Of a stretch of 64,000 bases of DNA, positions 1 to 64,000 are shown piece after piece. A program made the translations under genes and the position numbers. The notes below the pieces were generated by a model. It searched no databases, was not told where the DNA came from, and saw nothing but the letters and a program-made list of their open reading frames with translations. The stretch is from Thuidium tamariscinum (Eukaryota > Streptophyta > Bryopsida > Hypnales > Thuidiaceae), in assembly GCA_947034885.2 (NCBI GenBank), contig OX344757.2, positions 21,384,001 through 21,448,000 of the forward strand, written 5' to 3'. Position 1 is the first letter of the stretch. Each line of letters opens with the position of its first letter.

Positions 1-300
1 CATTGTAATATTTCAATCCATGCAATTAAATGGGATGAAATATTTTCCAAATGTTAAATTGCCTTACTAGTTTGAAACACTTTTGTGCATGGTTGGAAAT
101 TTTAAGGAAATGTTTAAGTTTTTGATTTTGGACAATCCATCAAAAATTGACAGTTTTGGACTTTTCTACTTCTAAAATACACTCTTTCTTTTAGAGATTT
201 AGTTAAGGCCTCTCTAAAATCATCCAAAGAACACAAATCCTCTTCTTAGAGTTATCAATCTCAAGTGTTTTGGGATTAAAGAAAAATGTTAAGAATTGGT
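1..300. other. AT-rich non-genic sequence
   Basis: I see no coding-like frame, RNA gene or clear repeat structure here. The 310-2325 repeat pair begins just downstream. Confidence 0.5.
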
Positions 301-309
301 GCAATGACT

Positions 310-2325
310 AAGGTGGATACACCCAAAAGCACCACTTATTGGTACTATTATTAGGCTGTTCAAATTTCTGTATAGTCTTGTTGGCAAGTGAAAACACACT
401 CCAACACACCAAAGAACACAACATTTGGATACAATATGCAAAAGCTATTAGAGATCAAAGTTTGTTTTTGAAAATACCATCTATAGTTTGTGTACATGAC
501 TAATTTGGAAATGTACACATATTATAAATGTTGCTTTAAGGTCAGCTACGCTCTTGGATGTACCTATTTTAAATTGTTTTGCCTCCATTCATTTCATGAT
601 TACTAACCAAATTTGATACTTGATTCAATCCTACAAGCTCCTTGTGCACCAACTTCAACAATGCATTATCAATCAAAATACAAGTATTTTTAGGAGCAAG
701 AGGTTAACTAGAGTGAATCCCCATCATTTTTCATTCAGGAGCTCAAGAATTGTATTGCTTCTCATTAAAAATGAATAATTGTTAGTAGCAAAGTTGGCCC
801 CACATTTTGTCCTTTGTGACTATTTCCACTCATCCTGCACTTTGTCACTATTTCAAGGAATGAAAAGTAAGTGGGTTTGCAATAGTGGTTTATACTTTAG
901 GTATGTTTGCACTTGGTATTCAAGAGTGTTATTAATGAAGGTCTTTAAATCTACTTGTGGACCAAATTCTCTTGGCAAACATCACCCAAACACCAAGTGC
1001 AAACATACCTTTAATACATACCTAGCAATGACTTCTACTTAGAATTTTTAATGTATTAAATTTGTAAATTTACAAAAGTAAGAATTGTTTGTTTCTTGTT
1101 GGAAAATACTTCACATCGTTAGGATTTAATACTTCCTAAATGAGGCATGATAAAACTAGGGATTTAATGCATTGTAGATGAATACAAATAAAGATTAATA
1201 GACTTGAAACAAGAAAAGAGCAATGGATGTTATATAGAAGCCATGGAATACAACACTGTACCTTTTAAATTACATTTTTTTTAAATGATGCAAATTTCAT
1301 AACCTAAACTACCTAAGAACATTTAGTTCTTTATTTGATGCTAATCTATAGAATGCCAATCCTAACCATGGGAAATGGTAGTCCAACTAAATTCATATTC
1401 AATGACACAAATTAACTTGTAGTCACTTCATCATGAATCCATATATTTAATGTGATGTATGAATTCAAACCTTTTATTATCTTTCATTTATCATTAGTAG
1501 ATTGTTTTCTTCTCTTTAATTAATCAAATCCAAATTATTATTCTAAATTACATCTTATAAAAAATCATTATAAGTTTGAGAAGTTCGAGAACTCTTTTAA
1601 CATTTAGGAATTCAATTTAGCTCAATTATTCAATAATACAAAACACTTATAATCAATCCATCATCAATCCTTTTATTAGATTGCAAGCTTTTTTTATCCC
1701 TGCACATAGATGAAATTAGCTTCATCACTCAATGAAAATATTTTTCTCCTAGCCCTAATGAAAAAAATAGAAAATAATGGTCCGTTGTAAAGCATGCACA
1801 ACTATAGGACTGTATAGTAAGTTTGCAGGATGTTAAATCCTACCATCAAAGGTGGACCCAATAGGTGGATTTATCTAAGAAGGAAATGTAATTTTGTTTT
1901 TTTGCAATTTCTATATTTTGCAAATTTTGAATTCATATTTGTAATCACAAACCCCAAATTACCTAGGGGGCTTTTATTCACTTTTATCCGGAGAACCCAA
2001 AATTCATCATGTGGAGACCACCTTTGATGGTAGGATTAAACATCCTGTAAGGTGGATACACCTAAAAGTGCCACTTATTCTTACTGTGCATAGGTGTTGT
2101 TATCATGATGTTCAGATTTTTATACAGTCTTGTTGGCAAGTGAAAGCATGTTCCAACCCACCAAAGAACAAAGGATTTGGATACCGTATGCAAAAGTTAT
2201 TAGCAGTCAAAGTCTGTTTCTGAAAACGCCATCTACAGTCTGTATACATGACTGATTTTAGAAATATATGCACATTGTAGATGGCGCTTTAAGGTCAGGT
2301 GCCATTTTGGGTGTACCTACCTTAG
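310..2325. repeat. Diverged direct repeat pair (about 310-572 and 2049-2325)
   Basis: Two copies of a roughly 265-bp unit share the order GGTGGATACACC, CAGTCTTGTTGGCAAGTG, CACCAAAGAACA, TTTGGATAC, a CATCTAYAGT block, ATACATGACT, GCTTTAAGGTCAG and a final GTGTACCTA. In the second copy CGCCATCTACA and TGTAGATGGCG form an internal inverted pair around 2228-2289, so the unit may itself be a foldback element. The copies differ by many substitutions, so they are old. No coding capacity was recognised; the short frames at 779-1042, 1830-2027 and 2011-2223 look like chance. The stretch between the copies is AT-rich and holds one MITE (1826-2047). Confidence 0.7.
1826..2047. mobile_element. 222-bp MITE-like element with about 30-bp terminal inverted repeats
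   Basis: The left end (1826-1855) and the right end (2018-2047) are inverted copies reading CAGGATGTTWAATCCTACC then ATCAAAGGTGG, with a single mismatch. The interior is AT-rich and non-coding. A target-site duplication could not be fixed, so the superfamily is open. It sits directly beside the second copy of the direct repeat. Confidence 0.65.
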
Positions 2326-2675
2326 TCAGTTTGATCATGTAGTTGTTCAATCGGCTGAAATCTCACATACCCAACCCCCTCTTTCCCCCTGCATTTGTTA
2401 AAAAACAAAACAAAACAAAAACACCTCACAGTCACTTCAGGTGATGCCTTTGTTAATAACCTTGAGCATGCTCAAGAAACAGAATTGAAAATGGTTCATG
2501 CTTTGGCAATTTATTTTGATAGCTTGTATTGTCATGATATTTAGTCAGCTCTCTTGATCCGTTCCTAAGCAAAGCTAACCTAGCCCTACCCCGGAAAGAG
2601 GCTTGGTGGCTAATTGTGACCCTGTAATAACACTGAAACTACAACTAACTCCAAGTAGGAACATACCTTAAGTGT

Positions 2676-2805
2676 CCAAATTTCAGATTTTACACTAAGT
2701 CTGCAAAAATTTCAGATTTCACACTAAATTTGCAAAATTTCAGATTTCACATTGAGTTTGCAAAAATTTCTGATTTCACACTAATTGTGCAAAATTTCAT
2801 ATTCC
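2676..2805. repeat. Short tandem repeat, about 31-bp unit, 4-5 copies
   Basis: Successive units read roughly AAATTTCAGATTTCACACTA followed by AGTYTGCAA. Each carries a TTTCAGATTT(C/T)ACA core, and substitutions increase toward the right end. The repeat also produces a spurious open frame. Confidence 0.75.
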
Positions 2806-3179
2806 AAAGAGTTTTGAAGATTTCAACATTCACTATATGGAAAGGAAAATTGAAAATTCACTATAGTGTGAGGTCATTTGTATCGTTGCGGTCTCCATAC
2901 ACCATTGGTATGTATATAGGAGGACACCTTGTGGTAAGTCTATCACGTGAGTCCGATCCGATGTTGTCTTGCCCAAGAAGTGAATCTCCTTGAGATCCGT
3001 CAAGAATGATGATATTGTTCAGTTTACAAACTAGTCGTATACCTGTATCATCTACAAAGAAGACATCACGAGAAAAACAAATTAAAGCAAGAATTTTACA
3101 AACAAAGATGAAGGTACAATTGCTTAAAAATAGAAAAAGAACAAAAACAAAACAAAAAAGATAAGAGGAAATTAGAAAA

Positions 3180-4470
3180 TACCTGGGATGTTATACTCGT
3201 GGATTGCACCTTCTTGTGCCTCATCCAACTGTTGAGCAAGTCAATGTCGACCCAACTTTGTTAGGCGGGAACCATGGTTGGTGTGCTAAAAAAAAATTTG
3301 AGGAATATCACTCATTTCTAAAGCTTGAGGATTCATCATACATTTTCACAGTGATGCAATCCTACAAAACTCCATGCCACCTTGACGGACTGGCAGAATC
3401 TAAGAAGCAAACATTTGGTATATACTACCCAAATTGTAGCATAGGCCACAAAGTTCTCGGAAGAGTACTGCCAATCTGCTTTCACAATTTGTAATTGCAG
3501 TATGTTGATCATGCTCATTCAATCAGATCAATATGTGTGAGAACAATACAATTTTTTGTAAAATGAGTTCCATACTTTATGTACTCCTCCACACCTTCTT
3601 TGAATTGCGCATTAGTTATATTCCTTTGAAGACACTCAAAGTGTTCCTCTCCAATATCTTTAATATAGTAGCCCAACATCCCAATGTAGGTGTGAAGCCT
3701 AGTATTGCGCAATGCTTTTGTTAAAATGTGATGCCCTGCAGGGGCTTTCTTAGGATCATCCCATTCAAGATGTTGTTTGATTTTGTGACTAACCATGGTA
3801 ATAGAAGAGCTAAATAGCTTGTATACCATTTGTAAGTGCAGTCGGCTCATACTGTTGCCACACTCAATAGAACATAAACCAGACACACAGTGTTTATCTA
3901 AGAACTCTTCCATTTAACCAAGGAGTTCTCTTGGAATATCAACACTATACTATAAGAAACTCATGTTTTAGGTGACGGATTTTAGGTGACATCCAATGTA
4001 ACAACTCATATTTTTATGTCAACAATGATGTCCGCAATAACATTAAAATGTTATGGCGGACATCATTGTTGACATAAAAACATGAGTTGTTACATTGGAT
4101 GTCACCTAAAATCTGTCACCTAAAACATGAGTTTCTTAGAGTTCTACCAACTAAGATAGTGATGGTGACATTCATTTCACGAAGGGTAACTAGAATTTGT
4201 GTTCTGGAAGCTCTTTTAGAAGCTAGATTTTTAGCAGGGTTTTTTGCTAAGAGTTTTTGCTTGGATGTAGAAGCATCTGTAATTGCCTCAGGGTTTTTCC
4301 CTTTCCGGGCAGACTTCTTCAAAACCTGAAACATAGGAAGTGCTATAGTTGAATTTTGCAAACAAATGCAATCATGAGAACACTTCAAAGTACGAGGATC
4401 CCTAACAATCCAACGACTACGGGACCCCAATGATCTGCCTACGAGACCCCAACGAATTGAAATTGACACC
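3180..4470 (-). pseudogene. Decayed minus-strand ORF split by a MITE, unrecognised family
   Basis: The best preserved block is 3515-3913 (132 codons, start ATG at 3911-3913), with a coding-like segment containing RNTRLHTYIGMLGYYIKD. A basic, Lys/Ala-rich block lies upstream at 4143-4469. The 194-bp foldback element at 3949-4142 separates them, and the frames on its two flanks agree once the insert is ignored, apart from a TAA at 3914-3916. Beyond the stop at 3515 the same frame still looks coding for about 150 codons but contains several more TGA and TAG stops, so the gene is dead. I do not recognise the family. The G-Y-x-x-K-D segment faintly recalls motif III of rolling-circle (HUH) endonucleases, but no HUH motif was seen. 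The 5' part may reach 5.27 kb. Confidence 0.45.
3949..4142. mobile_element. 194-bp foldback MITE with near full-length inverted repeat
   Basis: The two halves are almost perfect reverse complements around 4045. The outer ends read ACTATAAGAAACTCATG and ACTCTAAGAAACTCATG, resembling the CACTAYAAGAAA ends of CACTA-derived MITEs elsewhere in the window, though the leading C is lost. It interrupts the decayed ORF of 3180-4470. No clear target-site duplication is visible. Confidence 0.8.
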
Positions 4471-4860
4471 GAAACTCACCATGCAGACCCCTAGCGACTA
4501 CTTGGATATACTTGCATCAAACCTACAGACACACACACACCAAATCTAACCACCAAAACACACATCGAAATTGAAACCAAAATACACTGCGAGACCCCAA
4601 CGATCTGCCAATGAGACCCCAACAAATTGAAACTGACACCAAAACTACCTTAACACACTCACATTTAACCTATGAGATCCTAGTACTCTACCTACGAGAC
4701 CCCAACAAAACTCACACCAAAACCCACTACAACCTCAGTGATCTACCTGAATAGTAAAACCTCACAAACCCCGGAAACACACCGAAATTCACATCAAAAC
4801 TGAAACCAAAATTCACTACGAGACCCCCACGATCTGCCTGCGATGGTGGGATTATTTGGA
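4390..4860. repeat. Degenerate tandem repeat containing GAGACCCCAACGA
   Basis: Four to five imperfect units of about 110 bp repeat the series GAGACCCCAACGATCTGCC, then ACACC, then AAACTCAC. The minus strand is correspondingly G-rich (GGGGTCTCGT). It lies just upstream of the decayed minus-strand ORF and could have been its leader. No coding potential was accepted. Confidence 0.55.
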
Positions 4861-5560
4861 AACCTTCGGAAACCCTCCACAAGAAAATCCCGAAAACCCT
4901 AAGAAATCCTCAAGAAGCAGATCAGACTAGAAATGATCAACCCTCAGACTAATCTTTTACATGAAATTGATCCAATCACATATCAAAAACAATCACAATA
5001 CAATGAAAACCTAAGAGAATGAACCATACCTGAAGTTGGAGTAGGAGAGATCCACGGCAACCTCACTAGTCTTTCACCATGGCCTTCTACGCCTCACCAG
5101 TTTTTTGCACACGAAGTTGTGGAGTCTCTCCGATGCAAACAAGGCACCTTCTAAAGTTCTCTCTGATCTGTGGCCCCTTCTCAAAGAAGAAGCTTGAAGA
5201 AGGAAGCTCCAACAGAATAGTAAGCAAGCAGACTTGTTGATAGGATTACACAAGAAATTCATTTGAAATTCCATATTTCAGCATGAGCGCCAAACCTTGA
5301 GTGCTAAACCCTATTAGCGAGCCATTGACGGCAGCGGATTTATAAACGGGCGGCGCTTCATCAACGGCAGGCAACTTCATCTTTTTTTATAAATTGAAAA
5401 TCAACGGCCCTAGGTGCCCAGGTTTTCCAGCCAGTTTTACCCCTCCATCAATGGTGATAGGGGAGGTTAAAATTTTAATCCATTTTCATCAACGGCTACA
5501 GTTCACTTGTTCGGGGCAGGGGGCTTTCACAGGGTGGTATGCCACTTTTTGCTACATTGT
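4861..5560. other. Non-genic stretch upstream of the decayed ORF
   Basis: Base composition is more balanced than in the flanking AT-rich DNA, and minus-strand frames such as 5074-5274 are open but unrecognised. This could be the old 5' end or promoter of the 3.2-4.5 kb pseudogene. No motif allows a firm call. Confidence 0.3.
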
Positions 5561-6164
5561 ATCATGTAGATTGATTGTTTTTTCAATGAGACAATGCTTT
5601 AGAATATTTTGAACATCGATATAGGTAGACTATAACCAAATAAATCTGACCTTTTTTTCAATGCAAAGTTTTAAAATATCCTACACATTAGTTTAGGTAT
5701 GCCTTGACTCCTTGAATCTCACCTTCAATTTCCATGATTAATTGAACTTTTATTCATATATCAACTCTAAAAATTTATGTGAAATTTCATTTAAAGAAGG
5801 ATCTTTTAAATCCTAAAAATATAAAAGTAATAGAAGCATATAAGACTTCAATCACATCACTTGACTTATTGAATCATACAAATGCAAGTGCAATCAATCA
5901 ATTTGTAGACTCTAAGACCTATAATTTAGCCATTGTCTTTGTTGTGACGTTTTGGAATATTGTGCATACCAATCCAAGTACACTCTAACATCATCACTTT
6001 GACCATCTCTTCAATGTGAAGTTTTGGAATATCCTGTATATTGGCTAGTGATACTACCACTATAAGCAGATTACTTGTCACACTATTAGTGCACAAGCAG
6101 TCGAACACGTTTGTCTCGTATGCAAATTATTTGACGTATAATATTCATATTAACTCCTAAAGCC

Positions 6165-6500
6165 CTGAGCTATGTTTTTTTGGCAACATAGCAATTTCAG
6201 GCATCTCACTACAAATGGAATTTTTTTTAATTTATTCTTTGAAGTTTTTTCAGAAGATGTGCCCTAGGAATAGCTTTAAGGCCCAACAATTTTCATAACT
6301 TTTGACTTTGTGGTTGAAAAGTTATGGCAATGATATGTGATTTTTTTGCTTAGCGGATAATTCAGGTAGCTAAAAAAACTTTTTTTTTTAAATAATTTTT
6401 TTTTTAAAGTGAAATTTGAAATTGATTCTTTAGGTTTATACAAACATGGGAAGTTTTGAATCATTCCATTTGGATTAAGAAGATGAAAGTTACGAGGAAT
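6165..6500 (+). repeat. Dispersed AT-rich repeat, copy 1
   Basis: The marker segment reads TAGCTTTAAGGCCCAACAA, then CATAACTTTTGAC, then ATGATATGTGATTTTTTT, then GAATCATTCCATTT. Related copies lie at about 17170-17400 (same strand), 18050-18360 (opposite strand), 55190-55400 (partial) and 63215-63345. No protein or structural termini were recognised, so the class is unknown. Confidence 0.6.
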
Positions 6501-6673
6501 TTTAGTTTGCTGGTAGGTATGGAGTCTTTGAAAACCATAGTCCGAGAACTTGCAATCTTAAATTGGCCTCAAACCTCCCCTAATGCTAATGCTTGTTTGA
6601 TGTATTAACTACCATACACGAAGGGCAAATTTGACATAAATTAAGTGATTTTTGGAAGAAAAAAAGACACACG

Positions 6674-6861
6674 CACTACAAGAAAATGGGGTCTTTTAAG
6701 TAGTATCCTAGACATCATGTTTTTTAAGTAATGTCTTTTAATGCGTCTTTTAAATAAATTTTTATTGAAAAGACTATCTTTTCATTAAATTTTATTTAAA
6801 AGACACATTAAAAGACATGATGTCTAGGACACTACTTAAAAGACCCCATTCTCTTATAGTG
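6674..6861. mobile_element. 188-bp CACTA-type MITE
   Basis: The ends are CACTACAAGAAAATGGGGTC and, inverted, CACTATAAGAGAATGGGGTC. The inverted similarity runs through most of the element, giving a long hairpin. The flanking triplets are ACG on both sides, matching the 3-bp target duplication of CACTA (EnSpm) elements. It has no coding capacity. Confidence 0.85.
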
Positions 6862-8619
6862 ACGTCAACTTGAGAGTGACCTTAAGTGATGTGGTTCTTG
6901 AAAATTTGATATAGATATTCAATTTTGGTACTTAGGTGCCAAATTGGATCTTTATATATGGTATCTAATTTCAAAAATGATTGCTTCAATCTCATTGTTC
7001 CAATCAAATTGAAAGGTTTGAGGTGTATTTGATTTCAAACATCAATTTCAAGCCTCTTCTTTTTTCATCCAAAGTCAATGAAGTAAACTTTCATTCATAA
7101 GTCAACTCCAATTTTTTTTGAATTGCAATGTAAGAAAGATCTTTGTAAAATCTTCAAAGTACAAAAATAATAGTAGCAAATAGGACTTTACATCACTTGA
7201 CTCAATCAATTGTACAAATGCACATGCAATCAATCCGTAGACTATGTAATCATGTAGTTTGATTGTCTCTTCAATGAAACAATGCTCTAGAATATTTTAA
7301 ACATCAATCTAGGTACACTATTATCGAACCAATTTAACCCTCTTTTTAGTGCAAAGTTCTAAAATATCCTACACATTAGTCTAGGTAAGGTCTAAGTCCT
7401 TAAACTTGACCTTCAATCTCTTCAATGTGACTTTCTAGAATATCATGCATATTTGCGAGTGATACTATTATTACTTGACTTATCCAAATTCCTTTAAATT
7501 TTTATTTATTAATTCATCAATTACAAAGACTTAAATGAAATTGCAATCTAAAAAGGATCTTTGTAAAACCTTCAAAATACAGAAATAATAAAAGCATATA
7601 AGACTTCATATCACTTGAATTATCCAATCATATAAATGCAAGTGCAATTAATCTGCAAATTGTAAGACCCATGTAATTTTTACCATCAATCACTTGAATT
7701 TTCCAGCTATACAAATGTCAAATGTAAGTGTAATCAATTTGTAGATTGTAAGACCCATAATTTTGACCCACTTTTCAATGCAACGTTTTTGAATATCCTA
7801 CATATTAAGCTAGGTTTATTCTAACTTCATCACTATCTTTGACCATTTTTTCAATGTGAGGTTTTGGAATATCCCACATACTTGCCATTGATACTATCAT
7901 TACTTAACTTATCCAAAGCCCATGACTAATTAAACTTTTATTCATATATCAGGTTTTAAAAATTTATGTGAAATTGCATTTAAAGAAGGATCTTTTAAAC
8001 CTTGAAAATATGAAAGTAGTAGAAGTAAATAAGACTTCACATTACTTGACTTATTGAATCATACAAATGCAAGTACAATCAATCAATCGATAGATTGTAA
8101 AACCTATAATTCACACTCTCTCTTTAGAATATTGTACACACCAATCTAAATGCACTCTAACGTGCTCGCTTTGACAGGATCTTTGATGTGAGGTTTTGGA
8201 AATATCCTCATTTTGACCATTTCTTTAATGTGAGATTTTGGAATATCCTACATACTGGCTAGTGACACTATCATTATGAGCAAATTACTTGTCACGCTAT
8301 CAATGCACGAGCACGCTTGTCTCATGTACAAATTATTTGACCTATAATATTCATATTTATCAAACACTCACATTAATTTTTTCCATGTGTATTAGATTTG
8401 AGGTGCCAATTAAAACCCCTTCTTAGATAATCAATTTATTCATATCCGACCTTGAAATTATTCTTCCAAATTATATATCCATCCAAATCCTCCAAATATG
8501 AAAAAGATAAAAGCATCTAGGGTTTCCCAACACTTCATCTAGACCTTCTTTAATAATACAAACCCACCTCTAATCACTCCAGCATCATCCAATTCCGGTA
8601 TCAGATTTCCGGCATCAAT

Positions 8620-9910
8620 TTTTAACCCCAGTTTAGGAAACTAACCCTTCAATGCTAAGCGAAGACTTTCCTACCCCGTGACAAAAATAGGCCCCGCCTC
8701 TGACCTGCACGAACAAGCAACCCCCTGAGGCCCTGATTCCCTCCTTCCGACCCGACCGGACCGGGTCCCACGGGTGGGCCCCATCTCCGCGAAGCCCAGG
8801 AAGCCGGGCTGCCGGGACCCGCGATCCGGGATGCGGGTGATCGCGCGACCCGCCCGGCCCCGCGGCCATGGCCTTGCCGCAAGTCCGCTATGGCGAGACT
8901 GGTTTTCGGGGGGAGATCCCATCCCATCCCGCCATCGCTCGCGCACCGAGGTCAAGCCAACTCCTCCAGCGAACTGTAGACTCGGATCCCGGATCTCCAA
9001 CAGCACAACACATCGCCTTTTTCCATTCGTAGCCTGATTCCCCTACTACGTGCTTGATTCGCGGAGAAGGGAGCAGCCCGCAATCGAGCAAATGAGGTGC
9101 TGTTGGCGCAGCATTGGTGCTTTCATGGGGTGCAGAAAAGGTTTGCTCGAAGTCACGACTAGGAGGAGGAATGGCTGTGTCTTTGGTTTGAAGTCGTCGG
9201 GTGTTTTTTCAACAATTTGAGGTTTGGGGGACGCAGTTGTCGAGTGCTAATTGGTTTTGCAGACAGTGTTCGTGTGGACTCGCTACTTGCGCGATGAGTG
9301 GTTGTGTATTGGGTTCTTGATCGACGGGTGTTGTTGTTGCTATTTGGGGAGTTTTGGTCGCAGCGTTAGACCGCTAATTGGTTTGCAGAGGGGTGTCGTG
9401 TGGACTCGCTACGTACGCTTTTAATGGTTGTGTTTTGGGTTTCTGATCGATGGGCGTAGCTGTTGCAATTAGGTGCGTTTGAGCTCTGGTTGCGTAGAAT
9501 TGGGTTGCGGACGTACGATGACTGACTGCCTTACTGGGTTGCATTTTCGGTCGCTGATCGGGTTCTGCCCGGGGTTTTGCTACGACCTCCCCGAACTCAC
9601 GTGTTGGGGTGTTGCCAGTGTCAGCATTAGCACTTTTGTTGCCTAGATAGAATTGGGTTGCAGAGCTATTGCCTTGCCGATGCGAAGCTTTTCCCAGGTT
9701 TTTGTATTGGGCTGTTTGAGTTGCAGCCATTGCGCTAGAATTGAGTTGCAGACGTCGTGCGCGTGTACTTGCTTGCTAGTCAGACGCTGAATGCCTGCGT
9801 CTTTAGTTCCTGATTGACGTCAGTTCAAGCTCTGCGAAACTCCACTGGGAAATGAAGCTCGAACTCAGCGGTTGTAGACTTTTAAGTTCGCGTTAGCGCC
9901 AGTCGTATGT
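8620..9910 (+). promoter_or_regulatory. GC-rich promoter and repeat-bearing leader of the VAP4-like gene
   Basis: Sequence from about 8690 to 9100 is GC- and CpG-rich, in sharp contrast to the AT-rich DNA to its left, as expected of a protected promoter of an expressed gene. From about 9244 the leader has a duplicated unit: GCTAATTGGTTTTGCAGA followed by GTGTGGACTCGCTAC at 9245, again at 9372. A weaker motif TAGAATTGGGTTGCRGA recurs near 9494, 9648 and 9737. The leader ends at the ATG at 9911. Overlapping open frames in the GC-rich part run on both strands and are taken as composition artefacts. No TATA box was assigned. Confidence 0.55.
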
Positions 9911-12900
9911 ATGGCCCTTTCCGACCAGCGGCCGAACGGAAACGAGTCGACAGTGTCGTCTCCCCAGCCATGGAAGCTGAAGAACCTCTGGGAGAAGAAG
10001 AAGACCCAATCGAAGACTCCATCCAAGACTCCCCCGAAGACTCCCCCGAAGTCCCCACCGAAGACTCCACCACCTGAGACCGCTGTTCCGTCTGTGAAGT
10101 CCTTAGAGGACCAATTACTGAACCGACCAAATCGGTCTGCTCCTGTATCGTTCAAAATCCGGAAGTACGACACGGACGAGAAGGGGAAGTCCATCGAGGT
10201 TATTAAGAAACGGTCGTCCCTGGAGGGCAAGTATGAGCTTCCGTTCATCGAAGAGGCGAAGCGGAAAGAGGAGCTTGCTGCTGCGGCCAAAGCTGCGGAA
10301 AAGAACCAGTCGTCGTTGGCCGCATTGAAAGCTATGGTGATGAAGAGACGACGACTACGACTGGATCCCGAGAAGCACTTGTACTTTTTACGTGAGTTTG
10401 TACAAAGTTTCTCACCAATGTTTCGATTCTGATTGTTCCAGTCCCTGTAACATTTGTTCAGCATTTGAGTACTGCAAACTGATTCTGTGCGTGTGTAAGG
10501 TATGCGCAACTATAATCGTCACCAATTACATCCATTATCAAGCATAGTTTTTTGGATATTATTGGTAACTGAAAGAGGATTCTAACACACTTTAGCATGC
10601 ATTGTTTGGACACCCCATGAACAAGTTATGAATGTTTAAAGTATTGTCTCGAGGTGCACCAAAGACCAACAGTAGGCTCTTATAGACTCTGATGTCTTTG
10701 AATGAGTACATCTTGTGTTATCAATATCTAGGTTCTTGTGAAGCTTATTTGGCCAAATTTTGGTGTTACATATTGATTATGGGTGTGCACACCTTAGTTG
10801 GGACAATTTAATCGTCAGAATTCGCTGATGTGGTTGTTGAAGCGGTGGTAACCGGAGGATTTGATGATTTGAAAATACAGATGATCCTGGACAACAAGTT
10901 TCAAGTGCAATTAAGATAAAGAATGTCAGTAAAGGACATGTTGCTTTCAAAGTAAGCTCAGTTCTCACACTCATTTACAGCCTGTCCTCTTTAATCCGTT
11001 TGTTTGGGGTCCCGCACATGACTATGACATAGTTTGAAACCGTAGTGTGTTAAGTTTGCAAAATATTGCTCAATGTGTTAGAGAAGGTCGTGTTAAAGAG
11101 TTCTGAAATTGTACTAAGGATTAATGCCAGATTGAGTCAGTGAGGAGGTTTTCTTGCTTCCTTGTTTTTTCCTTGTTTTTAGGTTAATTTTGTGGTCAAG
11201 TCTCTCATGGGTGTGATGTCAAGTGCTCTTCGCAAAAGCTTGAAGACTGGTGGTAATGTCCTGGACTTGGATGCTTTGGAATGAAGACACTAGTAATCTT
11301 CAAAATTTATGGTTTACATTGGTGGGTTACATTGCTCATTTGGGTGCCAGGAAAAATCAGATGAAAGTTTTGAAATAACTGCTGTAGTGAAATTTAACAA
11401 ATTGAATCTCCTAGAAACTCACTCTGACACCCCCATTTTTTTGTGCTCTAGATACTCAATGCACAGTTTAGCAGTGAATTCTGTCTCCTGTTTTGGCAAG
11501 GTATGTAAGATTTTGATTTGTGTTCCTGAGACAAGATGTGACGTTGATGTTGCAGTTTCAAACAAACGCTCCGAAGAGTTGCTTCATGCGCCCAAATAGT
11601 GGTGTGCTTGCACCGAAGGAGACACTCATTGCTACAGGTAATCCGGAGTGTAATATTGCAACTAAGCAAACGTTTTGAATGAGGAATCTACGTTTTATTA
11701 TAAATTTAGAAAAGACTTGCTTAGTTGACATGAAACACAGAGGACTCCGAAAAAATCTGGTCAGAGAAGATGATTATTGTATGGATAGCTGATGACGCGA
11801 AATTTTTTTTCTTAATGGTGAACACAAAGGTTATAACTATGGACACTTATAATTGTCACTGACTAAATTGCCACTGACCTTAAATTGCTACTCTAGAATC
11901 TTAGACCGGGGGTACATATTGATGAGGAGACCTGTTTTTCATTTGTTCCAAGTGCTGGTTTTTGGTCATGTATCAGTAAAAATTTGAACCTTCAAAACGT
12001 TTCCAAACCATATTTAACTAATGCATTCATTAGCTTATGAAAATTTTATAATAGGAGCTTTGCTTAACAATTTTGGGTGTACCTAGCTCAGGTGTCTTTA
12101 TGCAGACTGGTGATATTACATTGGTGATTATTATTATCATACTGATGGTTTTGTGCTGGGACTTCAGTCATGAAGTTTATTGAACCCGTGGAAGGAGATC
12201 AGGAGAGAAAGACCAAAGATAAATTCAAGATACTTAGCCTGCCAATGTCGGCAGACAAAGTTGAGGAACTCAGTAGTTACGCATCCGAATTGGTAAGGAG
12301 AATAATTCATGTTGAAGTAAACCCAAACATCCCAACCCAATTAGGTCCCTATCCACGTGTACAATTTTTTTTAAAGCTGAAATGTTAAGTTTGTGAAGAT
12401 AAGGGGAAGTTAAGAAGGCTAAGCACTTCGGTACACTTACATTGACCTCTAATGAATGGCATTCGGTCGAGCAAGATCTAGTTGCCAGTATGAACAAATT
12501 ACGCATCTTTTGTTATCCATTTCAAAACCACCTTTTTTCTTAAACAGTCAATAATATCTCAATGACAAATTTTCCTCCACTATCTGTTGCAAATGCATTC
12601 AAAAGACTCTCGAAACACAATTGGATGCTAAATCCCAGTCCTTCGCGTCCAGAGTTGCTCCTTTGAAATCATGCAGGTGCCAATTTGTGCTCTTTGGCAC
12701 CTGGGTTAAAAGAAGATCTTATTTAAGTGTTTGCATCATATCTACCGTGAGATGTTTCCTCAGATTGGGAATGTAGCTGCTGTTGCTTGCCTTGATAGTC
12801 CTTTTGTTTTTGTTTTTGTTTCTGGGGCTGGTTTTTGACTTGTCTTTCTTGATCACCTGAAGTTCGACTATCAAAAGGACTTGGTTGCGGTGGAAAGCAT

Positions 12901-14163
12901 TTTGCGCGTCATTTACCTCGACCCCAACAAGGCGACTCCTGTAAGCAGCTCTCTAACTGTGCTTTAGCTCGTTTTGTATACATGTGCAAACTTTTGAACA
13001 ACATTGTTGGACCACGTTGGATACGTCCTTAGAATACGAATGACTGTTGAAATCCCATGGCTTTAATCTTGAAATCTGATTATTATAATATTATTATATA
13101 ATCAAACCGGTCACATTTTTAACGCATATATCATGAAGGCAATATTAACATACTTGACACTAATCAGGTATATTAAACTACTAGTTTTGAATGTTCTAGT
13201 TCACAGTTGCACACTGTGTTCTATTACAATGTTGTCGGCAACCTAGGTGCTGGTACATTTTCGATCAGCTTTCATTGCATTGTCCGTGTTCTCTGCACTG
13301 GTCCTTGTTATTTCTCAAGAATCGGGGTTTAGTGTTTATTCAAAAGTTACTCCTCCGTCTGGTTACAGGAGCAAGTGAACAGGATCCAAACACGGCTGAA
13401 AGAGGCCGAAGCAGCTGATGATGCTCGCGTGAGGCCTGGAGAAGAGTCGACAGTAAATCCTGCAGTGGTGGCGGACGCACTCATTGTTGATCAATGGGTA
13501 TGTTACAGTTTCCTTGCCGTTTAATTTTTCTGTTTATAGCACATTGAAAACTGTTATTCCATTGCAGTTTCTTCGATTTAGACTCTTACTCGGGGTTGTA
13601 GCGAGTACCGACAACACTACTTAAAAAATTCTGTGAGCGAATAAAGTGTTACTTTGCATATGCCAGGTTTTCGTGTAGGCTACTTAGTTCCTGTTTTGCA
13701 TGACCTGGCCTGGAGCTTAAACATGCGGTCGAGAACTAAATTAGTCTCTGGATGCAAATATTTTAAAATCCCAAGTGAGACTGTCAACATGGTTTAGCAG
13801 CCTCATCACTTCGCCTACACTGTTTGCTATACTTTTTATAATTTGTGATTTAAGGTTGTCTTAAAAACGGCACCTTGAAATATCACGATCAGGTGTCTTC
13901 ATGTGTAAGGGTTTTGAAACCATTGGGCTTGGAGAGAGAAACCGTATTTCAAGTATGCTAGGTTCCTCTTTAAACCCTCTCGAGTATAAATTAGCCCCAA
14001 GTTGGGAAGTTGCATGGCTATGCCACGGGAAGGATCGTGTTTGCTGGCTAGAAATATTTAGTTTCTCAAGCCATTTTTAACACTGGCAGTGGTGTTTGTT
14101 GTGCCTTTCCAGAGAAAACAACGAGAGAAATTCAAACGGCAACAAGTCCAAGGCGGAGGTTAA
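9911..14163 (+). CDS. VAP4-like MSP-domain (VAMP-associated) protein, 7 exons, 338 aa
   Basis: Coding exons: 9911-10391, 10881-10951, 11556-11637, 12168-12292, 12863-12940, 13369-13497, 14113-14163 (stop TAA). All junctions are GT-AG and phases match. Residues 1-150 are basic and low complexity, with repeated KTPP units near residues 35-55. The major sperm protein domain follows: RRRLRLDPEKHLYF, then SSAIKIKNVSKGHVAFK, then FQTNAPKSCFMRPNSG. A plant-VAP4-like tail carries VMKFIEPVEGDQERKTKDKF, a QKDLVAVESILRVIYLD segment and a final KQREKFKRQQV. MSP domains of this family bind FFAT-type motifs at ER contact sites. No transmembrane segment is seen, in line with the plant VAP4 branch. The ATG chosen gives an open first exon and suits the family; an upstream start was not found. 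Confidence 0.9.
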
Positions 14164-15290
14164 GAAGAGTTGTGGACTATTTGAGACTTGCATTGAGAGT
14201 GACCCAGTTGCCTTTTTTAACTGGAACCTTCAGTTCATCACGGAGTTCATTTGTACATTCTACTAGAACTTATTTCTTAGTCATTTGATTTGAAAGAAAC
14301 CTCACCTTCTGAAGCTCTCACTGGATACGTTCCATAGATTGTGAACAGTTTGCAGGACCCTTTTCCTAGATTCTTTTTGGCTCAGATTGACAGGAGATGG
14401 GCAGAAAACAGATTCGACTGAGGGACCAGCTGTCTTACAAAACCAAACGGTCTGCTTTGGCGCACTTGGAGAATTTTCCATGTCCAGGTTTCCATGTGCC
14501 GTGCATTTGACACGTTTAAAATTTGGAAGATTTCGTACTAAATTCAGGAGTGTCAAGCTACTGAAGGAAGAAAGTGGGAGAGAGATGAAGACTCTAATCT
14601 ACGTAGAAATATTCCTTATTAGTTTTATGCTTTTCGGATAACTCTGTACCCATTCTTAGTTTCTGTTTTACGACTCCTAAACAGTACTCATGTACAGCAC
14701 AGTACTCTGAAACTCCCTGCCTGTGTTTCCTATTTAGTCAGTAAAGGTTCTACCTTATATCTTGTTCACTTATATTTGTTTTTTTATGTTCTTGTGGTAC
14801 TGTGTCAGATCAATGTCACAGATGGTTCTTATCTTACCAGGGCTTTTTGTGTGTGTGGCTTTCTGCTGCCAGATTGCACCAGGAAAAAAAATTGGCTAAA
14901 AAAATGGCAACAAACTGAGAAGTTTTTTGCTAGAAACTTTTAATTGAAAAAACAACAATTGAATGAAAACAGAAATATGGACATAATGATATTATAAAGT
15001 TGGAGCATCACTATAACATTGTATATTGCCACTTTGGCACTTCAAAATAAATAAAAACAAAAACAAACCGGTTATTACAACATCTAATGTGGCATTTAGA
15101 GTCACTGGAAGTAAGCTCAGTATCCTTGAAGTAATAGGAGCATTACCACAAGAAATCATCCTTCAATCAAAAGAAGAGCAATACATCGGAATTTCATCAA
15201 TACATTGCATACACTTCAATTTAGTATGCTCTTTCACATTTTTACAAATGGTTTGTGTATGCAATACTAATCAACATTTGGAAACAAATT
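14164..15290. other. 3' flank of the VAP4-like gene, no gene recognised
   Basis: Probable 3' UTR then AT-rich intergenic DNA. Short frames on both strands at 14302-14641 overlap each other and look like chance. Confidence 0.5.
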
Positions 15291-15295
15291 GTACA

Positions 15296-15664
15296 CTACC
15301 ATTTGGCACTTCGTCTTGTAGTTTTAATCCTCTTCTTTTGGATTATTGGAAGGCATCCTCGAATTGAACCATCTTTCTTTGCTAATGGTCTTGTAGCTTT
15401 TGATTTCCACTTCTTGGTAATTGGATGACATCCTTCGGGCCAATCTCGAATTGCTATTGGTCCATCATCTTCTTCAAAAAGTGTTGAAGTTGAAATTGAA
15501 ACTTGATTTTCCAAGTAGTCCTTATCATTGGGAGGATTCAATGTCATTGTTGTTGGAGTGCATCCTTCTTGCCTTTCTTCAACTACAATGGCTTCCTCAA
15601 ACTCACTTTTGGAAGGTGGTGATTTCATACTTGAATGCTTGCCTTGCAAGTAATTTTTAAACAA
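15296..15664 (-). CDS. Unrecognised 122-codon ORF with internal GC-P repeats
   Basis: The frame is open for 122 codons in AT-rich surroundings. It shows a loose internal repeat: EGCTPTTM, EGCHPITKKW and GCLPIIQKK, each following an acidic or basic spacer. The first codon in the frame is not a confirmed ATG start and no splice partners were identified. No family resemblance is known to me. It may be a fragment of a mobile-element protein or chance. Confidence 0.25.
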   Translation of the reverse strand: MFKNYLQGKHSSMKSPPSKSEFEEAIVVEERQEGCTPTTMTLNPPNDKDYLENQVSISTSTLFEEDDGPIAIRDWPEGCHPITKKWKSKATRPLAKKDGSIRGCLPIIQKKRIKTTRRSAKW

Positions 15665-15669
15665 AGAAG

Positions 15670-18600
15670 TATAGAAATAATCAAATGAAAAGAAAATAAC
15701 TATCTATAGTAATAAACTATGTATAAGATGGCAAATCATCAAAATGAAACAAATGAATCCAAGAATGCCTTGGGGGAGAGAACAATGCACTTTGAAATAT
15801 ACAAAAATGGTTCATTGCTTCCAACTTATATACTTGAGATGATACTTCTATTCTTTTACTTTACTTTTAGATTATTTAAGGTTCATCTTTTCCTTTATTC
15901 AACTATTTGTTTTATAAATGTTTATTTTCATTTTCTTTTACTTTACTTATACATTAAATTGTTGTTCATCTTTTATTTTATTTTATTTTATTGTTTGAAT
16001 TATTTTTCATTATCTTTTTCTTTATTTTTATCTCACCATTTTTTAGTTTCATTTTATTCACAAACTTGTTTTAAATTGAAATTTCCAAAGACTATTGGTT
16101 TCATATTGCCATTTACCACAATTACAATGGAAGCATCTAATATTGCATTGATGTTTTAATCTAGACTAGACAAATGCATTGAAGGAAAATTTGGTGTATA
16201 GAAATAAATATGATCGATAGATTTGGATTTTGATACTAATTAAGAATTTGCACTTCAATACCCACATATAAATATGTAATTGTTTGAACCTATGAACTAT
16301 CTTTTAAGAATAGTGAGGGACATGTTCCACCCACCTAAAAGACAGTGTATATTAGCATTCTAAAATTCTCTCAAACCCCCATAGATATTATTAATTAATT
16401 TAAATTTCAACTTTTAAATTGAGTACACCACACTTCCTCTTTATAATTTTAACAAGTAGTTGAGAAGACAAATAATATGGGACAATATATGCTCCCATAT
16501 TTGTATTTGCTCCCATATTCGTATCTACTCCCATATTTGAACCGTATTTAATATTTTGTATTAATATAGTATCTATTCCCATATTCATATTTGATCCTAT
16601 ATTTGTAATCATATTTGATATTCTGTATTCATATTGTATCCGTGTCCATATTTTATTCCCTAAGATTGACGGTTGTGGACATCGACCACCTATTGCATCA
16701 ATGGCCCTCCATTTTTCTCCTCAAAAAGATTGATAGTAGGAAAGGGACTTTGTCCTAATTGATGGCTAGGGTTTTGGGCCAAGACTGCTCGCATCTTTTG
16801 CAAGGATTGTAACCTATTGCAAAATTTGTTCCCCAATACAATGAAAATTGTTTTCTAGTATTTATCTTCTATGAAAGTTTGCTTTGGTTTATATCTTATT
16901 GTTATATGAAGGTCGAATGCTCTTTTAAATTTATCAAATTATAAACCACAAAATATTTTCATTGTAATAGTCATTTCTGATTTTTTGGTAAAATTTCTAG
17001 GTTGTTTTAATCAGAAACATAATTTATACAATACTATTCCTATATCATTCTTTGAATACTTTGAATAATTTTGATTTCCATTAAAAAATAGAAAAAATAT
17101 GCATCCATATTCTTGAGCATCAATAGAATAACCACATATGAACAATTGTTCAACCCTTAGACTTCAATTCAACATTTTTTTGGCAATATGGAAATTTTGA
17201 TTAGGTCAATAAGAATGGAAATTTTTATTTTCTTCTTTGAAATCTTCACACAATATGTGGGTGAGGAGTAGCTTTAAGGTACAACAAATTTTGACTACAT
17301 GCTTAAAAAGCTTTTGTATGATATGTAGTTTTTTTCTCATAATTGTGCAACTTGAATTACTAATAAAAATCTCCTTATAAACAATCAAAAATTTAACCCC
17401 TAAAGTTTTTTGATTGTGTTTTCATCCAAAATTCTCCTAATTTGTTGTTTCTATTACATGTGCAAAATTAAAAAAAAACTTTTTTTCATATATGGAATTA
17501 TAGGATCTTGTAATAAGGTGGTTTGAAAAGATTTGGAAAAAGTTTCAAAATTTCCATTGTGTAGATTGTAAGATCTTAGCATTTGAATTGATAAAAATCC
17601 AAGTAGCTACACATCACATGGTTACATTTATATGAAAAAATGTTGGAAATGGTAGTCACTCTTTGAATTCATTTTTCAATGCAAGTCAACTTCAAGCTCA
17701 AAAAATTTCAAATCATTTGGAATTTCAAATCATTAGTAAGTAGAAAAAAAGTAGAAAATGATTCAAAATATTGAATTGTGAACAATTTATTTATGGAAAT
17801 GAAAAATGCCAATCTCAATGGTTGTAATATTATATCAATTAATCCTCATGTAATGTTTTAATTTTTTTCAAAAATATTAAAAATTGAATTAAATCAAGAA
17901 TTCAAACTTTTTTGTAGAGCAAAGATTCTATAACTATCTGCAAACTACCCAAACTAAAATCTCTCATAACATTCATCACATTAATCAAAATGGAATGATT
18001 CAAAGCTTTTTACATAGATATAAACTCAATAAACCAATTCCAAATTTTTATTTTGAAAGAATTCTTTTTAGCTGTCCAGGTGGCCCATTGAATAATGAAA
18101 ACTATATATCATGCCATAACTTTTTGACCTTGTGATCAACAATTATGAAAATTGTTGGGCCTCTAAGGTAATCCTTGGAAAATGTTGTGTGAACATTTCA
18201 ATGAAAAATAAATAAAAGCTCCATCCAAAATTGCTATGTTGCCTAAAAATGCAATTTAGGGATTTAGGAGTTAAAATTAGATATCTAGATCTAAATATAA
18301 GTGGAAAGCTTTGAATCATTCAATTTTGAATAATTAAAAGAAAGTTATGAGATGTTTGCACTTACATAGTCTCTACTCTAAAATAAACTTTTAAATCCAT
18401 TTTATTTTACCAAATTTTAAATGTTTTTGGAAAAACATAAAATCAAAGGATGTAGATTGTTTTTATAACATTACAAGTTACAAATTTACAACCATTGGGG
18501 GTGGCATTTTTCAATTCAATAATTGAATCCCTAACAAATGACTAGTTTAAGTCATTTTCTATTTCTTTCTACTTACTATTATTTTTGAGCATGGATATGG

Positions 18601-18682
18601 AATATTCTTTTGAAGTTTTTTATATGTATTTCCAACTTCTTTTTTTAATATAGTGTAAGATGTTGCAAACTGTAGGATCTAC
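15670..18682. repeat. AT-rich repeat-dominated region
   Basis: A degenerate 15-18-bp tandem repeat (CTCCCATATTYGTATYTA) spans about 16485-16640. Copies of the dispersed AT-rich repeat occur at about 17170-17400 (+) and 18050-18360 (-). A module with GTAGATTGTTT and ACAACCATTGGG near 18448-18540 recurs at 55490-55570 and, inverted, near 17790-17830. The open frame 15719-16159 is Phe/Leu/Ser-rich low complexity. No gene was accepted. Confidence 0.55.
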
Positions 18683-18712
18683 GGGTCATTGCAAGAAACA
18701 CTTGTACTATTT
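18683..18712 (+). repeat. Left terminal inverted repeat of the Sola-like element
   Basis: Thirty bases starting GGGTCATTGC and ending TTGTACTATTT. Only position 3 differs from the right repeat. The CTAC duplication lies directly outside. Confidence 0.9.
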
Positions 18713-19632
18713 TGTGTCACATGTTGCGGGCGGTTTACATTTCATGGCATAAGTATTGCAAAAAACATCTAATCAATGCGAAATTTGGAACGAAGCTTCC
18801 TCTAGTAGGAGGAAATGTACATAATTTTTTTCAAATTTATCAAAAATGATTAAGAGGGGAGAATTAATTTTTAAACATATGTCACACATGCTAATTTGTT
18901 AGTTTTTAGTACTATCGAATACCTTTTTTAAAGAGTTAGGTCCTGAGATTTGGTGGAGTTGTTCTTCCTATAGAAATACAACTTCTCAGGAGAGGGATTT
19001 TTGATTACTTAATGCAATTGAGTTCTACATTGCTCAATAGAGAGCAACATTTACTATGAATTTTTGAATAATGGGAATTACTTTTTCCAAATTTTTTTCC
19101 AAATTTTTTTGTGCAAAGTGGAAATACTTCTAGTTAGGAAAAATGGTCTATTTTTATATTAATTTTTTGAAATGTCCATATAATTAACAAAATTACAAAA
19201 CTGAGGCTGCCATTTTCTAGCAAAAATGTCAGTAATTTTTTCCAAGTAGTATTCCAACATACATGGTAGGAGTGCATAGTCCTCGGACGACTACTGTCAT
19301 GCTTTTGCCACCATACACTGGTGTCATAGTGATACCCACAGTTATGCCACCGTGGACTGCTGTCATAGAGATTTAATTACCCGCCACTGCAGATTGCTTT
19401 GATTGCTTTTATGGTGACTTTATGTTCCTCGAACTTTGATCCTTGATGTCATCGACTCATGGCGTCTACACAATGAGACGGATGAATTTCGGGCCGCCGA
19501 AAGAGAACGTTGAGTCCAGTGTAGCAGTTGCTCGAAGGAGCTCTCATATGCAATCGATTAAGCAGATGCGAGGACCAGTAGGTTGTCTTGTAAATTGCAA
19601 ATGCTGAAATTTGATGAGCATCATTGTAGTGC
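18713..19632. promoter_or_regulatory. Left subterminal region and presumed transposase promoter
   Basis: About 900 bp between the left terminal repeat and the transposase ATG. It is AT-rich to 19250, then more balanced with a short imperfect repeat (GACTACTGTCAT, ACACTGGTGTCATAG, GACTGCTGTCATAG near 19285-19370). No TATA element was assigned with confidence. Confidence 0.35.
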
Positions 19633-22600
19633 ATGGAAGTCGATAGGGATAGGAGTGCAGGAGCTAACTCTGATCGTGAAAGGAGGCCTCATGGACATGT
19701 ACGTCTTCATAAGGTTCGTATTCGTGGTCGTCCAAGGCCGCAAACTCGACAGCGTTTATTGGCTACTACGGAGGAGAATCAACGAGAAGAGTGGAGAAAT
19801 AGACAGCGACGTTCTCGTGCTAATCGAAACAATGCGGACTTACCTCCTGCAGAAGATGGAGAACGCGGTGCTATGCCGGATCTTCGATGGGACAATACAA
19901 GACATCGAAGCAATGTCTAGAGGAGTGCAAACCGAGTTAGCGCATCCCTCTCTCGATTGCTTGCACGTATTGATGATTCTAATATCAGAGCTCAGGTTTT
20001 GGAAAAGATGTTCAGTAGTCGTAGCGTTCGTCCATTGCTTCCTCATTACTACCCTACTCCTCAAGAAGCAAGGGCTCAACGGCAGATATTGTGCAACATT
20101 CGCTCTGATCTTGCAGCTATGAAGATCCCTCACTCCTCGGGAATGTTGGCTTGAAAGCGAGCGATCTTAGAAGCAGCGGTGAGTGAATTAGATTGCGACA
20201 TGACAAAATTTCACACCATTCTTGGAACGAGGAAAGAAAATTTGATAGCTGCTGTGGAACGACTACAATCAGCTACGACAGAGAGTTCATCCCGATTTGG
20301 ACTTCCAGCACGAAAAAAATGACAAGGTGGTATCTATGACGAAGTGAAGGCTCTTGTGTTGCGGTGGTGGACTGAAGAAACTCGTGTGAGTCCAGGGCGA
20401 CGGGATATGCGCCGCAAACGTCTGGGTCGAAATTCTTACGACACTCATGCGGCGCATCTCTTGATGGAGCACCAGGTACAGATTTCCTAGATAATCTTAT
20501 TGCCTTCTACACTTTATTTCAAAATGTTGGTTACTGGAAGCCCAAAATATCCATGAGCCATCTTCTTTGAGCCATTGTAGAAGGTCAGGAGTGCAATCAA
20601 AATTGGTAATTCAATTGGTGCGGTGTACAGAACATTGCAGCCATGTGTACAACACACATTTTGAACGAATAGTACCACTCACCCCATGCTCTTAGCCTTT
20701 GCATTCTTTATTCCTTTGATACCACTCAGTTTTCTTTTGTGCTTTGTTTACATCCCCTTGTCATGTTCTTGATATGGCTAGAATGTGGGCTACTTTTTGG
20801 ACTCTAAGGAATTCCCCTATTACGTCTGCATTACGTTTGTTGCGCTCTGTATTCCGGAGACAAACTCTTCAGTTTAGTGTATTACCTTCATTAGTAGTCC
20901 ACCTACAGCTAAGAAGTGTGCACCTACAGCGTCAATACGTTGGAGTCCTTCAAAACTAGAACAGAGTACTGACATTCTTCTACAAGTACCACACCTTACT
21001 AGATTGGACGTACATGTTTTACATAAGATACAATTTGTTAGTGTAATATCTTCTATAGTATTAGAATGTGCATCCACATAACCTTTAGGAAGTGTCACTC
21101 CCTTGCTGTAGTACTTGTGGGAAGTCACTATCATCCTTTGTAATCAGCTAAAGTCCTTCTTTCAAGAACCCAAGCTACAATGTCTTCAGATACTGTGCTA
21201 TGAGATTCTCCCATGCACTACGTTCTCAATACATGTACCATAGACACTACTATGGAACATTGTAGTGGACACTGAAGTATGACATACAACTTCCTAGTTC
21301 ACAAAGAAGTACTACTGTGTCCTATGCACTTCCAAGTCATTGATCTTCCTACCTTTTTTAATGTAAATGACACATATTTTGTATTATAAGACAACGTGAT
21401 AGCCATATGTTAGTATTCTTTAGTACTCCGTGGGTAATGCCCCCAATATTCTCTGGTATTTCTAGTGGCCAGAGAAGTATTGTATTGTAGTGCCAACCTC
21501 TATTGCTGTCTCTCTTAGTACTGAGATTGTACTTCATGATCCCATTTATAGTACTATTGTATCATACATTATACTAAGTCGCTTTCCTTGAAGTCATTCT
21601 CAATATTCTAGGCTTACTATCAGTTCAGGTCATTGTACTAAGTTAGTACTGTTCAGTACTATATAAGCTTCGACTATATTCAGTACTATATTCAGTAATA
21701 TTTAGTACTATATTTAGTACTATATAAGCTTTGACTACTGTACATTGAAGTACTCATAGTACTTATAATACTATAATCTGTAACCCTATACTCATATGAG
21801 TACTATTAAGTTTGGCATTGTAGTTGATAAATAGACTTTCTTTTATGCATTATCACTACTACTGTGCCTTTGTTCAACTTCTGACCGCAACTAATACTCT
21901 GATACAGTTTGATGTACTTTACAAGTTCTTGGTCTAATTATCATGATTTTTCATGCGTGGTCTTCTGACTAATGAGTCGTCCTGTATTGGATCACATACA
22001 GATGCAACTCTTTACTCGCTTCATTGAAGCCCATCCTGATTGTTCCATCCAACACCAATCTTTTATCAATCTTCGCCCGTTTTTTGTTATCAAGTGCAAA
22101 GAACGTAATGTCTGCTGCTATCGCTACCACATCCAAATGTTGTACCTACTGGAGGCTCTAAATGCATTTCGGGACCTGCACAAAGGAGCTCACGTACTTT
22201 TCCTTTGTACTTGCACGTGCATTGTCTGTGACAAAGACGATGAAGGTGTTTGTAATGCTAGCAAGAGCCGATATGGAGGTGTGACGGCCTTGTGGGAAGC
22301 TTTGCTATGTCCAAAGCTAGAAGATGAGGAGTTCCACCGCCCACAATGCTTATTGGGCACCTGCAGACGCTGTGGTGTGAAATTATTTGATGTTTGTCCA
22401 CGAGAAAGGGTGGTAGATGCTTCTCGAACAATCCAGTGGAAGCAATTCCAGTATGAGGTGGTGGGCACATCGGTAGATGGACAACCCAAGAAACGCATCA
22501 AGGAGGTTCTTATTTCATCTTCTTTCCCGGAATTCCTTGATTTCTTCTTGCCGACTATCCAGCACTTCATACGCCACAATTTTGTCTCAAAGTGGCAAAC

Positions 22601-24551
22601 TAATCAAGCCAAGCTTCTACAAGCTTGCCTACAGAGAGGGGCTATTTTGACACATATTGATTTCTCGGAGAACTACACCTTCGAAGCCCAAAATGAAATC
22701 CAGTCTATGTACTACTATTCTGATCAAATTTCCATTTTGGTGCAAGTGACGTACTCTGTAGATGTTTCAGAAGATGCAGTGGAGGGGGGGATGCAATTGA
22801 AGAGAGAGACACACTACTATATCTCTGATGACAGGGAACATGATACAGACTTTGTCCAACATTGCCTCCTTCTATATTGGAGGTGGATGCAGTCTAAGGA
22901 ATCCTCTCCAAACATTCACTATGTCTTTAGTGACGGATGTGCAAGCCAATTCAAAAGTGCCAAGGCTATGTACTTTGTGGCCAGGTGACATTTACTTTTT
23001 AAAGTTCTAACATTGCAAACCATATGCATGGATTGCATGCCTACATGTATTCTTTTCTATTGCAATGACTACTGTATAGTAACGATAGTACTATTACTCT
23101 AGGATTTTGGTTATTTCATGAAGATATATGAAAAATTATATTTCTAGCTGAAGCTACCATTGCGAACTACCACATTCTGAACTGCTGCAATTAACATACA
23201 AAGGGTGTGCTATATTGTTGCAGATATCTAGCCCTTACTGGTGGTTGTAAAATGCTGTGGAACTACTATGGCACAGGCCATGGAAAAGGTGAATGGGATG
23301 GGGCCGGAGCAGTTGTCAAAAGGGCCTTACGGAATGAGCAACTACTCAATTCTCATAGACGATTGCAAAATGCATCAGACTGTGTTCAGTTCCTTGACGC
23401 TACTATGGCTGGACAAGTTCCCAGTCAACATGGTGGCATGAGGTTCCTTCTTCACTTGTTTCTCTGTTTACTTCATAGTAAAGTATTGGATAAATTTTTT
23501 TTAAGGTACTCATAGCTTGTGCATGTGTATTACTGGCGTACTATAAATTGTCATGTAGCAATACTATTAGAGCATGTCTTCTTCGGTCCTCTGAAGTACT
23601 TGTCCTCAGTACCTCACTCCATCTATAGTACTTGGAAGAAAAAAACCGTGCAAGTACTAGTACTATAGACTACTATAAAAGATTGTTAGTGAGGAGAAGT
23701 TCGCCATAGTACTTCTACTTTGCGTGGTTTTCTTCTACAATGAGTATTGTACATCTGTTGCATGCTGCATATAGCAAGAGATTTTGAAGACTAAAGATAA
23801 TAATGGCTTATATGTTGACAGTGCATTCAAACTTCTGTGCAGGTCATACCGTTATTTCCATCACATAGGAGTGCAAGATGTTGACCGTGCAAACACAGAA
23901 TCTTACGATGCAATTCCAGGTTCTTCGAAGTTGCACTCAATTTTTGTTCCTGATAAGTATGACCCTACAAAGTTGTTATTGAGGCAATTGTTGTGCTTCT
24001 GTGGCCCTTGCTTGGAGGAAAATTTTGTTCATTGTGAGAAAAAAACATATGCTAGTCCTTGGACTGTCTAGAAGATTCAACCAAGGAATGTAGCATTTGC
24101 AGCTGCGCATCTTGCTGAGGAAGACGAAGATGACAACTGGGATTACGAGTACGATGGTGAGTGCATGGAGGACATAGTGCAGCCAGGAGATAATTTTGTT
24201 GTGCCTGCTCCCGAAGACAATGATGAAGGTGTGTCCTTTTACATTCTGCAATGCCAACGGCCAAAGCACATTGTAGAATCAGACTTTCAGTGTGTATGGG
24301 GAGGTCAATTCCAAGCAGGGGACTCAGTGATCACCGGAAGATACTACCAAAAATGGGGACATCGAGACGCCAACAACTATGTCTACTTGCGCCGTTCGAG
24401 GGAGGCATTTATGGATGCTAATTCTGTTCTTGCCTGCAAATTCCAAATGATTCTAAGGCAACACAGGGTGAAAGGTGGAGATGCTGTGTATAGCTTGCCA
24501 GAAGAGACTGTTGATGTCATTAACACAGCACTTGAAGAAATGAACCTATGA
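19633..24551 (+). pseudogene. Sola-like DDD transposase, 4 exons, about 917 codons, four premature stops
   Basis: Exons 19633-20475, 22002-22984, 23224-23442 and 23843-24551 join in phase with GT-AG introns and end in TGA. The Arg-rich N terminus contains an AT-hook-like RIRGRPRPQTR. A conserved block includes LVLRWWTEETRVSPGRRDMR, and exon 2 has a cysteine cluster (CLLGTCRRCG). Candidate catalytic Asp motifs are THIDFSENY, YVFSDGCASQFK and GTGHGKGEWDGAG, the last in exon 3. Exon 4 has CFCGPCLEENFVHC, an acidic linker and GRYYQKWGHRDANNYV. In-frame stops lie at 19918 (TAG), 20152 (TGA), 20320 (TGA) and 24069 (TAG), while the frame stays open on both sides of each. A functional copy elsewhere in the genome is likely. 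The overlapping 179-codon frame at 19583-20122 is a shadow. Confidence 0.8.
20476..22001. repeat. Transposase intron 1, packed with AGTACT motifs
   Basis: This 1.5-kb intron carries more than a dozen AGTACT or TAGTACTA palindromes between about 21300 and 21850, including two copies of ACTATATAAGCTT. Similar motif-rich stretches occur at 23500-23760, 24700-24920, 27200-27330, 29390-29900 and 31590-31780, all within the element. Confidence 0.6.
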
Positions 24552-25075
24552 TCTTCACTGGAATGACTTAGGCAATCAAATAGTCTCATCATTGGAATGC
24601 ATTCACTGGAATGATTTGGGCAACCAAATAGTCTCATTATGTTGCCCCCATTTCCACAATCTTCCTCTCTACATTGAGGACTTTCATTGACTTTGATAAA
24701 TCTCTACCTCAAATGAAGTACTATTCCATACGTAGTCATAGAACTTAGAGTTCTAGGAATGTTGCCTAGTACAACAAGATAGTATTATTACGTACAAAAA
24801 TTGCAGAAATAGATTCAGAAGTTCAGAAATAGTACAGACTTACTATATACAAATAGTACTATATATAACTTTTCTGTACTATGGAGTACGCAATAGTGGT
24901 AATAGTACCACATTCTGTGCATCTGACTACATAAAGTAACAAATTTGTAGTCACCATTCCTTGAAATAGTGAACATAGTCTAATACTGCGCTTCTCAAAA
25001 GGAGGCCCTCAGTGACTGTCCAGAGTATGTAGTGTCCTCTTCTTGTCTCAAACCAATATGTCCTTCATTGTCATT

Positions 25076-28000
25076 TCATTGTCCTCTATTTTTTGAAGAG
25101 TAAGCTTTGCATTGTGGGCTACCACATTCACATTCGAATGGAAGTATCATATTCTCTTTAGTGTGAAATGTACATCCATAATCCCATGTTAATTCTTTTC
25201 TAGCTTCCACTTGTCGATTTGTAAAGAAAGCTACCTACAACACCAACAACAACATGAGCCCAAACTTCATACAATGTAAACAAGGTCGTTGTTTTGATTA
25301 GCAATGTTTGTACATCCTGGCATTTAGTTTGCTTATGGGTACTTACATGATACAATGTTGGGATGCTGTGTTCAATGAGCACTGGGATATCCATTAGATT
25401 AGCATCTCCACATCTGCCTCCACATTGACAACCACTATTGTACATGAAATTCCATTGCTGGTTTCTACCTCTTGTGTAAAACCAAAAACCTCCAAGTGCA
25501 TAAATACAATGTAAAGGAAGTAAAGATTGTACCTATGGTTTAGCCATCGAGCTACATTTGTATACCTTGATGCATCGATGCAAAGCAGTAAGTCATCTCC
25601 TAGACTCACCTCCGACTGCCAATGTGCATCAAGAGCAACAACAAATTTCTTATTGGTATCGCGTTTCAAGAACTCGGCATTTGTTATTATTTCCCTTCCA
25701 TATTCAAATACAAAGTCTCCGGGGCAAAGTCTCTCCAATGTCTGAATGCCCCAACCTTTGGACTTATTTGCATGGAAAACTTGTAGTGCTCCAACTGCAG
25801 TCATTGACATGAAAAAAAACATCCAAGTGCAAACATCTTTATGAGAGTGCTCTCAATACATGTGGAAGAGTGAAATGCCAACGAAGAATCCATGAATGCC
25901 TTTAGAAAAGAAATAAGCATAATGGTAGTTATTGAAGGTTTAGGGTATACCTCAAATGGTCTTCGCACGCCTGCTTGCACAACTCTATTACGACAATTTG
26001 GTCTGCAAGCACATACACCATAGCACTCACGAATGTATAGTCGTTCAACATGCCCACTGCAGCGTCCCTTTTCATATTCGGGACAAGAGGAACATCCTCC
26101 ACAACGCACAAGTCCTCCGTTTCTTAGTGACCGTGGGCGTCGAAACTACAATGCCAAATAAAAGTACATTATGTACAGAATGACAAAATAGCCATTTCCT
26201 TTTTACATGAAAAACACGAGTACTTTAAACTAGACACACTCATTCAGGTCATTAGTACCGTTTCTAAACAATGAGTACTTTCAAGCAATAGACATATAAA
26301 GATGTGTAAACTGACCTCTGCTAAGTACCATCGACTCAATACATTGTTTTCGACGTATGCTATCCCTCCGTTGTCATTGGAGTGTAAATTGTTTCCGATG
26401 TCACTGCAATATTCTTCACAAGTTGACAATGACAATGGATGAGCAGAGCATGCAGAAGCTATTGCGGCTACATTGACAGACTCATGTAATATGGGACTGC
26501 GGACATAAGTGCAGCCAATACCCAATGGTGACATGCAAGCGTTTGCACCACCGTAGTCACACAATATTGGAATTGCTTCCAATCCTCTTGACAGGTCACA
26601 TATAACCGTTGGCCTTGTATCCTCTGGAGAGCAACATATTATACCCAAGAAAAAAAGTTGCCAAGAAATATATATTATATACTGGAAAGTGCACGAATAC
26701 AATAAATATTAGAACCTCATTCATGGCATTCCAGTGACTTTCTTGGCATTTCCTGAACTGCCTCCTACTCTCGAGATAAGGCCCGCAAACTATAGAACCA
26801 CAAGGCAACCTTAAGAAATGGAAATGCTATTGTGGTTGAAAAAACTCTCAAAAGCACCGGGAGACAGTCCTCCCCCTCCACGCATTTTCCACGAAGTTGA
26901 AGATGAGTTGAAGATGCGCCCGAATTTTAGTTTTTACCCACCTTGTTCGGGCTACTAGTACCGGCAACTCGTGGTGTTGAAGCAGTTCCTGTAGATCCTA
27001 CCACTGCTGCAGCTGTTCTTGGACGCAGCAGCCTACGAGATGGCTCTGGAGGACTAACACTTTTTGATGGAGCACGAGAGCTTCCTTTACCTGCAAGAAC
27101 ATTGCATATAGAAAAGAATAGTTGTAAGCCACTTGCGTCTTCTATGCCTCTAAAGAATACAAAGTACACACGTTCATTTACAATATAATGTACAAAGAGT
27201 ATTCATGGTCATAGCCTCATATGTCGAAGCTATACTATACTAGTCCTTAGTACTCCAATATTTACAATATGCACAATGTATAATATTACAAAGTACTATG
27301 CTGTACTACCATGTACTACGAAGAGCTATATTAGTAATAGGAAAATGAACTTGTATAGCCAGTCACAATGGATACTGCAATGTACCTGCGGCTGGACGTT
27401 TCAATAGGCCTTTTATTGGGCTGCTAGCAGAGTCAGCAACTTCTGTTCCTTCGCACTTCTCTCGTATAGCCTTCGTATTGTCTGGCAAATCCAAATGGTC
27501 TTTAGGTGTTGAGCCTTCCTTCACCTTGTTGTCCACACCAATCTCAAAATCCCAAGGGTCTTCTGCATCTTCTTCTTCTATATTTTTTGGACCTTCATCC
27601 TGTAGAAGTTCACAGCATTTCACGCATCATCTATGACCTCTGATTGAATATTTGTTTCTATATACCATTGGAGAATAAGATACACCATGAAGCCAATGCA
27701 CTAGAAATTGCAATTCCTACAATCAAATGGAACCTAGAAAAGAAGATTCAATCATTTCACTATATACAAAAGTCTACACACAATGTCAAAAGGGACATTA
27801 CATACCTTTTCTGGTCCACTTCCTTCATGGCAATGAGGTGTAGCTGGGGTAACATCAAGTTCCATATCACCGAAGTCTACAGTTTTAGCATCTAGTTCAG
27901 CAAGGTCTTTGTCAAGGTCCGACAGTGGTGGGCGCTTTTTCTTGATGTTCACAATGATGTCATTAGCAACATCTTCCGCTAAAGTAATAGGAGCAGTTTG

Positions 28001-31000
28001 TGTCCCTTCTGGAAGTGACTGTGGAACCAATATTGTGTGCTCTGGTCCACGCGATGATGCTAAAGACTTCGGTGTGCTTGTGCAAATCGGCTTCCCTTCT
28101 GGCTCAACTCGAGAGCACTTTGAATCAAACGGATTTGAACTGCCGTCACCTTCCAAATTAACTCGAATAGGAGTGGAAGGAGGTATTTCTTTCTCATCAA
28201 CCATTACTGACAGATTTAAATAGTGCTTCTCTGTAGTGAAACACTTTGACAAGGTGCTGTCAGAGGCTGATACACTAGGTGCACCAGTTCTTGAAGAGTA
28301 CAGTTCTGCGCAATAATTACAATACAATGATTTTTATGAGAAACCGCCACATATTGCCACAGCTCATTTATAACAACAGTATACAAGTCATGAAGAAAAT
28401 GTCGAACTACACATAATGCCGATGGACACTGCGATGGATGATGGAGGTACTATGATGAATGACAGCAGTTAAAGACTAGTTGGGATAGGAAGCAATATCA
28501 GTCTGCTAAACATATATAAAAATACCTGCAGGAAGCCTAGTACAAAGTGCTAAGTAATGTTCTTGTTAAGTAAGCATACAAACACATGAGATGAAAGAAA
28601 TGAAGAACTCTACTTTACAAACTAGAACTAAGTAACGTACCTAGTGCTTGAACTACCGGAGGTTTCAATATATTAGTGGCTCTACTAGGTAGTTTCTGCT
28701 TTCCACTGTTGTCCACATCGCCTTGCCGCACTTCTGGAGTGCACTGGGTTACAGAAAAACCCCAATTTTTCAGCCACTTCGGGTGCACCGTTCCACAATT
28801 AGAATGAGCACATAAAGTAGTGCTTTTAAACCATTGAGTAGCACACCAAGGGTGATATACGTGTCCACAAGAACAGAAGAGAATATCTCCAAAAGGAAAT
28901 CCTTCCGTGCATACAGCACAAGTCGGCTGACGTAACGTGATGTCCAGTATATTGCTGGGGACCACGTCCTCTAAGGGGTTGGACAGTGGATGAGGGTGAA
29001 GTAACACTCCATCTCCTCCGCGTGACAAATCTTGCAAGTGCTCTTCTAATGCTGTCAGTCGACATTGGGTACCTAGCACCTTGCTAGTGACATCATCAAG
29101 ACTATTGCGCAAGTCCGCTTCAGTGGTAGTCAATTCTGTCATCTTTTTGGAGTGGCCATCAAGTAACCTCTTGAAAATCTCAGAGGCACCTTTTGCTCCC
29201 ATCTCCGTCATTGTCTCTTGTACTTGCTGAATTCCAAGGAGGCTAGCACGAAGTTGATCAGCAGCATGATCTGCTTGTACTTGTAGATCTTCAGCTTTGG
29301 CCTCATACTTATGGAGCGCATCTGTTAAGAAATTCACCAATCCTTGTACCTCAGCCAGTCTGCAAGGAAGAGAAGCTATAGTTAGAACTCAAGTTCATAG
29401 TAGTCTTATATCGTACTACTGCGTACTTTTACATACTAGTCTATACTCAATGGAGAAGTATGCATCACTACATCCCTATAGCATAGTACTGAGGTACTAA
29501 TGATGAGGTAGTCATAGTACTTATAGTACATGTTAGTACTAAGGAGAACTACTAGTACATCTCAGTGTGAAGGTACCCTAGTAAAGAGCAATCCGTATTA
29601 GAGGAATACTTAGTCGTAGTACTTGGTAGACACAGAAGTCCTACTCCTAAACCCTGTGGTACTTGAGGTCATATGAGTTTAGGCAATGAATCACATTAGC
29701 AGCAACTAGTATAAATTAGGACTCCGTGAAGGACGAAGAAGTAGTGTATGTGAGTATCTTGAGAACTTTTCAGTACTATCTATGGCCGGGAAATACAGCT
29801 CATAGTACAAAGAACACTTGGAATACATACTATAACTTGTTGTAAGTTGAACTACAAGTATTGTGCTCTACTACTCCCTAGACAATGATGTTCATAGTAC
29901 TAGCAACAAAAATATAGTAGTAGAAGTACATAGTCATATTCTTGAGAAGAAGTCAATTGACTATATTACTTTGACCTTTACAGTGTATACATCATTGATC
30001 ATTCAGTATAGATGTTCTGAACTTGTAGTACATTTAAGCATAATGGGACTATCCTACATTGCTACTACAACATTGAAGTACATGCACTTGATGAAAGTAA
30101 TTCATGTTGGTAGCAATATTTACAAAGAGTTACAATGAGTAGCACACTGTAATACTTGTTGTCAAATTTGCCCTCTAAACCTCTTAGATAGCTGATAGTG
30201 TAGGACCATACTAGAACATGCTATATGAATGGAGAAGTCTTTCATAGTAACAGGAAACGTATATAGAGACTACAGGTAACATACCTTTTAGCCCGAAAAC
30301 TGTCACTGAGAGGAGGACATAGAGGCACCACCTGACGGCGTGTCTTGGAAAAATCACCAGTCTCCTCTTTAGCAGCATTGAAGAGTTGGATGCAAGGTTT
30401 TTTCTCATCGGAGACCTCCAAGTATTTGGATATGACCTCTTGTCGTGCTATTTCTTCAAATGTTTTATGTTGTGTATCAGCCAACTTCGTGAGCCAAGTC
30501 TTCACATGTCTAGCAAAGAAAGTTCGTTGCACCAAATTCGTTTCTGCTGCAAAGCCAGCCTAGTTGATCTTATGCCCCTTTGTTTGCATAGTCCACCCCA
30601 TAGCGAACTCCTTCCCTACGTGAGTAGGGCATTGGGTCTTTTGGTAGATCTGGCAGTACAATGTTTCCATTTTTTTTCGAAGTGTAGGAGTGAGCCTCTC
30701 CGCAAGGAGGAATCCATTCCGCCCTTTCTCTTCACCGAACAAAGCCTCCACATCAGCTTTGTTTACATCCTTCTCCATACGCAATCTGTGAGGGTTGAGC
30801 CCATCTCTCGGCAGTTGGCAAGAAGTGTGGAAGATGTCCTCAGACATTGCAGTGGGAGGACGCTTCGATGGTTGGCCGAGCAAATTCAATTGACGACGAC
30901 ATTCATGTTCTTCAAAAATGACTGGGGTGTCAGCAACTTTCTTGCATTTTGCTGGGTGGCTCACCAGCTCCTGCTCTGACATCTCATGTTCAGAAATGTC

Positions 31001-31297
31001 TTGTCCACTGCCTTGCGATTGGGACTCTGAGACCACCGGCTTTGGCTTCTACTTGATAGGGGTTCCTTTCTTACTGCCCTTATTCTTGGCCTTACTAATA
31101 CCTTCCCTTGAAGCACTTGGCGCTGCCAATGAAGCCTTCTCCATTGTGGGTGGCCGCGGTGGACCTTTCTTCTTGCCTTTCTTCTCATACGTGACTGTGG
31201 CCATGTCATCTACAGCACTGCTGTCTTCAGCATGCGCATGCTAAGCCCCAGATTGCCTACCACGTGGTTCAACAATTGTAGTCTTCATCTTTGCCAT
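25076..31297 (-). pseudogene. Transposon-borne pre-SET/SET/post-SET methyltransferase with coiled coil and RING/PHD-like finger
   Basis: Exons, 5' to 3': 31297-30285, 29359-28641, 28305-27806, 27599-27386, 27090-26942, 26826-26716, 26621-26316, 26145-25951, about 25779-25533, 25413-25347, 25234-25076 (stop TGA). The product is about 1,220 aa. The N-terminal exon is Lys-rich. Exon 2 has a coiled-coil segment then CAVC, CSCGHVYHPWC and CAHSNC zinc ligands. The SUVH/SUVR-type hallmark DLSRGLEAIPI opens the pre-SET region, a Cys cluster (CGGCSSC to ECYGVCACRPNCRNRV) follows, then SET motifs KGWGIQTLE, NVARWLNHRCGDAN, ELTWDYG, and post-SET CECGSPQCKAY. This points to an H3K9-type lysine methyltransferase. 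Stops TAG at 31241, 31049 and 30560 break the first exon. The junction 25951 to 25779 is out of phase by one base. The 5' end may extend to the exon at 32.1-32.5 kb. Confidence 0.8.
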
Positions 31298-32121
31298 AGG
31301 AACGCCCTGCACTACATATGCACACAATGAATATGAACAAGAGAATAAGAAGAGCCACTTATTGAACCATCTGAGAAGCTTGAAATCCCTATTTAAGGAA
31401 TAAGGAAGCTATGGCGGGCTATACATAATTGGAAAACAACCCTACTCTATACACACAAATGTATACAGCCATTTAGGAATGTATGAAGTAGAACAGAAGA
31501 AAATTTAAGGGGAAAGAAAAGCTCATGTACTAAGATCCACAAAAATGCACCTTAATCAACAAGAAAAATTGTCTTCAAGTGTAGTCCTATGGAAGGAGAT
31601 GCAGTACTATTGAGTACTGATGGAGTACTATATCATAGACTGTATTACTATAGTAGTGCGGAAGTTGCCAAAGTACTGGTAGATTGCCAACGTAATGGTC
31701 GAAGTATACTGCATACCACAAACCATAGAAAAAGAGGAGTAAGAGTTCCGTGAAGTACACATATAGTATACCTTAGATACTTCTCACAGAAATAAAAGTA
31801 CATAGCGGACTATTATTTTATGTGAACGTGGACTCTAAGTCAACCTCATTCAGTAAGTCAAAAAACAAATTGTGAGGCAATTGTTGAACACCAAACATTG
31901 TATAGACTTTACCAAGGCAGTACTATAAGCATATCATATTTGTGATAAGAGGACTGCGGCGGTAATCAGTTAATGGTCCAATCCAAATAGTATAGAATGA
32001 ATAGTCTGTAGTAATAGTCATTTACTAAGCAATAGAGATCAATGTACAAAAATAGAAGTAAGTATAGTGAGAAACAGAGCAGTCATACAAAAGTATGCAA
32101 AACTCACTAAATTTAGCCTAT

Positions 32122-32532
32122 TCATTTTTTCAAATGGATGTCTACACCCTTGAAAAGCTCTGTCAAACTATATTTTCTTTTGGCTCTTGAAATACAGCCT
32201 TCTATCGAGGATGCAAGGGGTACTTCTTTGGGCAAATGAAAACATTCTAGCTCTATTTTGTGTGGATTGTCATGAAGAATTCTAGAGCACTCGGCATTGC
32301 TCTTCTGTACTAGGTCCTCCAAGGTAGTCTTCTTTGTCTCAAAAAAAGGAGCCCTTGGCTGTAGGTCCACAGAATTCACAAATTCTTTGGCAATGCCAAG
32401 AGGAAGGTCCTGATTTTCTCTCAAATTGTGCAACTAGCGCTTGTCATTGGGTTCATCCTTGTCGTCACTCCATACGACTCTCCTTTTTCGTCTATGAAGA
32501 GGGGCTGCTCGCAATCTCTTGTGTTTTTCCAT
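32122..32532 (-). pseudogene. Small basic ORF near the right end of the Sola-like element
   Basis: The frame runs from ATG at 32530-32532 to TGA at 32122, 136 codons, with one internal TAG at 32434-32436. Its first 20 residues are strongly basic (HRRKRRVVW). The rest is hydrophilic and unrecognised. A GT donor near 32142 could splice it in phase to the exon that starts upstream of 31297, making it the first exon of the SET-domain gene. Otherwise it is a separate small protein. Sequence alone does not decide. Confidence 0.5.
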
Positions 32533-33590
32533 ATGGGCACTATTTCATTTCAATTAGCGGGTGACTGATTACAATTTCAGAATTAGAAGACAACGTCGAA
32601 AGAGTCACACATCTACATGCAAAGTAACAAGCTTCTGCTTCCCCCTACAGCAGTCAGTTCCTCTGCCAAAGAAGACCAAAGTATAGGAAGTTGGAGGCTA
32701 TACGGGAAAATGAAGGCAAACTCTATCGCAAGTGATTACATGAGGCATTGTTCTATTTTAAAGCGCATTGCACTACCCTAAACCCTTGAAGCCGTTCCTA
32801 CACTCTGACAACGAAGGTATGCTAAGAATACAACGAAGCATCACCCTAAAGTATGTGAAGAAAAAAAAATGCAAATTAAAATTGAAGTGCAAAAAATGAC
32901 GACAAACCTTTAGAGACGGTGAAACTTCTACTTACACAGTTGGCGCACAATTGTAGAACACCCTTTGCATTCCTACGCCCACGGCATGTTGATGTCCTCT
33001 ATTGCGAAGCGGAACCTGCATCCACAAAAACCGCACATTAAATTGTGTTTTCGTCGCCTTTCCCTCACTCCTCACCAATTCAAACTAAATAGGGAGTTAG
33101 AACCCTACCGGCAATGAAGAAAGAAATCGCTACTCATTTCTCTGCCTAAGTCGCACACAAAATTCCAAACTGCATTCTAATTCGATCATGTACCACTTAG
33201 AAGAAGTCGGCAATGTAAGAAATTTTCGACTCTTACGGCGCAAGTTCCAAGTCAACCCGAAATCACAATCTTTGCTTTCCCAAAGTACGCTCCTCTGCTA
33301 ACATCTCGTCGTGATTTGTGCAGAGAACCCTAATGCGCACCGGTGCACAAATTCAAACGGCCAAATGCAATAAAGGACATGACGGCTAGGTAGAATCTTT
33401 CACAATCAAAGCATGACTGAGCCACTACAGTCATCCATGAGTGTCAGTCGCTTCAATGCGACCACGTGTCATTTCAGCCGTAGATTTCAATTCCAATCGA
33501 CGGCCCATGATTCATCCTCAGAACGTCTCATAGTACTCACAGTACTTGTAGTACAAGTAGTACTAACCCTGCGAAAATAAAAAACGCAAC
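32533..33590. promoter_or_regulatory. Right subterminal region and presumed promoter of the cargo gene
   Basis: About 1 kb without a convincing ORF. Base composition is balanced, with a short AGTACT-rich tail (33530-33575) just inside the right terminal repeat. It presumably holds the start site of the minus-strand gene. Confidence 0.35.
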
Positions 33591-33620
33591 AAATAGTACA
33601 AGTGTTTCTTGCAATGATCC
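33591..33620 (-). repeat. Right terminal inverted repeat of the Sola-like element
   Basis: The reverse complement starts GGATCATTGC and matches the left terminus over 30 bases with one mismatch. CTAC follows at 33621-33624. Confidence 0.9.
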
Positions 33621-34286
33621 CTACACACTTTTGGGTAAAATGTTTGAAATATGGAATCTAACTCTTTGAAAAGAATAGAAAATGCTTTCTTTGAAATCCA
33701 AGCATCAAGATCTTACAATCAATGAAGTTTTTTTATTTTGAATTTTGAAAAGGGTGTTCAAGTTGAACAAGTTAACCAAAGGACCCTTGAACTTGATTTC
33801 TTAAACATTAAATCTAGACAAAAAATTTAGCTTTGTTTAAGACACTAGTATTTGGAAGCAATTTTGGGCCTTTAAATATAAAAGAACTTTAGAATGTAAG
33901 GTATGAATCATTTGTTTAATGTCATCAAAAAAACTCTTCCATATAAATACTTTTTTCAACCACATTTGAGTTGAACTATCATGTTTTTTCATATTTTTCC
34001 TACACTTAGTGGTCTATTACTTGTAAAAGTTCCTTTGAACTTGAATTTATGATGATATGATAAGAATTCCCTTTCAACAAATTATTTGTTAGGTTGAAGC
34101 CTAAAGACCAACAAAATGTGTCTCTCACATGATTGGATGGAAATATGGGATTTGTGGCACTACCTAGTCTACATTTCTTTAGTTGGTACAAATGCATTGC
34201 CTTGCACTCCCTACCAAGTTTTGTTTGCATAGTACAAAAGTCTTTGATTTTGAAAATAAATTATATTATTGGAGGTTACTTGCTAA

Positions 34287-34290
<4 letters not shown>

Positions 34291-34346
<56 letters not shown>
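34291..34346. repeat. (TA)28 microsatellite
   Basis: An uninterrupted run of TA dinucleotides over 56 bases, preceded by CTTT and followed by AATAATAC. Confidence 0.95.
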
Positions 34347-34351
<5 letters not shown>

Positions 34352-35574
34352 TACATTCATTTTAAAACAATAATCTAACAACTTGTCCTACTTTTTTTCA
34401 TATTACAAATTTTTCTGAAGATGCCTAATATATATAGATATTTGTTCTAAATTGAATGCATGTATGATTTGATTTTTTTTATAGTATATTTATATTCTAG
34501 CCAATATTGATCTCTTGAGTTCCAAAGTATTTTTCGAACATTCTACTTGTTTTTTTTTATTTCTTAATTTTGTAAAAGTATATTGATTACTTCAATTTAA
34601 ACAAATTCGTCTATAAAAGAAGGTTATTTTTTGAACATTTAAGTTCTAAAAAATATTCTTACAAATTTCAATACTTTCTATGATTTCCTTGTAGAGAATA
34701 TTATTGCCACTTATATCTTAAATTTTGTTGCATTCACCTCCCAAATTAGCCACAAACAGCCTAACTTCTAATGAATTGAAAATAGACAATCTTAGGTAGA
34801 TTTGGTGGCAAAAAAAGGGCCTTAAAAATGGTGGTAGAAACAAGGTTCATTACCTTATAATTATAATCATCTTTTCTTGCATGTTCATTAGTTTGTGATT
34901 TTTTCTTCAACAATCTCAGGCAATACTTTAGGAGTAGTTTGTTTTATTCAGGGATTCATTTATGGATATATTCGTGAATATAAATCATGGAGCAAGTACA
35001 ATCAAACCTTTGCTAGGTTTACTTTAATTTCTATTTTGTAAAGATTGTAAGAATACAAAAAATTGAATGCGTCTATTTCCCACATGTATTTGTGCAATTT
35101 CTAGAGAAGATGGCATCCATAGTGGGTGGTATCAAATTAGTCAAAACTATCTTGCAAATTTGTAAATAAAAATGATTTACATGGATAAATAGTCATAAAT
35201 TTTGGAATTGGTGGTAGATTTCAAAGTTGATTTGACTTTGAAAAAATAGGCCAATCAACCAAAAATTTAATTAGACTATGCCATCTCTATTTTTTGTATT
35301 TTGTGTTCTAACAAGAACCTTGAAAGTCATTCATCAAACACTTTGTGTCTCCTATAGCCTAATTCATGGCATTACGAGGTTGAAAAAATAAGCCTATATA
35401 ATCTCTAAATGATCATTTGTTCCTTTAAGGGACAATTTGGATTTTGGGCAAGTACCTAGAGTTGTTATTTTAGTCATAATTTTTTGAAACTTTTTTGAAG
35501 ATAGAAAAATTCATTGTTTTTGTGTAGATATAATTTTTTTTCAATTGGTACATGATTGCTTGGTAATAAAAGTT

Positions 35575-35716
35575 CACTACAAAAAAACAAGGGATTAAAT
35601 GACTTGTCGATAGAGTCATTGTAGACAACAATAGTTACAAAACTGTCATTTTGTAGTCACTGCTATCCACAATGACTCTATGGACGAGTCATTTATTCCC
35701 TTGTTTTTTTGTAGTG
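35575..35716. mobile_element. 142-bp CACTA-type MITE
   Basis: The ends read CACTACAAAAAAACAAGGGA and its near-perfect inverse, and inverted similarity continues inward (ATGACTYGTC, AGTCATTGT), giving a hairpin. GTT occurs directly outside both ends, a 3-bp target duplication as for CACTA elements. No coding capacity. Confidence 0.85.
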
Positions 35717-36622
35717 GTTATGCTTGGAATCAAAAAATTAAAATTGCTCAAGATTGGAGAGACTAGTAAGAAAATTTTATCTTCAAAACTTTAAAAATTT
35801 AGTTTTTGATTTTCTTCCCTATTGATTAAATTTTTGTCTATTTAGAAGGCTTTAATTCATTTCATTCAAATATACGTGGACAATCTTGTTTTTCATGCAA
35901 TCTAAGCATCTTCTTGAAAAAATAACTAGTAGGATTCATTTTTAAATGCAATTTCTACAACTCTTAAGAAAAAAAAAGTCTTATATGGTTTAGTTTGCTT
36001 GATAGAAAAATCTCACCATTGGAATTGGTGTGTTTTAATTCCATCTTAGAGGTATTAGTAATTTAGATTTTCCTTCTTTCTTGTACCTACTTCTATTTAA
36101 GATCTTTTTTCAAAATGAAAATAATGTTTTCTTATCCTAATTTTTTTCCCCAAGACTTTCAATCCAATTCCCCACTATAAGGATTTAAGCTTCAAAGCTT
36201 TGTAGTGCAAGAAATTCAAGTTAAAAAGGATCAAAGCCAAATATTATAGTCTTGCAATGTCTACAAAAAACTTGTTTTTTTCATTTTAAATGCACATGTC
36301 TTGCAATTTGTGCGGTTGACTTTTTGAAATTTATTCTACACAATCTCATACTATCTAGATATAAGATTCTATGGTTAGATGTGCAAAAAAAAAAAAATTC
36401 AAAAAATTTCTACTCTCTGCAATAGAAATGACGATTTTGACTGTTTTTTTTTGGGAAAAAAAGGCCTTGGCCCTTTAGAAGATAAACATGAAGGTTTAGC
36501 AATGTAGTGACCAATGCATTTTCATGTTATTTCCATCTATACAATATAGAAACATTCAAAGTGGGGCTAAAACAAATTATGCACAACCATGAGTTTGGAA
36601 TTAAAACTTAACAAAGGGAATG

Positions 36623-39600
36623 CTACAAAAAATACATCTTGTTTCTTATTCTTACATGCACATTCTCAGGCACAATAGGATAATAAGCTTGGGGATGACA
36701 CGCAACTCTTCGCTTACTTCTCTTAGCAAGATACCAAACTCGACAACGGAATGCAACCAAATGGGCATAATAAGCCGGTGTTGCTATAGACACGGCTCGT
36801 GTACACCGCTCAAAAATATAACACAATTTATTTGTAAGATTCTCAAAGTCATCGGCCCTGCAAACATATCCAAAAGTTGTATACAAAGTTAGCTCACTCC
36901 AAATGAATGCATACCATCTTAATTGCACTCAAACTTTGGACTAGATTATCTTTGAGGATGGACTCTTAATTAAGTGCTCTGACATCCATATTCTAAACAA
37001 TGTTTGCAAGTGTTGTTTTGTCCAACTAATTTCTTATTCATGCAATGTAATGCTTGAATATTGAAATAACAACCTTCCTTATTAACAGTAAGTGAGAATT
37101 TTATTCCAAGATATGAACAAAAATATACAAAAAAAATCAATAGGGTATTGAGGCATTAAGAGTTTAAGGGTTGATAAGATTATTTGGCAGTGTCTTACTA
37201 TAGTGACAAGTTTTGAAATGCAGATTTAAAAAAGCAAAGTATGCGGAAATACTAGCTTAGTCTACACATCTACACTTTCTATGGTAGGAGACTCAAACTC
37301 TACTAAAGGCAATAAAAGCAAACTTAAGACAAAGGTACCGGCATTTTGCTTCCTTCAATGTACCAACTTTGCACATTTCTAGAGATGGTCACTTTTAATG
37401 ACCATTGTATTTCAACTTCAAAAAAAAGTAACTAATTCCACAAAGGTCCCCAAAATATGAAACGACTTGGGTTAGTTGTAACGGATTCCATTTTTTTTCC
37501 TACAAAAAGTTTACTGAAAATGGTTTGAAAGAGCTTAGCTTTTTCCAAAAAGCAATCAACTCTTCAATGGTCGCTTTAATCCAGAAAGATGCCACACATG
37601 TTTAGTGTCTGCTGAATGATAAGGAATTCTCTTGTGTAGGACAAAACTACAACTATTCATTCTCAGAATTGGGGGTGGAAAATGGAAATCTTCTATAGCA
37701 GGTTGATTTCGAATGAATTCTTTTGGGTTTTTTTACACCTATGATTCCCACGGTTTCAGAAATGATGATACTCCTGGCATCCTTCCAGGGTTAAGGGCCT
37801 CCTACATTACATGGGGGAATCAGAGCTGGCCCATAGAAGATTGGCGAATTCAGAATCGCGGTCTTCTACTCTAGGTGAGGGCTAAGAAGACTTCTGGGAA
37901 AGAAGAAATGCATTGTGCTCACTGATTTCGTAGCTCACCGACAAATCGCAGAGCAGAGTTCGCAACCCCTAGAATGGAGATTTTGAAGAAACAAGGCTCT
38001 GTTGTAGAGAATGGAGATTCTTACGTGAATTTGGTCCCATCAAAAACCATGTGATAGTGAGCGGGTCGACTTGTGCCTCTCTCGCCTGCGTGGCTGCACA
38101 AGTAGAAGTCAAAGTGATGAGGGTGAACGATCTTGTCATCCACGACAGTGCCCGGCGGCACATTCAGATCCCGGCAACCTGAAAGCGCTGCTGAAGTCTT
38201 CGGAGGATTCTTGGCATACTTTTTGTCGCAGATTCTCCGGAAGAGCCGAGTGTGATGCCGCTTCTGGACCACTGCGAATGTAATGCAAGGCTCGTAGCCG
38301 CGCTGTGATAATTCACTGCCCGCTTGATGCGCAGCCTCTTGCACGGCCTTCACCTCCGTTTCCAGCACCTCTTGGAATTGGCCTTCCCCCACACCATCTC
38401 GGTAGAAAACAATGACCTGGAACCATGAGAATTTGCATTATTTAATTGCTTACAACCGTGATGAATTCGAACCCTCACGCATACTTGTAAAATGGGTGCA
38501 TCTCAGAGTGCCAAAGCCTTTGCGAGGGTGTCCGTAACGTAAGGCAGGTTGGAATTTGTTTCGAAAGCAAATTTCAGAGGTGGCAGTCGATCAAATGCCA
38601 GTGAAAGTCTCAGGTCTAAAAGACCGTTGTAGATTTGAGGGGTTTTGACGGCCGATGTGTTGGTTTTAGTTGGACAACTCCAACCTGCTCCAGTTTCACT
38701 GCGGCGACTCAAATCTGTGCCTGTTTCTTACCGTTAGCCTAAACCGCGGGCTGGAATTTCGTGAAATTCCGCCAGCGTACCATAATGTGACCACATTATT
38801 CACTTGATTGTATGCCTCTAATCTAGTTCAGAAAGTTACATGTTATCTAGTAAACAATTCGGTAAGTTGAAGAGTCTGAGAGGCATAGTATTAAGCAAGA
38901 TTTTTGATTCACTCGACTGGTACCCACAATCATACACTAATCTGACTCCCGTGGATGTTCTGACCTGAGGAAGCAAGTTTTGATTTGCTCGGTGCCATTC
39001 CAAGAGAAGATCCAAAACCATTTCCTGTAGGTTCTCAATGATTTCAGCGTTTCGTTTTTGAACTCGATGGCGTGCAATGTAGCGCCCTGAATCAGGCCAA
39101 TCGTTACTAGCCACGACTGCTGCAATAGATGGTTCGTCGGGGTCGCACATGTCTGGGTGAGTTACGTCTGCCCCGAAAAATATGCAAGTCCTATTGTGAA
39201 TGCTAGCAAGCATTCCAACGTGATCGATAGTCTGATGGAGACGAAAATTGCGTCCGCCACACTTCACATTAATCTTCATGAGCAAGTTCGTGGCAACAGT
39301 CTTGTTGAAGCACTTGTCACAGAGGTAACCTGAACAGCCAAAATTAAGCTCTGTCAGTAAAATGTACACAGCATCAGAATTAATTCAAGAATGCTAAATA
39401 TATGCCTCCTCGATAATCAGCAGCAGGAATAGAATCCGCATGGTAATGAGATGTTATGAGATTAACTTCATCCCTTGCAAATCACATACTGCACTCAGGT
39501 GATGTAGTGTAGATTTCATCACCACAATGACGTGAGCTTGCTACTCACTCTGTTGCACTGGGTAGTAATTGACAACTTGAACAGGGACTCCTCTCTCAAT

Positions 39601-42600
39601 GTCGCCGAAGTACTTGATTTCGTTGTACAGCGTGCTTCGCTTCCCGTCAACGATTACAATGATCAATTGACAATATGATCCTGATTCCTTCTCATACTGA
39701 GGGATGGCATTTAGAATCAAATTGAATGTCGTGCTCAAGGTATCTAAGTGACTTGTATGCGCCCTGCCGGTCGTTTGAGGTTTAAGCATGGTTATTCCCA
39801 TTTCAGATGCACGGCTGCCTAATGGGAACCACCACAAGAAGTTACTCAAACTGTCGACAACCACAGGAAGTCAAAGGAGACTTGAATTGTTCACCAATTG
39901 TAGTAAATTCGTTTCAGCACAAAAAATGCCCTGCAGAGAGAACCCAATTCAAGAAGATACCACCGTTGAACTCAAAGCTGGGCAATCCATCAATGGGTTT
40001 TGGGAGTTCACAATTTGAAGGTGGAAAGTCATACAAATCCTTATTTACGCGTGATCTGATACAATGTGTTGCTTAAAAACACATTCTATAACCTAGAACT
40101 TAAAAATGTTAAACGGCATGGATTCTTTCTTAGACTCTCAGACCGTTTAACTTCAGAGAATAAGATTTCGAGAACTTTTGGCTGCTGAAAATTACCTCAT
40201 AAGGAATTGAATCCACTCAGTTCGTTTCGTGAACTTCCCTCCCGTTAAATCACAAACGCCCCACCATTTGATTTTAGCGTCATGGAGGGCTTGCCTCTGA
40301 TTCCATGCCCAGAAGCCCATCCTGCCTGGATCAACAGGATCCTTGTCATCCTTGTACTGAATGATGGGTGCTCTCAATACTCTGCTTTGAACTTCCGTCA
40401 TTGACGTGTGGAAGCCGAGATCAAAAGCAGAACAATACGGATCACTGGTCACCAAATCATGAAACTGGTTGTATGAGACAACGATAGTGAGAACTTCAGT
40501 TGAGATAGTAGAGTGACGGAAACCCTGTGGAAATTGAAGCTGAATATGCACTGTATGGTTACTACATTAGAACAATAGAAGGGAACGGCGACCTAAGTTA
40601 ATCAACAAACGCTTTTATGAAGTACCTTGTAGGGCGGTGGATGTCTACGGAAAATTTTTCCTCCATCATGTCAGCTATTCGTTTACACCGTGAGTCTGGA
40701 TTCCTCAAAGAATTTTGAAACTGAAATTCTTTGCCCTTGGTAATCCCTTTACCCATAAATCTTGATGAAGGGGAGAGCTTTGCCAGTTCCATAGGGACAT
40801 AGACTTTTCCTTTGGATGATTTCAGGATTAAGGCTGGTAAAAGTTTCCACACTATATCTTTGTCGTACTTCTCCTTAAAATAGTCAGTAACGCGGCAACC
40901 TTCGACATTTCCTGGTTGCTTAGTGAACGTAAGTTGACATGTTGCGTGTTTAGAAAGCCCTGAAATCTTGAATTTTCGTACAACACCTCCGACATAATAA
41001 TCCAGCACCACTTCAGTACCCATCAAAAGATCAAGACAGAAATCTCTGCAGTTTCAAAGAATAAAGACATCAGCATTGCGCACGGGAACTTGATTGAACT
41101 GCATTTTATAAGGAAGTTGTTATCAGAGGCCTTCAAAGAGATTGCTCACAAATACTAGCCTACTCAGAACACGGAACCTCATCTTTTGTAATGCACTTTA
41201 AACGAAATCTTTAATGAACAAACTATCAATTGAAGGATTTAGACACACAAGCTTCAGCATAGAGTTCGTCATTTGCAGAGTGCTTACCTCTGTTGGTGGG
41301 TTATCTCTCCGTGTCTCAGGAATTTCGAATTCAGCCCTCTGTCCATCATTTCCACCACATATTCCAGAACAGTTTCCGTTTTGAGGTCTTTTGCGAAGAA
41401 ATTACTGCTAGAAACATCCACATTGAGTACGAGGCCCTGTTTTGTCGGCCTTAAGCTTTTGTAGAAGCCAAAAGAAGAGTTAAGGAACCTGTTAACTGGA
41501 GTACTAAACGAAGTATCCGGGTGATACCAACACGAACCTGCCTGGACTACCTTACTGTGGTTCCGGTGTTGTTCTCGCAAAACACATCCAAGTGCTTTGA
41601 TGTACTCTTGATATTTAGAGTTGTCATCACCCGAGATATAATCTTGGAAAGACTTGCCACTCAGAGGTACTCTAGGCTCCAATTTTACATCATAATATTC
41701 CTGATTCTGCCTATGTAGTACAATGCACACGGATGAGTAACTTCAAGGCTGTTTTTTTTTTTTTTGTCATACATGCAAGACTTCAATAGGCAATTCAACT
41801 TAAATCGATCCAAGAAATTTTTGACCTCCGTTTAGATTCATTCATTAGATTAGTTCATTAACTTGAAAGGGCTGTTGCCTGAAATGTCGTTCAGCACTAC
41901 CTTGGGAAGACTGAACATAAAAACTATTCACATGCTTCAACTTTAATTGTATGCGAAAATCAAAACAAGCAAGACACGCAGACTGAAGCTCAGCAATTTG
42001 TACAATATTAAATAACGCAAACAATGATAAAGAGAGTAAGCTTGAGGTTGGATAAAATTACCTTTCTAAAGGCGGGGGATAATACCGCTCGCTGAGCGTT
42101 CCAAATGGAAATGTCCCATTACTGTACAGAATGTCACGTCCATCATAAACCAATGTTGGCTGACTTCCAAACATCTGTTTGATTTTATCTTTCACAAAGT
42201 CTAATATTTTTGCTCTTAAAACATCTGATGCTCCCGGTGATATAGTCATCTTTTTAGCATGAATGTTTCCAAATTTGAAGGAATCCTTCACTTTGAAATG
42301 GTTGACTAGGATAATTTCACCCTGTAGATTCATAGGCACGCAAACTCAGAATAATGAGATATTCCACTGCATGATCTATAGAATGAGACTCATTATCAAG
42401 ACCACAATCAGAGCTGAATAAGAAGCCTCAATACCTGCTACACAATCAATGGCAGCAATTCAGTCGCAGATTTGTAAGAAAACTGACGCAGGACCATCAA
42501 TACCACCACATCGTGGTTTCGTATGAAACGGTGCGATTCAAAGCCTAGAGTAGGTTTTGATTCAAAGGTCTGCTAGAGCGGCATAAGTCACACTAAGATG

Positions 42601-44954
42601 ACCCTAAAATACCTTTCTAACTCTTTCTAGAAAAGGCCTAAACCTCATCTGCACAACTTGCCATAAAACGTTGATCTCCAACCGATTTTCTTTGCAAAAA
42701 AAAGAGAATAAAAATTCTGAACTGAAGAAGATTGCATGTCTTCATCCACAATTGGCATAGAAGATCCATCATTTCAAAATTGTGAACATACGGGACGGTA
42801 TCGATTAAGGAACCCTATTAAGAGAAGGTCCTCAAGGTGAGTCCTCTGCACTTCTTGATATAGACTTACGTTTGTTTGTGCTTTACTCTATTGCGCCTAT
42901 TCCAGAAGAAATAGCAAGAACTTCTATTAGAACATGTTCCGTTCACTGTGATTAGCAAGACCATGAAAGCCTACCCAAATACTGCAAATTTTAAACTTTT
43001 AAGCGACCCAAATATTCTAGAACACGCCCGTCATCAAGTCAAGAATCTCAAGACAAGCAGACCCGATGGGGTTCTCAACAATGCTGGTGCTTCATATCCG
43101 TATCAACATTGTGAGAATGGCATGCAGACCGCAAATGATGCACCCATGCTTTAACGAGTCCTTGCAACTCACATCCTATTGTAACACAAAACTTTGAGCA
43201 GATTCTAAAGTCATGTTGTGAGAGCTCTGTACCCTTCCTGAGGTTGCTCTCTCAGTTGGTCTCGCAGCGAGTAATTTTACACCGGTGTTCTCAGTAGGTG
43301 CGCTTCCAAAAAGGGAGGATATACTTGAGATGAGTCCTGGGCTGGGTGGACGTTCTATGGGAGATGGACTGCCAGGACATGAGCATCCATCCTTTTTGGC
43401 AGAACGAGGTTCGCTCACTGAAATCTTTTCTAGAGCAAGAGGATTAAGGGGACGGATTTTGGTGACGCCAATCGCTTGCGGAGGCTCCCAATTTGCCAGC
43501 ACAGGAGCTAATGAAGGGGCAATCACTGTGGCGGATCTACCACACACAGACCCAGGTCTCGAATTGCTAGGAGGTAAATAAACTTCTTGAACTGCTGGCT
43601 GTACTATCTGATGGCTGCAAGAGTTCCAAGTTCTACGAGATTGGGCACGAGGTCCTGATATAGAAGGACATTCGACTCTTTTTAATCATCGTCAACATCA
43701 TGCCTACTGACAAACAAAAACTACAGTACGTGATTTCCAGTAGCCATGACAAACCTGTGACTGATGCAGTCTCTTTGATACGCTGACTAAGGTAAATAAT
43801 GCTGAAACCGCGCGTGTTGCAAGTATGACTTGGCTTTATGCCAATAGCTACTCATCTTGAAAGGAAATGGATTTTCATTTTCACTTCCAGTGGTCTACAA
43901 CCTCCCCACTTAAAATTGCATAAGATATTTGATGCATAAATGCATAAATATTTGATCTCAACAAATTTGGCTCTTGTAACGAAAAATCTCTCCACCTTGA
44001 TGTTCCTGCCTGTGTTAAAAATGCTCAACATGACGCATATAGTATCTTCTACCTTTACATGGACTTGCTGTGACTTCTTTGTTTGTTTCAGCACAGTCTA
44101 TATCACAAACAGGTACTAGAGCAGAGAATGCTGTTGCCAATGCAGAGAAGAGCGGAGCAGGGATAACGTAACTTACTCGGAGCAGGGGAATACACCGCTG
44201 GGCGCAGTTTGTCTGCTGGAGCGCCATGGGGATGCATGTGGTGGCGCTCTCTTGGATCAATGTACGACCGCCAAGCTTTGAGTTCAGAGGCCGACAGAGG
44301 CTGCTTGCAAGGAGGAGGGCTATTCTTATACGCAATGTCCTCAAAGGAGGCCCCCGGGTGCCCTTCACCGCTTTCGCCCCGATTCCATGGCTTGTCATGG
44401 TCCACTCGCGGATTGGAACGAGGTCGGCTCCGAGGAGACGCGATCGTCGACCGACGATGCAGAGGAGACGAACACGGCGTGCGCGGCACTCGGCCTGCGG
44501 GACTGGGCCGGGATTGCGCCAGGGACCGCGTCTTCGGCGTCTTCGGGCAAGAGTGGCGCGCCATAGGTGAGCAGTCACGGCTAGTTCGCTGAGGAGAGCA
44601 TGGTCCATTGGGAGCCTTGCGGCAGCACGAGTAAGATGTGGCAGGGGAGATTGGCCGGCTCTTGGATGCAGAGCTGGGGCGACTCAAGACCTTCGCGGGA
44701 GAGCATGGACGGCTCTTGCTCGGGGTGCATCCTCTGCTCTTTCTTCGCGGCGAAAGACCTGTGGGACTTCTCGGTGGAGAGCACAATACACTCTCGGTTG
44801 GTGAGGGAGGAGATGACGCTCGACTCCATGGTTGACTGTGATGCATCGGAGAGCTTCCTCGTCGACGTTGTCGTTTGATCGGGCACTCGGAGGGACAGTC
44901 GGGAGGCACAAACTTGCAGCCCGGAGGAAGGTATTTGTCCAGAGGTGGCGCCAT
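36623..44954 (-). CDS. AGO: Argonaute protein, 11 exons, about 1,307 aa, catalytic D-E-D-H retained
   Basis: Exons, 5' to 3': 44954-44177, 44076-44053, 43591-43233, 42321-42062, 41710-41288, 41045-40626, 40561-40196, 39850-39549, 39329-38965, 38416-38025, 36857-36623 (stop TAG); all phases match. Residues 1-270 are Ser/Pro/Arg-rich with repeated CSP and SP dipeptides instead of the Gly/Arg- or Gln-rich tails common in plant Argonautes. The N domain starts near residue 388 ([11 protein letters not shown]), linker [14 protein letters not shown] near 560, PAZ about 615-755 ([10 protein letters not shown]), MID about 755-980, PIWI about 980-1307. PIWI residues are D in FGADVTHPD, a likely E in AEIIENL, D in FYRDGV, and H in PAHYHMVFD, so slicer activity is plausible. 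The protein ends in the typical MYF-x motif. It loads small RNAs for target cleavage or silencing. The first three exon borders are the least certain; the third could start at 43582-43591. Confidence 0.9.
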
Positions 44955-47667
44955 TTGAACTCAACTGAATCTTCTTTTCTTATTGCCAGATCCAGGAGAA
45001 ACGTACAAATGAAAACCTAACCAGAACAGAAAAAGAAACACGATTCGATGATCCAATCGTCCTAGTTTTGGAAGTCATTGTTGAATGAAAATCGCGTCTT
45101 CTGCGAGGTTCTCAGCATCAGGAAGAAGAAGAGATCGGATGGCGATGAACAGTTGCGTTGCTTCAGTGGCGGGAGAAGCGGAGCTTACCTTTCACCTCCT
45201 TCGACAGCCATTTTCTTTGTGCTTCTTGCATCACCTCTTCTCATACGTGGTCGTACACACACCCCAATTACGAGATCCTACGCACTCAGCATGTTCCTTG
45301 AATTTCGAACGACTGGTAAGGTAGTCTTCTTCTCTCTTAAGTAATGAAAACTGATCCACAAATTCATGAACACATACATTACTCTGATCTCGCTGGGTAT
45401 TGAGCAGACAGAGTTCATATCATCCATTTGACGAGACGCTACTTCAGAGAATCTCAATATGAGCTCGGAACTTGACATGACACTAATTCGGCGCACCTTC
45501 GACATGGTTCATGTGAGCTCAGACCAACTGTATAAGATTCGCAGCTCCTCAGAAAACCCTAAACCCAAAGTTCTCACTCCGCGAGTGAAAAGGTTCACGA
45601 TTTTGGAATTGAAGATTAAACCAGAGCAAAGTTCTGAGCTGCGAATTGCAACCAAATGCACGAACTCTCGTACAGAAAGCGTAGTCTGTGATCATAATTA
45701 TAATAAGGTACCGGCCCCTGTCTATCATCATGGAAGATTGATGCCGGTACGTCAAGTCATGTGAGATATAGGATCACAAAAATAGCATGAGGTATAATAC
45801 CATTCACCAAAACCAAAAGGAGAACGCAGAATGTTCAGCCTTTGTCAAAAATTGAATTTGGAGTTAACAGGTGACGAGGGACTGAGGAGTGAGGACTCAG
45901 CCACCCAGGATCATGCATTTGGAAGAAAAATTCTAGTGGGAAGATATTGACAACAGTGAAAGAGCTCTTCTTGACGTTTGTGAAAAGCAGAGGACATCTT
46001 GAAGGCAATGATACCGTAGTAAGGTAGAGGTACCTATTTTTGAAACCTTAAGCATTTCAGCCTGTAGAATATGAGAAATTCGTTGAGAAACTGAACACAA
46101 TGTGTGCAACCATCCCCCATGAAGATACGCTGTTTGTTTGTTTGTTTGGATGTTTGTTTGTTACGTTGAGATCTCCTGGACCGTGAGTCCCACGTACCGT
46201 CCCCCGGGTGCATGTTTGGTACCGTCGGAAAGCCCTCGGCGAGGAGGGTGCACGGGCTTTGATTCATGGTATTCCAACCTACGGCATGAAAGTTATTGAA
46301 TTTTGAAGTTTCTATACATTAAAAAAATTAGACCGTGGCAACGGCACGGGCCACCCTAGTAAGGATGAAGAATGCAATAGAAAAACAATTTTTTTTTACA
46401 ATGAATAATTTAATCAGTATGAATGTGGATTTTTCATTTGGACCCATTCTAGTCTCGTATCCTGGTTAGCTCTGGAACTTCTTCCTCAGGAAGGAGAGGA
46501 GAGATGAGAGGGAAAGAAGGTATAAACAAAGAATCTTTTTCAATGAATAGTGAGTCCAACGTTGCCCACAATAGGCCTCCCTCAAAGGGGCTGTCAAGAA
46601 TAGGTACTTCTACCTCACTACCGTTGTTGAATGAGGGTAAGTTATGAGCAACTTAAAGCGTGAAGACCCCCGGAAAGAATCTCTCTTCTAGTTCGGTATC
46701 TTCATGAGGCCCATGAGGTTTCACTACTGCACTTCACTTTACAAATGTAATCTTGGAAACTTGGGAAAATAGAAAGGAGACTGTTCATTTCGAACAGCAT
46801 GCTTACTGTAGACAGTCGGATGATTTTAGTATTTGCCGTAATAATGCGATGCACAGAAGGATGCCTTAATAAAGAATGTGAATTTGACTGTCCAGACATT
46901 ACTGGACGGCCAAATGAAAGTGCCACAAGTCTTTACACATGAAAAGCATTGCAAGCCGTACACAAGTTCTGCAAGACGGGTAGCATGCTATGCTACAGTA
47001 TGTCCTGGGCCATTATATCTGTACTAAGAATGTGAACAGAACACAACTGTACATACCTTACAGTACCTACAATCAACGAAAGTGCCAGACCAGGAAATCT
47101 GTACTTCTCTTCATTTATCTGAACCCAAACTCTCAAGCTCAAGAGTTAATCAGTTAATCTGCTTGCTACAGCAGTTTCTAATTCTAAATTACAGCTACTT
47201 TCTCGCAAATTCTACAGACCCAAAAACTTGCCGCCTAAGGTAAATTATTCTCTACCAGTCGACCTTGAATGCTAATTGAATTGTCATGCCAAACAATATA
47301 ATGGAGACCCTCTCAACTGGTAAACTCCCAGATTAAGAGAGGAATATACCGTAGAAGTTGACGATGATAGGCTCCATTCATCGCATGCCACCACTATGTG
47401 TGCCTGCAAAATTCAGCAACCGAAATATGGCGCAATTTGCAACCTGAGAAACAACGCCGATTCCTCAGTGGAATCAGCGTACATTAGGAGCTTGTCCGTT
47501 CAAGGTCTCACATCAATGCCCACAAGAGAAGGAGAGCGACACAAGAACTACATACCCCATTTTAAAGGGTAGTCTCAATACTCAACTGTACGCAGATCAC
47601 CGGGTATTTTTGCTACCTGGTTGTCAAGACTGTTGTCCTCGGAGGCTTTAACACTAGGAGCAAATTC
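44955..47667. other. Intergenic region between Argonaute 5' end and glycosyltransferase 3' end
   Basis: The first few hundred bases are presumably the Argonaute promoter and leader. A TTTG/TTTGGA microsatellite lies near 46130-46165. Frames at 45078-45764 on both strands overlap one another without family resemblance. Nothing else was recognised. Confidence 0.45.
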
Positions 47668-50600
47668 TTAAACCGGCATATGTAGAGGCCATATGAAACG
47701 AGGAAGGAGGTGTGACAGGACATCAACTGTCTCTGGTAAGAATTTCCGTGCAAACAGAAAGCAAGGGCGTTGTCGTCCATTCCACATGCATGGCTTCACT
47801 GTTTGAATACCCTGCAAGGACAAATCGGTGCAGAGTCAGTCAGGACGTAACTACTGGGCAGATGTTGCAGGTATACGAATAAAAACGCTCTCTGCAGAAC
47901 AAGCGCTAAAATCTTTAGTAACATGACAGACCCGACCAACAACTCATCTATTCATGCACGAGGTTGGACTCATAAACAAGTGGTGTCAGCATGACTTGGT
48001 TAAATTCTATGGCCTCTCTTGTCTACTGTACCTTCAATAGTGGCCTCATACGCCTCACTTTGAAATTGCGTAAGAAATTCATTGAGTGGTAAACATTTGA
48101 TCTCAGAAGATTTTTGACCCTTTTCCCAAAATTATTTATCTCTAAACAGCTCTATGATGATCTCCCAATGAAACCAAAATCCTATAGAGCGGTAATTGGT
48201 TTAAAATGCTTTAAGTGACGCAAGAGAATCTTCCACCTTACCATCCGGATCCTCCATTTGACAGAGACATAAGATTTAAGGGTTTGAGACTTACCCGACC
48301 GTCACTAGTGACGTGCACGTGTTCGCTGATTTTCTGTAGCACAAACATAGAAGTCATCATCAATTTAAATTCATGAAATTCTTTGTCGCTTGTCACCCCT
48401 GAGCCTGCGTACTAAGCTTATTCAGCAATACGTAATTTAGAATATTGAGGTGCAGTAACACATGGGGGGCAACATTCTCAAGGAAAGTGTTACACGAGTG
48501 TAGGTCTGGTTTCGTGAAGTTTTGGTTCCACTTCATCCTTCAAATGTCTGTTTTGACTGCGCACCTTTGCAAGGAAAAGGGCTCACAATTATTACATAAC
48601 AAATGGGCACTCATAACTTTCACAGTGACAAATCGAGCTTCATAACTCACCTGTATCTGCTGTAACCTTGAAGGTGACACGTCATCTTTAGCATATGACT
48701 TTGGATGCCACTTCCCTTCAGACCAATCCACATGAGTTACAGTCCAATTGGACAGGTTTTCTGGGTTCATTATCTGCAAGCATTCAATCGCTGTTCAGAT
48801 GCTAAAAAATGAAGAGATTACTCTTGAAAAAAAAATTTGACGCTCTTAGCAATTTGGAACCATGTTATAGGAAGAGGAGGCACATAAAGACCTACTGTAT
48901 ATCTAGCACCATGAAATTATACTCCGCAACATTTAACCCTCAAAACTAGACTAGTAATGAAAAATCTCGATATTGCAGTAATTGCGTGGACGGAAGAGGG
49001 AAGAGGGAAAACCGTACGTAAAGAAATGTCGAAATGTAATGTTCATCAGGGTAGCAATTCCGATTTTCTGGACCAGGCTGCAGACAACCATGAAACTTGT
49101 TCATCAATTGTTCAGAACGAACCAGAGCATTGTGACCGCTGGAATATGTTCACTCCTTCGATTAAGAAATTCGTCGATGTTAACTTCAGCAGTACACATC
49201 AAAGATAACCACGGTAATTTGCGATAACGTATATGTGTGGAACAATTAAAAAAGGTGAGGTGCATATGCAAGTAAAGTCTACACTGAAAAGGCAATATGG
49301 AAAGGCAAATAGCCACCGCAAATCTCACCTTACAGTTCCACTTGAATTTGTTGTAATATAGGTCATCAGCCACTATCAGCAAAGCATGATGCCGAGTCAC
49401 AACAAACCACTGCCAAAGAACAGTAAATAGCAAAGCTTAAGCTCAATTTGTTCAAAACGAGTATCAAAACCTAAAATGTCAAAATACATATACAAATGCT
49501 ACTGAAGATTAGTACCTGTGCTCCTTTCCTCCAATCACTCCTAGGGATTTCTGGCATCATACTGTCCATGTACCTCCCTTGGCCATGGGGTCCTGGATCG
49601 TCGAAACTGCCCATCTTCCAAATGTCAGAGAACTCTCGCATAACCGTATTACTTAAAACCATACACCCTAAGCATTCGCAATTTTCAGAAACTAGTCACT
49701 AGATATGTTCCAGATATGCCTAATTGCAAGAAAAAAGTTATTTCGGCGTAGAAAATCACATAAAGACATGATGTCTCTGGCGCTTAGTAGTCATCACAAA
49801 CTACAGAAGTTAAAACCTCTACCAGAACTACCAGTCAACGAGAAATACCACACGTATCACCAGTATGAGAAATAACTTCACCGAGCGGGGAAATTCAGTA
49901 CTTACCAATCCACGTAACTCATGTTTCCACGGATAAAATAATCATATGTGTAGTCAAAGTCGTACAGAGGTATACATCTGCCAAAACCAGCGCATAGAAC
50001 GTCAACCACTTACCCGTAATGAAACATTTGCCAAACTTTCAGTATTTCATAGACGAAGGCAGTAAGTAACATACGAGTCTGATATTAAGGCAAAGTATTG
50101 ATTGTGCGGATCCAAGAGAGCATTGGCAAGTAATCGCCTTTCAGCGTCCACCATATCGATTTTCCCCCAAGCAACCTACAAAATTGAGACATGCCACGAC
50201 CTGTCATCATACGATTCAAAGTATGACGGTATGTATTTCCAATATCCCCTCAAATGAAATTCAGATTGTTTCAACGAAATTTTATATTTGAACTGCCAGT
50301 ACGTATGCCTTATGACAACAGTAGATAGAAACTTAGGGCATTCAAGCTGCGTCGATTCTCTGGAATCTTCTTTCTTCGGTACTGGCTCCCACATCTTAAA
50401 AAAGGAAAGCGTTGGTACTGAGTCTACCATAGTGAAGCTACAAAGAAAAGGGCGAGCAGTCAACACTCCTCTAGAATGATATGTATACTTCAACACCAAA
50501 ACCAGTTTTCTTTCAAAATATATACCTTTTCAGATCGTATATCTCGACCTTGAAAGACACGGCTCTTTCGAATGGGCTGCTCCTGGGAGGCATGAACGTA

Positions 50601-51190
50601 AACGGAATATTTACCTTCATGGCCCTACAAATGCAGAAACAAGAGAGCACAGTGAGTGTTTCGTGCACTACACAGCAATTTTTTAAGCTGTCGCGACATT
50701 ATTCATTATATAACTAGTAGGCCAAGGGACTGACCTTAAAAAACTTTTCCCATAGCTTCTCAAATGGAAGAGGTCCTCCTGTCAAGAACATGAACGCTAC
50801 TTTGGCCTTTCCAACAGGACGCAACGGTCGCGTCAGGACATCATTGGCTAGCACAAAAGTTGCCAGTTCCCCATCAGAGTAGTTTCGCACAGTCAGAAGA
50901 GTCGGAATGGAGACAGGCTTCGAAGTTGCATTTGCCTGTTCGGCATGAGCAGCAGGCTGAAGTTGCGAATCAGGATATGGGGATGACCTAGGAACCATTT
51001 TGCACAAATCACTCTTCAAAAAATCACAGTAAACTTGGCCACCCAGGTTTGCTACTGATGCCCAGCAAAGGAGGCACAGGAACAGCAGCGACACACCCAC
51101 TACGGACCAAAATGATCTCTGTGCCATCTTCCCTCTCCAAGTCGCCATTGTGGTATGGCAATGATTTTCTCCTTCACAAAGCTTCCTCAT
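47668..51190 (-). CDS. GT14-family (DUF266, core-2/I-branching type) glycosyltransferase, 10 exons, about 421 aa
   Basis: Exons, 5' to 3': 51190-50735, 50624-50526, 50175-50075, 49977-49906, 49606-49516, 49409-49329, 49077-49018, 48773-48651, 48333-48295, 47811-47668 (stop TAA); all GT-AG with matching phases. A signal anchor (about residues 27-48, VVGVSLLFLCLLCW core) predicts a type II Golgi membrane protein. Family blocks follow in order: AFMFLTGGPLPFEKLWEKFF, YSVYVHASQ, MVDAERRLLANALLDP, CIPLYDFDYTYDYFI, DDPGPHGQGRYM, WFVVTRHHALLIVADDLYY, RNCYPDEHY, NWTVTHVDWSEGKWHPKSY. It is expected to add a sugar to cell-wall or arabinogalactan glycans; the acceptor cannot be told. Later ATGs at 51148 and 51127 are possible starts, the last giving 400 aa, nearer the family norm. 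Confidence 0.92.
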
Positions 51191-53830
51191 TCTTCTGTTT
51201 TCAAACAAGCCAACATGAGTCTAATCCCAAAGAAAGATCCCAAACACCAAGGTGTCTTAAGAATTGCATCAATGCAGAAGTGGAATCAATTGTCACCTAC
51301 GATGTACAAATCCAAGCTATTCGATAAACGTTTTCAAGGAGCTGCTAGCGCAACACGGAGCGAAGGAAATTCATTCAACTAATCATCAGCGAAACGAAAT
51401 ATATTCTACTCCAATCTCGCAACGCAGACGATCAAACGTGCGTTTAGTCATTATCGGGCAAGTAAATTAGAATGCATACTCAAATTTCGATTACTTCTTG
51501 GGCAATACATCGATTTTATTGCACCAAGAAGTCCGAGAAATATGTAAAAAGTCATCAGCTTTGATTTTTGTTGCACCCATGCAAGTAGAATAGCGCAAAC
51601 AAAGAACTCAAATGTTCTGCGGCCTAAAAATGAAAACAAAGTACCCTCAACTCGCTGTTTCCACGGCGTCCGTATCGACTAGGCAAAGTAAGCCGCAGCG
51701 TTAAATTCATTCTTAAAGTTTCAAAGCTGCAAGTGGGTCTCTAAGTGATAAAGGATAGTTGTAATTTAACGGTTCGATATCATTTAACGCAACCGTCTTC
51801 AATCCCATGCACTCTGAACGAAGCCATAGCCAAGCTGAAGGAAAAAGTATCATCCTCTATTACGCTAAAATCGCTCTCAAAGAATTTTGCCCTGATTTGG
51901 AAAACTCATTTCTATTCTCAAGGAAGGGGATAAATAAAACAGAGAAGAGAAGTGAAAGACCTCTTAGTTGTAAAATTTCGTGCCACAGTCGTCATCCATC
52001 TTCTTAATGCTTAAGTCGGAGTGGTAATATCATTAGCAAAATGCTAACTTACAAACATCGAAAAAGTTGATGCTTTGGAAATGTAGTGTCCTTTCTGAAA
52101 GAGAAAAGAATCCCTAGCTAAGCTAGCTTCACTGTGAAAAGAATCGACAACACCAAATCACCAACCTTACAAAAATTCATCCGCGTTATCCAGCTCAACA
52201 ATAGTTGGTTGCAACACACATCAAGAGTCTCTTGAGGAGACGGAGCGTACCTGCGGAAGGTGAAGAATTCCAGTGGTGGCAGCTATAACGTGACAGCCCC
52301 ATGCTGCTAGAGTCCTCTCCACAACGTTTGATCAAACCCGTAGACCTATGGCTGGTCCTTCCTTCCGGCCAATAAAGACAACTCCATTTGAACTCAAACA
52401 CACTGAAACTCATTTCTCATGAACACGTCGTGCTCACAATTCAACGTTTCCCGACTTCTGCCAAACTCCCCCTTCGTACCAAGAACTACCCAAGAAGGCG
52501 CACAACGCAAAGATGATCCTAGATTAGCAGTTCAACTGCAGCTCTAACGATTAAACGATCATGCACATTCAAAATTTTCATAAATGCTTGTCATAAATCA
52601 CCTCATCCCTCTCTACAAGCTCTCCTCCACGGCCATGGCTTCCCAAGACTGCTTATCTTCTTCTCAAAAAACCCGAGCACATCAAGCCCATGAAGCATAA
52701 TTAAACCACCACAAAGCCCAACACTCTTCTTCCAGTTCCTATTCAGACGAAGTTACCTTCACAGCTCTTCATCACCACTCCAAAACCAACAGATTCCTTC
52801 TACAAACTCGCCTCTCCAGCCATAGCTTCTCAAAACCACGATTCTCCGCATCCTATACTATAAACTCAAATTTTCCACTCCAGCACTAAGGTCGAGATTC
52901 AATACAAGCGCTCAATATGAACTCATTTATCACCACCCACGGTCCATTACAAACCCCACACACCCCAAAAAATTTACGCAGACAATCACAAGAAATGCCA
53001 GTGCCACACGAAACTGTCAGCAGCTCCAAATCCCAAGCTCCAAGCTAGGAGCATTCACGAAGTACGTACAAACCACTATTCTTCGAAAGTACTTCAGCAA
53101 GTGCAGCAGCAGAAGCTCAGGCTGTCCGTCAGGCAGCTGTTGGTCATTGAAGAAGCAACTGGCGACACCTTCCACCAAATCTTTTGTTCCACCAGGAAAC
53201 GTAATCAGGGAGCCTGAGATGACTCCCGTTCGAATTTTGCATGAGTGCCCACTGGCTGGATGGTCCCAGCATTCCAGTACTGTGACTAGCACACGTTGCG
53301 GTTGTTCTTTTTCTCTTTTATTCTATTTTGGGAGGAGGGAGGCTCGCATGACGGAACGCGAAGGGGAAAGGAGCTAGCGATGTGTGAGGGAGGACTGCAC
53401 GCCGTCTGCTCGTCCGCCCGTCCGTCAGCAGGTCAAGCGAACTGACTGTGGCAGAGGGGGTGCTGCATGATATGTGGGGTGGGGTGAAGGAGAAGATCTG
53501 GGGTCTGTAAGATACTGGAAATGATCGCTAACAGACTTGGAGACTTTCAGCGGAAGCATGCATCGGGAAGGGAGTGGCAGGGCTTGCGTCGTTTCTTGTG
53601 AAGGGCGTCACGGTTGCGGCGCTAGTCGCGCTGTGACGCACGTATGGAGACGGACACCCGTTTTCCTTTCTTTTTTTACTAAACCTTTAACGACATCCAC
53701 TTGTCTGCAGGGCAGCCCAAAAGAGAATCAAAAATCTCCTTGAAGTAGGGCATGCTTATTGCTTACCCTAAGGTTGTTATGGTCAAAGCATGCCATAGCA
53801 AATAATAAATAGTGTTTTCACTTTACAACC
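51191..53830. promoter_or_regulatory. Upstream region of the glycosyltransferase gene
   Basis: About 2.6 kb without an accepted coding frame. Composition becomes GC-richer toward 53300-53650, perhaps a CpG-rich promoter or the edge of an unannotated transcript. Minus-strand frames at 52195-52413 and 53017-53292 are short and unrecognised. A long 5' UTR with introns is possible but unproved. Confidence 0.4.
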
Positions 53831-53833
53831 TAA

Positions 53834-54250
53834 GAGCACCCCCATGGGCTACGTATAGGAGAGTTGCAGCTAAGGGATGCTTGCTAAGTTGAAATTGTTT
53901 GGCCAGCCACTAGCTACTTGTTTGGCTCATAGGAAGACGGACACCACACATGGCCAAGAAAATTGGGCACATCAAACAAGAATGTCAGTGCATCACGTCA
54001 TCTTAGAATGGTGAAGTGGAACACAACCATTGGCCACTTCCTTGGCATCACAATATTCCACACCTTGAACTATACGCCATATGACATATTAGCCATTGGT
54101 TGTGTTCACCATTTGGCCATTTGGTGATCATTTTTGGCAGTGTCTTGCAACTTTATTGGCCTCCTAGTACTTCCCATAGGAAAAACATTGTCACTAAGTA
54201 CAGCCATTCCTTGAGTATGCGTCACTTCCTAAGTTCCCATAAGGATGCTC
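53834..54250. mobile_element. 417-bp PIF/Harbinger (Tourist)-like MITE
   Basis: The ends are GAGCACCCCCATGGG and, inverted, GAGCATCCTTATGGG, with three mismatches in 15. TAA flanks both sides (53831-53833 and 54251-54253), the TWA duplication of PIF/Harbinger elements. The interior has a further inverted pair (AATGGTGAA and ACACAACCATTGGCC near 54007-54033 against 54095-54118). No ORF. Confidence 0.65.
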
Positions 54251-54253
54251 TAA

Positions 54254-56645
54254 ATGCTATACTTAACAAGTGATATATATTGTAGAAAGGGATTGAAAAG
54301 GTTGAATCATTTCCCCAAAAAAACATAATCCATTTTTTTTTGCCTCTGTATTTTCGGACAAAGTCCATAGCATCAATTTTGGTGGCTTTTGGTTGGCTGA
54401 ATGCTAATTTTCGCAGGGTTCAGGATCTCTATTTCCAAATCTTATCTATAACCATATTCACACTACACCACAACAATTTGGATAGACATTCGCTTGTAGA
54501 GGGGCCCACGTGGACGACTCTTGTTTGGTAGAGGGGGGAGGTTGTTTAGAACCTAGGTAGACCCTTGGTTGGCCAAAGAGGGTTGCCTAGGCAAACTTAG
54601 TTGAACACACTATTTATTATATTTTAATAATTTTGTATATTTTTCCTTCTATTTAGTATTTTAGTATTTCTTTAGTACTAAAACTGTGAATCAACCCTAT
54701 TGATTGAATTTTTTAAAAATTTCAAAGAATATTTTTTTAATTTTCCAAAAATTCTAAAAAATAATAAGAAACCTAAAACTGAATTTTTTTAAATTAATAT
54801 TTTTTTTAAATTAATATTTTTTGACGTGGTACTCTCTCGACCACATCAAACTATAGATGTGGCATATTTCGATAGTCTAGGAACTCAAAAAAACTTGTGG
54901 TCTCCCATTGCACTCAAATTCCTTCTAATGTCACATTGTTCTTGTTTTAAATTCTCTCAAAACCAAGCTTTGAGGTCGCTTAGCATGTCATTGAAGGATT
55001 ACACTAAGGTGCACTAAAGTTGTGGCACTTTAACCCTTGATCCCTTAAGGACTAGCCTCTTAAATTTAGCAATATAATGATTTTAGGTATGTAAGAATGT
55101 GAATAGAGATTTTGATGTTTTAAGCTCAAATGTTAATAAAAGGTAGGGAAGAAGAATATCTTTCATATACTCTAAAAATCAAGGCATTTGAAAATGTCAA
55201 TCAAATGTTATGGCCTAATATGTTATAGAGTATTTTTTTTCACAAATGGATAAATCGGGCAAATTGGGAAAAAACACTTTTTCCAAAAACAAAAATATGA
55301 AATTGATTTTCTTCATTTATGTATGTGTAGAAAGCTTTTAATCATTCCATTTTGATAAATGAGTCGAAAGTTATTAGGTTTTTTTTGTTTGCAAGTAATT
55401 TTGGATTCTCTACACTAAAATAAACATTGAAGTCCTTTATTTTGCTCAATTTTCAAAAAAAATTGAATAAAATAAATCACAAGATGTAGATTGTTTACTA
55501 CAACATTACAACCTTTGAGATTGGCATTTTTTAATTTCATAACTAAATTCTTAACAATTTTGTATTTTGAATCATTTTGTATTTCTTTCTACTTACTATT
55601 TTTTTCCTATACATTATATTGTACAAACTCAAATGATTTGAAAAATTTTAAGTATGCAACCAACTAGCCTTAAAAGATGAATCCAAATTAAGAAGCACCA
55701 CCAATATGAACTTTTTCCATACAAATGTGATCTTGTAAAGTATAGCTGTTTGTATTTTTGCAAGGCCAAAAATAGGACTTTTGTTAATTCAAATGCTAAT
55801 ATCTTACAATCCACTCGATAGAAATTAGAGTAAGAAATGGTAAAATTTTGAAATTTTTCAACATGTTTTTAAGTCAGCATACTACAAGTTCCTATGGTTA
55901 TTTAGGTTTAAAAGTCGTATTTTCCAAATTTTTGGTTCTTCTATTAAACATGGCAATTTGATGGCAATTTTGGTCACATCATAGGCAGGTTGCTATTATG
56001 TGAGCCTAAAAGTGTGAGCCTACAAGCATAAAAGACTATACACCTATAGTGTATGTGTCTTTATGAAAAAAAAGTAAGAAATATGGTCACATGAGAGATG
56101 AAGTCTCGTCTAGCTATAAACACCCAATTAGACATTCTTGCACTTGGCCAAGTGCACTCATTACACACTGAATTTGGATTTCGAAATCAATTTTTGAAAA
56201 CTTTGGTACCCCCTGAATTTCAAACAAATTTAATTTTTTATTGTATCCTTCTATTGTTTTAGCTCATGCTTTTCATTTTTTAGAGATTTTAATTTCCATT
56301 TCTTTGAAAAAAATAAAATTTGACTAATGAAATATTCATTAATTAATATTTTCTCTTGGATTTAGTTTTTATTCACAATGTGCATATTATTGTAACTTGA
56401 TCATTGCACATTTTTTATGCAAACCTCTCACTAGTACTTGAATAGTGTTTGCAAGCACTTCTATAAGCATTCACCATAATAGTATGAAATCGTAGACAAA
56501 ATATTACCACTTCCTTTTTTATTTATTCAAAGATGTAGTACACAAACTTTGTACTCTACCACATTTGCACACAAACATCAAAACCACACATACTACCCAC
56601 ATTAAATCATTGTTCTACTCCACTTTAATATGTGCTTCTCTTTCT
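54254..56645. repeat. AT-rich repeat region
   Basis: It contains partial copies of the dispersed AT-rich repeat (about 55190-55400, sharing GAAAGCTTTNAATCATTC) and the GTAGATTGTTT module (55490-55570). No coding frame was accepted; short frames here are AT-rich chance. Confidence 0.5.
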
Positions 56646-59600
56646 TCACAGCAATTCTTCCTCCGGTGTCTCCACTACTCGTTTAGTGGATTCTATGTAT
56701 TCCTCTCTTTTTGTTCCCACAGTTCCGTGTATGTCTTCATCAATGTTCGGTTCTACTATTGGAGGTTCACTTGAAGGAAGGACAGAATCCACTACTTCCT
56801 CCAACACAGCATTAGCAACCGACACCAATTGTCCTTCAGATATTGTTGGAGACAACGAAGCGGGTTCCAAGATTGAAGTAACTAAGCGATAAATGAATTG
56901 CCCTCCTTCTTCAATGCGTTGATATCGAACGTGCTCCCTATCATAGAAAAATCCATCTCGATCTTCTATATAATTTTCGTCCCCGACATTGGTATATGTT
57001 GACAATGCTGATACAGATTCCACAACTGTTGATGCCTCAGCAGTGGATTGACCTACTTCATTGAGGTTCTCCTGCAAGATCGGTTCATAAACTGGAGATA
57101 ATGAAGAATCAATCATTAACTGCCCAGCCTGATCCCCAATTGTATTTTCTGTTGGCATCGAAACTCCTTCTGATGTCACCGGTGGTACGGAAGATGTTTC
57201 CAAATTCAGTACAACTTTGTAATAAATTTCCCTTCCTTCCTTCCCTCCCTTTATATATTGAACATTATCTTTTGTGTAGAAAAATCCGTCTTCACCTTGT
57301 GTCAATGGTACTGACTCCAACGATGTAAACTCTAACGTATCTGGAAGTTTTGCTTCATTCACTTCAGCCACTTCCGCATTGACTTCTGTTTCCTCCACTT
57401 CCATATCTGCTACACCATGTACGCCTTCTGGAGGTGCATAATCGGGATCATTCTCCGAGTCTTCAAGTTCTTTACGTACTCTACGAGAGTTGTTTCCAGA
57501 ATGAGTATCGGATGAACCCAAATCTATGTCAGGATGCCGTAACTCATCTGAATCGCTTTCTCCATAGGTACTTCCATCACCATCTGATTCTGATGCTCCT
57601 GAGTCAACAACTCTTTCTTTCCTCTTTCCCTTCTGTTTCTTGCGCTTTGTCACATGATGTCTCCCTCTATCTTCTGAAATATCATCTGGTGATTGCACCA
57701 CTCTTTCAAGCCTTCCAAGTGGTACATCCCTATGCACTTGAGAAGCACCTACATCCGTTGATATCTCTCCAATGTTCCTCTCTTGGATTACACGACCTTC
57801 TACTACAGTACTAGTACTGTTCACCATCACCATCTTATCCCTGTACATCAACTTCAATGTATTATATATAAACTGCGTTTTAGTAGAAACACCTTCCATG
57901 ATGATGATGTCTGTTCCCACAAAATCATTTTCAAGAATAGTGGGCACAGCCATTGACACGCCCAATACCACCAACCTCCAATTGCTGGGCAAAAACATAC
58001 CCACCATCTTCTTTACCTCCATAGGTTCTCTCTTGAACTTGTCTTCCATGCGTGGCAAAACTTCTGTGCTCCAAACATCTTCATACATCACTTGTAGGCA
58101 TACTGGCATTCTTGGAAGGTTATCGATAGGTGAACACTCACTTGGACAGTGCATGATAATTGCCACATCCCCAACTGGTTGTACCTTCATTTCCCTTTGT
58201 TGTCCATGATGAAGATCATGTATGTATGTTGGAACTGTCTGTGCTTGGAATGTCCATGTCCCACGTAAGTATGTGCTACCCTCCGGTAATGCCATCTTCA
58301 TTCTCATTGATTCTTCAAAGTATATGCCCGATGGAAATAAGAAAACGGCATTCCATCGAAGAATTCCAGTCATCCACTTGTTCAATTGGGAAAACACTTT
58401 GTTGTAGTCTTCATCACACCATTCTTTGTCTTCTCCTTGTGTTCCTCCACGCCTGCAATCGAAAACCCACAAATACGGCTTCCCAAGCTCAACATACTCA
58501 TCTTCAAAGAAACCTCCCCTACATCTCAAAGGCATAGACCTTTGAGGGCCTTCTTGCTCTTGTATTTCAAGTGACACTTGCCAATCCCATCTAGCATTTG
58601 CCACATTTTCAACATCTCTATTGTATCCTGTGTACCCGTTGCGTCCGGCTTGAATATCCTCAAAATGTTGCCTTACAAAAGCTGGAATCAGATGCTCAAA
58701 ACTATGCAACGCTGGAACTCCCTTCACAATGGGAGCATTCCACAAACTTTTCGAATCTTTCATCAGTGCCTAGCCCATCATCATGAATTGCCTCCCTTGT
58801 GCACCTCCATAGCGACTTGTGTCTATAGCAAAAAACTCATCCATAGATAGAGGATTTTCATCCCCTGCTTGCACCATAAGAAATCAAATTTGATTTCTGA
58901 CTGCATCTTTCCGTTGCAAGCGATCAACTGCATATGCAAGTGTACCCTTCACAGGAATCTTTGATGTAGCACCGTTGAAATAATAATTCTGTGACTCCCG
59001 CCATCCTTCATTTATTTGCTTGGCGGCCATTTGCTTTGCTAATCGGACATAATTGTCTCTAGAGACTCCTGTCAACGGCCGTAACCAAGATTGAACCATT
59101 TCACGGCGACCTTCAGTTCCATCAACCGTTTGATCTAAGTTTGTTGTCCTCGCCTTCTTCTTCCACTTCATCTCCACTTCCTTGCTGAAGAACAATTTGC
59201 CTTCTTCATAGTCTTTACACACTTGCAACATTGCCTCATAGGATTCCTCATCTTCGTTCCAGGCATGTCGAGTGTAATCAACCAACCTCTTCGCCAAGTC
59301 TCGAATACCCATTCGCTTCGGTAGATTCTTGGTCAAGTGCAATGCACTTGCTGCCATTATTAAGGCCTTTGCCCTCTGTGAATCATCATGCCTAGCAAGC
59401 GCACTTGGAGAACCACATGCTTTCCAAATATCGCGAAGCTTCACCATATCTTCATAATAAGTAGTGAAAAACTTACGATCAAATTCGCCTACGTTGATTT
59501 TCATTGATGCTTCAATATAGAACAATGGATTGTTGTACACCACAAATCTTCCTCTCCGTTTCGCAAAACGGTCATTGAATTCAGCATCTGACATTCTTTT

Positions 59601-61262
59601 TTCTCGGTTCTCCTCTTGAGCTCTCTTACAAGCTGCAATGATATGTTGTCCATCCACTGGCTCCCAAATAATGTACTTCTCCAACCACGGGATTCTAGCA
59701 GCACTTGAATCCCCTTCCGTTGTTGACGGACAATAATGGAGAAATGCTAACTCCAATTCATGTGCAGCGCCTTCTTTGCTAAAAGACTTCTCCACGAGTT
59801 CCACTTCTCCATTTTCATTGGTCATTTCCCGAAGATAGGCCGTGGGACGAAGAGTTATCGTACTTACTGCATGTGCCTCTGATCCCCTCAGACGATCATA
59901 AATCTCATTGACTCGTGAAGGCAGTAGAATTCGGTGGTTCGTCTCCATGTTCTTTACAATGCGTATGTTTTCAATGTTGGCTTCAAATATCAAACCTTCA
60001 CTCTAAATAAAACCTGCCTTGTACTTTGTCTCACTTGGAAAAACAACCGGTGCTTCATTGACATTTCTAGCCACTGCTCTCGTACGTCTATCTTCTTGTT
60101 CTTCCTTAGAAGATTCTTCATCATTGTCAGCATCATCTTCATCATTGCCTTGTGCTGGACGTCCTTCTGCTGATACTCTACGTTGCTGCCTCTGTACAGC
60201 TGAACGAGTTTGGACAATTCTTCCTTCATTTCTCAACTCTGAGGTTGTAGAACGCCTTTGGCCTCCTTGATTTGTTGCAATTTCATGACCAGATAATTGT
60301 GTATAGTACGTAGACCGTCCTCTACCTCCACTTCCTGAACCCCGTACTGGAGGTGGTCCTTCATTGCTAATTCCACTTCCCCTACCTCCAACTTCACCAA
60401 GTGTTATGTCTCCCTCATGTTCCTCAGCGACTGTGGCTGAAATGGTCCTCTCAATGTGAATTGGTTCACTTTCTTCTGCACCAAATACCAATTCCAAAGC
60501 TCGTTGTACAACTACATTACTTCCTTGTACTGAGACATCTCCTGGTATGGCGCCTTCATTCACAGCAGATGGTTCTCCGACTACTTCCATTGCTGAAGAT
60601 GAACCAGTTCCACGAATTGTTTTCTATCTTTGTACAACAACCCCCTCCTCTGCTTCATTTGTAGTCCCTGATTCCATACCAACATGCTTTCGGGGACGTT
60701 CTTGTATCGGAACCCAATTCACATTTAGAGGTGCTGCAAACAATCGATGAACTTCTTCTACATCCTCTGGCTCCCTTGCAAGAAGTTGTTTTTGGATAGG
60801 AGTTTCATTGCTCCTCGCCATGTCTTTATAAGATCGACGTTCCATAAAATTTCTCCGTGCTTGCAAAGCTTGTTGGGGAGATAATCCCATGAATTTTCTC
60901 ACCATGACTTCTCTTTCAGCCTTCAAATTGTTCGGAATGGTTTTCCAAAAATCAACCAGAGGTTTCACTCCAGCCATTCTAGGAACTACTTCAAAAAATG
61001 CTTGGGGAACTGGTGCAAGCATAAGCTGTTTCTTCAACTTATACTTCGTAAGGTCTTTCCCCTTACTACTCAAGGTTACATTCACGCCTGCATCCCGCGT
61101 ACCCGCCAGAGCCATAATAGTTCCTGCTGAAGATCCCAACGGTGACAAATTACAGCCCTCTTGAATTGCAAACTTAGTTGTCCATAAACTGGGATTCACT
61201 TAATCATCAATTGTAATCCACCAACCGTGCTCCACCCATGTCGAGTTCACTTTCAATGCCAT
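56646..61262 (-). pseudogene. Decayed 1,538-codon single-exon ORF with a possible ParB-like segment
   Basis: One frame stays coding-like from ATG at 61260-61262 to TGA at 56646, broken by TAA 61200, TAG 60624, TAG 60003, TGA 58884 and TAG 58770. Each break sits within otherwise continuous frame, so these are point lesions. An acceptor-like TTTCTTTTTAG just upstream suggests a 5' leader exon. The middle third contains NHRILLPSRVNEIYDRL and WEPVDGQHIIAAC, distantly like the ParB/sulfiredoxin fold (VDG-x-H), but this is weak. The following part has a hydrophobic, Trp-rich region (PYLWVFDCRRGG) that could be an enzyme domain. The C-terminal third is acidic with a Lys-rich patch (KRKKQKGKRKERVVD) and a duplicated module of about 50 residues (DGFFYTKDNVQYIK and DGFFYDREHVRYQR). 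I do not recognise the family; a transposon- or virus-derived origin is possible. Confidence 0.6.
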
Positions 61263-62136
61263 ATTGCGTTCCTAAAAAGAAATGAAAATCAACTTCCTGT
61301 AAGTGAATGTCTATGCCACTTACTTTAAAAACTTCAATACCTTCTACATAACATGGGTGACTCAGTGTGACAATTATTGTATCACCTACTAATTAAACTT
61401 GCACTATGAAGATCTTCGCTCCCTCATGAACTATATGCCAACATCTACACTATACTTTACACCTACAGTTCTCTCTAGAAACATATTACAGTCTCAGATT
61501 TTCAATAAATATAAGATTGAGTACCTACTTAACAAATTGAAAGACAAAATACATATAATGCTCTTTGTAAACTCATATCCAAGATTATATATAATCCTTC
61601 TTTTACTTTATAAAAAGAAAAAGATAATACACATTCTGAAATTACTTTGATTTTCCACTCTCAAATATTTTTAAAAAGAACAAAAAAACTTAATGCAACC
61701 AAAAGTAAAATTATTCTTTTGCTACATCATATACAAACATGTGATGAAATAGAGCACATACAATTTCAAAATTGAAATACATTTAAATGTGTTCGTAGTA
61801 CAATTTTTTATTGTACAATTTTCAAAATTCTACATAAAGTGTATTCCATGTTCTTTCTCTACTATTATGAAAACTACAAATTACACTTGCATTCTATGTA
61901 GGATTAGGATGAACGTCTATTTGTTCTTAGAAACATCTCAACATACTCTTTCTTGAAGAGTACTGTATACATTGTTGAGAACATTGTGGTATGTTGACAC
62001 AAACACATTAGGATCACCAATTGTTCTAGTAAATACAATACAATTTCATATGTCCAACATGGTTCTCAATTTGTTTCTTTCATTTTATCTCTACAAGATC
62101 CATAATTCCCTTTTCATTCTAGTGACATAGAATTAA
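61263..62136. other. AT-rich flank upstream of the decayed ORF
   Basis: It presumably includes the old 5' leader and promoter of the 56.6-61.3 kb ORF. No repeat termini matching a bounded element around that ORF were found. Confidence 0.4.
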
Positions 62137-62345
62137 CACTAGTAGAAAATTCAGCGTCCACAGTGTCAGAAAAGTGTTGATTTGGTTTGTTAATTTTTTT
62201 GTTAATTAGGACGTGTTGACCCGGACATTGCATAGCAAAGAAGTGTTGATTTGGACGTCCAAATCAGCAGTTTTGTGTTCATTAGGAACTAAAAAGTGTT
62301 GATTCGGCAACTAGAATGTGTTGATTTTCAACAATTTTAGATGCA
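62137..62345 (+). mobile_element. Terminus of a CACTA (EnSpm) transposon with subterminal repeats
   Basis: The sequence CACTAGTAGAAAATTCAGCG is a classical plant CACTA end. Within the next 200 bp the motif GTGTTGATTYGG or close variants occur about five times (near 62194, 62229, 62251, 62298 and 62328), like CACTA subterminal transposase-binding repeats. The opposite terminus was not found; the element either extends past the window or is truncated. Confidence 0.65.
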
Positions 62346-62446
62346 AAATTTTTCCAATTTATTCTTGAAAAACTAAAAATTGCCACATGGACTGCCACTT
62401 AGGCGGCCACCACATGGACTGCCACCTAGGCAATCGCCACCAAGTG

Positions 62447-62524
62447 GATGGCACTAGGGGGGTTTGATCCCAAGACCTTGGAGATAATACTCCAGGGTCC
62501 TTAACCACTCAACCACCAAGGTGG
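62447..62524 (-). other. tRNA-like relic (Ser/Leu-type fold), probable SINE or TE-embedded fragment
   Basis: Read on the minus strand, a box-A-like TGGTTGAGTGGTTAAGG is followed by an anticodon-arm-like TGGAG-loop-CTCCA and a box-B-like GGGATCAAACCCC. The box B deviates from the GGTTCGANTCC consensus and the acceptor stem does not close cleanly, so it is not a functional tRNA. A repeated GCCACATGGACTGCCAC segment lies on the 3' side. Confidence 0.45.
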
Positions 62525-62596
62525 TTACATGTCTTAGGGGAAAAAAAATTCACTTTTAGCTACTTCTATGTTCTTGTTGCATGTGCCTTGTGAAGT

Positions 62597-62935
62597 CAGC
62601 AGACTTCAAGACCCATTTTCACATAGTAAATTAATTTTTTTCTTGGAACTTTGAACTAAGAAAAGTTGGAAAATAAAGTTATCTTTCATCTCCAAAAATC
62701 CGTTTGCAATTTGGAGTTTTTAATAACAAGTTATGGACAAAATTCAGAAAGGTTGTTAAAAAGTGGAAAAAAAATGGCCCTCTCTGAATTTTGTCCATAA
62801 CTTATTATTAAAAACTCCAAATTGCAAACGGATTTTTGGAGATGAAAGATAACTTTATTTCCCAACTTTTCTTAGTTCAAAGTTTCAAAAAAAAAGTTAA
62901 TTTACTATGTGAAAACGGAACCTGAAGTCTACTGA
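62597..62935. repeat. Large imperfect hairpin, about 165-bp arms
   Basis: The left arm (about 62597-62762) and right arm (about 62775-62935) are reverse complements with few mismatches. They share CAGACTTC, TTTTCACATAGTAAATTAA, AACTTTGAACTAAGAAAAGT, CATCTCCAAAAATCCGTTTG and CATAACTTRTTATTAAAAAC type blocks. The loop is about 12 bases around 62768. It lies inside or next to the CACTA-ended segment and may be a foldback element. Confidence 0.85.
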
Positions 62936-62945
62936 ATTTTGAAAA

Positions 62946-64000
62946 CACCGATTTGTGAATGAAGTTATTAAAAAAAAAATTATATATACTTTCCTTTCAA
63001 ACATGAATATGAAATATGCTCTTGAAGTTTTGAGTATAAATTTTCAACATATTTCTTTAACATATAATAAAAACTTGGAAGTTTTCAAATTGACATACAA
63101 TTTTTTAAATAAATTCTTTCAAAGATAGAACATAACCACTAAGTTAACCTCAAATTGACCAAATGGCATTTTTTGGAAATAATGATATTTTGGATAGCTC
63201 AATGTGGACAAAATTTCAATTTTTTTGCTTTCATATTTGACAAGACGTGTGCTGGAAGAGTAGCTTTATGGCACACTAGCTCTTAAAACTTTTGATCATA
63301 TGATTGAAAAATTAATGTATGATATGTGACTTTCATTAATTTTTCGGAAACTTGGAAGTCTCAAAAATAATTTAAAATGTTCAATTGGTTTTTTTATTTC
63401 TTACACCCCAAATAGCCACATTAGATACTTTAAAGTCAAATTGGACTATTAAACCAAATTAATCCTTTTATTTCATTGATGTACAAATTTCATATATTTC
63501 AAGCTAATAAAAAATAAAATTTCTATTTATTTTGTATTTATTCAATAATCTGAAGGAAAAACAGAATTACTTTGATTTTTCAAAAGTAAAGGTAGAAATA
63601 AAATTATATCAATTACAATATATATAAGAATATTTAAAAAAAATATGAATGAAAAGCACACCATTTTGTGTTCTTTGGATTTCAATTTCAATAAATCTTT
63701 CAATTTTTGAGGAACAAAACTTGTCAAGCTTTACTTTCTTAGTTGAAATTGAATTCCAAAAATAGTTATTTTAAAAGTTGTAATCGGGCTTGGCCAAAAC
63801 GCATTCATTTTTTGTATGCCACCACGTTAAAGGGTTAATGATGATTGGAATTGACATTTCAAAATTTTATAACTAAATTTGAAAGAACTTTGAACTTCAA
63901 ATAATAACAATCCCTTGAAGATGTTAATCCTTCAATCAAAAGTTATGAACAAAATGGAGATAGGTTTTGGAAATTATTTCTTTGTAAATGTAGCAAACTA
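62946..64000. repeat. AT-rich repeat, including a further copy of the dispersed repeat
   Basis: The segment 63215-63345 carries GAGTAGCTTTATGGCACAC and GTATGATATGTGACTTT, matching the repeat copies at 6165-6500 and 17170-17400. No gene was recognised up to the window end. Confidence 0.5.

Follow-up and report, generated by a model that had tools for sequence, protein, structure and literature searches.

A decayed transposon in Thuidium tamariscinum belongs to a DNA transposon clade whose usual second gene is predicted to encode a RING-SET protein

Results

Structure and copies of the element

In this study, we analyzed a stretch of 64,000 nucleotides from the moss Thuidium tamariscinum (the window) and found that positions 18683-33620 are occupied by a DNA transposon with two genes; this copy is decayed and is a member of a large clade in this genome. 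The element comprises a transposase gene on the forward strand and a convergent gene on the reverse strand, gene 2, which contains a SET domain (Table 1). The original prediction of a bounded element was borne out at both ends, as the 30-bp terminal inverted repeats (TIRs) agreed at 29 of 30 positions (30 of 30 in the related family R79) and were flanked by CTAC on both sides. When up to three mismatches were allowed, the window contained two occurrences of the 22-base TIR core, compared with none in 100 dinucleotide shuffles. A genome search with the terminal repeat, which had been proposed as a check, also found it elsewhere: the 30-base pattern (one position being G or A) had 104 matches in the 363-Mb genome, including the two in the window, whereas the reversed pattern used as a control had none.

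Table 1. Positions of the element's features in the window
Feature	Positions	Strand	Basis
Left target-site duplication (TSD), CTAC	18679..18682	.	Sequence flanking left TIR
Left TIR, 30 bp	18683..18712	+	29/30 vs right end; pattern repeated in genome
Transposase N-terminal exon, start approximate	19630..20475	+	Similarity to R79, R75, R64
Transposase catalytic exon	22002..22984	+	Open frame; homologue alignment; exon ends by eye
Transposase exon with third D, 3' end approximate	23224..23445	+	By-eye comparison with P0002-P0004
Transposase C-terminal exon, start approximate	23838..24548	+	Comparison with homologues and families
Gene 2 SET end (ELTWDYG), post-SET cysteines, stop codon	25076..25234	-	Alignment with relatives
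Gene 2 SET exon completing NHRCGDANL	25347..25413	-	Alignment with relatives
Gene 2 SET exon	25533..25780	-	SET match; splice acceptor without AG in window copy
Gene 2 second pre-SET half	25951..26145	-	Alignment with relatives
Gene 2 degenerate first pre-SET half, start approximate	26316..26622	-	Family comparison
Gene 2 linker exon	26942..27090	-	Splice phase
Gene 2 linker exon	27386..27599	-	Splice phase
Gene 2 linker exon	27806..28305	-	Same-phase join to RING exon in three families (by eye)
Gene 2 coiled coil and RING-type zinc finger exon	28641..29359	-	PF13639; conserved in relatives
Gene 2 N-terminal domain exon (MAKMK...)	30285..31297	-	P0014-P0016; families R79, R75, R64
Right TIR, 30 bp	33591..33620	-	29/30 vs left end
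Right TSD, CTAC	33621..33624	.	Sequence flanking right TIR

Other copies ended on the same terminal bases, each with its own 4-bp duplication. Such a duplication was present at seven of the eight insertions with both ends paired (CTAC, ATCT, AACT, GAAT, GATC, ACAT and TTTT), and the flanks of the eighth were unequal (TGTA/TATA). Two ends on C6 that lie 43 kb apart were counted as two elements because their flanks differ. A second uninterrupted copy of 14,864 bp was about 96% identical to the window element and had the same ends, which were also shared by two further copies enlarged by insertions (38-43 kb) and by two short elements (734 and 724 bp) in which neither gene would fit. Several copies contained both the transposase and the SET gene, as had been anticipated for a real element. 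Chance or artefact was ruled out by the genome copies, the target duplications and the transposase-SET co-localisation described below.

The transposase gene and gene 2

The transposase gene appears to be of the DDD type, as originally proposed. Its putative catalytic residues are encoded by codons 22659 (in DFSENY), 22932 (in SDG) and 23297 (in HGKGEWDGAG); the first two D columns were invariant in seven of seven proteins, and the third D comes from reading by eye. Alignment of the catalytic exon with six homologues revealed 35 invariant columns, and this exon had at least 119 matches in the genome. The N-terminal exon was 72%, 64% and 50% identical to those of families R79, R75 and R64, respectively.

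That a long SET gene converges on the transposase gene was also confirmed. Its RING exon and N-terminal domain had been absent from the original prediction. The RING match (PF13639; E 8e-6, 26.4 bits) was slightly below the cutoff of 27.3, whereas the Pfam SET match on the joined window exons (E 1.4e-13) was above Pfam's cutoff and was found in all four family members scanned. The first two residues (LQ) of the SET exon 25533..25780 as modelled are intronic. NH, CxDANL and ELTWDYG were kept in seven of seven aligned rows, and the R of NHRC, a split codon, was read in the window element only. Pfam Pre-SET had no match in the window protein and matched one of the four family members scanned; among plant SUVRs it matched P0007 and P0009 but not P0008, so this test alone is not decisive. 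The first-half pre-SET cysteines were degenerate in the window element and in the 79% and 75% families, and the 45% lineage had a canonical first half apart from an in-frame stop (by eye). Of the complete pre-SET/SET/post-SET module claimed earlier, the SET domain, the second pre-SET half and the post-SET cysteines therefore stood, and the first pre-SET half did not.

Both the N-domain/RING and the RING/linker joins had the same splice phase in the window element, R79 and R75 (by eye). The possibility that RING and SET are two adjacent genes was rejected for now, and both appear to belong to one gene, because the splice phase of the join is kept in three families.

Decay and selection

Both genes of the window copy are decayed. 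In-frame stops were located at 19918, 20152, 20320 and 24069 in the transposase gene, and in-frame TAG codons at 31241-31243, 31049-31051 and 30560-30562 in gene 2, one splice acceptor of which lacked the AG that some other copies have kept. At least one lesion was found in each of the eight copies read. With regard to composition, observed/expected CpG was 0.54 in the element vs 0.55 and 0.65 in the flanking DNA, TAG+CTA was 1.06 vs 0.79 and 0.71, and CCG+CGG was 0.53 vs 0.73 and 0.69. The latter two values tilt toward methylation-driven decay, and the statistics are mixed overall; we make no claim that the stop codons are a sign of such decay.

Comparison of the SET exons between the window element and R79 (dN 0.164, dS 0.895, ratio 0.18) indicated that purifying selection between families acts on the predicted SET part. 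The corresponding ratios were 0.15 for the transposase, 0.24 for the N-domain and 0.32 for RING, and the RING exon, the linkers and the first pre-SET half diverged faster than SET.

Pairing of transposase and SET genes across families

The convergent SET gene was also present in three diverged families, R79, R75 and R64 (transposases 79, 75 and 64% identical), and in a fourth lineage, R45 (45%). Among the matches listed, 94 of 104 transposase loci with at least 42% identity had a convergent SET locus no more than 20 kb away, situated 2.0-13.6 kb downstream (median 4.9 kb), and 97 of 104 had one within 30 kb, whereas none of the 15 transposase loci at 38-41% identity had such a partner. In a rough control by random placement, which used 111 loci and positions within the leading 27 Mb of every contig regardless of length, 0.45 of 119 loci were paired on average and never more than 3. 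Among the SET loci listed, 33 of 130 had no listed transposase within 60 kb; these include at least one SET gene of another kind (C7:20171669) as well as the C7 copy of the window element, which had no catalytic-exon match. The branching of the transposase tree and that of the SET tree were compatible.

The usual architecture predicted for this clade is a transposase gene plus a convergent gene for N-domain, coiled coil, RING, linker, (pre-)SET, SET and post-SET, and these predicted genes have been kept together through deep divergence, with transposases down to about 45% identical. The earlier view that the SET gene might be optional cargo understates this situation, since the gene is a regular constituent of the clade. 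With a RING-SET fusion as its usual second gene, this mobile DNA therefore carries its own likely chromatin-modifying enzyme.

Relationship to plant SUVRs

The predicted SET module falls together with the SUVRs of plants. The tree had 15 rows, of which eight were labelled "TE" (two of them with no listed transposase nearby) and five were plant SUVRs; the presumed element SETs and the SUVRs came together, with two other SETs outside (92/96). The five SUVRs formed one group (90/98) that contained no element row, and a single clade for all element SETs was neither shown nor rejected (p-AU 0.089). We take the NHRC-type SUVR group to be SUVR1/2/4. P0007 (Ceratodon), P0008 (Clitoria) and P0009 shared 37-47% identity with the element SET within the region that matched, and they and the host SUVRs resembled the element protein in having SET/post-SET with NHRC and ELTWDY. 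Separate host SUVR genes were located at C1:41478900-41482741 (68-83% to P0007) and C1:43260228-43261814 (39-68%). On the other hand, the ubiquitin-binding WIYLD domain was matched in the three plant SUVRs scanned (P0007, P0008 and P0009), whereas the element proteins have the N-domain and RING instead; no WIYLD match was found in the gene-2 pieces scanned (modelled exons, up to about 31300). Among solved structures, the best sequence matches of the element SET were EHMT1/2, followed by Clr4, which are H3K9 methyltransferases.

Discussion

The transposase appears to be a Sola-like cut-and-paste enzyme with putative DDD residues and 4-bp duplications, an assignment based on the published description of Sola. 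Among the literature titles and the beginnings of abstracts screened, none mentioned a SET gene in a Sola element; an earlier record may exist in Repbase or in the founding Sola paper (reportedly Bao et al. 2009). According to the excerpts available, Sola elements have a DDD transposase, TIRs and 4-bp target duplications and can exceed 15 kb (PMC10741241), Sola1 is listed for the moss Physcomitrella (PMC9033089), and amoebozoan Sola2 can carry Fanzor1 (PMC3627910). The window element is similar in its putative DDD residues, duplications, TIRs, size of about 15 kb and moss host, but it has a histone methyltransferase, which the excerpted Sola descriptions do not name (PMC10741241, PMC9033089). 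It is unlikely that the transposase belongs instead to another or an unnamed DDE/D superfamily with 4-bp duplications. Such a placement would agree with a Pfam scan of the transposase that gave no match, with a PDB comparison that gave no match at E 0.001 (RNase H at 0.03-0.04 and integrase at 0.15 being weak) and with the predicted fold of the Ceratodon homologue P0004 (7-row alignment), whose mean pLDDT of 58.6 was too weak for superfamily naming; however, the excerpted Sola description (PMC10741241, PMC9033089) is matched by the 4-bp duplications, the putative DDD residues, the size of 15 kb and the moss host.

The best explanation of our results, which we consider likely, is a two-gene transposon clade with an element-encoded chromatin modifier. 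It is plausible, at slightly less than an even chance, that this second protein counters host silencing of the element. Its N-domain would recruit it either to the transposase or to the DNA of the element. The RING finger, typically a ubiquitin-writing domain, would attach ubiquitin to a target nearby, and the SET domain would alter the state of H3K9 methylation and thereby prevent the host silencing loop from being maintained. Because the SUVRs scanned have WIYLD and the element protein has RING instead, a swap of reader for writer is suggested. Somewhat more tentatively, an ancient plant SUVR may have been captured by the clade and its ubiquitin-reading domain replaced by RING and the N-domain, giving a self-guided ubiquitin and H3K9 writer that was kept with the transposase as an anti-silencing machine through much of the clade's history. 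The half-lost pre-SET zinc cluster in the window family may lower or change activity.

Equally, a repressive writer carried by a parasite could restrain that parasite or act on a non-histone protein. It seems somewhat unlikely that the protein deposits H3K9 methylation on the element's own copies and limits expression and damage, so that the element persists in a haploid-dominant host: a SUVR-type SET with its catalytic motifs kept and the retention of the gene through deep divergence agree with this, but in theory restraint would be only weakly selected for in a single element, and the present data do not separate writing the mark from diverting it. Methylation or ubiquitylation of the transposase or another non-histone protein, with the SET protein as a transposition cofactor, is distinctly unlikely. 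Its frequent co-location with one transposase clade and the compatible trees are consistent with such a role, and the N-domain may serve the transposition machinery because R45 has, upstream of the transposase, a second ORF with this domain (34% identical, E 1.8e-20); the sequence matches to solved H3K9 methyltransferases argue against it. Finally, host gene capture by transposons is known and insertions inside copies do occur (the 38-43 kb copies), but a mere passenger, a host gene that was captured a single time or happens to sit between two terminal repeats and does nothing for the element, is extremely improbable in view of the same orientation and side at 94 of 104 loci among the matches listed, dN/dS well under 1 between families and the position of the element SETs outside the host SUVR group; chance is also contradicted by the random placement and co-localisation counts.

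With an element-encoded chromatin modifier as the preferred explanation, this clade clearly exemplifies plant DNA transposons in which a predicted histone methyltransferase is a usual gene and not one-off cargo. A single genome offers 94 paired loci (among the matches listed) and several families for comparison, and whether transposons use writers to escape, tune or exploit host silencing becomes testable through contrasts between families with full and half pre-SET and with related transposases for which, among the matches listed, no SET was found. Through the RING fusion, ubiquitin writing becomes a possible additional step beside a methyltransferase whose plant relatives bear a ubiquitin-binding domain.

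Among known systems, Phytophthora HarbingerS and MuDR are, according to an excerpt, likewise DNA transposons with their own SET histone methyltransferase gene (Kojima and Jurka 2014, cited in PMC12730594), although they belong to other superfamilies and another kind of host. As in the HarbingerS kind, the SET gene of the window element and its relatives lies inside multi-copy element ends. Fungal DNA transposons that carry TET/JBP dioxygenases are described in the same excerpt (PMC12730594); they also have an epigenetic enzyme as a transposon gene, but these enzymes act on DNA methylation and were adopted by several superfamilies. Transposon SET genes have already been published (Phytophthora Harbinger, MuDR), and the plant RING-SET pair is a further variant. 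SETMAR, which we take to be a host fusion that joins SET to a mariner transposase (PDB 3bo5 and 3f2k), similarly links a SET domain and a transposase, whereas the SET of the window element is an element gene; both PDB entries appeared among the structure matches in the element-protein comparisons.

Structure and copies of the element

The element is a mobile two-gene unit, in which gene 1 encodes a transposase and the convergent gene 2 encodes a conserved SET domain of the SUVR type (a plant SET methyltransferase group), to which a RING-type finger is joined by the gene model. The predicted 30-bp terminal inverted repeats (TIRs), identical at 29 positions and flanked by CTAC on both sides, were borne out at both boundaries. 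The 22-base core of the end did not occur in 100 shuffles of the window. The window spans C9:21384001-21448000 of the genome (363,211,507 bases, 19 contigs). The terminal repeat is also present elsewhere in this genome, where the end pattern had 104 matches, including the two in the window, and its reversed control had 0.

Reading 20 genome stretches around end-pattern matches, we found three further copies with coinciding ends, one uninterrupted and two enlarged by insertions (see table). The 4-bp target duplications were exact in both enlarged copies, and the flanks of the uninterrupted copy showed a single mismatch. The C7 copy contained the SET gene; none of the catalytic-exon matches listed fell within it. 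On C6, two ends lay 43 kb apart with different flanks and hence do not represent a single insertion. Among 14 other stretches, 13 matched the element over 39-48 terminal bases only, and one had no BLAST match to it. Within these 14 stretches, two complete, nonautonomous short elements carried the same TIRs as the window element.

Locations of the element, its relatives and other features (C, contigs of the genome under study, G000; L, stretches read from it)
Feature	Location	Strand	Remarks
Element	window 18683-33620		TIRs; flanking CTAC
Gene 2 exons	window 31297 to 25076	-	joinable with matching phases
Uninterrupted copy	C1:13643834-13658697		14,864 bp; ~96% identical to window element; flanks TGTA/TATA
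Enlarged copy	C2:38298372-38336947		38-43 kb range; AACT duplication
Enlarged copy	C7:1758682-1801878		38-43 kb range; ATCT duplication
Short element	L018:501-1234		734 bp; ACAT duplication
Short element	L019:8777-9500		724 bp; TTTT duplication
Three diverged families	C4:595271; C4:16787371; C1:2581991		18 kb read for each
45% lineage	C6:4906663		18 kb read
Extra ORF, 45% lineage	L035:495-950 (G000:C6:4903157-4903612)	+	upstream of transposase
Dispersed SUVR-like SET loci, examples	C2:35052818; C11:4765859; C5:20142469; C6:26861892		no transposase among matches listed
SET gene of another kind	C7:20171669		no transposase among matches listed within 60 kb
Piwi/Argonaute domain gene piece	window 38836-39384	-	PF02171, E 3.1e-19
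Four long consecutive open frames	window 56646-61199	-	no Pfam match; strong GC skew

The transposase gene

Gene 1 has features of the predicted DDD-type transposase: the catalytic exon forms an open frame of 339 codons, and its alignment with six homologous proteins revealed 35 invariant columns that include the aspartates of DFSENY and SDG, with the third aspartate placed by eye in the next exon. Among its named relatives are proteins of Ceratodon purpureus (a moss) and Klebsormidium nitens (an alga). The transposase had no match in Pfam, and no solved structure matched at E 0.001; the best rows, all weak, included RNase H and an integrase (E 0.03-0.15) alongside MutSbeta, and the predicted structure of the Ceratodon homologue was poor (mean pLDDT 58.6). 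In the portions of published accounts consulted, Sola elements have a DDD transposase, 4-bp duplications and sometimes more than 15 kb (PMC10741241), and occur in Physcomitrella (PMC9033089). Compared with this description, the window element fits, and its transposase is probably of a Sola-like type.

The probable RING-SET gene

Gene 2 encodes, in order, an N-domain (also found in proteins P0014-P0016), a coiled coil and RING-type finger, linkers, half a pre-SET, SET and post-SET. The complete pre-SET of the original prediction was not confirmed; across four families, Pfam matched SET in all, RING in three and Pre-SET in one. NH...CxDANL and ELTWDYG were retained in all seven aligned rows, and named relatives of the SET gene include Ceratodon. 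By eye, the phases of the N-domain/RING and RING/linker joins were equal in the window and in the families whose transposases are 79% and 75% identical to that of the window, which makes it most likely that a single gene encodes both RING and SET.

The window copy has in-frame stops in the N-terminal and C-terminal transposase exons, and its gene 2 is interrupted in the N exon by three TAG codons in frame. At one SET acceptor, the AG is missing from the window copy and the C2 copy but retained in all three diverged families and in the copies on C1 and C7. Judging from these lesions, neither gene of the window copy is likely to yield a full-length product. Some lesion was present in all eight copies read.

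The gene pair across the genome

Searches of the genome yielded at least 119 matches to the catalytic exon (119 scored of 327 first-look candidates), at least 181 to the SET protein (122 scored of 440; best 150 of 181 used) and at least 111 to the Ceratodon SUVR P0007 (72 scored of 368). Once the two SET searches were merged, leaving out an N-terminal match and the two SUVR genes of the host, at least 130 SET loci remained. Among the matches listed, a convergent SET locus lay within 20 kb downstream of two of the three transposases at ≥90% identity (the third, in the enlarged C2 copy, had one 25.8 kb away), 22 of 23 at 71-80%, 36 of 42 at 55-67% and 34 of 36 at 42-46%, that is 94 of 104, versus none of 15 at 38-41%. 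Within 30 kb, these counts were 97 of 104 and 1 of 15. As a rough control, the 111 SET loci from the SET-protein search were placed at random; over 200 trials, 0.45 of the 119 transposases were paired on average, and never more than 3. The gene pair is the rule in transposases at least 42% identical, among the matches listed.

Several full-length copies with the same pair had been named beforehand as support for a real element. In the stretches read for the three diverged families and the 45% lineage, all four had the transposase followed by convergent SET, RING and N-domain. The 79% family element is 15,363 bp, with a perfect 30-bp TIR and a GAAT duplication, and the 64% element is bounded by TIR and GATC; in the stretches read, neither end of the 45% lineage was found, nor was the right end of the 75% element. 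The extra ORF of the 45% lineage was 34% identical to the gene 2 N-domain (E 1.8e-20). Its position upstream of the transposase hints that the N-domain serves the DNA or machinery of the element itself; since the left end of that lineage was not found, the ORF may lie outside the element.

For 33 of the 130 SET loci, no transposase among the matches listed lay within 60 kb; at least one of them, C7:20171669, is a SET gene of another kind. The dispersed SUVR-like loci perhaps represent additional element families, with transposases that have diverged beyond the reach of the catalytic-exon search. Among the matches listed, C11 (17.5 Mb, <5% of the genome) held 14 of the 36 transposase loci at 42-46% and none of the 68 at ≥55%; this contig is possibly a sex chromosome, or a chromosome that is special in some other way.

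Selection and origin

For the window compared with the 79% family, dN/dS was 0.15 (transposase, 829 codons), 0.18 (SET exons, 215), 0.24 (N-domain, 332), 0.32 (RING exon, 238), 0.36 (linkers, 232) and 0.63 (degenerate half of the pre-SET, 102); in more distant families, synonymous sites were near or beyond saturation. Among the 96% copies it was 0.16-0.95, mostly above the between-family ratios, as expected of decaying copies.

In a 15-row tree, element SETs and plant SUVRs fell together, apart from two other SETs (92/96), and moss, legume and both host SUVRs formed a group with no element rows (90/98). Uptake of SET thus looks old, or the element genes fast-evolving. One clade for all element SETs was neither shown nor rejected (p-AU 0.089); two of the eight element rows (C2:35052827, C6:26861676) are presumptive, because no listed transposase lies nearby. 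The transposase tree was compatible in branching with the SET tree, and one host SUVR gene was 68-83% identical to that of Ceratodon. Taken with the named relatives of the transposase and the SET gene, this similarity points to a moss as the probable host.

Possible role of gene 2

The gene 2 protein would modify chromatin on the element's behalf. Anti-silencing appears the most likely reading, although we propose it tentatively; self-restraint of the element, ranked next, seems rather unlikely, and a third reading, with the transposase or some other protein as the target, is improbable. WIYLD, a ubiquitin-binding domain by its Pfam description, was present in the three plant SUVRs scanned, P0007 from Ceratodon, P0008 from Clitoria and P0009, whereas the element gene has a RING and its scanned pieces had no Pfam match to WIYLD.

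A DNA transposon with its own SET gene is a known kind, since Phytophthora HarbingerS and MuDR transposons include SET methyltransferase genes, according to the portion consulted of a 2025 paper (PMC12730594). Neither a Sola-like plant clade with a SET gene as the rule nor a RING fusion was found in the literature titles and abstract openings covered. Elsewhere in the window lay a Piwi/Argonaute domain gene piece and four consecutive open frames, the latter possibly another mobile element.
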